Positions 1-49,419 of a stretch of DNA of 49,419 bases are shown here, one piece after another; position 1 is the stretch's first letter, and each line of letters begins with the position of its first letter. Origin of the DNA: Myxococcota bacterium (GTDB taxonomy: Bacteria; Myxococcota_C; UBA6777); the NCBI GenBank assembly GCA_023150835.1, contig JAKLKB010000034.1:1-49419 (forward strand). Reading direction: 5' to 3'. Both the position numbers and the translations under genes were made by a program. Below the pieces are notes generated by a model, which worked only from the letters and a program-made list of their open reading frames with translations, had not been told where the DNA came from and ran no database searches.

Positions 1-60
1 TTCCCCCCTGCCTCTTATCCTTTTCCCCTGCCTCTTATCCTTCCCCCCTGCCTCTTATCT
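1..60. repeat. three tandem copies of a 20-bp pyrimidine-rich unit
   Basis: Three consecutive 20-bp units share the core CCCCTGCCTCTTATC and differ at a few bases. They run directly into a shorter degenerate repeat with the core CTGCTTCCTT up to about position 95. The array lies upstream of the Cys-rich lipoprotein gene and may extend beyond the left edge of the window. I see no coding frame that explains it. Its function is unknown; it may simply be a slipped-strand microsatellite. Confidence 0.85.
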
Positions 61-192
61 GCTTCCTTATCTGCTTCCTTTTCTGCTTCCTTTTCCGTGC
101 TTTCCGTGTATTCCGTGGACTCTTGTTGTGTTTAGTGCTTCATGCGACACTGCGCTTGGTTTGTCTCTGCTTTCACCGAGAAGGTCTGCACC

Positions 193-1482
193 ATGCAAAT
201 CTCCACACATCTTTTGCGCATCTTCTGTTTTCCCCTACTCTTGGGGCTTTTGCTCACATTCTCCGCCTGCCCATCCCCTCCACCCAAAGAGGCCCCTCCC
301 GAAACCACTGCCGATGCTTCCGACGCCTCTCCCGAAAAGATCTCCTCCTCCGAAGAACCCCACACCTCCGAATCTTCCGCCCCCCCCGAATCCTCCGAAA
401 CCAACCACGAAGCCGAGGCACAGACCGAACCTTCCCCCGAACCTCGCCCCGAATGTCCCACCCAATGCACCGTGACAAGCCGTTGTGTGGGTACAGATCG
501 CCTCGAACGATGCAATGTCCGCGAAGGATGCGTGATCTGGGAAGCCCCCGAGCCTTGCGGCGATGGCAAGACCTGTCAAGACGGACTTTGTGTCACCAAG
601 TCTTGCGATGGCCCGGGACAATGCGGTGCGGGCTACCATTGCGAAAACAAACATTGCGCCTCGAACGCCTCCTGCTGCAAAGTCGGTAGCCCCCGTTGCA
701 CCCAACAAACCGAACAGACCTGCACCCAAGGCGACGATAACTGCGGCAAATGGACCGATGTCAAAACTTGCCGTGATGTCCCCCAAGATCGGCAGGCTTG
801 CTACCTCAACCAATGCACCGATTGTTACCAACGCCCCTGCGCAACGGGCGTCCCCTGCTGCCCCAACACCACCTGCCTCTATGGCTATTGCCTCCAACAA
901 TGCGACGAATCCAAAGGCGATATCAACAATCCCGAATGCAAACCCACCGAATACTGCTTTTCTCTCTCCAGCGGACAACCCGCACTCTGTTTCCCCGACG
1001 CCACCGAACCCAAAGGAGCCCCATGTAGCATCGTCAAGATCTGCCAAGTCGGCCTATCTTGCGCCGATATCGGCCAAGGTCTCCGTTGCTATACCGACTG
1101 CGATCTCAACCAATGCGCCGTCGGCAACCCCAATTGTGAAACCAACGAACAATGTGTCCCCGCCGCTGGAACCACCCTCAACAACATCTGCGTCCCTCTC
1201 CAAGCCACTCCCGCCAAACTCCACGAAGCTTGCAACGCCTCCACCCCCTGCGATGCCTGCAACCTCTGCGTCGGTGAAACCTCTTCCGCCGCCCACTGCC
1301 TCAAAACCTGTAATCCTTCCGCCTCCAACCCCAACTGCCCCACCGACTTCCTTTGCGCCGCTTATGATCCCTCCAAACCCACCCAAGGCGTCTGCCTCCA
1401 ACGATGCACCAACCCCGGCTCCAAAGACATCTGCACCTACGGAACCTGCCGCGATAAATCTGGCCAACATCTCTGCTTATAA
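193..1482 (+). CDS. Cys-rich secreted lipoprotein of unknown function
   Basis: This encodes 429 aa. I chose the ATG at 193 because the protein then opens with a compact signal sequence (MQISTHLLRIFCFPLLLGLL) ending in a lipobox (FSAC), so it should be lipid-anchored in the envelope. The 17 codons upstream look like leader sequence rather than protein. After the lipidated Cys comes a Pro/Glu/Ser-rich linker of about 75 residues. The rest is rich in cysteines, in short CxxxxxC-type clusters that look like many small disulfide-bonded modules. I recognise no catalytic motif. Proteins of this build are common in Myxococcota and are usually annotated as hypothetical. The gene stands alone, with a repeat-filled spacer downstream. 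Confidence 0.8.
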   Translation: MQISTHLLRIFCFPLLLGLLLTFSACPSPPPKEAPPETTADASDASPEKISSSEEPHTSESSAPPESSETNHEAEAQTEPSPEPRPECPTQCTVTSRCVGTDRLERCNVREGCVIWEAPEPCGDGKTCQDGLCVTKSCDGPGQCGAGYHCENKHCASNASCCKVGSPRCTQQTEQTCTQGDDNCGKWTDVKTCRDVPQDRQACYLNQCTDCYQRPCATGVPCCPNTTCLYGYCLQQCDESKGDINNPECKPTEYCFSLSSGQPALCFPDATEPKGAPCSIVKICQVGLSCADIGQGLRCYTDCDLNQCAVGNPNCETNEQCVPAAGTTLNNICVPLQATPAKLHEACNASTPCDACNLCVGETSSAAHCLKTCNPSASNPNCPTDFLCAAYDPSKPTQGVCLQRCTNPGSKDICTYGTCRDKSGQHLCL

Positions 1483-1507
1483 TAGGACTTACGCCGTTGG
1501 GCTGATG

Positions 1508-1900
1508 TTGTGGGGTTTCACCCCATACGCGCCTTGTTAAGGTGGAAACCTCGTAGAGTCGGTCTTGATCGCCTTTTTTTTCTCCCCCCCTCAATCCCCC
1601 CGGCCAACGGGGGGAAGTTGGAACGGGCAGCGTCTGCATTTCGTGCATACAGCGTGCGCCTCCCCTGTTCACGGGGGAGGGCGGGGTGGGGGGCTTTCCT
1701 CCGCTTCACCTAACGCCTATGGGGTTTCACCCCACACCCCACAAGGGAGCTTTGCCCCCTTGACCCCGTGTAGGCGAAAAGCCCGATCGTTTTTCAAACC
1801 AACAACTCTGTCGCTTGAAACAACACGGACACGGGGTTTTTGGCCTACAAACCGGCCCTGTTTATCAAAAAAATTGAAGTGATCATCGAGATCACTCGAC
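1508..1900 (+). repeat. mosaic dispersed repeat (copy 1), fills the 568-bp spacer
   Basis: This spacer between two genes is composed of repeat modules found elsewhere in the window. Module A, about 1539-1690, contains GGTGGAAACCTCGTAGAG, the hairpin CCCCCCGGCCAACGGGGGG and GCATACAGCGTGCG. It recurs inverted at about 10512-10704. Module B, about 1717-1860, starts with a short palindrome (TGGGG...CCCCA) followed by CCCCACAAGGGAG and CCCTTGACCCCGTG. It recurs in full, inverted, at about 26340-26500 and in part at 18545, 24511 and 28594. A further palindrome lies at 1511-1528. No good ORF uses this DNA. The structure suggests a non-autonomous mobile or REP/MITE-like element; that is inference. 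Confidence 0.75.
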
Positions 1901-2050
1901 AACTTTTTTTCACCGAAGCCTAAAGCTTCTCCACCGATGGCCGTTAGGGTATTTGTTTGCCATCGGATCCTGCGCGATCTGTCAGCGTTAGCCCGTCCCA
2001 CCTCTGGATGCCACGCAGGTTCCCTTCCACCACCGAAGGGAGCGCCCCAC

Positions 2051-2911
2051 ATGAGTCATACGCCTACGCATCTCACACCCACAAGCCGTCTTCGCCACCG
2101 ACCGCGTATCCTCCTGCTTGACAACGACGATCACCGCCGCCAACGCAAGAAAAACGCCATCCAGCGCTGCTTTCCCACTGTCCAGATCGTCGACGCCAAG
2201 TACCTCCATCAAGCCGCCTTTATCCGCCAAAAACTCGACATCCATCTCCTTCTCATCGAACAACCACTCCGTGAGTACGACTTTTCCACCATCCACCAAC
2301 TCCAACAAAACGAACCCAACGAACCCATCCCCTTGATCTTGTCGCTCGAATGGCACGAGATCACCCAACGCCCCTCTTTTTCGCTCGGCGCATGGAACTT
2401 CCTTCGCACCACCGCCAACACAGAAGAACTCTGTAGCAGCCTCCGTCCTCTGCTCTCCGAACCCCCGCCATTTCCCGAGATGACTGGCCCTCTTCACCCC
2501 ACCGCACTCCCCAACTTGATCCATTCCTGCGGCGAACTCCGACGCCACTGTGTCCTGCGCATCGAAGGCTTTCTGTTCTTTGGTGGCCTTTGGTTCCAAG
2601 ACGGCCAACTCATCCGCGCCGAATACAAGATGGCCTCACCCGCTTTTCTTGGCGACTCCCTCCAATCCATCCAAACCTTCGATCTCCAAGGCGAAAAAGC
2701 CCTGTCTTTCCTGCTCTCCTCTCACCAAGGCCGCTTTTTCCTCCGCGATCTCTCCGAACCCCTCCCCCTCGGACTCCACAACATCGCCCGCGTCTGGGAT
2801 CCCCTCAAAGGACTCACTCCCACTGAACACGACTACATGATCCACCTCGGACTCTCCGCCTCTTATGATGCCCTACCCGCTGAACACCACACCCCACTCC
2901 ACTACGATTGA
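2051..2911 (+). CDS. response-regulator-like protein with PATAN/DUF4388-like C-terminus
   Basis: This encodes 286 aa. The ATG at 2051 follows a GAAGGGAG ribosome-binding site; the in-frame start at 1937 has none and would translate repeat DNA. The N-terminus resembles a receiver domain: the hydrophobic strand RILLLDNDD gives the acidic pocket, and a second strand is LLLIEQP, where the usual phospho-acceptor Asp appears to be Glu. The C-terminal half (about residues 140-250) fits the DUF4388/PATAN pattern, with LPNLIHSCGELRRHCVL, GLWFQDGQLIRAEY, a GDSLQ segment and SSHQGRFFL. In this family a receiver is often joined to PATAN in gliding or twitching regulators. The assignment is by pattern, and phosphorylation is doubtful because of the Glu. 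Confidence 0.6.
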   Translation: MSHTPTHLTPTSRLRHRPRILLLDNDDHRRQRKKNAIQRCFPTVQIVDAKYLHQAAFIRQKLDIHLLLIEQPLREYDFSTIHQLQQNEPNEPIPLILSLEWHEITQRPSFSLGAWNFLRTTANTEELCSSLRPLLSEPPPFPEMTGPLHPTALPNLIHSCGELRRHCVLRIEGFLFFGGLWFQDGQLIRAEYKMASPAFLGDSLQSIQTFDLQGEKALSFLLSSHQGRFFLRDLSEPLPLGLHNIARVWDPLKGLTPTEHDYMIHLGLSASYDALPAEHHTPLHYD

Positions 2912-2935
2912 CTCTTTTGGCGACCACGCCCTTCC

Positions 2936-3229
2936 AACTCGAAAATCTTCATCCACACACCCAAATATCGCTCCCCCAACTCGAAAATCTTCATCCACAC
3001 ACCCAAATATCGCTCCCCCACCCCGAAATTCTTCATCCAAGCACCCAAACGACGATCTCCCGACCGGGAAATCTTCATCCAAGCACCCAAACGACGATCT
3101 CCCGACCGGGAAATCTTCATCCAAGCACCCAAACGACGATCTCCCGACCGGAAATTCTTCATCCAAGCACCCAAACGACGATCTCCCGACTGGAAATTCT
3201 TCATCCAAGCACCCAAACGACGATCTCCC
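2936..3229. repeat. 42-bp minisatellite, seven copies
   Basis: Seven head-to-tail 42-bp units begin at 2936, 2978, 3020, 3062, 3104, 3146 and 3188. The core is CTTCATCCAAGCACCCAAAC. The first two units are one subtype (CACACACCCAAATATCGCTC) and the last five another, so the array has grown by unit duplication. Because 42 is a multiple of three, long ORFs stay open on both strands, but none has a ribosome-binding site. The array starts 25 bp after the upstream stop codon and ends about 260 bp before aceE. The rest of this 575-bp spacer shows nothing clear beyond a TTGACT box at 3282 with no good -10. Confidence 0.9.
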
Positions 3230-3486
3230 GAGCCAACCCTCTCCCTTTGTGCGCTCTAACGATAATTTCCCTGCCCATCCCTTGACTTTTGGGCATTTCG
3301 GACAAAACAAACCGCGTCCACCAACACAAGCTATCTGCTCACCGTACCTAGATTCTTCCCGATTATCCGCTTTGGAATGAAGAAACATTCAGAAAAAAAT
3401 GGATCTTTTGCCTTGGGTTTCGGTGAGGGAGTGAGTAAAATGCGCAGCGCTGAGGCACAAGTCTATCACACCCAAAGGAGTCTTCG

Positions 3487-6153
3487 ATGACGATTCCATC
3501 CTATAAAGATCCCGATCCTTTAGAGACCCAAGAATGGCAAGAAGCTGTGGAAGTGGTGATCGAGCGCGACGGGCATGATCGCGCCACATGGTTGCTTTCA
3601 CAAGCCGCAGCCACCGCTTATACCGCAGGGGCCAAACTGCCCAACACCAACCGCACACCCTACCTCAACTCGATCCCCGCTCACCGCGAAAAGCCTTATC
3701 CGGGGGATTTGGCGATGGAAGAGCGGATCATGGCTTATCTGCGGTGGAATGCCGTAGCGATGGTGGTCAAAGCCAACCACAAACCCTCCAAGCCGGGAGG
3801 ACACCTCGCAAGCTACCAATCTTCGGCGATGTTGTACGAAGTGGGATTCAATCACTTTTGGCGCGCTCCCCAAGACGGGCTGCCCGGGGATATGGTGTAC
3901 TTCCAAGGCCATAGTTCTCCGGGCGTGTATTCACGCGCCTTTGTGGAAGGTCGCCTAAGCCGCGAACATCTCGAAAACTTCCGTAGCGAAGTCGATGGCA
4001 ACGGTCTGCCGTCGTATCCGCACCCGTGGTTGATGCCGCATTTTTGGCAATATCCGACGGTCTCGATGGGACTGGGGCCGATCACAGCGATCTATCAAGC
4101 CCGCTTTATGAAGTACCTTGAAAACCGCGAACTAATCCCGCGCTCAGACCGCAAGATCTGGGTGTTTTTGGGAGACGGGGAGATGGACGAACCCGAGTCC
4201 CAAGGGGCGATCGGACTGGCCGCCCGCGAAAACCTCGACAACTTGATCTTTGTGGTGAATTGCAACTTGCAGCGCCTTGATGGTCCTGTCCGTGGCAACG
4301 GCAATATCGTTCAAGAGCTCGAAGGAAACTTCCGTGGTGCGGGATGGAACGTGATCAAGTGTTTGTGGGGGGCAGGATGGGACAAACTCTTGGCCCAAGA
4401 CCACAACGGCTGGCTCAAGAAGCGCTTTAACGAGTGCCTTGATGGGGAGTACCAAAACTTCCGCGCCAACGGGGGCGCTTTCATCCGCGAACATTTCTTT
4501 GGGCGCTATCCTGAACTTCGACGGATGGTCGAACACATGAGCGACGATCAGATCTTTTATGATCTTGTGCGCGGTGGGCACGATGCCACCAAGGTTTACA
4601 ACGCTTATCTCGAAGCGGTGAACACCCAAGGCCAACCCACGTTGATCCTCGCAAAGACCGTCAAAGGCTTTGGCATGGGCGATGCGGGCGAAGGTCTCAA
4701 CATCACTCACCAACAAAAGAATATGGAAGGCGAGCAACTCCGCACCTTCCGCAAACGCTTCCAGATCCCTGTCTCCGATCAAGATATCGACGAACTGAAC
4801 TTTGTCAGCCCGCCCGAAGACAGCCCCGAGATGCGCTATCTCAAAGAGCGTCGCGCTGCGCTCGGGGGCTTCTTGCCAGCCCGCCGCCCCAAAGTCGAAG
4901 AACCGCTCACTCTCCCCGATTTATCGAGTTTTGGGCTACTTCTGGGAGACTCGGGTTCGCGCACTCTTTCGACCACGATGGCGGTGGTGCGCCTTCTTGC
5001 GACACTTGCACGCGACAAAGAGATCGGGCCTCGGATCGTGCCGATCGTTCCTGACGAAGCGCGTACATTTGGGATGGAAGGGATGTTCCGACAGATCGGC
5101 ATCTACGCACACGAAGGCCAAAAGTATACTCCCCAAGATGCCCGCGAGATCATGCCTTACCGCGAAGATATCAAAGGGCAGATCCTTCAAGAAGGCATCA
5201 ACGAAGCAGGGGCCATCTCTTCTTGGATCGCCGCAGGGACCGCCTATAGCAACTACGGCATCCAGATGATCTCGGTGTATCTATTTTATTCGATGTTTGG
5301 TTTCCAACGCATCGGCGATCTTGCGTGGGCAGCGGGCGATTGCCGCACACGCGGCTTTTTGATCGGTGGAACTTCTGGACGCACCACGCTCAACGGCGAA
5401 GGACTCCAACACCAAGACGGACACAGCCATCTCTTCGCCCAATTCATCCCAAGCTGCGTCTCTTACGACCCCACCTTCCAATACGAAGTCGCTGTGATCT
5501 TCCATCACGGACTCAAGCGGATGTACGTCCAACAAGAAGATGTCTACTTCTACATCACCACCATGAACGAAAACTACCATCATCCCGCCATGCCCGAAGG
5601 CGTCGAAGAAGGCATCATCAAGGGGATGTATCGTTTGCGTCAAAGTACCACCGAAGGCCCGCGTGTTCAGCTTCTCGGCTGTGGAACGATCTTGCGTGAA
5701 TCGCTTGCAGCCGCCGAACTACTCGAAAAAGACTTTGGTGTTGCAGCAGATGTTTGGAGCGTGACGAGCTTCAATGAGTTGGCACGCGATGGCCAAGATA
5801 TCGAGCGCTGGAATCGCTTGCATCCAACGGCGGCTGCGCGTGAAAGCTATGTCACCCAGCTTCTCGCCCCCACCCAAGGCCCGATCATCGCGAGTTCGGA
5901 TTATCTGCGCCTCTATGCCGAACAGATCCGCGCTTTTGTGCCGCGACGTTATGTCACCCTTGGCACCGATGGCTATGGCCGTTCGGATAGCCGCGCTCGC
6001 TTGCGTGCGCATTTTGAGGTGGATCGCTATCACATCGCTTATACAGCCCTCAAATCCCTCGCCGACGAAGGGACTCTCCCGATGGAACGCGCTGTCGAAG
6101 CACTCAAAAAATACGACATCCATCCCGACAAACCCAATCCACGCCGAGCCTAA
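3487..6153 (+). CDS. aceE: pyruvate dehydrogenase E1 component, homodimeric type
   Basis: This encodes 888 aa, the normal length for the homodimeric (alpha2) E1. It decarboxylates pyruvate with thiamine diphosphate and acetylates the lipoyl group of E2. The ThDP/Mg motif is plain: G229DGEMDE, then N258CN followed by [11 protein letters not shown], 29 residues apart. Other family signatures are [18 protein letters not shown] near the N-terminus, HQQKNM, and HQDGHSHL in the C-terminal half. The start has a good ribosome-binding site (AAAGGAG at about 3474). It is the first gene of a co-directional E1-E2-E3 group with 50 bp to the next gene. No PdhR-type operator was recognised upstream. Confidence 0.97.
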
Positions 6154-6203
6154 GCGGGTCCACCACCTCGCTTCCCACCCGCCCAAAGGGAGAAGAACCA
6201 CCG

Positions 6204-7520
6204 ATGAGCCTTACAACGATTCTGGTTCCTGACATCGGCGACTTTGCAAACGTCGATGTGATCGAAGTTCACGTCACCGTAGGGAAAAAGATCAAGATCG
6301 ATGACCCCTTGATCACCCTCGAAAGCGATAAAGCATCCCTCGATATCCCTGCCACCCAAGCAGGCACCGTCAAAGAAGTCCAGATCAAGATCGGCGACAA
6401 AGTCTCGATGGGTAGCCCGATCATGATCCTTGAGATCGCAACAGGCGCATCTTCGGCCCCGAGCGTCTCTGCACCCACCGCAAGCCCCGTGACCTCAGTC
6501 CCAACAGCCCCCGTCGCTCAAGCTTCCTCGACTGCCAGCCCTGCAACCCCCGCCAAAGCCGTAACAACAGGCGAAGCCACCGCCCTCCCTGCGTCCCATG
6601 TCGAACGTGCCTACGCCAGCCCTTCGGTGCGTCGCTATGCACGAGAAAAAGGCGTGGATCTCCGTCGCGTCACAGGAACAGGCCGCAAAGGCCGCATCAC
6701 CCAAGAAGATGTCGATATCTTCCTCAAAGAAGGGGCCAAGCCAGCCCCCAAACCCGCCGCTGCACCCGTCCAAGTAATCGGTTCAGGCATCCCTGCGATC
6801 CCTGCGGTCGACTTTACAAAGTTCGGAGCCATCGAAAGCATCGAGCTTGGCCGCATCAAGCGCCTGACCGCTCAAGCCATGACGCGCTCTTGGCTGAATA
6901 TCCCGCACGTCACACACAACGACGAAGCCGATATCACGGAGCTTGAGGACTTCCGCAAGTCGCTCAAAGATGAAGCCGAAAAGAAAGGCGTGCGCGTCAC
7001 GCTGCTTGGCTTTGCGATGAAAGCCGTTGTCAACGCGCTTCAGACCTTCCCCACCTTCAACGCTTCGCTCGACCCTGCGGGCGAAAAACTGATCCTCAAA
7101 AAGTATTATCACATCGGTATCGCGGTCGACACTCCCCAAGGACTCGTCGTTCCCGTGATCCGCGACGTCGACAAAAAAACCGTGTACGAGCTTTCTGCGG
7201 AGCTTGCGACCCTCAGCAAAAAAGCCCGCGACAACAAGCTGGCTGTCAGCGATATCCAAGGCGGAACCTTCACGATATCGAGCCTTGGAGGGATCGGCGG
7301 AACCAGCTTTACACCGATCATCAACGCTCCCGAAGTCGCGATCCTTGGGATGACGCGCTCCAAGATCCAACCCGAATGGGATGGAAAAGCCTTTGTACCT
7401 CGGTTGATGCAGCCGCTTTCGCTGTCTTACGATCACCGCGTGATCGATGGGGCCGAAGCTGCCCGCTTCTGCCGTCATCTCGCTGTTGTTCTCGGTGATC
7501 TCCGCCGCATCTTGTTGTAA
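6204..7520 (+). CDS. aceF: dihydrolipoyl acetyltransferase (PDH E2)
   Basis: This encodes 438 aa. It is the core of the pyruvate dehydrogenase complex and transfers acetyl from lipoamide to CoA. There is one N-terminal lipoyl domain with the lipoylated Lys at position 43 (ESDKAS). An Ala/Pro/Thr-rich linker of about 50 residues follows, then a peripheral-subunit-binding domain starting near residue 137 ([17 protein letters not shown]). A second Pro/Ala linker leads to the catalytic domain, which has the C-terminal SYDHRVIDG motif (His411, Asp415). The ribosome-binding site is AAAGGGAG. With one lipoyl domain it is shorter than the three-lipoyl enterobacterial E2. It sits between E1 and E3 in the operon. 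Confidence 0.96.
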
Positions 7521-7574
7521 TACGATATCCGAGTGATCTGTGATCGAAGGATAGCACGTAGACGCCCTGTGCTT

Positions 7575-7617
7575 GGGCAGCCACAGGGGGCTGCCCCTAC
7601 CTCCTTACGATCATACA
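7575..7617 (+). repeat. hairpin-containing intercistronic repeat in the pdh operon
   Basis: In the 148-bp gap between aceF and the E3 gene, GGGCAGCC (7575-7582) pairs with GGCTGCCC (7589-7596) over a 6-nt loop. There is no T-run, so it is not a classical terminator. The left part (GGCAGCCACAGGGGGCT) and the downstream TTACGATCATAC both recur, in the same relative order, on the minus strand at 23081-23117. It is therefore a dispersed element. It may act as an RNA processing or stability hairpin between E2 and E3; that is inference. Confidence 0.65.
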
Positions 7618-7668
7618 ACGGGCAGATTTGGTAGAATCGCCGAAACTATCGACTGGGAGTATTTTTTG

Positions 7669-9456
7669 ATGAAGATTGAACAGATCAAAGTCCCTGACAT
7701 CGGGGACTTTCAATCGGTCGATGTGATCGAAGTCCACGTCAAACGCGGCGACAAGATCAAGGCCGATGACGCGATGATCACGTTGGAAAACGACAAAGCC
7801 TCTCTCGATCTTCCCGCACCGATGGCCGGGATCGTCAAAGAGATCTTTGTCCAGATCGGCGACAAAGTCAGCGAAGGCAACCTGATCATTTCTCTCGAAG
7901 TGGACGATGCCATCGCCCTTTCTGCCCCCCCCTCTTCCAAAGCCATCCCCCTCCAAGGTCCGCCGTCTTCGGTCTCCACACCTTCTTTGCCCATGATCCC
8001 CGTCCCGGGTGCAGGTGTGTTCAGCGGAAAAGCCGATATAACGGCACAGGTCGTCGTCCTTGGTTCAGGGCCGGGTGGATACACCGCAGCTTTCCGCGCT
8101 GCGGATCTTGGCCTACAAACCGTCTTGATCGAACGCTACCCGACACTTGGTGGCGTCTGCCTCAACGTCGGCTGCATCCCCTCGAAGGCACTACTGCACG
8201 CCGCCAAGATCCTCGATGAAGCCAAGGCTTTCGCCAAACACGGCATCACCTTTGGACCGCCAAAGATCGACCTTGACGCCTTGCGCACATGGAAAGACAG
8301 CGTGGTCGGCAAGCTTACTGGCGGACTTGGCGGCCTTGCAAAGCAACGCAAGGTGCAAGTCGTCCGAGGATACGGGCGTTTTCTCGATCCCTACCACATC
8401 GAAGCCACCGACGACGACGGCAAAAAAACCATCATCCGTTTTGAAAATTGCATCATCGCGGCAGGTTCCGAGCCCGTCAAACTGCCCTTTATCCCAGACG
8501 ATCCGCGCATTGTGGACTCGACGGGAGCGTTAGAGTTGCGCTTTTTGCCTGAGCGGATGTTGGTGCTTGGTGGCGGGATCATCGGGCTGGAGATGGCGAC
8601 GGTGTATGCGGCGCTTGGAGCGCGGATTAGCGTGGTCGAGATGCTCGGCGGCTTGATGATGGGTGCAGATCGCGATGTGGTGCGGCCTTATCATCGCTAC
8701 ATCGAAAAACGCTACGAAGCGATCATGCTCGAAACCCGTGTCACCAAAGTTGAAGCCGATGCACACGGACTCACGGTGCATTTCGACGGTAAGCAAGCCC
8801 CCAAAGAACCCCAGCGCTACGATATGATCCTCGTCTCGGTCGGGCGCACCCCAAACGGCAAGAAGATCGATGCCGAAAAAGCTGGCGTGTACGTCGACGA
8901 ACGCGGATTTATCCCCGTCACCGACAACCAGATGCACACCAATGTCCCGCATATCTTTGCGATCGGCGATATCATCGGCCAACCGATGCTTGCCCACAAA
9001 GCCACGCACGAAGGCAAAACCGCTGCCGAAGTCTGCGCAGGAGAAGCCTCCTTCTTTGATGCACGGGTGATCCCAAGCGTCGCCTATACCGATCCCGAAG
9101 TCGCTTGGGTCGGCCTCACCGAGACCGAAGCCCTCGCCCAAGGTATCCCCTTCGGCAAAGGGACATTCCCTTGGGCTGCATCGGGACGTGCGCTCGCGCT
9201 CGCCCGTGACGAAGGACTCACCAAAGTGATCTTCGATCCCGAAACGCATCGTGTCCTTGGTGCGGGCATCGTCGGCCCCAATGCAGGCGATCTGATCGCC
9301 GAAGTCGCCCTTGCCATCGAGATGGGCGCAGATGCCCACGATGTCGGTTTAACCGTCCACCCCCACCCCACACTCTCCGAAACCATCGCTTTTGCCGCCG
9401 AAGCCTTCGAAGGCACAATCACCGACCTCTACCTCCCCAAAAAGCCAGCCCGATAA
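7669..9456 (+). CDS. lpdA: dihydrolipoamide dehydrogenase (E3) with N-terminal lipoyl domain
   Basis: This encodes 595 aa. It reoxidises the dihydrolipoyl group of E2 using FAD and NAD+. I chose the ATG at 7669 because it follows GGGAG at about 7655 and begins exactly at the lipoyl domain; the longer frame reads through the hairpin repeat. Residues 1-80 form a lipoyl domain (Lys43 in ENDKAS) nearly parallel to that of E2. An Ala/Pro/Ser linker follows, then the disulfide oxidoreductase: FAD site GSGPGG at about 132, redox pair C164-C169 in GGVCLNVGCIPSK, and catalytic His566/Glu571 in HPHPTLSE. Lipoyl-E3 fusions are established in some proteobacteria, for example Neisseria p64k. The gene converges on the hydrolase with 4 bp between stop codons. 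Confidence 0.96.
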   Translation: MKIEQIKVPDIGDFQSVDVIEVHVKRGDKIKADDAMITLENDKASLDLPAPMAGIVKEIFVQIGDKVSEGNLIISLEVDDAIALSAPPSSKAIPLQGPPSSVSTPSLPMIPVPGAGVFSGKADITAQVVVLGSGPGGYTAAFRAADLGLQTVLIERYPTLGGVCLNVGCIPSKALLHAAKILDEAKAFAKHGITFGPPKIDLDALRTWKDSVVGKLTGGLGGLAKQRKVQVVRGYGRFLDPYHIEATDDDGKKTIIRFENCIIAAGSEPVKLPFIPDDPRIVDSTGALELRFLPERMLVLGGGIIGLEMATVYAALGARISVVEMLGGLMMGADRDVVRPYHRYIEKRYEAIMLETRVTKVEADAHGLTVHFDGKQAPKEPQRYDMILVSVGRTPNGKKIDAEKAGVYVDERGFIPVTDNQMHTNVPHIFAIGDIIGQPMLAHKATHEGKTAAEVCAGEASFFDARVIPSVAYTDPEVAWVGLTETEALAQGIPFGKGTFPWAASGRALALARDEGLTKVIFDPETHRVLGAGIVGPNAGDLIAEVALAIEMGADAHDVGLTVHPHPTLSETIAFAAEAFEGTITDLYLPKKPAR

Positions 9457-9460
9457 GGTT

Positions 9461-10399
9461 CTATTTCCCCAAAAAGCCGACGAGACGAGGCTCTACGAGG
9501 TGAGGGGCTTCGCGATGAGGGAGATGCCCTGCGCGAGGGATCTCCACAAACCCCGCACGAGGCAGCCAACGAGCGAGGTTGCTCCGACCGCTTTGGATCG
9601 GGATGATCCGATCTTGTTGGCCCCACACCACCAAGATCGGATAACGCTGTGTCTGCATCTTCGTGTAGGTTTGTTTCATGGATTGCAGCGGGATGTGGCG
9701 CAGCGAGGACAACAGCGCCCGCCGATATCCCCGATACACCATCTGTTCGCGCAACCCCCGATAAAAAGCCTCCGAGGGTGTGCGCGTGCTATAACTGCGC
9801 GAAGCCCCGCGCACCACAACATTGACGCTCAAGATCCGCATCAACCATTCACCCACAAACGGCCACTTTGCGACACCCATCAAGCGATTGTTTTGGGTCG
9901 GCACTCCCGCAGGCGCGATCAGCGCCAAGCTCCGAATCTTTTCGGGATAACGTGACGCGATATCCGACACCACCGCTCCTCCCATCGACAAACCCACCAA
10001 CGACACAGGGCCTTTGACCTCCAAAGCCTCCAAAAGACCGAGGATCTGGCGGCGGTACAACGAGAGATCATAGGTGGTGTCTGGTCTGTCCGAATAACCC
10101 CGACCAAAGAGATCCAGCCGCAACACCCGAAATCCCGAAGCCACCAGCCTTTTGAAGGTCGGCTCCCAAACAAACAGCGGCGTCGAGAACCCATGCACCA
10201 ACACCACCACTTGGCCCGAAACGGGGCCTCCCCACTGGTAATGCACCACACCTTCTCGCAAGCGCACAAACGACCCCAAAGCCAGCGAACGCGCTGCATC
10301 ATCCAGATCCAACACTTCCCGATCCGGCCAAACAAAGGGCAAAAACAACACCACCACGAACCCAAACACGCCTCGACGCAACCATCTCCCCCAAACCAT
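9461..10399 (-). CDS. alpha/beta-fold hydrolase, membrane-anchored
   Basis: This encodes 312 aa. It opens with a hydrophobic segment (residues 10-24) that looks like an uncleaved signal anchor, so the enzyme probably faces the periplasm. The alpha/beta hydrolase hallmarks are the HGF oxyanion region (residues 69-71), nucleophile elbow GLSMGG (Ser138), acid Asp263 in WGQQD and His292 in AGHLPH. The best match by pattern is the large esterase/haloperoxidase-like hydrolase group. The substrate cannot be told from sequence. The start has a GAGGAGAG ribosome-binding site. It is convergent with the pdh operon and upstream of it lies a dispersed repeat. Confidence 0.88.
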   Translation of the reverse strand: MVWGRWLRRGVFGFVVVLFLPFVWPDREVLDLDDAARSLALGSFVRLREGVVHYQWGGPVSGQVVVLVHGFSTPLFVWEPTFKRLVASGFRVLRLDLFGRGYSDRPDTTYDLSLYRRQILGLLEALEVKGPVSLVGLSMGGAVVSDIASRYPEKIRSLALIAPAGVPTQNNRLMGVAKWPFVGEWLMRILSVNVVVRGASRSYSTRTPSEAFYRGLREQMVYRGYRRALLSSLRHIPLQSMKQTYTKMQTQRYPILVVWGQQDRIIPIQSGRSNLARWLPRAGFVEIPRAGHLPHREAPHLVEPRLVGFLGK

Positions 10400-10451
10400 C
10401 GCACTCTCCTCTCTCTACGAACGGAATACCCAACAGAATTAAGTTGTAGGG

Positions 10452-10706
10452 CTTGTTTTGTGGGGCATTGCCCCATAGGCGTTAGGTGAAGCGCTTGTTG
10501 GCCCCCCACCCCAGCCCTCCCCCCTGAACAGGGGAGGGAGCGAAAGTCGGAAGCAGCGGGGATGTTGTTTTTTCGTGACGCACGCTGTATGCACGAGACG
10601 CAGACGCTGCCCGTTCCAACTTCCCCCCGTTGGCCGGGGGGATTGAGGGGGGGAGAAAAAAAAAGGCGATCAAGACCGACTCTACGAGGTTTCCACCTTT
10701 TGAACT
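10452..10706 (-). repeat. mosaic dispersed repeat (copy 2), inverted
   Basis: On the minus strand this spacer carries module A of the dispersed family: GGTGGAAACCTCGTAGAG, CCCCCCGGCCAACGGGGGG, GCATACAGCGTGCG and a GGGGAGGG tract. Compared with the copy at 1539-1690 it has an extra segment of roughly 36 bp (around 10545-10583) between the GCGTGCG block and the GGGGAGGG tract. It is bounded on the left by the palindrome TGTGGGGCATTGCCCCATA (10461-10479) followed by GGCGTTAGGTGAAGCG, a junction also present at 1700-1720. No coding sequence is apparent in the 347 bp between the flanking genes. Confidence 0.8.
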
Positions 10707-10746
10707 GCCGCGAACACGCCTTTTTTCTCGGATGTACGAATCTCCG

Positions 10747-11766
10747 CTATCGGCGAAATACGCCTTCCAAGATCCCGATAGCGCCTTCTTCGCAGACGCC
10801 GTGTCGATCGGCTCCCAGTTCCCACACCCATCCTTGGGCTGTTTTCTGGACGAGCTTATACGAAAAGCGCGTTCCTTCGGGCAACAAGATCGAGGCTTTC
10901 CACATCGGCCATGCCGACGGGTCCAACTCCACCCCCTGCGCTGGATCCCACTTCCCCATCTCTGGGCGGTCTCCCACCACAAACAGCCGATCTCCCGGAC
11001 GTGTCTGTGTATGCTCGAATTGGAATGTCACCACGCGCAACAACGTGGTTTGTTGCACGCGCTCGATCTGAACCAACGCAGCCGAAGACTCCGCCTTCAA
11101 CACTGAAACCTCCATCGAATCGGACGGCCACCGTGCCACTTCGCCCGATTCTCCGCCTGTTTCGATCATCTCCGCAAGATAAAAAGCGGGGTTAGTGCCT
11201 GAGTCCTTCGCTGTTTCGGTGTGGTTTGATGTAAGCTGGACGATCTGCGCCCACGCCGCATAAGTCCCCGACATCGTCTCTGCGACGGCCAAACCCTGAT
11301 CTGCCGAGGAAGCCTCGATCGCAGCGGTCTCCACAACAGGCGACTGTGCGGCCTCCACAACGGGCGGCTGTGCAGTCTCCACAACGGGCGACGGTACGGC
11401 CTCCACAACGGGCGACGGTACGGCCTCCACAACAGGCGACGGTACGGCCTCCACAACAGGCGGCTGTGCGGCCTCCACAACAAGCATTTCTGGGTCTGTG
11501 TGCGAGTGCGCTACACTCGCGGCTGTTTCTGGGGTATTTTCTGTGGTGGCCGAGTTGGTCGATGCGATGAGATCGGGCATTTGGGCGTCCGAAGCGAGAG
11601 ATTTTTGCACAGCCGCGATCAAAGCGCGGGCTTCTTCGAGAGGAAGAGATTCTTGCACAGAATAGAGCTTGTAGCCTTGTTGTTGGGCGTATTGGCGGAA
11701 TTCCTTAAAGGGCATGGAAAGTTGTTCGGCCATCTGGTGCGCACGCATCTTTTTGACTTTTGCCAT
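10747..11766 (-). CDS. IF2N-like + repeat linker + CBM20 starch-binding protein
   Basis: This encodes 339 aa. The ATG at 11766 follows GAGGAG at a normal distance; the longer frame only adds a membrane-like stretch without such a site. The N-terminus (MRAHQMAEQLSMPFKEFRQYA, then the LEEARAL segment) resembles the small IF2_N helical domain found before IF-2 and in other proteins. A linker of 8-residue VVEAVPSP-type repeats follows. The C-terminal ~100 residues match CBM20: LRVVTFQFEHTQTRPGDRL, VVGDRPEMGKWDP, W in the middle, RFSYKLV and WELGADR. I see no signal peptide, so it is probably cytoplasmic and may bind a glycogen-like polymer. The function of the pairing is unknown. Confidence 0.65.
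   Translation of the reverse strand: MAKVKKMRAHQMAEQLSMPFKEFRQYAQQQGYKLYSVQESLPLEEARALIAAVQKSLASDAQMPDLIASTNSATTENTPETAASVAHSHTDPEMLVVEAAQPPVVEAVPSPVVEAVPSPVVEAVPSPVVETAQPPVVEAAQSPVVETAAIEASSADQGLAVAETMSGTYAAWAQIVQLTSNHTETAKDSGTNPAFYLAEMIETGGESGEVARWPSDSMEVSVLKAESSAALVQIERVQQTTLLRVVTFQFEHTQTRPGDRLFVVGDRPEMGKWDPAQGVELDPSAWPMWKASILLPEGTRFSYKLVQKTAQGWVWELGADRHGVCEEGAIGILEGVFRR
11327..11470. repeat. 24-bp in-frame tandem repeat, six copies
   Basis: Six 24-bp units (from 11327, 11351, 11375, 11399, 11423 and 11447), plus a degenerate seventh, have the core CTCCACAACRGGCGRC on the plus strand. They encode the 8-residue VVEAVPSP / VVETAQPP linker of the overlapping CBM20 protein. The units keep frame and vary mainly at a few bases, so unit number could change without breaking the gene. 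Confidence 0.9.
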
Positions 11767-12015
11767 CGAGGGCTCCTCTTCGTCGTGGATTTGTTTGGAA
11801 AAAAGGATCGGCCCACAACGTAACGCAAGATCGATCAGAAAGCAAAAAATCAGCACAAACAAAACAGCCGCAACGATCCAGCGATCAACACGCTCCCAGA
11901 AGGCAGACGGAGAGGCTTGACCGAGACAGGCAGGGTTGCGTATAGTCCACGCTCACAAGTCTCCAAAGGACCGATAGATTCAACCTCTCAAGACGACAAG
12001 TCAAAGGATTGTTCG

Positions 12016-12276
12016 GTGAAGACAGCACAGATCGCGATCGGTGTATTTTTGAGTGTGGGGGGGCTTTTGTTGAGCCTAGGGATCGGGGTGTATTTTGTGT
12101 ATTACGGGGTTCTGGATCTACAGGCGGGGAGGACCAAAGAGGGGATCATGAAGATGTTTGTGTGGGCCGAGTTGTACGGTCTTTTGTGCGTCTTTTTGAT
12201 GATGATGCCCGGCTTGATCTTGTTGCGCCGAATCCGCATCGAACCGCCCCCCAGTTCCCCAACGCCCCCCGCTTGA
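12016..12276 (+). CDS. small protein with two transmembrane helices
   Basis: This encodes 86 aa if started at the GTG at 12016, which follows AAAGGA at a good distance. An in-frame ATG at 11917 would add 33 polar residues with no ribosome-binding site. Two hydrophobic helices (about residues 6-30 and 48-70) are separated by a short loop with QAGRTKEGI. The C-terminus is Arg-rich and then Pro/Ser-rich. I recognise no family. It is divergent from the CBM20 gene and convergent with the Kazal gene. Confidence 0.6.
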   Translation: MKTAQIAIGVFLSVGGLLLSLGIGVYFVYYGVLDLQAGRTKEGIMKMFVWAELYGLLCVFLMMMPGLILLRRIRIEPPPSSPTPPA

Positions 12277-12325
12277 TCGATCTTTTGATACGATCGAAGT
12301 TTTGTATCGTGTTGTTTAGAGCATA

Positions 12326-14662
12326 TCAGGGAGAGGACTTGCAAGCACCTGTGTAATCGACCGCAGCGCCTGCTACATCGGCTTCACAAGCATTGCCATA
12401 AGTCTTTCCATTGCAGCCACAGACAGGAGCATAAAGAGCGGGACAGGCTTGGGGGATGGTGGTGCAAACGCCCATGTTGTCGGCCACTTTGCAGGTGCCT
12501 GCGGGATATTTGCAGAACTCGCTTTTGCTTGTGCAGACGAAACCAGCGATCCCACCGCATTGTTTGGGGGTGCAAGCGATCTTGGTGCAAGCAACGGAAC
12601 CGTTGTAGCAGCTACAAGAGTTGCAGCCATCGCCCGCAGGGAAGGAAGCACCGTGAGGATACTTGACACCATTGTGCGCGCAAGCCGAAGCGATCTTGCA
12701 AGTAGCGCTGGCGCTATCGCAGATCTCGCCTTTGAGGCAATCTGCGTCGCTTTTGCAAGCGACTTTGCACTCGCCTTTGTACTGGACAGAAACGCCCACC
12801 GAAGCTGCGCTACAAGCGTTGCCATGGGTTTTTCCGTCACAACCGCATACGGGATCATATTGCATGGTGCAGGCTTGGGGCTTTTGCACACAAACGCCCG
12901 GGATATCGGTCCAGCCGCAATGCGAACCAAACTGGCAGAACTGACCTGTGGGGCAAGGCGACAGGCCACGGCTTCCACAGGCTTGGCAAGCGCGCAAGGT
13001 ACACATCACGCGGCCATTTTGGCAGCTACACGTGTTGCAACCATCGGTGGCAGGGAAGGATTCGCCGTCTTTGTATTCTTTGCCGTCGTACTTGCAGCTT
13101 AGACCTGTGGGCTTGCACTCGCCTTTGTAATCGACCGCAACACCGGCTGCATCGGCGACGCATTCGTTGCTATAGGTTTTGCCATCGCAACCACAGATGG
13201 GATCATACAGACGATTGCAGGCTTGGGGTTTGGGAGTGCAATAACCCATGTTGTCGGCGACTTTGCAGGTTCCAGCGGGATACTTACAGAAGTCAGCGGT
13301 GTTTTTGCAGACGAAGCCCGCGATGCCACCGCAAGGTTCTTTTGGAGGGCAAGCCATCTTGGTACAACCGACCACGCCATTTTGACAGAAGCACTTGTTG
13401 CAACCATCGGTAGCAGGGAAGGACTCGCCATCTTTGTATTCTTTGCCGTCGTATTTGCAGCTTGCGCCGTTCTTGCACTCGCCTTTGTAATCGATCGAAA
13501 CGCCCGCAGCATCGGCTTCACAATCGTTGCCGTAGGTTTTGCCGTTGCAACCGCATACGGGGTCGTATTGTTGGGTGCAGGCTTGGGGAGGAGTGGTGCA
13601 AACGCCCATGTTGTCGGCGACATTGCAAGTGCCGATCGCCATCTTGCAGAAGTCACCTTTGTTTTGGCAGGCGAAGCCAGCGATCCCACCGCATCGTTCG
13701 GGGGTAGGGCAAGCGCGTTTGGTGCAGTTGGGGACGCCGTTGGAGCCACAAGTGCAAGTATTGCAGCCGTCACCCGCAGGAAAGGTCTCGCCTTCTTTGT
13801 ACTCTTTGCCGTTGTATTTGCAGATCACACCGGTGCTTTTGCACTCGCCTTTGTAATCGACTGCGACGCCTGCGCTATCGGCAGCACATTCATTTCCGTA
13901 AGTTTTGCCGTTGCAACCGCATACGGGTTCGTATTGTTCGGTGCAGGCTTGGGGTTGGGGTTTGCAAACACCCATATTGTCTTTGATATTGCAGGTTCCA
14001 GCAGGATATTTGCAGAAGTCGCCTTTGTTTTTGCAAGCGATCCCTGCGATCCCACCGCATTTTTCTTCGACAGGGCAAGCCATGTCTGTACAAGACACTG
14101 CGCCATTTTTGCAGAAGCACTTGTTGCAACCATCGGTGGCGGGGAAGGATTCGCCGTCTTTGTACTCTTTGCCGTCGTACTTGCAGCTTGCGCCTGTGGT
14201 CTTGCACTCGCCTTTGTAATCGACCGAAACGCCCGCAGCTTCCGCGCCACAAGCATTTCCGTAAGTCTTGCCGTCGCAACCGCATACAGGATCGTATTGC
14301 GTGGTACAAGCTTGGGGTTTTGGAGTGCAAACGCCCATGTTGTCGGCCACTTTGCAGGTTCCATCGGCCATTTTGCAGAAGTCACCTTTGTTTTTGCAAG
14401 CGATGCCTGCGATCCCACCGCATTTTTCAGCGGGAGGGGGGACACAGGCTTTCAAGGTACAAGCGACTTGACCGTTTGTGCTACACGAACAGGAGTTGCA
14501 ACCGTCGGTCGAAGGGAAAGCATCGCCCGCGTTGTAAGTCTTGCCCCCGTAGGAACAGGTTTGCTGTTGGATCGGGCCACCACATCCGCCCTGTGCGCCC
14601 GTAAGCATCACAAAGCCGCCCATCATCAACGTCCAATAAAACAGATACCGTTTGAGATTCAT
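12326..14662 (-). CDS. secreted protein with six Kazal-like and six VWC-like modules
   Basis: This encodes 778 aa. The ATG at 14662 follows GGAGGA; the ATG five codons earlier has no such site. A hydrophobic signal (FYWTLMMGGFVMLTGAQGGC) leads to a possible but imperfect lipobox. The protein then repeats a three-part unit. The first part is a VWC/pacifastin-like module (C-x-Y-DGKEYKDGESFPATDGCN-x-C-x-C...C-T-x-x-AC). The second is a CGGIAG..C....FCK....C...DNMGVC segment. The third is a Kazal-like module (PQACTxQYDPVCGCDGKTYGN, then C...AGVSVDYKGEC). I count six of each. Kazal domains inhibit serine proteases in known members, so protease inhibition is plausible but unproven here. It lies 211 bp behind a related gene. 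Confidence 0.85.
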   Translation of the reverse strand: MNLKRYLFYWTLMMGGFVMLTGAQGGCGGPIQQQTCSYGGKTYNAGDAFPSTDGCNSCSCSTNGQVACTLKACVPPPAEKCGGIAGIACKNKGDFCKMADGTCKVADNMGVCTPKPQACTTQYDPVCGCDGKTYGNACGAEAAGVSVDYKGECKTTGASCKYDGKEYKDGESFPATDGCNKCFCKNGAVSCTDMACPVEEKCGGIAGIACKNKGDFCKYPAGTCNIKDNMGVCKPQPQACTEQYEPVCGCNGKTYGNECAADSAGVAVDYKGECKSTGVICKYNGKEYKEGETFPAGDGCNTCTCGSNGVPNCTKRACPTPERCGGIAGFACQNKGDFCKMAIGTCNVADNMGVCTTPPQACTQQYDPVCGCNGKTYGNDCEADAAGVSIDYKGECKNGASCKYDGKEYKDGESFPATDGCNKCFCQNGVVGCTKMACPPKEPCGGIAGFVCKNTADFCKYPAGTCKVADNMGYCTPKPQACNRLYDPICGCDGKTYSNECVADAAGVAVDYKGECKPTGLSCKYDGKEYKDGESFPATDGCNTCSCQNGRVMCTLRACQACGSRGLSPCPTGQFCQFGSHCGWTDIPGVCVQKPQACTMQYDPVCGCDGKTHGNACSAASVGVSVQYKGECKVACKSDADCLKGEICDSASATCKIASACAHNGVKYPHGASFPAGDGCNSCSCYNGSVACTKIACTPKQCGGIAGFVCTSKSEFCKYPAGTCKVADNMGVCTTIPQACPALYAPVCGCNGKTYGNACEADVAGAAVDYTGACKSSP

Positions 14663-14872
14663 ACGATTCCTCCACATTTGGGTCTTGCGAAGCGCACAAA
14701 GCCGTGTGTTTCAAAAAAAAGCACGTCCACGCTTTTTCTAAAACAAGGTCACGTCAGGCTTCGCGGTGAAAAATCAAACATTGCGATCATACCCTGATCG
14801 CCAAGCTGCGCGATCTTGTTGTTTGCATCGTTTCACGCAGCGCCTTCGATCTCTATCCATCTTTTTTTAGAA

Positions 14873-16390
14873 TTATTTGCAGGCCCCTGTGTAATCGACA
14901 GAGACGCCAGAAGCATCGGCCTCACAATCGTTTCCATAGGTCTTTCCATTGCAGCCGCAGACTTGCATGATTACGGTCAGGCAACTTTTGGGCTTTGGGG
15001 TACAAACGCCCATATTGTCGGCGACTTTGCAGGTGTTGGTGGGAAATTTACAAAAGGCGCTGGGATCACTACACATCAAGCCCGCGATCCCACCGCATTG
15101 TTCGGGGGTAGGGCAAGCGCGTTTGGTGCAGTTCGCAACCCCGTTGGAGCCGCAAGAGCAGGTATTACAGCCATCACCCGCAGGAAAGGATTCGCCTTCT
15201 TTGTACTCTTTGCCGTCGTATTTGCAGACGACAGCAACGGTCTTGCATTCGCCTTTGTAATCGACCGAAACACGAGCATTGTCGGCACCACAAGCATTTC
15301 CGTAAGTCTTGCCATCACAGCCACAAACAGGGTCGTATTGTTGAGTGCAGCCTTGGGGGGGAGTGGTGCAAACGCCCATGTTGTCGGAGACTTTGCAGGT
15401 GCCGATCGCCATTTTGCAAAATTCGCCTTTGTTTTTGCAAGCGATCCCTGCGATCCCACCGCATTGTTCGGGGGTGGGGCAAGCGATCTTGGTGCATCCG
15501 ATCACACCGCCTTTTTCGCATATACAAGTGTTGCATCCGTCCACAGCAGGGAAGGACGCTCCGATCTTGTAGCTCTTGCCGTTGTAAGAACACACCGTCA
15601 CAGGGCAGGCCCCCACAGAACGGATCGAGATCCCCGCTGCTGCGGCTTTACAAGCGCTTTCGTATTCTTGACCATCACAGCCACACACAGGCTCGACGAT
15701 CAACGTGCAGACCGAAGGTTTTGGCGCACAAGTCCCGGGTATATCGGTCGTTCCGCAATGGCTGTCTTGACGGCAAAACCAACCTTCAGGACAAGCAGGA
15801 AGACCACGCGATCCACACGAAGGACAGGCTTGGGTGGTGCAAGAGACCGTCCCCCCTGCAACGTCGGTACAAGTGCAGGTATTACAACCATCGCTTGCAA
15901 CAAACGTTTCGCCTTGTTTGTAGCGTTGCCCATTGTACTGACAGATCACAGGAGAGGTCTTGCACTCACCTTTGTAATCGACCGAGACACCCGCAGCATC
16001 GGCCCCACAAGCGTTTCCATAAGTCTTTCCATCGCAGCCGCACACAGGCGCGTACTCTTGTGTGCAGGCTTGCGGCTTGGTTGTGCAGGTACCTTGGTTG
16101 TCTTTTATGCTGCACGAGTTTTCGGCGTACTTGCAAAAATCGCCCAGCTTCTTGCAAGCGATCCCTGCGATCCCACCGCAGCGATCGCCGTTACAGACCA
16201 ACAGCGTGCAGGCGATCTTTCCGTCTTGGCTACACCCACACGTATTGCATCCGTCTTTTGCAGGAAAGCTCTTTCCAGCGAGATACACCTTGCCCTCATA
16301 AGAACAAGTCGCAGGCCACTCCCACGGATCAAAGACGCACGCCGAAGTCACCCACCACAAGCCACACCACAACAAGCCCCATCGACGCAT
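14873..16390 (-). CDS. lipoprotein with four Kazal-like and four VWC-like modules
   Basis: This encodes 505 aa. The short signal MRRWGLLWCGLWWVTSAC ends in a good lipobox, so it should be a lipoprotein. The same VWC-like / CGGIAG / Kazal-like unit as in the downstream gene occurs four times. The second CGG segment is the variant CGSRGLPACPEGWFC. Several units are almost identical to units of the neighbour, which points to duplication or recombination. A very strong ribosome-binding site (GAAGGAGG) lies 12 bp from the fecR stop, so it is very likely cotranscribed with the sigma/FecR pair. A role as surface protease inhibitor is inferred from the Kazal family only. Confidence 0.87.
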   Translation of the reverse strand: MRRWGLLWCGLWWVTSACVFDPWEWPATCSYEGKVYLAGKSFPAKDGCNTCGCSQDGKIACTLLVCNGDRCGGIAGIACKKLGDFCKYAENSCSIKDNQGTCTTKPQACTQEYAPVCGCDGKTYGNACGADAAGVSVDYKGECKTSPVICQYNGQRYKQGETFVASDGCNTCTCTDVAGGTVSCTTQACPSCGSRGLPACPEGWFCRQDSHCGTTDIPGTCAPKPSVCTLIVEPVCGCDGQEYESACKAAAAGISIRSVGACPVTVCSYNGKSYKIGASFPAVDGCNTCICEKGGVIGCTKIACPTPEQCGGIAGIACKNKGEFCKMAIGTCKVSDNMGVCTTPPQGCTQQYDPVCGCDGKTYGNACGADNARVSVDYKGECKTVAVVCKYDGKEYKEGESFPAGDGCNTCSCGSNGVANCTKRACPTPEQCGGIAGLMCSDPSAFCKFPTNTCKVADNMGVCTPKPKSCLTVIMQVCGCNGKTYGNDCEADASGVSVDYTGACK

Positions 16391-16402
16391 ACGCCCTCCT
16401 TC

Positions 16403-17692
16403 TTACCGAAGCCGCTTTTTCAAGGCCAAAAAGTGCGGATAATAGCTCTCTTTGGGCGAATGTGTTTGCAGATACGACGCGATCAACCTGCGCGCTTCTT
16501 GGCGCTCGATCGGGCCGCGCTGACTCAAGGCTTCCGTGAGCCAGTACAGGACTTGTTGTTTTTCCATCCCACGCTGCGCATAACGCTTGAGATAATGCCG
16601 ATACCACCGAACACACGGCGTCCCATCCAAAAAGATCGTACGACAAACTTGCATGGCGGAAAGCAAACTCAGTTCCGCAGCACCATCCGGCGGATTCATC
16701 CGATACTCGGCCAACAAGAGAGCGTACACTTGATGTCGATACATCTTGCCGTTGGGTTGTTTGGCGAGACGGCGCAACGAGGCTTGAGCGCGCCGAAACA
16801 AGGCATCTTTTGTACTGGCGGAGATACCGGGTTCTTCGGCACGATCCAGCACAAAAGAAAACAAGGCTTGGGGGGCATATTGGGCAAACCAATCGATCTT
16901 TTGTGCAGAAGAAGCCTCCACAGCAGGCAAGGGATAGCGTTGGATCTGACCTGAGGACAAGTCGATGCGCTGCCCTTGGCCCGCGCTCAAAAGGCCGAAA
17001 GATCGGGGACCTTGCTCGATCAGAACTTTTCCACGCACCACTTCAACGCGCACCCAATCGCGACGTTGCTCGACTGAAAAAACAGTACCACGCACCAAAA
17101 CACGCAGATCGCTTTGACAATGCACAGCAAAATGCTCCATGCTCTTTGGCGTGACGTGGATGTGGATGTGACCTTGTGCCATCTTGACTTCGGTGGAACG
17201 GTTGTTTTGGCGCAAGAGATGGAGTCGGGTTTGTTGTTTTGCTTGCAAACGCCAGCGATGGCCTTGGCGGACGCTTCCTTCGGCGTCTTGGGTGTGCAGG
17301 TGTTGCTCTGAAACGGCCTGTGCAGCGGTGCTTTCTTGGGCGGCCCTCTTTTGCGTAGAAGAGGGCTGTTTGCTTGGTTGGCTTGGCGAGGCGTCTTGGT
17401 TCCATTGCCCTGCAAAACGCAGCGGAACCAGCGCTTCTTGTGTCGAAGCACTCCACCACACAAGCAGGGCCACAAAGCACGAAGCCATCGCGCCCATCGT
17501 GCCCATCGCCCAACTCGACGCACGGCGACGGGGCAATGTTCCAACGACCTTTGGAAACGCAGCCATGAGTTCGCGCTCGACTTCGCGCAAGATCACCTGT
17601 TCTTCGGGCGTAGTCTGCTCCCAAGGAATCAGCCGCTGCTCCAAAGAAACCGTATTCCCGTATGTTCCTTGCGCTGCTTTCGGATGATTCAT
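16403..17692 (-). CDS. FecR-domain membrane protein, probable anti-sigma regulator
   Basis: This encodes 429 aa. The start is fixed by an ATGA overlap with the sigma gene (ATG 17692-17690, TGA 17691-17689), which implies translational coupling. A short cytoplasmic N-terminus of about 60 residues is followed by one membrane helix (MGAMASCFVALLVWW). A Gln/Ser-rich linker leads to a FecR-like beta domain around residues 150-260, with GHIHIHVTPKS, DLRVLVRGTVFSVEQ, VRVEVVRGKVLIEQ and GLLSAGQGQRI. The last ~170 residues are helical with no motif I recognise. In known systems FecR-type proteins hold an ECF sigma factor until an envelope signal arrives. No TonB receptor is nearby. Confidence 0.82.
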   Translation of the reverse strand: MNHPKAAQGTYGNTVSLEQRLIPWEQTTPEEQVILREVERELMAAFPKVVGTLPRRRASSWAMGTMGAMASCFVALLVWWSASTQEALVPLRFAGQWNQDASPSQPSKQPSSTQKRAAQESTAAQAVSEQHLHTQDAEGSVRQGHRWRLQAKQQTRLHLLRQNNRSTEVKMAQGHIHIHVTPKSMEHFAVHCQSDLRVLVRGTVFSVEQRRDWVRVEVVRGKVLIEQGPRSFGLLSAGQGQRIDLSSGQIQRYPLPAVEASSAQKIDWFAQYAPQALFSFVLDRAEEPGISASTKDALFRRAQASLRRLAKQPNGKMYRHQVYALLLAEYRMNPPDGAAELSLLSAMQVCRTIFLDGTPCVRWYRHYLKRYAQRGMEKQQVLYWLTEALSQRGPIERQEARRLIASYLQTHSPKESYYPHFLALKKRLR

Positions 17693-18423
17693 CGCAGCCA
17701 CTCCTCTACAGACAAGCCCAAACGCTTGCACTCGCGCACAAGACGCTCTCGCAGTTCTTGGCGCGCCCGATGCAATCGCGACGCAACCGTTCCCACCGAG
17801 ATCCCCAGTTCTTCCGCCGCTTCTTCGATCTTTCGACCTTCGAGATCGCACAACAACACCACCACTCGCTTGTCTGCTCCCAAACGCCCCAATACCTCAT
17901 GCACCAACTGCCGAAGTTCCTCTCGCAAAAAGATCTGCTCATGCAAAGCCTCGGAAGATCCGCCACCTTCCTCACCATCAGGCCAAAAACGCTCCACAAA
18001 CGAGCGCCATGTTTGTTGGCGACGAAAGCGATCGCGCATCATGTTCGTTGCGATGCGGTTGAGCCACGCATGAAGCAGACCATTTCCTTGGTAACGACCA
18101 AGGTGTTGAAGACTCTGCAAGAAAAATTGTTGAAGACTATCGCGTGCGGCGTCTTCGTCATTGGTCCAACGCAAGAAACGCCGATAGAAATAAGGGGAGT
18201 AATGTCGATACATCTCGCGAAAGGCCCTTTGATCGCCCGCCAAGATCCGCTGCACAAGAGCAAGATCTTGTTCGATCTGTTGTTGTACGGAAGAAGCATC
18301 TTGCGAAAGAAAGGGAGCGGGTGTAGTCATCGATTCATCGGTGCGACCAAGAGGTAAAGCAGAACACACGAGTGTTTGCACACTATCGCATCCTTTTCGC
18401 TCTGCTGACAACCCTTGCTCCAT
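17689..18423 (-). CDS. ECF-family RNA polymerase sigma factor
   Basis: This encodes up to 244 aa. Sigma region 2 is clear: LVQRILAGDQRAFREMYRHY, YRRFLRWTNDEDAARDSLQQ and LHAWLNRIATNMMRDRFRR. Region 4 is at the C-terminus, with the helix-turn-helix AAEELGISVGTVASRLHRA. I took the ATG at 18423 because it follows GAGG at 7 nt; an ATG at 18330 would give a shorter protein of more usual ECF length but lacks such a site. It overlaps the FecR gene by 4 nt. Targets are unknown, but the Kazal lipoprotein gene is downstream in the same unit. Confidence 0.92.
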   Translation of the reverse strand: MEQGLSAERKGCDSVQTLVCSALPLGRTDESMTTPAPFLSQDASSVQQQIEQDLALVQRILAGDQRAFREMYRHYSPYFYRRFLRWTNDEDAARDSLQQFFLQSLQHLGRYQGNGLLHAWLNRIATNMMRDRFRRQQTWRSFVERFWPDGEEGGGSSEALHEQIFLREELRQLVHEVLGRLGADKRVVVLLCDLEGRKIEEAAEELGISVGTVASRLHRARQELRERLVRECKRLGLSVEEWLR

Positions 18424-18474
18424 CGCTCGACCTCAACCAACCACGACGCATCCCAACACCTCGCTTTCCACAGC

Positions 18475-18502
18475 CTTGACGCACCAAGCCAAAAGTTTTT
18501 CC
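18475..18502 (-). promoter_or_regulatory. candidate ECF-type promoter upstream of the sigma gene
   Basis: On the minus strand, GGAAAAAC (18502-18495) is followed after a normal interval by CGTCAAG (18481-18475). This resembles the ECF/sigma-E pattern GGAAC - N16 - CGTC. It lies about 50 bp before the first possible start of the sigma gene, which would fit autoregulation. The match is imperfect (GGAAA, not GGAAC) and only one site supports it. Confidence 0.3.
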
Positions 18503-18540
18503 AAAAAATCACCCTTCCACAGGAATTGCACAATTGGATG

Positions 18541-18612
18541 GCTTTTGTGGGGTTTTACCCCATACCCCACAAGGGAGCGCAGCTCCCTTGACCCTGTATC
18601 GTATCACCCCGG
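18541..18612 (+). repeat. dispersed repeat module B (partial copy)
   Basis: This is the palindrome TGTGGGGTTTTACCCCATA followed by CCCCACAAGGGAG, then CTCCCTTGACCCTGTATCG. It matches module B at 1719-1765 and, inverted, 26440-26500. The 227-bp spacer between the sigma gene and the downstream outer-membrane-like gene otherwise holds only the candidate promoter. Confidence 0.75.
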
Positions 18613-18650
18613 ACTGAGGATGTGTCGCCCCAAGCTCCCACGATACGATC

Positions 18651-20069
18651 TTAAAAAGTGAACCATGCTCCCAGCCCCACGGGCATCTGTACAAGATGCG
18701 GTGCGTCGGTGCTGCCCTCTGTTGGAGAGAAACCAAACGGCGGCAGATAATGCACCGAAAGATCCAGCGACAACGTGAACCATGACGCCAATTCAAGCCG
18801 CAGCCTCGCCCCCAACGCAAAGCCCCACCCCGACACCAGCGCATATTTCTGCTCTCCGCGATCCACCACCTGAAAATCCATGACCGCCCCTGCCGATATC
18901 TCGACTCGCAAAGGATACGCACCAAGCTTCCACGGCAACAACGGCGACCAACCCAACAAAAACGACGGACGAAATAGCCCGATACTCCGCCCCATCTGCA
19001 ACGTATAAAGATGCGAGCGCAGCCCCACATACAGCGTCCAATCCCCCAACCCCACCCCAAAAAACACAGGCCCCCCAAAATCCGCACGTTGAAACCCCGT
19101 CACCAAAACCTCTGGCACCAACCCCACAGCCACATGAAACCACCGACGTTTCGAGGCCAACGAACGGCTCTGCATCAACGAACCTCGCGGATTGACCGGC
19201 ACAACAGGCAGCAACAACACCGCAAGTTTTTTTTCTCTCGGAGGCTTCGTTGGTTTCGGAGGCTTCGTTATGATCAGGGCTTTTGTTGTATTCGATGTGC
19301 TCGATGTGTTCGATGTGTTCGATGTGTTCGGTGTGTTCGAGGTATTCGGTGTGTTCGATGTGTTCGATGTGTTCGATGTGTTCGATGTGTTCGATGTGTT
19401 CGGTGTGTTCGGTGTGTTCGGTGTGTTCGGTGTGTTCGGTGTGTTCGGTGTATTCGGTGTATTCGGTGTGTTCGGTGTGTTCGATGTATTCGATGTATTC
19501 GGTGTGTTCGGTGTGTTCGATGTGTTCGATGTATTCGGTGTGTTCGGTATACTCGGAGTATTGCGTTGGGGTGGGTTGGATTGAGGAGACGAGGGGTTGG
19601 GATGGGTAGCCAAGCGCTTTCTAGTGATTCGTCGGTTCGTCCGATGTTTTAGGATTTTTCGAGCGCGTATTGGAGGTACAAAGATCACCGATGACGAGGG
19701 CAAAACAAACTGTGCTTGCACAGAAGAAGGTGACGGCTTTTGCTCGATCCAGTCTGCAAAAAGCTCCAGATACACCACCATTGCTCTGGCCCGAACGGTC
19801 GGGGTTTTTAGTTTAGATGGAAGATGAAAAGATCGTATCCATCGACCTTTTTGGATCAAGACGGTGTTGATATCTTGGAGGTGGAGTGTGGTGAGATGAG
19901 GCGTCTGTGTTCGACGAGCAAGGAGCGTATAACCTTCCAACATCAAGAGATGACGGAGTTTTTTGTACTCGCCGCTTTTTTTGTAAGACTCAGGGACATG
20001 CAAGAACACAGGCCGAAGGACAGCAGAGGGGAAACAAAAAAGGCAATACAAAAGCCACAAACAAGGCAT
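18651..20069 (-). CDS. outer-membrane-like protein with Asn-Thr-Pro/Ser repeat linker
   Basis: This encodes 472 aa. A hydrophobic start (LWLLYCLFCFPSAVL) is a probable signal peptide, though no strong ribosome-binding site supports the ATG at 20069. Residues 20-150 form a basic, mixed domain that I do not recognise. Next comes a linker of about 30 NTP/NTS triplets encoded by a 9-bp microsatellite. The C-terminal ~190 residues alternate polar and hydrophobic residues with many Gly and aromatic residues (for example FHVAVGLVPEVLVTGFQ and WGFALGARLRLELA). The protein ends in Phe (GLGAWFTF), typical of an outer-membrane beta-barrel. Function unknown. Repeat-number change would keep frame and alter linker length. 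Confidence 0.65.
   Translation of the reverse strand: MPCLWLLYCLFCFPSAVLRPVFLHVPESYKKSGEYKKLRHLLMLEGYTLLARRTQTPHLTTLHLQDINTVLIQKGRWIRSFHLPSKLKTPTVRARAMVVYLELFADWIEQKPSPSSVQAQFVLPSSSVIFVPPIRARKILKHRTNRRITRKRLATHPNPSSPQSNPPQRNTPSIPNTPNTSNTSNTPNTPNTSNTSNTPNTPNTPNTPNTPNTPNTPNTPNTPNTSNTSNTSNTSNTSNTPNTSNTPNTSNTSNTSSTSNTTKALIITKPPKPTKPPREKKLAVLLLPVVPVNPRGSLMQSRSLASKRRWFHVAVGLVPEVLVTGFQRADFGGPVFFGVGLGDWTLYVGLRSHLYTLQMGRSIGLFRPSFLLGWSPLLPWKLGAYPLRVEISAGAVMDFQVVDRGEQKYALVSGWGFALGARLRLELASWFTLSLDLSVHYLPPFGFSPTEGSTDAPHLVQMPVGLGAWFTF
19289..19557. repeat. 9-bp microsatellite, about 29-30 copies
   Basis: On the plus strand the array reads as GTGTTCGAT / GTGTTCGGT units, with occasional GTATTC variants. 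All are 9 bp, so all six frames remain open through it. The minus strand gives Asn-Thr-Pro and Asn-Thr-Ser triplets inside the outer-membrane-like protein. The copies differ by transitions in two positions and are grouped, which suggests recent expansions of sub-blocks. Confidence 0.92.
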
Positions 20070-20231
20070 TGCGCCACACCATGCTCTCGATCAATCGGCT
20101 GCTACGCAGTCACCCAAAAAACAGCAAAGAACAACGGATCGCGCAGGAAGATTGGTTGTTTGCTCGAAGGCTGTCAAGATCAAAGAGTCCCCCCCGATGC
20201 CACCCCGCCCTTGGAACACAAAGAACACGAC

Positions 20232-20654
20232 TCAGCGGCACAACATCTTGGTGCAGCCGACGTTGCCATTCAAACAGCGGCAGGTATTGCACTTGTCGCG
20301 GAAGCTGCTTCCGTGTGGATAGCGGCGGCCTTTGTAAAAGCAACCTTTGGGCTTGCACGCCATCTTGGTGCAAGCCACAGCACCGTTAAAGCAGCGACAA
20401 GTGTTGCATTGATCGCGAAACGAAGCGTTGTGGGCGTAAGTGCGGCCTTTATAATAGCACTTCTTCATCACGGGTCGACAGATGGCCACATAGCAGCAGC
20501 CTTTTTTGACTTGGCCGACTTTGATCTGTCCTGCGGGGCAGGTCGGAGCGGCACATCGCACAAGGCGACAGTCGATGGCTTGGGCTTCTTGTGTCATCAC
20601 AAAAAGCGCCAAAAAGGCAAAAGATGCAGCAACAAGAATTTTCAATTGTTTCAT
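20232..20654 (-). CDS. small secreted protein with two VWC-like modules
   Basis: This encodes 140 aa. The ATG at 20654 follows GGAGG. A classical signal peptide (MKQLKILVAASFAFLALFVM) ends at QEAQA. After a CxxC-rich segment (CAAPTCPAGQIKVGQ, KKGCCYVAIC) come two modules of the same VWC-like type as in the Kazal proteins. They read CYYKGRTYAHNASFRDQCN and CFYKGRRYPHGSSFRDKCN, each followed by CRC..G.V.CTKM.C. No Kazal domain is present. It is the third gene in this stretch with this module, separated from the other two by the sigma/FecR and barrel genes. Confidence 0.82.
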   Translation of the reverse strand: MKQLKILVAASFAFLALFVMTQEAQAIDCRLVRCAAPTCPAGQIKVGQVKKGCCYVAICRPVMKKCYYKGRTYAHNASFRDQCNTCRCFNGAVACTKMACKPKGCFYKGRRYPHGSSFRDKCNTCRCLNGNVGCTKMLCR

Positions 20655-20717
20655 AGGAGCCTCCAGTCCGGGGTTTGGGTATAGCAGCGTGTGTTTGAAA
20701 ACGCCACAGAAAACGCG

Positions 20718-20744
20718 GAGAGGTCGCAACAGGCGAGACCTCTC
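20718..20744 (-). terminator. stem-loop, possible terminator
   Basis: GAGAGGTC (20718-20725) pairs perfectly with GACCTCTC (20737-20744) across an 11-nt loop. It lies between the enoyl-CoA isomerase stop (minus strand) and the start of the small VWC-like gene. The following minus-strand bases (CGCGTTTTCTG) hold only a short T-run, so termination is possible but weak. Confidence 0.4.
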
Positions 20745-20851
20745 TTCTCGTTCATTTTTCGCTGGACGCCTTGGACTCAAAGAGTGCGCACTTTATTCTC
20801 TAAAGCCCGTGCCAAATTTTTTGGATAAAGAGGAACGGAGGAAAGAGGCGG

Positions 20852-21610
20852 CTACTTGGGGGAGAGGAAGCGCATAAAGGCTTCTTGAGCTTCGGAGGAT
20901 TGGAGGCGCTCGATAAAGAGCGCCCCTTCTTTTTGCAAGGCTTCATGGATCTGTTCACGCAAGGGAGCGCGCAAAAGAGATTTGGTGAGTACGATGGCTT
21001 GGGGGGGTTGGGCAGCGAGTTGACGGGCCATCTCGACGGTGCGATCCCATAGGGATTCGGGAGCAACCAGATGACGCACAAAGCCGATCTCTCGGGCTTC
21101 TTCGGCATCAAAGAATCGACCAGACATCAACAGTTCGCTGGCGTGGTGGATCCCGATCATCCGAGGCAAAAGCAAGGACGAAGCAGCTTCGGGAACAAGT
21201 CCAAGGCTGACGAAAGGCAAGCGGAAGCGGGCATTTGTGGCAGCAAAGACGATATCGCAATGCAACAGCAACGTCGTTCCGATCCCGATGGCAAGGCCAT
21301 TGACGGCGGCGAGGATCGGCTTGGGAAAGTCGATGAACGTCAGTAAGAACTGAAAGACCGGACTATCGGTGCTTGTAGGGGGATCTTGCATAAAGTCCAA
21401 CACATCGTTTCCCGAAGTGAAGCTACCTGCTGTCCCTGTCAAGATCACCGCACGCACGTCAGGATCGGCGGCAGCTTCTTGAAGATAGGTCGTCAATGAC
21501 CGATACATCGACAATGTCAACGCATTTTTCTTTTGTGGGCGAGCGATCCGCAAGCAAACAACGCCCTCTCCCACGTCCTCTCGTTCGATCTCTGTACTTG
21601 GATGAGTCAT
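20852..21610 (-). CDS. enoyl-CoA hydratase/isomerase family protein
   Basis: This encodes 252 aa, the usual size of the crotonase family. I started at the ATG at 21610 (MTHPSTEIEREDV), preceded by GGAGG at 13 nt; the longer frame adds an unlikely leader. The oxyanion-hole segments are SFTSGNDVLDF and VNGLAIGIGTTLLLHCD. The PF-x-SLGLVPEAASS segment places a single Glu in the position used by delta3,delta2-enoyl-CoA isomerases (SGND rather than the hydratase SGAD/GGAD pattern). Isomerase is therefore likelier than hydratase, but both act in fatty acid beta-oxidation. The gene is transcribed away from the tRNA cluster terminator. Confidence 0.9.
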   Translation of the reverse strand: MTHPSTEIEREDVGEGVVCLRIARPQKKNALTLSMYRSLTTYLQEAAADPDVRAVILTGTAGSFTSGNDVLDFMQDPPTSTDSPVFQFLLTFIDFPKPILAAVNGLAIGIGTTLLLHCDIVFAATNARFRLPFVSLGLVPEAASSLLLPRMIGIHHASELLMSGRFFDAEEAREIGFVRHLVAPESLWDRTVEMARQLAAQPPQAIVLTKSLLRAPLREQIHEALQKEGALFIERLQSSEAQEAFMRFLSPK

Positions 21611-21685
21611 CTTGGCTCGGATGCCTCCGAAAATATAGGGAAATTCTTTGTTTTGCCAAAGGCACAAACCGAGGTGAAAACAAAC

Positions 21686-21718
21686 AAAAAAAGCGCTCAA
21701 AGAAGGCTTGAGCGCTTT
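21686..21718 (-). terminator. Rho-independent terminator of the tRNA cluster
   Basis: On the minus strand AAAGCGCTCAA pairs with TTTGAGCGCTTT over a short loop (GCCTTC), then runs into a stretch of seven Ts. It starts just downstream of the last tRNA-Gly and before the enoyl-CoA isomerase gene, so it should end the tRNA transcript. Confidence 0.85.
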
Positions 21719-21725
21719 GGAGATG

Positions 21726-21797
<72 letters not shown>

Positions 21798-21822
21798 AAA
21801 AGATGTCAAAGATCAGAAGAGA

Positions 21823-21897
21823 TGGAGGCGACACCCGGATTCGAACCGGGGATGGAGGTTTTGCAGACCTCTGCCTTAGCCTCTTGGCTATGTCGCC
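21823..21897 (-). tRNA. tRNA-Cys(GCA)
   Basis: The minus-strand acceptor GGCGACA pairs with TGTCGCC. The anticodon loop CTGCAAA gives GCA, and the T-arm contains CCCGGTTCGAATCCGGG. Unlike the two flanking glycine tRNAs, the discriminator T is followed by an encoded CCA (included in the coordinates). Confidence 0.97.
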
Positions 21898-21902
21898 TGA
21901 AG

Positions 21903-21974
<72 letters not shown>

Positions 21975-22000
21975 GTACTGCATCGCCGCAGCGTGGATAC

Positions 22001-22029
22001 TATCTACCCCCCACCCCTTCCTTTGTCAA
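22001..22029 (-). promoter_or_regulatory. sigma-70 type promoter of the tRNA cluster
   Basis: On the minus strand a perfect -35 TTGACA (22029-22024) is followed by a 17-bp spacer and TAGATA (22006-22001) as -10. The predicted transcript would begin about 20 bp before the first tRNA-Gly. Confidence 0.65.
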
Positions 22030-22099
22030 CTACTTTTTTCCGCCTCCCCCGCACTTCTTGGATTTGCTACGCCTCACTTGGGCTTAGGCCCTTCAAACA

Positions 22100-22492
22100 T
22101 CACCCGCGCTTTTTGAGCCGCCAACGACGATCCAATCCACGGATGTGCTGCATCGCCTCTTTCTCTAAGCGCTCAAAATCACGCTGATTTTCGTGAAAAA
22201 CCATCAATCCAATCTTGGCGTTCGGTTGGTGTTGGAAAATAGCCAACGCAACACCACCACTCCCAGAAGACGAAACGGTGTCAAAAGCTCCGAAACCACC
22301 CAGCTTCCAACCTTTTTCGAGGAAGCTTCGTTTGATCTTCTTCAACATCGCCGCGCACTGATCGAGGCTATCCTTTTCAGAGGCAGGCAGTTCATAAACG
22401 TAGAAGCGCACCCACGGCACATCCCCTTTGAAATGAGCCGGTTGACACGACCACAAACAAACGCACAAACAACACAACACAACGCATCGCAT
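22100..22492 (-). CDS. small lipoprotein, unknown function
   Basis: This encodes 130 aa. The start could be the ATG at 22498 or 22492; I prefer 22492 because GGGAG then stands at a normal distance. A short signal (MRCVVLCCLCVCLWSC) ends in a lipobox-like LWSC. The mature part is soluble alpha/beta in character, with FYVYELPASEKDSLDQCAAM and a Gly/Ser-rich segment. I recognise no family. It is next to, and partly entangled with the upstream frame of, the following membrane protein gene (25 bp apart). Confidence 0.65.
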   Translation of the reverse strand: MRCVVLCCLCVCLWSCQPAHFKGDVPWVRFYVYELPASEKDSLDQCAAMLKKIKRSFLEKGWKLGGFGAFDTVSSSGSGGVALAIFQHQPNAKIGLMVFHENQRDFERLEKEAMQHIRGLDRRWRLKKRG

Positions 22493-22517
22493 CAGCATCT
22501 CCCATCCCCTCTCGCCC

Positions 22518-23060
22518 TCAAGGGCCGCATAATTTTTCAACCGCTTTTTTGGCCTCTGCGATCTCCTTCTCTTTCAAAGAAAGAAGCATCTGCACTTTTT
22601 GAAGCGCGGTTTCTATCTCTTTTACAACAGCCCAAGCAGCCGTCGCAGCAGCGGACGCAACGGCTGCTGCCGCTGCCAACGCGACGTTGAGTCCGGGCAT
22701 CCAAGCAAAAGCAATCGCCGCAACCAACGATGCTGCCGCTGCCGTCGCCAAGATCCCAAACGCAGCGATCGCCCCCTTTGCTTTTTCTTGAAGTTCTTTT
22801 TCCGCTTTTTCCAAATCGCTCTTGTTTTTTTGCAAAGCTGCTAAAGACGCTTTGGCCTCTTCGCAAGTGGACGACTGTTGCCGAACTGAGTTGTCTTTTC
22901 CGTAATCTTTCGTCTGCCCCTTCCCAACTGCCGTTCCCACAACCCAGCCAAGCCCCAATAACATCAGCAGAGCAGCAAGAACAACACTTCCATAAAACAC
23001 ACCCGCTGCTATCCCGAGTCCCTCCAATGCAGCAAAAAACACTTGCGAAAGCAAATACAT
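22518..23060 (-). CDS. membrane protein with coiled coil, unknown function
   Basis: This encodes 180 aa. The ATG at 23060 has GGGAG at 8 nt. An N-terminal membrane segment (about residues 15-42) is followed by a coiled coil (about 65-95, with ASLAALQKNKSDLEKAEKEL). An Ala-rich double hydrophobic hairpin (about 98-145) and a second coiled coil near the C-terminus complete it. No catalytic motif was seen. It lies downstream of the kinase remnants, so a link to them is possible but not shown. Confidence 0.65.
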   Translation of the reverse strand: MYLLSQVFFAALEGLGIAAGVFYGSVVLAALLMLLGLGWVVGTAVGKGQTKDYGKDNSVRQQSSTCEEAKASLAALQKNKSDLEKAEKELQEKAKGAIAAFGILATAAAASLVAAIAFAWMPGLNVALAAAAAVASAAATAAWAVVKEIETALQKVQMLLSLKEKEIAEAKKAVEKLCGP

Positions 23061-23080
23061 TGAGCATTCTCCCAGTTCAA

Positions 23081-23117
23081 GTATGATCGTAAAACGTAGT
23101 AGCCCCCTGTGGCTGCC
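23081..23117 (-). repeat. second copy of the pdh intercistronic repeat
   Basis: On the minus strand GGCAGCCACAGGGGGCT is followed by TTACGATCATAC, as at 7576-7617 between aceF and the E3 gene. Here the right arm of the hairpin is incomplete. It lies just upstream of the coiled-coil membrane protein. Confidence 0.6.
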
Positions 23118-23252
23118 AACAATAGAACCTATGAACGACCCTCCGATCGCACCTCTCTCGAAGATTATAAGCCTACGTCTCTCTTCTCGCACAGTCAACG
23201 CCTTTGCCTATCCTCCCCCAAAAAGAAAAGACCGACAGACAGAAACAAACGT

Positions 23253-24012
23253 TCACTCTGCGACAAAAAGTACCTTGGGACCACAGAACCTGCGCAACGC
23301 CGAGACATCCGAGGTTGCGGCCTTTTCCAACAATGGGCTTGGCTTGCTCAACTCCACAACGAGCCACACACCACCCGCGACCAGCAACGCTCCCCCACCA
23401 CCATACGCAAGATTCGCCCCCAGCCCCATCGCACCGGCACTTTCGTAAAGCGCTTTCACTTCTTCGACCATCCCGCTGCTATCGAGGCTTTTTTGTGCGT
23501 CTTGGCGCTTGCCTTGGGCTGCCACCCCCAACCCCACGCCCGCAACAAGACCTGCCACGCCGACACCCAACAACCTTTGCGGTGTGTGCGTGAAACAATC
23601 CGCACAACACTTGATATCCCAACGAAAGGCTTAAAAACCACGGAAGGCGCTTGCCGTACTGCGAAGCGTATTCCTCTTGCAAACTTTCCAGCGTCATGCC
23701 TTCGATAAGCTCTAGTTCTAGGCCAAAACTCGCATATTCGGGCAATTCAAAAGCATCCCGCACCTTGATAAAATGCTCGCTCTGCCGAAGATACTCGGTA
23801 ATCTGTGCCTCTTCTAAGAAAGATAGCTTTTGCAGCTCACGATCCATCAATCGCGTATGTTCTGGAGTTGCAAGCTTCAGCGCGACATCCAACTGCACAC
23901 CAAGCGCGGTCTTTTTGCGCGCACGCCAAACGTCGGCTTGTCCTCCCCCTCCGAGATATTCTTGAAGCGTGTACTGTCCACCGCGCAACGTAAATCCGGG
24001 CTTCAATCGCAT
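23253..24012 (-). pseudogene. Ser/Thr protein kinase remnant B (N-lobe fused out of frame to TM tail)
   Basis: The gene starts normally at 24012 (GGAGG at 8 nt). It encodes a kinase N-lobe: YTLQEYLGGGGQADVWRARKK (glycine-rich loop), VALKLATPE (ATP-binding Lys) and a helix continuing to YQVLCGLFHAHT. The catalytic loop (HRDxKxxN), DFG and the whole C-lobe are missing. Instead the sequence passes, one frame over (around 23590), into PQRLLGVGVAGLVAGVGLGV and a second TM segment, the kind of tail seen on Myxococcota kinases and PEGA-type proteins. The simplest reading is an internal deletion with a frameshift, hence a dead gene. Confidence 0.75.
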
Positions 24013-24053
24013 GAAGCTCGCCTCCTTCTCTTGCGTATCCACACAAAACACCT

Positions 24054-24530
24054 TCAACGCAAAGACCACCACGCCACCAAAAAGATCACCGTCATCAACG
24101 TAGCGCCACCCAAAACCCCCAACAGCGCGACCGTTTGAAGAGACCATCCATGTGATGCCGAAACCGTCTCTGGCGAGCGGCTGGCCCGACGCAAAGTCTC
24201 CAAACGGACAGCGTCTTCTTCCGAAGTCTGCTCATAAGTTTTCATGTAATCAGGCAAAAGTTCCGTTTCTTGTGAATGTAATGAGGGCGGATCATGGGCA
24301 ACTTCAGAAGTCTGCGCATACGAAGCATCTTGGGTGACATACGAAGCATGAGAAAACTCCCGCGCCTGCAAAGAAGCACCCGAGGAGGCTTTCCAGATCC
24401 TGTCCCTCTACCCACTCCATCACAACGCCTAAAAGACCACTGTCGTCCAAAAAATCCAGCGTGCGCACGATATGGGGGTGAATCAAGCGACATTGAATTA
24501 TCTGTTCGCCAACAAGGGGGTCAAGGGGCG
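24054..24530 (-). pseudogene. Ser/Thr protein kinase remnant A (5'-truncated, frameshifted)
   Basis: The minus strand encodes a kinase fragment: VGEQIIQCRLIHPHIVRTLDF, then LLGVVMEWVEGQDLESLLG, covering helix C to the hinge. Its 5' end is cut by a dispersed repeat (24511-24563), which replaces the glycine-rich loop and start. After LESLLG the frame shifts (about 24372) into a polar segment ending in a single membrane helix (WSLQTVALLGVLGGATLMTV) and a stop at 24054. As in remnant B just downstream, the catalytic loop and C-lobe are absent. Confidence 0.7.
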
Positions 24531-24563
24531 ACAGTCTATGGTGGGGTTTGGGGCAACGACCCA
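24511..24563 (-). repeat. dispersed repeat module B (partial copy) at kinase 5' end
   Basis: On the minus strand the stretch reads GGGTCGTTGCCCC, then CAAACCCCACC, then CGCCCCTTGACCCCC. It is a diverged form of the palindrome / CCCCAC / CCCTTGACCCC order seen at 1719-1765 and 18545-18600. Its end coincides with the point where kinase homology begins. Confidence 0.6.
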
Positions 24564-24735
24564 AAAACCGAACCCACAAACACAAAGCAACAAGCGGTCG
24601 TGATCAACGGATCACACCTGTTTTGTGGGTTCGATCCATGCCGCAAAAATGCGACGTTGCGTGTCTTGCTTTGGGCAGTTTTTTGTGGCTCCTTTGGAAG
24701 CGGCCAAAACCTGTCACTTCGCAGAGATCGAAAAG

Positions 24736-26304
24736 ATGCCGAATGCACCCGACGACACAAAAACAGAGACACCCACGCAGATCCCGAGATATTGGGATAT
24801 CTTTTTCTGGTTCATGGCAGCAGGGATCGTCTTTTTGCTGCTTTTTTCGCTTGATTCGTACCCGGGCTTAAACGGAGACGAAGCGTACCAAGGCTTGCTC
24901 AGCGCACCGATGGAAAGCACAACACAACAGGGATCGTTCGGATGGCGTATGCTCACAACGAAGGCTCCTTCGGGCCGTTATCCGCACCCGCTGTTGGCGT
25001 CCTCGATCTATGCGCTTGAACAAGCCTATCCACCGAGCGCGTGGACACTGCGACTTCCTGTCGTGCTTTGGTCCTTGTTGGGTTGTTTGTTGTTGTTTGT
25101 GCTTATGCGTCGGGTGGAGGGGAATGATGCTTTTGCTTCGTGGTCTTATCTGTTGATCTTTGGGTCCCATCCGTTGTTTTTGAGCTATGCGCGTTTTGCT
25201 TGGGAACCGAGTTTGTATGTTGTGGGTGTCGTGTTGTTTTGGGTGCCTTGGTTTTTCGATCGCTCGGTTCGTAAGCGCCTGTCGTTTTGGGGAATGTTGT
25301 TCTTTGGAGCGCTCCTGACTCTCTTTGCGCATCCTGTTTACCTTGTTTTCTTGGTTTGTGCGGCATCGGTCTTGGTGTGGATGCCTCAACATGCTGAGCA
25401 GCCTCGATCGCCCTCATTGACTCAGCGCGTGGTATGGGGACTGTGGGCGATCGTCCTTATCGTCGGGTTGATCTGGATGATAGCACAAATGGGCGTGGCG
25501 GCTTTTGGTGGTTTTTCTGGGCGATACCTTTGGTCTCTCGCGGAGATCTTCAGCGGGATGCGTGCTTTCCAATACATCACAGGCATTCCTTGGGGGATCT
25601 GGCATACGCTTTTGTTCGGATCTTTTTCTCTGCTGTTTTTCGTCTCTTTTCTAGGTTTTTTTCAAAAAGATCGAAAGCGTCTCGGATATCATCTGATTTT
25701 TTTCACATTGTCTTTTGCTTGTTATTTTTTCTTACAATTATTTTTACCACTAACGATCGGCCAAGAGCGCTATATTCTTGTTCTTCTTTTTCCCGCTTGT
25801 TTCTTTTTGGCATCGGGGCTCCAACAATATCCGCTTTTTTGGAAGCGGTGGATGCTTGGCTTGCACACGAGTCTCTGCCTCTTTGCTTTTGTGATGGGCT
25901 ATTTTGTGCAAGGCTGGCAAACGGAGAATCGCCACGCTCACCCCACATTTTGGTCGGGTTCTTCTCCTCAAGATGCCGAACCCAAGAAGAAGATCGCCGA
26001 CTGGCTAAAACAACACCTCCCGCCACAAGCTCCGATCTTCACATCGAATTTTTGGATGGAAAAGACCTTAGCCCACCGACTCCGCCGCCCTGTGAAGATG
26101 TTTTGGCAAGAGGGACAGCTCCATGCCGAATCGATCGATTGGAAAACAATTCCCCATTGGGCGGTCGTCGACTTTCATCTACAAGAGTCCCCGATCTGGC
26201 CGTTGATGCGCTACTTTGATCAACACAAGATCCCTTACCAAAAGTACCACGTCACCACGCAACGAGGGCGTATCCAAGCATGGATCATCCGCTCAGGCCG
26301 CTGA
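24736..26304 (+). CDS. GT-C family glycosyltransferase (GT39/ArnT-like), membrane
   Basis: This encodes 522 aa. I used the ATG at 24736 because the polar N-terminus then leads straight into the first helix; the longer frame starts in repeat DNA. There are about ten membrane helices. The first periplasmic loop carries the conserved acidic motif LNGDEAYQG, the place of the catalytic Asp in GT39/GT83 enzymes using polyprenyl-phosphate sugars. The last ~130 residues form a soluble domain. It is likely to transfer a sugar onto lipid or protein at the periplasmic face; donor and acceptor are not deducible. Confidence 0.82.
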   Translation: MPNAPDDTKTETPTQIPRYWDIFFWFMAAGIVFLLLFSLDSYPGLNGDEAYQGLLSAPMESTTQQGSFGWRMLTTKAPSGRYPHPLLASSIYALEQAYPPSAWTLRLPVVLWSLLGCLLLFVLMRRVEGNDAFASWSYLLIFGSHPLFLSYARFAWEPSLYVVGVVLFWVPWFFDRSVRKRLSFWGMLFFGALLTLFAHPVYLVFLVCAASVLVWMPQHAEQPRSPSLTQRVVWGLWAIVLIVGLIWMIAQMGVAAFGGFSGRYLWSLAEIFSGMRAFQYITGIPWGIWHTLLFGSFSLLFFVSFLGFFQKDRKRLGYHLIFFTLSFACYFFLQLFLPLTIGQERYILVLLFPACFFLASGLQQYPLFWKRWMLGLHTSLCLFAFVMGYFVQGWQTENRHAHPTFWSGSSPQDAEPKKKIADWLKQHLPPQAPIFTSNFWMEKTLAHRLRRPVKMFWQEGQLHAESIDWKTIPHWAVVDFHLQESPIWPLMRYFDQHKIPYQKYHVTTQRGRIQAWIIRSGR

Positions 26305-26326
26305 TCAAAAAAGCAAGCACCCTTTT

Positions 26327-26500
26327 TTAGGCTCGATCTGCTTTGGGTAGAATCGGCACAATGCGCCAAAACCCCCGTGTTCGCAACTGTCCCAAGCGAC
26401 AGAGCCGTTGGTGTGAAAAACCTGTGTTCTCTTCGCCGATACGGGGTCAAGGGGCGCAAGTCCCTTGCGGGGCGTGGGGCCGCGCCCCACAAAACCTATC
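26327..26500 (-). repeat. dispersed repeat module B (long copy), inverted
   Basis: Read on the minus strand, TTTGTGGGGCGCGGCCCCACG is followed by CCCCGCAAGGGA, CCCCTTGACCCCGTAT and GGCGAAGAG. After that come TTTTTCACACCAACGGCTCT, CGCTTGGGACAG and ACACGGGGGTTTTGGC. This parallels 1725-1855 block by block (GGCGAAAAG, TTTTTCAAACCAACAACTCT, CGCTTGAAACAA, ACACGGGGTTTTTGGC). It occupies the space between two convergent genes. Confidence 0.8.
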
Positions 26501-26520
26501 CAACAAGCCACCCATCGATA

Positions 26521-28578
26521 TCAGAGTTGTTCGACAAGGCGGAAGACAGCGCGGCGCAACGAAGGGGCAAGAGGGCGGAGGATCTGCCAAGCAAAAGAGC
26601 GTTGAAGAGGTGCAAGAGCATCCAGCCAGATCAAGCGCCAGACAGGGAGGGTGTGCAAACAAAGCGTGCTTTTCTGGGGAAGGAGAGGGGCAGTTTCGTT
26701 GTAAGGGCGAGCGTTTTTGTCGAGCAACAAGTGGTAGCGAAGTTCTTGTCCGTCATCTGTGCTGCGAGAACCGATCTCAAAGGCTTTTGCGTAAGCAAGC
26801 ATCGGAAATTGTGCGAGTTGCTTTTTGGAAAGAAAGCAACGCAACAAAAAAGCGAGACGAGCGTGAGAAACGTGTGCGTTGCGCCAAACTTCTTCTTGAA
26901 ACAAGCTGTCCGAAGGAAAAGCATCTCGTTGTGGGGGAGTGGTGGCTCGCTGTTCTTGTGCGATCCATGTGCCGAGTAGACGGGGGCTATTGGAAAGAAA
27001 CCAACGTCCCGCATCCCAAGCGAGCGCAAGTGGTGGGTGTTTATCCGGCCACCAGAGGCGGAGCGGCCACGCATCTTGCATTGGAAGCCCCGAACCCAAG
27101 GGGGCTTCGACGATATCTTTCAGTTCATGAAGGATATCTTTCCATAATTCGCGCTGCCACGCATCCCACTGACCAGCCAATAAAATGCCGTGCGGCGCAA
27201 GTCCACCAGAAGCCGATGGATCGGTTTGTTTTGCAGGTGTCTCCGTTTTGGGAGGCGGCTCCAACCACAAGATGCGTCGGCCTTTTGTGAGCCAGCGCAA
27301 AAGATGCGCAGCCGTGTCTTGTTGCCACAACCACCCTCCTCCCACAAGCAGCCCGCGCCGCAAAAGAACCGTCCCAAGAGCCTTGTGCAGTGAGGAGTAC
27401 AGGGCTTTTTCAAGCGGCATACGTTGCAACAACGGCCACCAGATCGGATCGTCTTCTGAAGATGAAGACGGCGCTCTGTTGGATGTTTCGGGTATTTTTT
27501 TGCGGATGGATTTCAACATCTCGGCGGAGAATTGGGCCAGTAGGGCTGCAAGGGTCGTGGAAGGCCGAGCCTGCCCTTGGAGGGAAACAAAGAGGGTGTC
27601 CTGCGGAAACAATGTTCCAAGCTGCGAGAGTTCTTGTTTGGAGGGGAGGGATTGTGCCTTTTGCGCCTGAAGAGTCGCCGCATCGGGCAACACGACTTCT
27701 TGAAATTGCACGCGGTCGATGCCAAGAAAAAGAGCCGCCAAGAGCGCCCGATACCGCTGGAGTTGCAAACGCAACATCTCCCATGTGGGGCGTTTTTGAA
27801 AAATGCCCCACAAAGGCTCTTTCATCCACGCCGCAAACGTCGGTGGATGCAGGAAAAAAGCGATCTGGGCGTTGGTTTGTACGCGATCTTCGAGCCACAA
27901 TCGGCCTTGTAGAGCAGTGCTAGAAGAGACTTGATCGAGCAAAGGGCGTATCACGGACGACCACAACATCTGCCGAGTTTGCGGAGCAAAAACAGCCGAA
28001 CGATGGGGCAGCGGACACAAAACAAGACCACCACCATACAAGACCAAGACCCATGCAGGCCCTTGGTGGCCCAACAGCCAAAAAGAGACCGTCCCACCGT
28101 AGTTTTCCTCAAAAAATTGCAAGCTCTCACGAGAAGCAGAAAAAGCGCGTCGAAGCGTAAATCGCGTAAAGAAGGACGTTTGCACAGGCAACGAGATCGC
28201 CAGACGCAGACGCTTTAACGGCTCAAGCAGCGCACCTTCGGGCAATTGGACAGCATCAAGGGGAGCCGAAAAAGGCTGTTTTGCAAGCACAACGGTCACG
28301 GTAAAACCACGCTGCCACCGTACGCCCAACATCCGCGCAACGTTGCCATCAAGATAACCGATCGCCCGTTCGATGCGTCGTATCGGTACACCTCGGAGGA
28401 TACGACGCTGCGAGAGTTGCTTGAGCAAAGACACCAGCGAATCCAGTCGACGCACCTGCACTTGTGCAAAGATCCCTTCGGCGGATCGGTCGGCAGCTTG
28501 GGCGTATCCTTGCACCGCCCACAACCACAGACTCAAACCAACCACACCACCATGCCCAAACCACCGACGCCAAGACAT
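26521..28578 (-). CDS. large secreted protein of unknown function
   Basis: This encodes 685 aa. The ATG at 28578 (GAGG at 8 nt) opens a signal peptide (WFGHGGVVGLSLWLWAVQGYAQA). The mature protein has no cysteine clusters and no catalytic motif I can name. It reads like a large two- or three-domain alpha/beta periplasmic protein with several LxxLLxQLS and WLLGHQGPAWVLVLYGG type strands. It resembles, only loosely, the DUF3352-type proteins. It is the third gene of a minus-strand group behind the AMIN-like and macroglobulin-like genes. The longer frame upstream of 28578 is repeat-derived. Confidence 0.7.
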   Translation of the reverse strand: MSWRRWFGHGGVVGLSLWLWAVQGYAQAADRSAEGIFAQVQVRRLDSLVSLLKQLSQRRILRGVPIRRIERAIGYLDGNVARMLGVRWQRGFTVTVVLAKQPFSAPLDAVQLPEGALLEPLKRLRLAISLPVQTSFFTRFTLRRAFSASRESLQFFEENYGGTVSFWLLGHQGPAWVLVLYGGGLVLCPLPHRSAVFAPQTRQMLWSSVIRPLLDQVSSSTALQGRLWLEDRVQTNAQIAFFLHPPTFAAWMKEPLWGIFQKRPTWEMLRLQLQRYRALLAALFLGIDRVQFQEVVLPDAATLQAQKAQSLPSKQELSQLGTLFPQDTLFVSLQGQARPSTTLAALLAQFSAEMLKSIRKKIPETSNRAPSSSSEDDPIWWPLLQRMPLEKALYSSLHKALGTVLLRRGLLVGGGWLWQQDTAAHLLRWLTKGRRILWLEPPPKTETPAKQTDPSASGGLAPHGILLAGQWDAWQRELWKDILHELKDIVEAPLGSGLPMQDAWPLRLWWPDKHPPLALAWDAGRWFLSNSPRLLGTWIAQEQRATTPPQRDAFPSDSLFQEEVWRNAHVSHARLAFLLRCFLSKKQLAQFPMLAYAKAFEIGSRSTDDGQELRYHLLLDKNARPYNETAPLLPQKSTLCLHTLPVWRLIWLDALAPLQRSFAWQILRPLAPSLRRAVFRLVEQL

Positions 28579-28593
28579 CCTCAAAACCTCGTG

Positions 28594-28718
28594 TTGTGTG
28601 TTGTGGGGAGTGGGACAACGCCCGACACATCTCTCCAACAAGTCGCTCCTGACCGAGTTTACGGCGACGGGTGTGACGAGAACAATCACCACGCCCGACG
28701 CCTCTCTCCAACAAGTCG
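28594..28718 (-). repeat. dispersed repeat fragment with internal direct repeat
   Basis: The 148-bp gap between the macroglobulin-like gene and the next gene contains TTGTGGGGAGTGGGACAACG, related to the repeat palindrome. It also holds two copies of CTCTCCAACAAGTCGC about 73 bp apart, each preceded by CGCCCGAC. A related CTATCCAACAAGCCAC occurs at the edge of the copy near 26500. Confidence 0.6.
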
Positions 28719-28726
28719 CAGCGGTC

Positions 28727-31700
28727 TCAACCAAAGAGCTTCCGACGGAAACCGCCCATCCAAGGGGTTGTTTTGCGACGACGGCTTCCGGGCGGCCAAA
28801 CCGTGATCAAACGATGGAACAACGCAGCCCCACGTTCGGGCTGCATCGTATTGATCAGCCGCACGCCCCAATGTTGGCCGCCGATCTCACCGTTGGGTTG
28901 AAGCGTTGCTTTTGCCGCAAGCAACGATACTTCGAGGCGACTCTTTCCATCGAACGGCAGCCGAAGGCACGATTGATCGACGGCAGCCTCCAAACCCACC
29001 AACGCAGGCGGCAGATACACTTCCAAGATATCCCCCGCAACGGGGCCTTGGGGCAAAGAAACCACCATCGTCAAACGAGCGCCTTGATCGACTTCGTAGG
29101 CTTCCTCGCGCAAACCGCCTTGTACCACGAGGAGTTGTACTTCCCACGTCGCCTCGCGCAAAAACTCCTTGAGGGAGATCTCTACGGTACGTTGCGCCAC
29201 CAAAGAAGCCGCTCCTTTGAGGATCTTGAGCGTATCGACGACTTGATCGATCGGGATCTCGGTGCCGTCGCAGATCTGCTGATTGACCTCCAAAGCGCTC
29301 TCTTCGGCAGACGGCCACCAACGCGCCAGACTATCGAGAACGCTCAACAAAGCGGCGTTATCGCGCATCGAAGCAAAGGAAAAATCCGATTGAAGATCGC
29401 GTGTGAGAACATTCACGATCTGCAAGCCGCGCATCTGATGGGACTTTTCGCTACTTGCCAAAAGCAAAGCTCCTGCAAACGCCGTCTCGACGCGGTTCAA
29501 GATGCGTCCTTGCTCGTCTGCAAAGATCGCTGGCTGTTCCCCAAGACGCTTTTCGATCTCCCACAAGGCTTCTTGGCGGCGGATCGGAGAAGAATCGAGC
29601 GAAAAGACACGAAAAGCATCGCGACATCCGCGCATTCGATTCGGCAAGGCTTCCATCTGTAAGCTGCGCGCCGCCTTGTCCACAAGCGCCTGCACATCGT
29701 CTCGCCAAGGCCCTCCGCCACTCCACAACAGCGTTTCCCACAACAACAACACGGCTTCTTCAGCCAATGCCGGAATAATCGGGCCTTTGGGTTGCGACAA
29801 AAAGCCGCGTTCGGGCTGATAAAGCTGCCTCAACCGAGCAAAACTCTCCAACGCGGATTGTTGGGCTTTTTGCGCGACGCTCGCCTCTTCGGAGCGCAAC
29901 GCCAACCAAGCCGCAGCGCGCAAACGTGCGGCCTCTTCGGCGCACGTTCCCGAGGGTTGCGCAAGCATGACTTCGCACACTTGGTTGAGCATCCATCTCG
30001 GCCCAAGGAAAGGATAGACTTCTTGAATTCCTGCATCCCTTCGAGAAAAAGAAGCACCTTCAGGCATCCACAAGAGGCTTTTTCGGGTCGTTCGCTGTTG
30101 CGCCCAAGGCAAGATCTCGGCCTCGACAGTATCGAGGATATCACCGTTTGCGTCCGCAAGAGAAGCGCGATAGCGCCCGGGTTTTCCGACAAATTGCAGA
30201 GAATGAGACGGCCCTCGCAAGGTTGCAGCCCCTGCGATCTCACGCCCATCACGCCACAAAGAGGCTTCTTGATCGTCTCGCCACAGCGCAACATGCACCT
30301 CGGATTGATCGGTCATCACGACCAGATCGCACGCGATACTATCGTCGTGATGCGCCATCACAGGCACGCTGATCTCGACAAAACTCGGCATCTGCACATC
30401 CACGAGCCGATGCGCATAGCGCCAAGAAAGGCCGTCCAAACGCAAGGCTTCGATGCGATAGCGCGCTTGTGTATCGCCGACGGGGATCTCCAACAGGGCC
30501 TTCCCTTGGACGGGTACGAGTCCCGCGTACAACAACGATCCGAAATGCTCGGCACTTGGCTGAGGTGGCCGCCAGCCATCGGGAAAAGGCGCGGGTTCTT
30601 CCTCTTCTTCGTTGCTTTGCGCGCCTCGCTTTTGCCCAAGGACTTGCAACAACGCCTCTTCTTGCCAACCAAGGCGCATCCCCTGAAGAACTTCGGCCAG
30701 ACAACCCTTGAGACTTTCTGCCGGTCCCCACGGTGTTTGTTCTTCTTCTTCCTCGATCACGCGCAAAAACACGGGCACCAACGCATCTTCCGTCGTCTCG
30801 ATCTGGATACGTAAGGTCTCGTCGGGATGCAGCGCGTCGGGTGCTTGAAGACGCAAAGGACGCGGTTCTACCGCCACCATCGTCGCCCATCCTTCCCACG
30901 GCTTGCCCTCCAAAAATCCGCCCACGCACACGACTCCAAGCGGCGATGGGATCGACAACGTCACAGGATCGTCAGGATCGAGCGCCTCCCAAGTGTGGGT
31001 CGTTGCGCTCCCTCGGGCGGGATCAAGGATCACCACCATCACTTGTTCGAGCGGCTGCAAGACTTGCAGCATCACCTGATCGGTCGCCACCGATTCCAAC
31101 AAGATCGGGCTTTCCTCTTCTTCGGGTAGATAGGCCGATTCAAAACCAAGCCCGGGATCGGCCTCCCCACCATCCCAACGCCAGATCTGCATCATCCCCA
31201 ACGGATTGATCACAAACGGCTTTTCAGCCTCGCCCTCTTTGGGCTTGGACAACGACAAAAAGCACCGCCGCTCTGGCTCGGCGATCGATTGAAACTCCAA
31301 CGAAAACGGCCCGTCACCAAGCAACGGAAGCTCCCCCGCGACCCGCCCGCCTCCATCCGCACGAAAGATATTCCCTGTCATCGGCCTTGCGGGTTCCTGC
31401 CCTTCGTCGATCAAGTTCACGCCGACTTCGCCCTGAAACGGCGCGCCAAACGCCTCCAACTTTGCAACAAACACCAACAGCGTCCCTTTCTGCGTAGTGG
31501 GCTGCTTGTAATGTTGCACCAGCGTTCCAGTCAAAAGCTCCACCCGAGGCCGTGCCACCACAAATGTCGCACGCGGTCCTTCCGCCCCCAAACGTAGCTG
31601 ATACTCGCCTGCTGGGATCCCTTGTAACGCTGTCAGTCCGATCCCAAAAGCGTCGATGGATACGGGTTGTTCGCCGATCTTGCGTCCCGCCTCCAACAAA

Positions 31701-32104
31701 CGCAGCGTGATCTCTTTTCCTTGCGCCATCGGATCAAAGATCACCACGCGCACCGTATCCCGATGTTCGAGATAACGCGGTCGATCCGTCCACAACGAAG
31801 CAAGCCCCCGACGTGGGATCTGCCTTCGCTGCACGCGCACCCCCGGCAACGTCAGCGCCCCGTGACCCCACATCGAAAAGATCCGTGGCCCCACAGGCTG
31901 CTCGATCCCTGCCGCCCCTAGCACCGATGCGATCGTCGGTGATTCATCCCATCCTCCGCGCAAAAAAGCGAAGCTATGGCCCAAAACAAGGTCTTGTCCT
32001 AACTCTCCCACCAACGCCACCCCGCCCGCCATATAATGAAAAGAGGGCTGCTTTCGCGACCAAGCCTCATGATAGATCAAACCTTTTCCTTGCGTATGCG
32101 CCAT
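28727..32104 (-). CDS. alpha-2-macroglobulin-like protein with degenerate thioester motif
   Basis: This encodes 1125 aa. The ATG at 32104 has GAGGAG at 8 nt. An MG2-type domain is visible near the N-terminus (SLWTDRPRYLEHRDTVRVV). More beta-sandwich domains follow, including FVEISVPVMAHHDDSIACDL. Next comes an all-helical segment like the thioester domain, with MLAQPSGTC721AEEAARLR and LYQPERGFLSQPKG, and a C-terminal beta domain. In true macroglobulins the site is C-x-E-Q; here it is C-A-E-E, so a Cys-Gln thioester should not form. No signal peptide or lipobox is visible, which is odd for this family. It is flanked by secreted-protein genes in the same direction. Confidence 0.72.
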   Translation of the reverse strand: MAHTQGKGLIYHEAWSRKQPSFHYMAGGVALVGELGQDLVLGHSFAFLRGGWDESPTIASVLGAAGIEQPVGPRIFSMWGHGALTLPGVRVQRRQIPRRGLASLWTDRPRYLEHRDTVRVVIFDPMAQGKEITLRLLEAGRKIGEQPVSIDAFGIGLTALQGIPAGEYQLRLGAEGPRATFVVARPRVELLTGTLVQHYKQPTTQKGTLLVFVAKLEAFGAPFQGEVGVNLIDEGQEPARPMTGNIFRADGGGRVAGELPLLGDGPFSLEFQSIAEPERRCFLSLSKPKEGEAEKPFVINPLGMMQIWRWDGGEADPGLGFESAYLPEEEESPILLESVATDQVMLQVLQPLEQVMVVILDPARGSATTHTWEALDPDDPVTLSIPSPLGVVCVGGFLEGKPWEGWATMVAVEPRPLRLQAPDALHPDETLRIQIETTEDALVPVFLRVIEEEEEQTPWGPAESLKGCLAEVLQGMRLGWQEEALLQVLGQKRGAQSNEEEEEPAPFPDGWRPPQPSAEHFGSLLYAGLVPVQGKALLEIPVGDTQARYRIEALRLDGLSWRYAHRLVDVQMPSFVEISVPVMAHHDDSIACDLVVMTDQSEVHVALWRDDQEASLWRDGREIAGAATLRGPSHSLQFVGKPGRYRASLADANGDILDTVEAEILPWAQQRTTRKSLLWMPEGASFSRRDAGIQEVYPFLGPRWMLNQVCEVMLAQPSGTCAEEAARLRAAAWLALRSEEASVAQKAQQSALESFARLRQLYQPERGFLSQPKGPIIPALAEEAVLLLWETLLWSGGGPWRDDVQALVDKAARSLQMEALPNRMRGCRDAFRVFSLDSSPIRRQEALWEIEKRLGEQPAIFADEQGRILNRVETAFAGALLLASSEKSHQMRGLQIVNVLTRDLQSDFSFASMRDNAALLSVLDSLARWWPSAEESALEVNQQICDGTEIPIDQVVDTLKILKGAASLVAQRTVEISLKEFLREATWEVQLLVVQGGLREEAYEVDQGARLTMVVSLPQGPVAGDILEVYLPPALVGLEAAVDQSCLRLPFDGKSRLEVSLLAAKATLQPNGEIGGQHWGVRLINTMQPERGAALFHRLITVWPPGSRRRKTTPWMGGFRRKLFG

Positions 32105-32169
32105 CTCCGCAACTCCTCCACACCGTCCGCATCGTGTTGTGATCAAACTAGCCCATCACGCAACAAACT

Positions 32170-34227
32170 TCAAAGCCTGTTTTTTGGTGCCGCACGCTCC
32201 AACGGAACCAAGCGCTCTAACACATCGATCAACGTAGGCGAACGCTTCCAGCGCATTCGGCGCTTGACCGCTGGAACACCTCGTATCATCGATGTTTTTT
32301 GGGAGGCCCGCACCATCGACGTTTTTTGGGAGGCCCGCACCATCGACGTTTTTTGGGAGACCCGCACCATCGACGTTTTTTGGGAGGCCCGCACCATCGA
32401 CGTTTTTTGATAAGGCGGATACTGCCTCTTTTTTGCCTGATGGCGCTCACGCACCGCCTGTTCAACCTTGATCTCATCGGACGATCGGGGATTTGGCTTG
32501 TGATGCGTTGACAAACTCACCTTTCCAACAAAGCGCTCCGATCGCCGCTTTTCTTCAAAACGAATCATGGCGTCCCATCGTGTCCGAGCCTCTAACCACA
32601 CAGCGCGATCGAAAAACCTAGAACGCTCGAACGTTCGTCCTACAACATCGGAGGTTTCGGAATGTTGCGACGTCCTCCAAAGATCGCCGTGTTGTTGTTC
32701 GGTATGCTTTTTTAGCCAGCGCGGCATCACGAGCCAAACATCGCCTTGAGGGGACACCGTCGCTTTGTCACCCCCCACAAACCAAGGGCCTCTTGCTTCG
32801 ATCTCGCGCAACCATCGCCGCCAAAAAGCTCGACGAAGTCCCCGTATGATCGGCCCCAAAGAGGTCGTCCCCCGAGATTCCGAAAGGCTCGCCGAGTTGG
32901 TATGGTATGGCGTTTGAGCGGGGCCTTGAAGTGCAGCCTTCGACGGCGAGCGCGAGCGCATCACCCCCGAAGAAACCTTTGGTGCCGATGTTCTAGGCTT
33001 TGGCACAGGCGGCGTCCAGTTCGGTATCCAGATCGCCTCGTTGAGCAAAAGCACTTCCGGCTTTTTTGAGAGCCTCAACCATGCGTCCCAAAAATCAGGC
33101 GGTTCGAGATGTCGTTGTTCCAACCAAGGCGATGATTCTCCTACAATCACGGGCAAAAACATCACAGAGATTTCTTTCTTCCACAGGCGCTGTTGCATCC
33201 GCAAAAAGGCAGCGAGCCGCTGGTACTTTTGTAAAGCCGCTTTTCGCAACCAACGCTGCAATCGCTGTGTTACGATTCTCTTCGGATGCAGCGCCGACTC
33301 TTCTTGCCACGCTTCTGCTCGACCATCCGAAACAGCCTGATATCGGGCCAATCGAGCAGACAACCGCTCCATTCGCACAACGAACAACGCGATAACCCGC
33401 TTTGCTTGCTCGAACTCGGACATTCGTTCTGTTTTCGACAGCGAGCCAGCAGCAATCAAAAACATCGAAGCATCAGCATAATGGGATCGGGTGAGGGTTC
33501 GGTGAACTAAGTATGCTCGCTCTTTTTCACGTTGCATCCGCTCTTTTTCACGTTGCATCCGCTCTTTTTCACGTTGCATCCGCTCTTTTTCGCTCTGCTG
33601 AGCAAGGAGTGCGGTGTTGTGTTGGGGAGGTAGATGTGTTGGGGTTGGCAGTTTGTCACGGAGCATCGGCGATTTTAGTGTACTGTGTGAGATGCCGTGG
33701 GCTCCCTCAGAAAACAGCGTATCTCCTCGCTGCCTCTGGTAAAGAGCCAACCAAGGCAAGGTACGCATCGCGGGTGGATCGATGCGCAAGATCCACCCGC
33801 TTTGTCGTGAGGTTCGGATCTGGTAACGCACCACACTGCGGAATTGAAAGATCCACCGCACCATCCGCTGCCGTCCAGCACGATAAGCAAGCCGTCGGAA
33901 ACCGAGCATCCACCTAGGCCACACCTTTGGCCAAAGCTCTCCCGTAGTGACCGCTGCAACAGGCATCTCCAACACCAATCGTTCGGGTCGAACCAACGAA
34001 TACACCACCAGATTCGATTTTTCTTGCAAAGGCAGCACACACTCCCATGCCCGCTCCTGTGCGTGGGCGCTGCCCACTCCAACCACACCCCAGAACAAAC
34101 AACACCACCCCGTACTCTTTTTTTTCCACAGCTTCGCCCAAAGCCATGCGATCGCCACGCCCATCCACCTACAACATCCGACAAAAAACCACCCCCTCAA
34201 CCAGACCTCCCCACATCGCCTTTGCAT
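32170..34227 (-). CDS. AMIN-like domain protein with in-frame repeats, envelope
   Basis: This encodes about 685 aa. The start is uncertain: ATG 34227 (AAGGA at 9 nt) or ATG 34164. Either way a signal peptide ends near GVVGVGSAHA. The first mature domain (residues ~75-170) resembles AMIN: VVYSLVRPERLVLEMPV, then LGFRRLAYRAGRQRMVRWIF and WILRIDPP. AMIN domains target proteins to cell-wall or outer-membrane sites. The rest is very basic and low in recognised motifs. It contains a MQREKER repeat (33520-33591) and, at the C-terminus, an ASQKTSMVR repeat (32286-32408). It heads the group containing the macroglobulin-like gene (65 bp gap). Confidence 0.68.
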   Translation of the reverse strand: MQRRCGEVWLRGWFFVGCCRWMGVAIAWLWAKLWKKKSTGWCCLFWGVVGVGSAHAQERAWECVLPLQEKSNLVVYSLVRPERLVLEMPVAAVTTGELWPKVWPRWMLGFRRLAYRAGRQRMVRWIFQFRSVVRYQIRTSRQSGWILRIDPPAMRTLPWLALYQRQRGDTLFSEGAHGISHSTLKSPMLRDKLPTPTHLPPQHNTALLAQQSEKERMQREKERMQREKERMQREKERAYLVHRTLTRSHYADASMFLIAAGSLSKTERMSEFEQAKRVIALFVVRMERLSARLARYQAVSDGRAEAWQEESALHPKRIVTQRLQRWLRKAALQKYQRLAAFLRMQQRLWKKEISVMFLPVIVGESSPWLEQRHLEPPDFWDAWLRLSKKPEVLLLNEAIWIPNWTPPVPKPRTSAPKVSSGVMRSRSPSKAALQGPAQTPYHTNSASLSESRGTTSLGPIIRGLRRAFWRRWLREIEARGPWFVGGDKATVSPQGDVWLVMPRWLKKHTEQQHGDLWRTSQHSETSDVVGRTFERSRFFDRAVWLEARTRWDAMIRFEEKRRSERFVGKVSLSTHHKPNPRSSDEIKVEQAVRERHQAKKRQYPPYQKTSMVRASQKTSMVRVSQKTSMVRASQKTSMVRASQKTSMIRGVPAVKRRMRWKRSPTLIDVLERLVPLERAAPKNRL
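32286..32408. repeat. 27-bp in-frame tandem repeat, four full copies plus part
   Basis: Units start at 32286, 32313, 32340, 32367 and 32394 (the last one partial). The core on the plus strand is CATCGACGTTTTTTGGGAGG. They encode the 9-residue ASQKTSMVR units at the C-terminus of the AMIN-like protein. Copies differ at one or two bases. Confidence 0.92.
33520..33591. repeat. 21-bp in-frame tandem repeat, three copies plus part
   Basis: Units begin at 33520, 33541 and 33562, with a truncated one at 33583. The core CTCTTTTTCACGTTGCATCC encodes MQREKER on the minus strand, a short charged helix or coiled-coil stretch in the AMIN-like protein. The three full copies are identical. Confidence 0.92.
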
Positions 34228-34331
34228 TTTATCGCGTCCTTGTGCTGTCGTACGCATACAGAATGTGCAGGCTCTCAAAATAAATTTGCTCAAAGGCTTG
34301 AAACATCCGAACAAACAGCCGAACGATCCGG

Positions 34332-34784
34332 TTACTGATACAGTTTATCAAGCGTCAGATCCACAGGCACACGAAACCCTTGGAGGTTGAGCGGCTGACT
34401 GTAAAAACCATAATGATCGCCGTTGGTGGGTAGATCTCCCCCTGAGTCGTCTTGATCGAGGTAAGCAAACAGATAGACCACCCCTCGCAAACTGCCTGTC
34501 TTGAGATCGTACAAATAGGGAGGCGTGCTCAACCCCGTCACTTGGACCTTTGCAAGAGGCTTTGCCGTCTCTTTGGGTCTTCCCAAACTCACGTTAAAAT
34601 CTGCGCTCGCAAACACGGAAACAACGATATAACGAGCTTTTCCAGACGGAAAGATCTCATTGCCCAAAGCGATCTTTCCGTTGATTCCGGGATCATCGTT
34701 TTGGTAGCCAAACCGACCACAAGACGCCACAACCATCGCCAAAAACACCCATACACTCGAACGAATCACACAACGCCAAACCAT
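34332..34784 (-). CDS. small lipoprotein, unknown function
   Basis: This encodes 150 aa. The ATG at 34784 has GGAGG at 7 nt. The signal sequence ends in a good lipobox (VVASC). The mature part has a beta-rich pattern with YIVVSVFASADFNVSLGRP and YLFAYLDQDDSGGDLPTNGDH. The latter resembles the Asp-rich loop of small transthyretin- or carboxypeptidase-regulatory-like domains. It lies 104 bp upstream of the AMIN-like gene and may share its transcript. Confidence 0.7.
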   Translation of the reverse strand: MVWRCVIRSSVWVFLAMVVASCGRFGYQNDDPGINGKIALGNEIFPSGKARYIVVSVFASADFNVSLGRPKETAKPLAKVQVTGLSTPPYLYDLKTGSLRGVVYLFAYLDQDDSGGDLPTNGDHYGFYSQPLNLQGFRVPVDLTLDKLYQ

Positions 34785-34909
34785 GTCGATGCCTCCACCA
34801 CAAATCCGCCCAAAAAAGCAAGCCGCTCGAAGCCTGCACAAAAGACCTTCAACGCGCCACTCTAACCAAGCGACCACCCCACGCAAGATGCGCGAATCTT
34901 CGGCCTAAG

Positions 34910-35686
34910 TCAAAGTTCTTTCGATTCTTTTGCCACAGCAAGCAGCGTTTTTTGTGCTTTCTCATCAAACGAAAGAGCCGCTCCTTCGGATGCTTTGACG
35001 GAACTCTCGATAGCCGAGCGCTTGGGATCGATCAAGGCGGATTCTGTTGTGGCCTCAAAAGAAGCGGCTTTTTTTCCTAGATTTCCCGAGATATTTGGCG
35101 TCTGCTCTTTGGCTTCTTGCGATGAGATCGGGGCCTCCGCTTGATCGGTCTGTGATGTCCCAGATGTGGGTTCTTTGCGATCCACACGGAGACGTTCAAT
35201 ATCGGGTTCGAGGCGCTGCCCCTCGCCTTGCGAACGAAAGCGAACCTTCATCTCGATCTCTAACGTGGTCCCGTCCATCGCCTTGCGAAGCTCTTTCCAT
35301 AGGTCCAATTGGCCCAAAAATCCTCGCAATTCGTGTGCGATGGCTTTGGATGTTTCGGTCTTCAAACGATCAGCTTGGGCCAACATCGCACGCGCCATCT
35401 CGCGTGCAACTTCGCGGGGGATCTTCGCCAGTTCTCGTGCAACTTCCCGAGATATCCACCCTCGACCGCTATCCTCGCGGCTTCCGCTTTCCCGATTCCC
35501 GCCTTCTTGCTGGCCGGCATCACGTGGGGGGTTCGTCTCACGCGTGCCGAACAACGAGCGTTTCACGAATTCAGGAACGTAAGCCTCCCAACCCTCCGAT
35601 GCACGCGGGTCCTGCCCATCTTCACGCTCATCGGGTTCGGCCTCGTTACGCCAACCTTCAGGATCCCAGTTGTCTTTTTTTGCCAT
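34910..35686 (-). CDS. hydrophilic protein with amphipathic helix region, unknown
   Basis: This encodes 258 aa. It has no signal peptide and is cytoplasmic by composition. The N-terminus is acidic (WDPEGWRNEAEPDEREDGQD), followed by YVPEFVKRSLFG. A long amphipathic helix runs around residues 75-135 (SREVARELAKIPREVAREMA and continuing), then a short beta segment (LEIEMKVRFR). The last ~95 residues are Ser/Glu/Thr-rich and probably disordered. The pattern is loosely phasin-like, but I would not assign it. It has GGAG upstream of the ATG and is 45 bp from the next lipoprotein gene. Confidence 0.6.
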   Translation of the reverse strand: MAKKDNWDPEGWRNEAEPDEREDGQDPRASEGWEAYVPEFVKRSLFGTRETNPPRDAGQQEGGNRESGSREDSGRGWISREVARELAKIPREVAREMARAMLAQADRLKTETSKAIAHELRGFLGQLDLWKELRKAMDGTTLEIEMKVRFRSQGEGQRLEPDIERLRVDRKEPTSGTSQTDQAEAPISSQEAKEQTPNISGNLGKKAASFEATTESALIDPKRSAIESSVKASEGAALSFDEKAQKTLLAVAKESKEL

Positions 35687-35731
35687 CCCTTCGCTCCCAT
35701 CGACTGTTGCGGGCTGTCCATCTCGCGTTGT

Positions 35732-36220
35732 TCACAAATTCGTACGCAAGATCACCCAAGGATTGTTCGATCGGTTTCCGTTTGCGTCGGTCATCAACAA
35801 CGTGAACTTGATCCGCGAAGGAAAACGATCCGCCTCCACACGAATACCCACCTTGCTCATCACGCCTTCAAGTGACCCTACCGTCACATCAATCGGACGA
35901 ATCGGCAACTTCACTTCTTTTGGAACTTCTTTCGCATCCAGATCCTGTAGCGTAAACAACAAGGAGCCGTTGGTCGGAACCCCCTCCTTGGGGAAAACAA
36001 TCAGATCGCCTTGGTTGTCTAGCCAACTGATCTCAAAATAAAAGATCTGTGGATCTTGCGGATCTTGGCCTGTAAAACGGAACTGCCGAATAAACGGGGA
36101 TTCACCACTCGGCCCCCCGCCACACGCCCCTAACCCGAACCCACCCAACACAACCCCCCCCCAACACATCGCCCAACAAAACATTCTACACCAACGACCC
36201 ATCTTTGCTTGCTTTGCCAT
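35732..36220 (-). CDS. small lipoprotein with beta-sandwich-like body, unknown
   Basis: This encodes 162 aa. The ATG at 36220 follows GGAGG at 6 nt. The signal MFCWAMCWGGVVLGGFGLGAC ends in a lipobox and is followed by a Gly-rich tether (GGGPSGES). The body contains FYFEISWLDNQGDLIVFPKE, VKLPIRPIDVTVGSLEGV and FTLLMTDANGNRSN. Such alternating strands with a final xxDxxGNxSN turn suggest an Ig- or fibronectin-like fold. It is the first gene of a minus-strand run that leads to the AMIN/macroglobulin group. Confidence 0.7.
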   Translation of the reverse strand: MAKQAKMGRWCRMFCWAMCWGGVVLGGFGLGACGGGPSGESPFIRQFRFTGQDPQDPQIFYFEISWLDNQGDLIVFPKEGVPTNGSLLFTLQDLDAKEVPKEVKLPIRPIDVTVGSLEGVMSKVGIRVEADRFPSRIKFTLLMTDANGNRSNNPWVILRTNL

Positions 36221-36446
36221 CCAACACCTCCAACACGCACGCCGTTCCAAAAGATCTTTCTTTGGCGGATGTGATAAACCTAGGCTTCCCCCGAAAGATA
36301 ACATGTCTGGCGTGCAAGAAAACACCCTGCCCCAAATCCATGCTTTGCGCCGCACTTTTTGCCACACACCAGACGTTCTCCGCCGCCGATGACACGAAAT
36401 CGGCCCACATCCAACATCACCGTTGAGGGCTATCCAAAGGAGAGAG

Positions 36447-36475
36447 TTGCGCTTTGGCGTGGGCGGTGCTATATG
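36447..36475 (+). promoter_or_regulatory. possible promoter of the coiled-coil secreted protein
   Basis: TTGCGC (36447-36452), a 17-bp spacer and TATATG (36470-36475) lie 57 bp before the ATG at 36532, in the divergent gap. The -35 is weak, so this is a suggestion only. Confidence 0.3.
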
Positions 36476-36531
36476 TTGTGTTTGATTTGCTAAGCCCTGT
36501 ATGGATTCTGCAATCGAAAGGATCGAGTCCG

Positions 36532-37122
36532 ATGCAAAAAAAAATATTACATCCCCATCTCCACTTCCTGCGGTGGATCGCCTTGTTGGCGTTTTGTGTG
36601 TTTGGAGTCACGACTTCTGTCTCCGCACAAAACACAGACAATACAAGCGAGGATATCTCAAAACTCAGCTTCCAAGACATGAAACGCAAAAGCAGAAGGA
36701 TGATCCGCAACATGGAACGCATCCACCAATGGATCGTCATGGAACGTGAAAAAGCCAAAAAAGAAAACGACGTCGCGGCTTACGATTGTCTTGGAGAACA
36801 CCTGACCGTCGTCAAAACCCTCCTCGGTATCGCAGAAGCCGCTCAGCGCGACCTCAACGAGATCCTGCAAAGCAAAAGCATCAGCGAAGACGAAAAACGT
36901 TCCTCTGCTGTACGCGAATACACCCGCATTGCTCAAGCCGACGCACAAGCCCGTGAACGCGAGATCCAAGCCAAACTTTGCTCCGGAAAAGCAGGCTCCT
37001 ACACAGGAACCACACAAGTTTTCGTTGAAAAACCCAAAGAAGACATCACGCTCGATCCAACCCTCCCCCCTTGGTCTCCCACCATCTATCAACGCCGCGT
37101 GGATGCGAGCACCTACTATTAA
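36532..37122 (+). CDS. secreted helical/coiled-coil protein, unknown function
   Basis: This encodes 196 aa. The ATG at 36532 follows AAAGGA. A signal peptide (FLRWIALLAFCVFGVTTSVSA) is cleaved before QNTDNTSE. The mature part is almost entirely helical and charged: MKRKSRRMIRNMERIHQWI, a single internal Cys near EHLTVVKTL and ADAQAREREIQAKLC. A short Tyr/Pro-rich tail follows (PWSPTIYQRRVDASTYY). I recognise no family beyond a periplasmic coiled coil. It is 114 bp upstream of the Wzz/BY-kinase gene and co-directional, so a role in polysaccharide export is possible. Confidence 0.7.
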   Translation: MQKKILHPHLHFLRWIALLAFCVFGVTTSVSAQNTDNTSEDISKLSFQDMKRKSRRMIRNMERIHQWIVMEREKAKKENDVAAYDCLGEHLTVVKTLLGIAEAAQRDLNEILQSKSISEDEKRSSAVREYTRIAQADAQAREREIQAKLCSGKAGSYTGTTQVFVEKPKEDITLDPTLPPWSPTIYQRRVDASTYY

Positions 37123-37236
37123 ACCACTTCCCTCCCCTCCCTTTCCTCCGACCCAGACCAATCGGACGCCAAACCATCAAACAAACGATTCGCCCCCCTA
37201 TATCAAAACTTCCGTACGCACAAAGGCTTTGATGAG

Positions 37237-39522
37237 ATGACACAGCCCAATCAGCGCAATGGCTCCGTGCCACCGCTCGAATCGCAACTTCACAAACTGC
37301 GCAAACGCCTTGCTCGCCCACGCGCCGATATCCCCGAAACGCCGCGCGAGGGCACCTCCACCAAAGCCGATGACGCCTCCTTCACTATTTGGATGCTGTT
37401 TGCCACGTTGCGACGGCGCTTTCCACTCGCCGCGTTTTTTGCGGTTCTCTGCGCTGTGGCGGCCTATTACTGGACCCAAAAACAACCGAAACACTACCGA
37501 ACCACCGCAACCGTCGAAGTCGTCGCCATCTCCCCAAAAGTCTTTACCAACATCCGCGAAGTGGTGAACTATACCTTTCAAATGCGCCTGTTCTACAACA
37601 CACAAGTCGAAATCCTGCGCAGCCTCCCCATCTACCAAAAAGCCATCAACCTCCATCCAACCTTGCTCGAAGATCCCGGATTCTTCGGACTCGATCGAAT
37701 CTCAAACAAGGCAACACAAAGAGAGAGCATGGCTCGTATGCGTTCCCATGCGGCCTCGATCCTCCAATCCAAAACCACCATCCAACTCATTCGACGCAGC
37801 AGCCTCTTACGCATTTCTGTCGCGGATACCGACCCCATGCGCGCCCAAGAACTCGCAAGCGCCATCGTGAAAGCCTACCAAGAACACAACCGCCTGTTCC
37901 GACTACGCGCAACCCTCGATGCTTATAGCGAAATCAAACTCCGCCTCGATGAGTACCAAACCCGAAACAAAACCCTCCAACAGCAGATCATGGACTTTCG
38001 CAACAAGCACAACATCCTTTCCTCCTCTCTCAACGACCGCCGTAACCTTGTGTTTAAGGAACTCGAAGAACTCAACCAACGCACGCTCCAAGTCATGTTC
38101 AAACGCATCTCTCACGAATCCATGCTCGGACCTTACCTCAAACACAAACCCATCAACCAACCCCACCAAGTCCATTTCCCACCCCTACTCCAAAACGGAC
38201 TCTTCCAAAAACTCCTCGACAACTACAACGAAGTCACTCTAAAACAAAACGAAGCCCGCGCACGTTACCGACCCAAGCACCCCGAGATGCAAAAACTCGA
38301 TCGACACGCACAATACCTCCACGAAACGCTTGTTCAACAAATCCAACAGGTTCTCAGCACCTACCGCTCGCAGTATCTCGCCCTTGTACGCGAAGAGTCC
38401 TTCTTAAGAAAAAAAACCAACATCGCCAAGCAACGACTACAGGCGCTTGATCGCCTCAACCTCAACCTCGATGACCTTCGCACCCAACAAACCGCTCTCA
38501 ACGACTCCTTACGATTCCTCAACAAACGCTACTTCGAACTTCAACTCCTCAAGGATTCTACCACTTCCAACGTCCACCTCATCGAACCCCCTCCACAACC
38601 CAATGCCCCTTTTTCTCCTCGCGTTCTTCGTGCAACGATCATCTCTGGAGTCTTTAGCTTTCTCGCCCTTTTTGGCCTGTTCTTTTTGATCGAATTACTC
38701 GACCGCTCGGTTCGCTCACTCGGAGATATCGAAGAAAAAACAGGTCTCACCCCCATCGGAGAAATCCCCCTGCTCTCCAATAAAAAACCCAAACAAAAAA
38801 ACAAAAAAGAACCACTTTACAACCCCGATCAACCCACTTCCGCGCTCGAAGAAGCGATCCGCTCCGCTCGAACCAACATCCTCTTCATGGCTCCCGATCA
38901 ACGCAAGATACGCCTGCTCTTCACAAGCCCCTCGCCCCGAGAAGGTAAAACGTTCGTCGCCACCAACACAGCAATCAGCATCGCTCACGCAGGCAAACGC
39001 ACCATCCTGATCGACACCGATATGCGCCGCCCACGGGTACACAAAATCCTTGAAGTCGACTATGACCGCAGCAAGGGCGTCTCCTCTGTCATCATCGGCC
39101 AACACTCACTCCAAGAAGCAATGTTCCAGTCCGATTACCCGAACCTCTGGATACTCCCTTGTGGACCCATCCCACCAAGCCCCACCGAATTGCTCCAAAC
39201 CGAAGGCTTTCACAAGCTGTTTCGCGAACTCGAAGACAGCTTCGATGCGATCATCTTTGATACCCCACCCATCCTCAGCGTCACCGATGCCGCTGTGCTT
39301 TCTGCTTACGTCGATGGCTGCGTCTTGATATCAAGCAGCGGCTCAACCACATGGAGCGCTTTACGCGCAGCGCGCCAGAAACTCGAATCTGTCGGAGGAC
39401 GCATTCTCGGCTGTATCCTCAACAAACTCTCTGATCGCGATCGCACCTATGCCTATCAACGCGGCTACTATTACGGAAATTATCGCTATAATTACTACGG
39501 CGAATCCTCCAAAGAATCCTGA
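37237..39522 (+). CDS. polysaccharide co-polymerase / BY-kinase (Wzz-Wzc type)
   Basis: This encodes 761 aa. Two membrane helices (about residues 60-78 and 465-488) flank a periplasmic Wzz domain with a long coiled coil (about 220-430). The cytoplasmic tyrosine kinase domain has Walker A TSPSPREGKT (about 564-573), Walker A' ILIDTDMRRPR and Walker B IIFDTPP. The C-terminus is a cluster of nine Tyr (YAYQRGYYYGNYRYNYYG), the usual autophosphorylation tail. These kinases control chain length and export of capsule or exopolysaccharide. The O-antigen-ligase-like gene nearby agrees. The 3' end overlaps the convergent M19 gene by 28 bp. Confidence 0.93.
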   Translation: MTQPNQRNGSVPPLESQLHKLRKRLARPRADIPETPREGTSTKADDASFTIWMLFATLRRRFPLAAFFAVLCAVAAYYWTQKQPKHYRTTATVEVVAISPKVFTNIREVVNYTFQMRLFYNTQVEILRSLPIYQKAINLHPTLLEDPGFFGLDRISNKATQRESMARMRSHAASILQSKTTIQLIRRSSLLRISVADTDPMRAQELASAIVKAYQEHNRLFRLRATLDAYSEIKLRLDEYQTRNKTLQQQIMDFRNKHNILSSSLNDRRNLVFKELEELNQRTLQVMFKRISHESMLGPYLKHKPINQPHQVHFPPLLQNGLFQKLLDNYNEVTLKQNEARARYRPKHPEMQKLDRHAQYLHETLVQQIQQVLSTYRSQYLALVREESFLRKKTNIAKQRLQALDRLNLNLDDLRTQQTALNDSLRFLNKRYFELQLLKDSTTSNVHLIEPPPQPNAPFSPRVLRATIISGVFSFLALFGLFFLIELLDRSVRSLGDIEEKTGLTPIGEIPLLSNKKPKQKNKKEPLYNPDQPTSALEEAIRSARTNILFMAPDQRKIRLLFTSPSPREGKTFVATNTAISIAHAGKRTILIDTDMRRPRVHKILEVDYDRSKGVSSVIIGQHSLQEAMFQSDYPNLWILPCGPIPPSPTELLQTEGFHKLFRELEDSFDAIIFDTPPILSVTDAAVLSAYVDGCVLISSSGSTTWSALRAARQKLESVGGRILGCILNKLSDRDRTYAYQRGYYYGNYRYNYYGESSKES

Positions 39523-40589
39523 TCGCCCAAATAGCGGCCTTCTCCGCGAACAGACCGCAAAACACGCATCACGTTTTCTCCCAACATCCCCCGTATCGAC
39601 AACTCGCCCGCTCCACGCGCCAACATCCGCTCCACCAGCACCACCAGATCCCGACAGTCTCGCATCTCATAGGGAATTGTCGCGATCCATCCATCAAAAT
39701 CTGTCCCCAACGCAACGTGCTCCCATCCCACAAGTTCCGCAATGTAAAAGATATGATCAATCAAGATATCTACCGAAGCCCACAGCCGCCCCGATAAAAA
39801 ATACGGCGCAAAAATTACACCCATCACACCACCCGTTTGCGCAATGCTACGGATCGCATCGTCGTTCAGCCCTCGTGGTGTGTCAAACAACGCACGCACG
39901 CACGTATGCGTCGCCAATACAGGCGCATTGCTCACCTCACAAGCCTCCAACACTCCGGGCCCATTCACATGCGCAACGTCCACCAAAATCCCCAACGCAT
40001 TCAATCGACGCACCAACGCACGCCCAAACTCCGTCAACCCTGATCGCTGGTCCTGACCTCGCCCCATTCCCGGTGTGGCTGCTGCATTTTTGCTAAAATG
40101 TGCCAACGTCAAATACAAACATCCCCTCTCCGCTGCTTCTTCCAACACGCTCAACGATCCATTCAGCACATGCGCCCCCTCGATCCCCGCACAGATCGCC
40201 AATCCCCCCTCGCGATGCGCACGTTCGATGTCCTCAACACAACGCGCAAGACACACCCCCGAGGACAACAACGATTCCACCACCGCAAATTGACGCTGGA
40301 TCTCTCGCCACCCACGCACCGACTCCCACGGCCAATAATGCAACCCCAAAGCCGCACACGTATACGAAGCCTCCAACATCCTTGGGATATCCGTGTGCCA
40401 AAACAACGGCTGACCCCGCCACCCCGCCCTGTGGCGCTTCAACGGATCGTATCCAAAAAGCCGCCGCTGTAAGATCACGTCCACATGCAGGTCCACGACG
40501 ATCGCTTCGCAACAAAGGGCCTGTGCCTCCAAAAAATAGCCCCCTGAAAAATCTTTCCCCAAGACCGAACGACTCCCATACTTTTTCAA
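39495..40589 (-). CDS. membrane dipeptidase (peptidase M19 family)
   Basis: This encodes 364 aa. It is a zinc dipeptidase of the renal dipeptidase family. The metal-binding HxD is at His35/Asp37 in VVDLHVD, the bridging Glu is in CAGIEGAHVL, and further His residues are in LVDVAHV and LATHT. C-terminal signatures are GTDFDGW and GENVMRVL. No ATG gives a sensible start: the first ATGs lie inside the upstream gene. I therefore chose the TTG at 40589, 13 bp after that gene's stop, just behind AGAGAAGAAG. There is no signal peptide, so it is probably cytoplasmic. It is likely cotranscribed with the O-antigen-ligase-like gene. Confidence 0.87.
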   Translation of the reverse strand: MKKYGSRSVLGKDFSGGYFLEAQALCCEAIVVDLHVDVILQRRLFGYDPLKRHRAGWRGQPLFWHTDIPRMLEASYTCAALGLHYWPWESVRGWREIQRQFAVVESLLSSGVCLARCVEDIERAHREGGLAICAGIEGAHVLNGSLSVLEEAAERGCLYLTLAHFSKNAAATPGMGRGQDQRSGLTEFGRALVRRLNALGILVDVAHVNGPGVLEACEVSNAPVLATHTCVRALFDTPRGLNDDAIRSIAQTGGVMGVIFAPYFLSGRLWASVDILIDHIFYIAELVGWEHVALGTDFDGWIATIPYEMRDCRDLVVLVERMLARGAGELSIRGMLGENVMRVLRSVRGEGRYLGDQDSLEDSP

Positions 40590-40602
40590 TACTTCTTCTC
40601 TT

Positions 40603-43335
40603 TTATTCTTGAAATTCCTTCGCCTCACGCGGAGATACACCTTGTGTATCCCGCGCTGCACGTTGGAGTTGTTCCACCCACAGCATCTGCTTTTTCGCAA
40701 ACGCCGCATAGCGTGGATCCAGCACATAACGCCGATACATCCCTAAACTACGCTGAAACGAACCCACGTGCGCATACACTTCCGCCAACGCAAACCGATA
40801 TCCATCGGCCTTGCTATCGTATTGGCTCGCCTGCTCTAACATTTCCAGCGCTTCTCGGTACGCATAGCGTTTCAAGAACATCTGGCTGTAAAGAAAAAAA
40901 AGCTGACCCAAACGATAAGACTCTTTAATCTGTCGGCGCCCCCTCGCAAACATCCCGCGTACTTCCGCCTCTTTGCGCAACGAGATACGCAGCGACATCA
41001 AATCAAAAAAAGCAGTCCAATACATCGGGTTGCTCTGATATCTTAGGGCGTCTTCATACGCAACAATCGCATCAAGCGGACGTTGCTCCGCAAGCAATAT
41101 CCGCGCTTTATAAAAAAAGAAAAAGCCTTGTTGATTTGGAAAAATGCGGCGAATGCGAAACAAAAACTCCCAACTCTCCCGATAAGGCGTGCTTTGCACC
41201 TCTTGCCCCTTGCTCTCTATCTTTTTTGGCTTCTTCTGTTGTGCTTGTCGCTCCTTCTCCGCCAATAAATCTAAGATCCTGCGGTACAACCAAAATTCTT
41301 TTGGAAATTTCGACAACAGAGCATCTTTTGCATCGAAAAACAAAGCTTTCTGTTCTTTTTTCTGAATACCCTTTGAAACCACAATTTCCAGTAAATGTGA
41401 ATGCTTCAAGCGTTGTAGTGCCTGTCGAAAAAAACCAAATTGCTCGACCAAAAAAGCCGCATTCGATGCTAAATGCGGCGACAACTCGACACTACGATCC
41501 ATCTCTATACACGCATCTTGATACAAACCCAAACGTGCGTAGGTATAAGCAAGCAACAACGCAATGGACCCCTCTGTCGGATTCAAATAGCGCGCTTTCT
41601 CTAACCAACGCAGCGCTTTGTCTGGCTGCCAGCGCTTTCCTTGGTTGTAGTGGCGCGCCACCAACAAGGCCACCGTGTAATCGGATGGACGTTTGCTCAC
41701 CAAACGCATAAATCCGGACTCGAATTCATCGGCATCGCGATCTTCCAAAATAGCCCATTGTTCATGCACTCTCTGGTAATTGTCTGACCACGCGCTCGGA
41801 ATATATACCGCTGCGATCCCCAACCCGATCACAAGCGCCCCCCACACAACGCGCAAACTCCTGCCTTGCCGCTCCTTTTTACGATCATGATACTGCCGCC
41901 GCAGCGCCCCCAACAACAAAAAACACGGAAACGCTGTCGCGAAAAACTCGAGATTAAAATCCGCCCAATTTTGTAAAAATAGTAGCAACACAGCCAAAAA
42001 CGCACCACGCTCCACGACCCCCCGCGCTCCACACCAAGTTCTCCAAAATAACCACCCTCCCCACAGCAACCACAACAACCCCAAAAGCACCCCCCAATCT
42101 ACCAACGGTTGCAGCAAGGCGCTCTCCACATGCGTCGCTGTCACACGCCCTTTGCTTATCATCTCCGTCGAAGAAACCCGATGCCACGCCATCCCCATCG
42201 CCCCACGCCCCACACCCACCAAAGGAAAATCCCGAATCAACGGCGCAGAAAATTCATAAATCGCCCCCAGCTTATCTTCTCTCAACGATAACGACGTATG
42301 CTGAAATTCTTTATATAACGCATCCGATGCAAAATCCGCTAGAGCCAAAAAAACGAGGCTTCCCAACAAGATCGCCCAACGCGTGCTTGGCCGACGCCAT
42401 ACTTCCACCCACACACTCGACGCCAGCCTCGGCTCCTCGCTTTCTCCGTTCTCTTCACCCTCGCTCCTCGAATCGGTGCGTCTCCGAGAAGCGTCCATAC
42501 CCACAAGGGCAAAAAAAGCCAACATCCCAAGGATATAGAACACGATCGCCCCACGCGAAAGCGTCAAAAAAATCAACCCTCCCATAACAGTTCCCCCTGC
42601 AACCCAAAACCACCGCATCCTCCGATCCTCCGCATCCAACGACAACACAAAAGCCAAGAGACTATGGAATAAGAGGTATCCCCCCAAATGGTTCATGTTC
42701 ACCAACGGCGACCCCAACAACAACCCCCCCCCGCCGCCCGCCGGCGTGTATAACCCCATCAAAGGCTTCTCAATGCGCAACAACGTCTGCACCAACACCA
42801 ACCCCGACAAAGCCATCGAAGCGATCACCATCACACGAAGCAACATCCGCAGATGCCAACGATGATGCGCCCACATCACACTTCCAGCAAACAACAGCAA
42901 CACCCCGATATCACGAATTAATTTCATACTCGTTTCAGGAGGCGAAACGGACAATGGCCGCATACTCGGCCATGCACCCGGGATATCCCCTAAAACCCTC
43001 GAAAAAATCTCGTGCGCTCGCGGCGACAACCAAGACAGCACCTCGGGCGGGAGCGGTACCAGCTGCAACGCCGTCCACACACAAGCCGCCAACAACCAAC
43101 CGAACCAACCGTCGAAAACATACCGCTTTGGATGCCCTTTCGCAGCAGGCCGCAACAACAACATCAACAACCAGATCCCCACACACGCCAACATCAACAC
43201 CTGAGACTGGATGTGTACACCCCCGATCAAAAAGGCAGGCAACCCCGCCAAGATCCCGACCATCACCAACAAGATTTGCCTCAAAACCATACTCCCGCTT
43301 GGCCCTGTTTCTGCCACCGCTTCTCCGCGCTGCAC
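40603..43335 (-). CDS. O-antigen ligase-like membrane protein with TPR tail
   Basis: This encodes 910 aa from the GTG at 43335, or 895 aa from the ATG at 43290; neither has a convincing ribosome-binding site. About twelve membrane helices fill the first ~510 residues. They include the Wzy_C-type segment TLSRGAIVFYILGML and the large loop motif VGVGRGAMGM with THVESALLQPLVDWG. The last ~380 residues are TPR-like helical repeats (for example ARHYNQGKRWQPDKALRWLE and FALAEVYAHVGSFQRSLGMY). This fits a polysaccharide ligase or polymerase. It is placed with the BY-kinase in an exopolysaccharide region. Confidence 0.87.
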   Translation of the reverse strand: MQRGEAVAETGPSGSMVLRQILLVMVGILAGLPAFLIGGVHIQSQVLMLACVGIWLLMLLLRPAAKGHPKRYVFDGWFGWLLAACVWTALQLVPLPPEVLSWLSPRAHEIFSRVLGDIPGAWPSMRPLSVSPPETSMKLIRDIGVLLLFAGSVMWAHHRWHLRMLLRVMVIASMALSGLVLVQTLLRIEKPLMGLYTPAGGGGGLLLGSPLVNMNHLGGYLLFHSLLAFVLSLDAEDRRMRWFWVAGGTVMGGLIFLTLSRGAIVFYILGMLAFFALVGMDASRRRTDSRSEGEENGESEEPRLASSVWVEVWRRPSTRWAILLGSLVFLALADFASDALYKEFQHTSLSLREDKLGAIYEFSAPLIRDFPLVGVGRGAMGMAWHRVSSTEMISKGRVTATHVESALLQPLVDWGVLLGLLWLLWGGWLFWRTWCGARGVVERGAFLAVLLLFLQNWADFNLEFFATAFPCFLLLGALRRQYHDRKKERQGRSLRVVWGALVIGLGIAAVYIPSAWSDNYQRVHEQWAILEDRDADEFESGFMRLVSKRPSDYTVALLVARHYNQGKRWQPDKALRWLEKARYLNPTEGSIALLLAYTYARLGLYQDACIEMDRSVELSPHLASNAAFLVEQFGFFRQALQRLKHSHLLEIVVSKGIQKKEQKALFFDAKDALLSKFPKEFWLYRRILDLLAEKERQAQQKKPKKIESKGQEVQSTPYRESWEFLFRIRRIFPNQQGFFFFYKARILLAEQRPLDAIVAYEDALRYQSNPMYWTAFFDLMSLRISLRKEAEVRGMFARGRRQIKESYRLGQLFFLYSQMFLKRYAYREALEMLEQASQYDSKADGYRFALAEVYAHVGSFQRSLGMYRRYVLDPRYAAFAKKQMLWVEQLQRAARDTQGVSPREAKEFQE

Positions 43336-43564
43336 GCAAACGACCCACCGCTGTACAAAATTACGCGCTCACTATCACAACCCAAAACGCACAAACAGGC
43401 AACAAGAGAACATCGCGATCCTCTGCCACATCCCGCCCTTTTTCCCTAAACACCGAGGTTGTTTCTTCGTTGCCCTTCTCTGACAAAAACGTCGTTTTCC
43501 CCCCCTCTCCCCCCCCTCTTTTTCCCATCCCACACCCCACGCTTTTTCCTCAACATCTTTTGAC

Positions 43565-43993
43565 TCAAGGAGCCGCCACACGCACAGGGATCTTCACGCT
43601 GGCCTCTTTCCGCACGCAGATATCCTTTGTGCAGATATAAAAGCTACATCCCATCTGGACATGCTGCTGCCCAACACCCTTTGCAACAACTCCCACAGGA
43701 ACATGAACCATCTTCTCTTTGATCTCTTTGTCTTTGTGGCCCAGTTTGGCCTTGCTCACAGAAAGCCCCGCAGAAGAAGATACCGCGCATTGAAAGGGCG
43801 CTTGCGGGTGGACCTTGGCTCCTGCTTTTAACAGGATCGAAAACGATGCTTTGCCTTCACTTCCTGCTTTTAACGTCGAGGCATTCGGCTTCACACGATA
43901 CAGCCCCGCCGTCTGATCCACCCCTTCCGCATACACCCACGCGCTCCAACCCAACACCAACCAGCCCATCATCAACCATACGCCTTTTCTCAT
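43565..43993 (-). CDS. small secreted protein, DsbD-alpha-like
   Basis: This encodes 142 aa. The ATG at 43993 has GGGAG at 8 nt. A signal peptide (MMGWLVLGWSAWVYA) is followed by a beta-rich domain with FSILLKAGAKVHPQAPFQ, KMVHVPVGV, and near the end CSFYICTKDICVRKEASVKI. That closing pattern (xxCxxxxCxxxxxxxxxIP) resembles the N-terminal domain of DsbD-like reductases, which receives electrons for periplasmic proteins. The TM and thioredoxin parts are absent. The assignment is by pattern only. It is 172 bp upstream of nothing on its strand; the AtoE-like gene lies behind it. Confidence 0.6.
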   Translation of the reverse strand: MRKGVWLMMGWLVLGWSAWVYAEGVDQTAGLYRVKPNASTLKAGSEGKASFSILLKAGAKVHPQAPFQCAVSSSAGLSVSKAKLGHKDKEIKEKMVHVPVGVVAKGVGQQHVQMGCSFYICTKDICVRKEASVKIPVRVAAP

Positions 43994-44165
43994 GATCTTT
44001 TCTCCCTTGTTTGTTTCTCAATACTCAACCCAACCCTGCGCGAGATCGTGTGGACTTCCCCGCAAAGATGCAACTCCTCACCAAAGAGCCAACACAGCGC
44101 GAAAAAGACGCACCCGCACAACACCGCTCACACAAGAACCAAACCACCTCGCGATCTCTTCCCGC

Positions 44166-45773
44166 TCACACAACTTGGAAAAGTAACAACCCCAATCCAA
44201 ACAACAAACCCGACGCCAACATCAAGAGCAACGTGTACCCCAACAGATCACGCGCCCGCAAACCCGTAATCTCCAACAACGCCAACGCCCAAAAAGGCTG
44301 CAACATATTGGTCCACTGATCACCATACGCCACCGTCATCACCGCTGCTCCCGGTGGTACACCCAATCCCTTCGCAGCCGTCAAAACCACCGCCCCTTGA
44401 ATCCCCCATTGCCCCCCTCCCGACGGAACAAAGAGATTCAAGATCCCCGCTGAAACAAAGCTCCCTAACAAAAACCCCGACGGCGACGAGATCGAAACCC
44501 ACTGCTGTGCGATCTGATCCACCAAACCCGACTCATACACCAACGCAAAGATCCCCGCATACAACGGAAACTGCAACATGATCCCCACACAGCTTCGGCC
44601 ACCTTCGGCGGCAGCCTCCGCGTACGCTTGCACTCCCCGATGAAACAGCAGCCCCACCGCAAAAAACAACAAGATCATCGCGTTGATCGACGGCGATCGC
44701 CCCTGTGCGATCTCCCACACAAACATCCCAAGCATCGGCAAACCCAACAACCCATTCATCCCCCACCAATGATCCACACCCCGCGCACTTTGATCCAACA
44801 ATTGCACCCCCTCCGATGGAACACGCACAAAATGACTGAGCGGCAAAATGTCTTCCTTTTGCAACGGCGACATCGCCTTACACAACAACGGGATCGCTAT
44901 CAACAAGCCCAACGTCACCGCCAAATTGCTCGGACTAAAGATCGTCTCCCTCAAGCCGATCGGCTCCATCGACAAGCCCAACTCGTAAGGCAAATGACCC
45001 ACCTCCGCAACCTTTAATGGCGCAGAACCACTCAAACCTCCGTGCCAAATCAACATCGCTGTGTACCCTGCCGCCCCAAGCAACGGATAGTGCATCGGGA
45101 TCCCTCGTTCCTCACCTCGCCTCGCCACCTCCCGCGCCATGTGTGCCCCCACCACCAAACCAAAACCCCAATTGATCCACCCCGCCAACATCGATAAAAA
45201 CGCCACCCACGCCGCAGCCGTCGCCCCTGTCATCGGTATCCCCGCCAACACACGCACCAAACGCATCACTGGCTTGCTTACCGCCAACGCATAGCCCGTC
45301 AACAAGATCAAACACATCTGCATCGCAAAAGACAAAAAATGCCAAATACCCCGAATCTTCGCAGGTACCAACAACGATACCAAACGCTGCTCCAGCGCCT
45401 CGCGATCCAAACCACGCAACCACACCGCTCGCGGCTCCAACCGCAGCACTTGGACCGATACCTCACGAGACAATAAACTCGCAACGACCGCAGGATCTGT
45501 TTTGCTCCAAAGCTGCAATCGCCATGTCTTCGGACCTTTGAACTCCATACGCTCCACCACCCAAGGGCGCGGGCGCCCTGCCCCCCCACGCAACAACGGA
45601 TGTTGACCCTCACCTGCCCACACTCGACCCAATTCTCCCCAACCCATCGGCGTCCACAACCTACACATCAACAACGTCAACAACGACAACAAGATCGCCA
45701 ACACAAACGTCCCCGGAACCCAACGCCGCGACCACTGCGCCAACCGCACACTCATCCCATTCAACCAAAACAT
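44166..45773 (-). CDS. atoE: short-chain fatty acid transporter (AtoE family)
   Basis: This encodes 535 aa, about 90 longer than usual because of an extra ~80-residue loop after the first helix (GEGQHPLLRGGAGRP onward). Family signatures are very clear: ALAVSKP, INWGFGLVVGAHMAREVA, WHGGLSGSAPLKVAE, NLFVPSGGGQWGIQGA and AYGDQWTNMLQPFWALALLE. It moves short-chain acids such as butyrate or acetoacetate across the inner membrane. GAGGAG and GGAG precede the ATG. The gene stands alone, with no acetoacetyl-CoA transferase beside it; the isomerase at 20.8 kb is the only other fatty-acid gene in the window. Confidence 0.93.
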   Translation of the reverse strand: MFWLNGMSVRLAQWSRRWVPGTFVLAILLSLLTLLMCRLWTPMGWGELGRVWAGEGQHPLLRGGAGRPRPWVVERMEFKGPKTWRLQLWSKTDPAVVASLLSREVSVQVLRLEPRAVWLRGLDREALEQRLVSLLVPAKIRGIWHFLSFAMQMCLILLTGYALAVSKPVMRLVRVLAGIPMTGATAAAWVAFLSMLAGWINWGFGLVVGAHMAREVARRGEERGIPMHYPLLGAAGYTAMLIWHGGLSGSAPLKVAEVGHLPYELGLSMEPIGLRETIFSPSNLAVTLGLLIAIPLLCKAMSPLQKEDILPLSHFVRVPSEGVQLLDQSARGVDHWWGMNGLLGLPMLGMFVWEIAQGRSPSINAMILLFFAVGLLFHRGVQAYAEAAAEGGRSCVGIMLQFPLYAGIFALVYESGLVDQIAQQWVSISSPSGFLLGSFVSAGILNLFVPSGGGQWGIQGAVVLTAAKGLGVPPGAAVMTVAYGDQWTNMLQPFWALALLEITGLRARDLLGYTLLLMLASGLLFGLGLLLFQVV

Positions 45774-46047
45774 CTCCGCCTCTCCTCACAACGCAACGCA
45801 ACGCACCGAAAATCTGCCCCGTCTGCTCTTTCTTCGCGGTGTCTTTCCGCGTTTTCTCAAACACCTGCCTTTTTGCATCTTCCCCGAAAAGACTGTCTCC
45901 GCAAAGACTTCACTCGACCAAACCTAAAAAGACTTTCTGCTCAACCCGCTCCATGCGCTCACTCCCGTTGGAACAATTACTGCCCTATCGCCCTCCGTCG
46001 CAACAAAACAAAACAACGCGACCAACAACCCTTTGGAGAAACGAACC

Positions 46048-46311
46048 ATGAAAGCCAAGCAAAAAAACATCACCCCCCACAACGAAGAAACCCTGATCCC
46101 TGAGATCGATCCAACCCACGACGACAACGCAACACGCCCCGAACGCACTCGACAAGCTGTCTACACCATCATCGAACGCGAAAACAGCGATCGCGGCTAC
46201 TGGCTGCGCGTCGGAACCGCCTTCTTCAACCGCGACAACTCACTCACTGTCTACCTCAACGCTCTCCCCACCAACAGCCGGCTCCACATCCGTGATGAAC
46301 CGGCCGCATAA
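46048..46311 (+). CDS. small conserved protein, unknown function
   Basis: This encodes 87 aa. The ATG at 46048 follows GGAG at 9 nt. The N-terminal half is polar and probably disordered. The C-terminal half contains YTIIERENSDRGYWLRVGTA and FFNRDNSLTVYLNALPTNSR followed by LHIRD. This is a compact beta pattern I know from small Myxococcota proteins annotated hypothetical, where (R/G)xGxAFxNxDGSxxxxLxAxPxxxxLxIRD is conserved. No signal peptide. It is 152 bp before the ComEA-like gene. Confidence 0.7.
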   Translation: MKAKQKNITPHNEETLIPEIDPTHDDNATRPERTRQAVYTIIERENSDRGYWLRVGTAFFNRDNSLTVYLNALPTNSRLHIRDEPAA

Positions 46312-46463
46312 TCCGACATCGACAACAACGGCTACTCTCAAAATATCTACGTCGGATGTCTCGCTCTAAATGACCGACCATCCAACCACAATCAACCCTG
46401 TTCCCTTAACAAACCCTGCACTTCGGGCAAGATCGCCCTCACACCCAAAAAGGAGTTTTTCCC

Positions 46464-46805
46464 ATGAAAACCATGAAAACCACCGCCGCTCTCTTCTTCT
46501 CCGCCATCGCTCTGTTTCATCTCTGCCTTCTGATGGCCCCTTCGGCCCACGCACGTGGTGGAAAACCACCGATCGAAGGTGTCATCAACCTGAACACCGC
46601 CACCCTCGAACAACTGACGCTGCTCCCGCGCATCGGGCGAAAAAAAGCACAGCGTGTCCTTGACTACCGTAAAAAAAACACCCAGTTCAAAAATCCTCAA
46701 GAGATCACTCGCGTCAAAGGTATCGGATACAAGACCTTTTTACGCCTCAAACCCCACCTCACCACCACACAAAAAACCAACGTACGACTCCGCGAAAAAC
46801 GCTGA
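46464..46805 (+). CDS. secreted ComEA-like helix-hairpin-helix protein
   Basis: This encodes 113 aa. AAAGGAG stands before the ATG. A signal peptide (MKTTAALFFSAIALFHLCLL) ends at APSAHA. The rest is a double HhH DNA-binding domain: VINLNTATLEQLTLLPRIGR, KKAQRVLDYRKKN, then FKNPQEITRVKGIGYKTFLR. This is the ComEA-type fold that binds incoming DNA in the periplasm during natural transformation. Other competence genes are absent here, so the role may be different. The basic C-terminal tail (KTNVRLREKR) fits DNA binding. Confidence 0.88.
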   Translation: MKTMKTTAALFFSAIALFHLCLLMAPSAHARGGKPPIEGVINLNTATLEQLTLLPRIGRKKAQRVLDYRKKNTQFKNPQEITRVKGIGYKTFLRLKPHLTTTQKTNVRLREKR

Positions 46806-46904
46806 TCTGTTTCGCACCCACGCCGTCCAACAAAATCACTTCACCCGAGCTCCACCCCCCCCCCAAAAACGCGGCCTCCCACCCTCCCAAGCCTTCGGCC
46901 TTTT

Positions 46905-47546
46905 CTAACGCCGTGGCAACAGTCGCACATTCGGGGCTGTTGCATAACTCGGTATATCCGGCCCGTCCACACACCTCAGCGCTTTCCAGTTCTCCACATC
47001 CCCAACCCGCTTACAACCGCGCTGCGAGAGCCGCTCACTCATCCGCAACCACAACTCTGATGTCGCATACACATCACTCATCGCTTGATGTGCCGTCAAT
47101 GGAATCCGCAGATGCTCCGCCAACACACTCAACTTGTGAGATTCCAACCGATACATCTGCCGCGCAAGAGGCAACGTATCGATCGCCATCAGACCCGGAC
47201 TAACACCCACAGCTTCCTGTAGATGTTGCTGCAACACAGGAATATCGAACGTAAAAATATTGTGCCCCACCAGCACTGCATCTCGCAACAAGTGCAAAAA
47301 ACTCGCGCACACTTGCGCAAAAGACGGAGCAGCCGCCACCATCGCATTGTCGATCTGATGCACCTTCGACGCCATCCAAGGAATCGGTATCCCGGGATCG
47401 ATCAACGTCTGCCACTCCTCCACAGGTTCCCACCCCTCCAAACGCACCGCCGCGATCTCCACGATCCGCGCCCCTTTCCCAAATCCCGTCGTCTCCACAT
47501 CAAAAACCACATACCTACCTTGTTCCAACAACGCCTCCAGCGGCAT
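46905..47546 (-). CDS. DEDDh-family 3'-5' exonuclease (DnaQ-like)
   Basis: This encodes 213 aa. All DEDDh residues are visible: Asp16 and Glu18 in VVFDVETTG, Asp101 in GHNIFTFD, and His153/Asp158 in TAHQAMSDV. It should remove nucleotides from DNA or RNA 3' ends; the family includes DNA polymerase III epsilon and the PolC-like proofreading exonucleases. It lacks the polymerase- or UvrC-like extensions. The ATG has GGGAGG at 6 nt. The C-terminal ~40 residues are not family-typical. It converges on the ComEA-like gene. Confidence 0.9.
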   Translation of the reverse strand: MPLEALLEQGRYVVFDVETTGFGKGARIVEIAAVRLEGWEPVEEWQTLIDPGIPIPWMASKVHQIDNAMVAAAPSFAQVCASFLHLLRDAVLVGHNIFTFDIPVLQQHLQEAVGVSPGLMAIDTLPLARQMYRLESHKLSVLAEHLRIPLTAHQAMSDVYATSELWLRMSERLSQRGCKRVGDVENWKALRCVDGPDIPSYATAPNVRLLPRR

Positions 47547-47650
47547 CTTTCACCTCCCATCCTAGCCTTCAACACTCGCTCCCTCTCTCTTCCTCCCTTG
47601 CTTCCGACTTCTACGCTCACTTACCCCCAACTCCCACCCAACGCCACGCC

Positions 47651-47763
47651 CGCTCCTTCACAAAACCCCGCTCTCTCCTACCACTCTCGCTCCTTCACAA
47701 GATTCCGCACTCTCTCCTGCCACCCCCGCTCCTTAACAAGATTCCGCACTCTCCACAAGCCTC
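47651..47763. repeat. 37-39-bp direct repeat, three copies, in a 488-bp spacer
   Basis: CGCTCCTTCACAA units start at 47651, 47688 and 47727, spaced by CTCTCTCCTRCCAC segments. Later copies share AAGATTCCGCACTCTC. The array sits between the exonuclease and the divergent kinase. An open frame on the minus strand (47678-48019) runs through it but has no ribosome-binding site. I see nothing else in the rest of the spacer. Confidence 0.75.
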
Positions 47764-48034
47764 GCCCTCCACCAACCACCCCCTCCCTCACTTCTCGCCC
47801 GCGTCGAGAGCAATGTTGACAAGCCGCCTGCCATTGGGTACGCTCTCCTAGCAACACGCAGCGATCTTTAACCAGAGCGCTCTTTGGCGCGCTTCGTTCG
47901 TGCGGTTCATCACATACGTTATCCCCTGTCCTTCCCATCCACAAACCAACGAAGGACGCCGCTGCAACGAGCCCCACACCCAACTCGAATCTCCACGCTC
48001 TTTTCGAGCCTCTGGACATCTAAGGACGGGCGCA

Positions 48035-49419
48035 GTGAAAAAACCTATTCCTTTCGGCAAATATTTCTTGATGGACCGCATCGCCGTCGGTGGCATGGCC
48101 GAGGTCTTCAAGGGCAAAACCTTTGGCGTCCAAAGCTTCGAACGCACCGTCGCCCTCAAGCGCATCTTGCCCAATATCGCGGAAGATCAAGAATTCATCA
48201 CCATGTTCATCGACGAAGCCAAGATCGCTGTCCAACTCAGCCATCCCAACATCGCTCAAATCTTTGAACTCGGCGAAGTCGATCACACCTACTTTATCGC
48301 CATGGAATACGTCCAAGGCCGCGATCTCCGCACCATCTTCGATCGCGCCAAACGCCAAAAAGGACCCATCGTCACACCTCAGATGGCCGCCTACGTTATG
48401 GCCAAAGCCTGCGAAGGTCTCGATTACGCCCACCGAAAACGCGACAACAGCGACCAACCCCTCCATATCGTCCACCGCGACGTCTCCCCCCAAAACGTCC
48501 TCGTCTCCTACGACGGCGATGTCAAGATCATCGACTTTGGCGTCGCCAAAGCCCAAAGCAAATCCACCCGTACACAAGCCGGCATCCTCAAAGGCAAATT
48601 CGGCTACATGTCCCCCGAACAAGTCCAAGGACTCCCCCTCGATCAACGCTCCGACGTCTTCAGCATCGGCATCGTCTTGCACGAGATCCTCACCGGACAA
48701 CGCTTGTTCGTCGGCGAAAGCGACTTCCACACCCTCGAAAAGATCCGCAAAGCTGAAGCCGTCCCTCCCAGTCGCATCAACCCCCAAGTCCCCCAACAAC
48801 TCGATGCCATCGTCATGAAGGCCCTCGCTCGCGATCTCCATATCCGCTACCAATACGCCAGCGAGATGCAAGAAGACCTTCAACGCTTCCTCTACACCAT
48901 GAACCCCGTCTTCTCACGGCGCGATCTCGCCAACTATATGCAACACGCCTTTGAAGCCGATATCGCTCGCGAAAAACAACGCACCACCGAATACGACCTC
49001 TTCTTCGCCTCCATGCAACAAGGCACCCTCCCACAACAAGCCCTCCAAACACCCACAGGCTCGTGGCATCCACAACCCGCCGAACCCTTCTCCTCCTCTG
49101 GCTCCTTTAGCGGCTCACATCCCGCAGGACACCCCGGTGCCGCATATTCCGGCTCCCTCGCCGCTCCCGCTCCCGCTTACGCCTCTCCCCATCCCTCTTT
49201 CGTCGGACAACAACCCCAAGCCTACGTTCCCGCCGACGACGATCCCACCTCCTTCGATCCACAAGCCCTCCAACAACCCAGCCCCTCCCGCTCCAACTCC
49301 CCCCTCTCTTCGCCCTTTAGCCCCCCTCCAAGCAAACAATACCTCACAGGCGACAGCTTCCAAGGCCCTCCCCCCCCCGCACCTCGATCCTCAAATCACG
49401 GCGAAGACGAAGGCTCGCC
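48035..49419 (+). CDS. Ser/Thr protein kinase, 3' end outside the window
   Basis: The GTG at 48035 follows AAGGA at 8 nt; 461 codons are present and no stop occurs before the window ends. The kinase domain spans about residues 5-275: glycine-rich loop IAVGGMAEVF, ATP Lys in TVALKRI, Glu in IDEAKIA, catalytic loop HRDVSPQN, DFGVAK and GYMSPEQ. This catalytic loop with Ser-Pro-Gln in place of Lys-Pro-Glu is typical of Myxococcota kinases. After the kinase comes a long Pro/Ser/Gln-rich linker, probably leading to a TM or sensory domain further on. Unlike the two remnants near 24 kb, it is intact. Confidence 0.93.
   Translation, partial: MKKPIPFGKYFLMDRIAVGGMAEVFKGKTFGVQSFERTVALKRILPNIAEDQEFITMFIDEAKIAVQLSHPNIAQIFELGEVDHTYFIAMEYVQGRDLRTIFDRAKRQKGPIVTPQMAAYVMAKACEGLDYAHRKRDNSDQPLHIVHRDVSPQNVLVSYDGDVKIIDFGVAKAQSKSTRTQAGILKGKFGYMSPEQVQGLPLDQRSDVFSIGIVLHEILTGQRLFVGESDFHTLEKIRKAEAVPPSRINPQVPQQLDAIVMKALARDLHIRYQYASEMQEDLQRFLYTMNPVFSRRDLANYMQHAFEADIAREKQRTTEYDLFFASMQQGTLPQQALQTPTGSWHPQPAEPFSSSGSFSGSHPAGHPGAAYSGSLAAPAPAYASPHPSFVGQQPQAYVPADDDPTSFDPQALQQPSPSRSNSPLSSPFSPPPSKQYLTGDSFQGPPPPAPRSSNHGEDEGS

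Follow-up and report, generated by a model that had tools for sequence, protein, structure and literature searches.

Most descriptions of FecR-type signalling centre on siderophore receptors. At the locus studied here, an ECF sigma–FecR pair is followed by genes for proteins made of Kazal modules, which raises the question of what partner such a pair could have at the outer membrane, and what place the Kazal proteins take in the system. The window, a stretch of 49,419 nucleotides, makes up contig C188 in a draft genome of 7.56 Mb. The lineage stands apart: its phylum group consists of five genomes in three genera (G000 to G004), and one of the five, G001, is a congener. The relatives were submitted as MAGs under the names Myxococcota (KLAP109), Deltaproteobacteria (M3003, NP119) and Myxococcales (S139). 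Based on comparisons within this group, we conclude that the Kazal locus is one copy of a paralogous four-part cassette, in which sigma and FecR are paired with a protein modelled as an OmpA-like barrel and not with the usual TonB iron receptor.

The genes of the locus described below, the leader and the candidate promoter lie on the minus strand. The sigma gene (17689..18423, 244 aa) and fecR (16403..17692, 429 aa) overlap by ATGA, with the fecR ATG at 17692 and its stop at 16403. The lipoprotein gene that we call Kazal1 (14873..16390, 505 aa) is coupled to fecR, starting at 16390, 12 nt past the fecR stop and behind the ribosome-binding site AAGAAGGAGG. Both the overlap of 18423-17689 with 17692-16403 and the short spacing with a strong ribosome-binding site had been claimed in the initial annotation, and both are borne out. 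The unit extends upstream beyond the sigma gene, to a gene for a 472-aa protein, U (18651..20069), and further to a gene for a small secreted VWC-like protein (20232..20654; Pfam VWC, 3.8e-13). Kazal2 (12326..14662) closes the series, and G001 has its genes in the same succession (VWC gene, U, sigma, FecR, Kazal1, Kazal2); the conserved sigma/FecR/Kazal order that had been proposed as something to look for in relatives is thus found in the congener. The spacer between U and sigma holds, in the Kazal copy, a dispersed repeat (18536-18596; hairpin GGGAGC...GCTCCC / GTGGGGT...ACCCCAC) that occurs in at least 40 copies genome-wide, so that U and sigma need not be one transcript. Elsewhere in the window, a gene beside the Kazal genes (10747-11862) encodes a protein that has a starch-binding CBM20 domain at its C-terminus as well as a repetitive stretch rich in Pro, Val and Glu, and three consecutive large proteins (737, 1139 and 714 aa; 26521-34314, minus strand) have no Pfam match at 1e-5.

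The sigma protein matches Sigma70_r2 (1e-8) and Sigma70_r4_2 (5.5e-16) in Pfam, scores above the cut-off of TIGR02937 and has region 2 and region 4 only, as is the case for ECF sigma factors. It is 98% identical to its counterpart in the congener and 31-44% identical to the sigmas of other cassettes. FecR matches Pfam FecR (2.2e-10) and shows the cytoplasmic N-terminus, single membrane helix and periplasmic beta domain of such regulators. Its AlphaFold model consists of a short cytoplasmic helix, the membrane helix (66-83), the beta domain (128-254) and a TPR-like helical domain (262-428). By fold comparison, the juxtamembrane beta domain is of the PupR/BDI_1681 type (PupR 6ovk: Z 18.2, rmsd 2.4 over 134 residues), and the C-terminal part gives helical-repeat matches, for example to BamD (Z 11.9). 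This TPR-like domain, which carries the invariant Cys 350 and Cys 360, is modelled where PupR has an STN subdomain (PMC7186176), and Pfam at E 0.01 reports FecR alone. STN is not among the fold matches to the FecR and U models, lists that leave room for a remote relation.

Upstream of the sigma gene, a candidate ECF-type promoter with a GGAA...CGTC pattern, GGAAAAACTTTTGGCTTGGTGCGTC (18478..18502), is kept in the congener. We regard this call as tentative because the pattern was not found consistently at other cassettes, and a sigma promoter common to the cassettes was rejected on the same ground. No similarity beyond that of shuffled sequences links the blocks ahead of sigma, U and the two genes of the Kazal region.

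U is predicted to be an outer-membrane barrel with a periplasmic domain. Its AlphaFold model, built with 11 homologues, places after the signal peptide a periplasmic beta-alpha-beta4-alpha domain (residues 18-110), a disordered linker (111-307) and a C-terminal 8-strand barrel (308-472); the N-domain and the barrel are confident, and the linker has a pLDDT below 50. The modelled barrel resembles OmpA, NspA and OprF (Z about 17), and the N-domain resembles LptE/RlpB (2r76: Z 10.8; 87 residues aligned at rmsd 1.9 and 10% identity), with no Pfam match. We describe the modelled N-domain as LptE in fold only and make no claim of LPS transport, since this fold is common to proteins of different function and does not itself show function. 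The linker, of about 190 residues, is rich in Asn, Pro, Thr and Ser, and much of it (Asn-Thr/Ser-Pro) is encoded by a 29-copy 9-bp tandem repeat at 19287-19548. In the congener (L026), the U reading frame breaks in two just beyond the tandem-repeat region, through genuine variation or through a fault of the assembly. The U N-domain was found in none of 285 genomes of other groups, the five lineage genomes serving as positive control, and in none of 235 Myxococcota, in a search that had no internal control.

A FecR search of the five genomes returned 16 full-length family members and one truncated copy. U lies beside sigma-FecR in 14 of the 15 family loci whose flank is present, counted over the five genomes; C441 was left out of this score, its flank being cut by the contig end. 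An independent profile search with the U N-domain finds the same places as the FecR search. U is usually upstream of sigma-FecR, the order at one locus (L030) is U-FecR-sigma, and a family FecR on C70 has a sigma and a lipoprotein gene without U. Comparison thus shows U, ECF sigma, FecR and a lipoprotein gene to be a recurring block. Two U homologues (L086, G000:C131; L087, G001:C341) have no sigma or FecR nearby.

No TonB transducer was seen in the neighbourhoods of the FecR loci. In the five genomes, the 66 TonB plug domains and the 23 FecR-domain loci are always on different contigs, a comparison that the fragmented assemblies limit a little, and we therefore reject a TonB transducer as the FecR partner. 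Instead of a TonB-dependent transducer with a plug and a 22-strand barrel, the neighbour is predicted to be an 8-stranded barrel without a plug. The earlier statement that no receptor is present overlooks U, the conserved neighbour with a predicted barrel and periplasmic domain, and is not supported.

Kazal1 has a lipobox, VTSA-C, after a hydrophobic stretch, and is accordingly classed as a lipoprotein. Its mature N-terminus, C-VFDPWEW, is followed by four VWC / CGGIAG-type / Kazal triads; on the translation, VWC/pacifastin-like, CGGIAG/CGSRG-type and Kazal units occur four times each, in keeping with the four Kazal-like and four VWC-like modules first noticed and with Pfam (Kazal_1, 2.7e-16; Pacifastin_I, 5.9e-14). 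The Kazal cysteine pattern is present, Kazal_1 and Kazal_2 both being above cut-off. In 14 of the 16 family FecR loci, the start of a lipoprotein gene lies between -16 and +15 nt relative to the stop before it (this stop is that of fecR, except at L030, where it is that of sigma; at L031 the start overlapping fecR was read from the ORF). The two loci without an immediate lipoprotein are C94 and C24. Spacing had suggested that sigma, FecR and lipoprotein form one unit, and the recurrence of this arrangement agrees with it. In most cassette lipoproteins a hydrophobic-x-hydrophobic-Asp-Pro motif follows the lipid cysteine (VFDPWEW in Kazal1; VEFDPSW, VQLDPEW, FEFDKQW, VIDPQQLF, IELDPQT and VEMDQVW at other cassettes). 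The pattern, which was written after inspecting this small sample of sequences, matches no other lipoprotein predicted within the same cassette-locus DNA, its sole extra hit being the FecR membrane helix at L039. What follows the motif varies by copy: Kazal/VWC modules, Cys-rich modules of other kinds, domains rich in beta structure, or short tails of low complexity. Given the constant position and the differing cargo, Kazal1 is the positional equivalent of the standard cassette lipoprotein, with Kazal cargo.

Kazal2 has six VWC / CGGIAG-type / Kazal triads on its translation (Pfam Kazal_1, 3.8e-31; VWC, 1.5e-10). The six-unit homologue is as first described, and the gap to Kazal1 becomes 210 nt instead of 211 bp when counted from 14662, a start with a better ribosome-binding site. 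Kazal2 is exported, and its expected lipid site, AQGG-C, is outside the usual lipobox pattern. The label of lipoprotein, originally given to both Kazal proteins, is for this reason established for Kazal1 and not for Kazal2, which may be secreted instead. The intergenic leader of Kazal2 (14663..14872) is identical to that of the congener in 200 of 210 columns, including a 122-bp identical run, whereas four-fold sites have changed by 15-20% (17/116 in sigma, 40/196 in FecR); it is thus far more conserved than neutral sites. It folds into two hairpins and a terminator-like A-stem-U hairpin, the last kept in the congener despite base changes, and the gap has no Rfam match. Judging from its sequence, it probably serves as a leader under regulation or combines a terminator with a promoter. 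The fecR operon thus likely ends near the Kazal1-Kazal2 gap, and Kazal2 is probably a separately regulated unit. A sigma-FecR unit running into both Kazal genes, as initially envisaged, would accordingly hold for Kazal1 by its spacing and probably not for Kazal2.

Considering these results, we find support for surface signalling in which the sigma operon includes the lipoprotein gene. The best-supported account, which we think somewhat probable, gives U the part of a receptor or co-receptor and FecR that of a switch across the membrane, while the sigma operon with its lipoprotein would be the output or a part of it; the signalling steps are all inferred. This account is favoured by the recurrence of the block and of the lipoprotein position, the N-terminal motif, the predicted structures of U and FecR, the separation from TonB plug domains and the like arrangement in other Myxococcota. 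The lack of a sigma promoter common to the cassettes, the C70 FecR without U, the U homologues without FecR, the functional diversity of LptE-like folds, the repeat between U and sigma and the motif's having been defined after inspection count against it. A surface or envelope cue would act on the barrel and/or the lipoprotein, and the LptE-like domain of U, tethered by a linker that could be long enough to cross the periplasm, would contact the beta/TPR region of FecR. FecR would then be processed and sigma released to transcribe its own operon, and transcription of sigma-fecR would also make the lipoprotein. In the Kazal copy, activation would cover the cell surface with modules of a protease-inhibitor-like or adhesive kind, these being carried on the lipoprotein, and Kazal2 would likely be controlled separately. 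In its more specific form, which we put forward tentatively, this would be TonB-independent FecR signalling, where an OmpA-type barrel with an LptE-like domain and an exchangeable surface lipoprotein replace the TonB transducer, and FecR reads the signal with its TPR-like domain, not with STN.

The coupled lipoprotein may alternatively be the sensor and not, or not only, the output. Its N-terminus would then dock on the U barrel, and the Kazal/VWC part would be an exchangeable ligand- or protease-binding head reporting to FecR. This would fit a lipoprotein that is near-constant in the cassettes and keeps its N-terminal motif while the rest changes, and it has a precedent in RcsF, which forms sensory complexes with outer-membrane barrels (PMC4942254); C94 and C24, having no immediate lipoprotein, speak against it, and we consider it unlikely.

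The model first proposed for this DNA, a circuit that senses envelope stress or proteases and is dedicated to making protease inhibitors for the cell surface, appears to us quite improbable. It could draw on the coupling of fecR to Kazal1, on the order kept in the congener and on the P1 residues of the ten Kazal units, which, read by eye, differ from unit to unit (Q, L, Q, T; T, E, Q, R, M, A), as they do among inhibitors with different specificities. The other cassette copies, however, bear other modules, the Kazal genes of G002-G004 are elsewhere than at FecR loci, and the further Kazal proteins of the same genome (C139, C169, C115) have no sigma or FecR nearby. This distribution makes the Kazal-to-sigma/FecR link genus-specific (two species), as far as these five genomes show, and does not sustain protease sensing as the task of the cassette. 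An accidental position of Kazal1 downstream of sigma-fecR, with the order preserved owing to a recent split of the congeners, is very unlikely: Kazal cargo is found at the locus in only two species, with 98% identical sigma proteins, but a lipoprotein stands at the equivalent position in 14 of 16 copies and the 12-nt gap holds a perfect SD.

Outside the lineage, Minicystis rosea and several Myxococcota MAG loci (L100-L106) have a sigma gene, a FecR with a helical C-terminus, and then an exported protein with an N-domain, a linker and a barrel-like part, the helical and barrel labels being read from sequence. There the U-like gene is downstream of fecR, whereas in the lineage cassette U is usually upstream. 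We do not claim homology of the N-domains: the hhalign score of 9.1 is within the range of shuffled columns (median 8.0, maximum 12.7). Comparison over the whole length aligned only the barrels (E 1.3e-4, probability 53%). Since N-domain homology was tested and not found, we take these loci as a parallel in arrangement only. Two of them continue with RCC1-repeat lipoproteins (L101:7159-9252, L106:6116-8788).

A literature search, many subscription papers being outside it, found no paper describing such a sigma/FecR/barrel/lipoprotein cassette. A repeated cassette in which sigma and FecR are retained, with another receptor and an additional, exchangeable lipoprotein, would demonstrate how one inner-membrane switch can be wired to other surface cues. 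Its Kazal version would connect a FecR-type switch with inhibitor modules of animal-like type at the surface of a bacterium. Concrete domains for binding tests are offered by U 18-110, FecR 128-428 and the lipoprotein N-terminus.

Among known systems, RcsF with OmpA/OmpC/BamA is similar, by analogy only, in pairing a lipoprotein with an outer-membrane barrel as a sensor, whereas it signals to the Rcs phosphorelay and no sequence relation to the cassette is shown (PMC4942254). Surface signalling of the same logic is known from PupB/PupR (PMC7186176) and VreA/VreR (PMC2729926). FecI/FecR/FecA and PupI/PupR/PupB share with the cassette an ECF sigma gene followed by fecR, a FecR with one membrane helix and a PupR-type beta domain, and, as partner, an outer-membrane barrel with an N-terminal periplasmic domain. 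In contrast to them, the cassette barrel is predicted to be 8-stranded, OmpA-type and plugless, a lipoprotein follows, the N-domain is LptE-like in fold and not shown to be STN, and FecR is modelled with a TPR-like domain at the end where PupR has STN. PUMA3 of Pseudomonas aeruginosa (VreA/VreI/VreR) likewise carries out FecR-type signalling without a 22-strand TonB receptor and regulates surface or secreted products, not iron uptake; VreA, however, combines an STN-like with a TolA/TonB-like domain and has no barrel (PMC2729926), whereas the partner in the cassette is predicted to have one.
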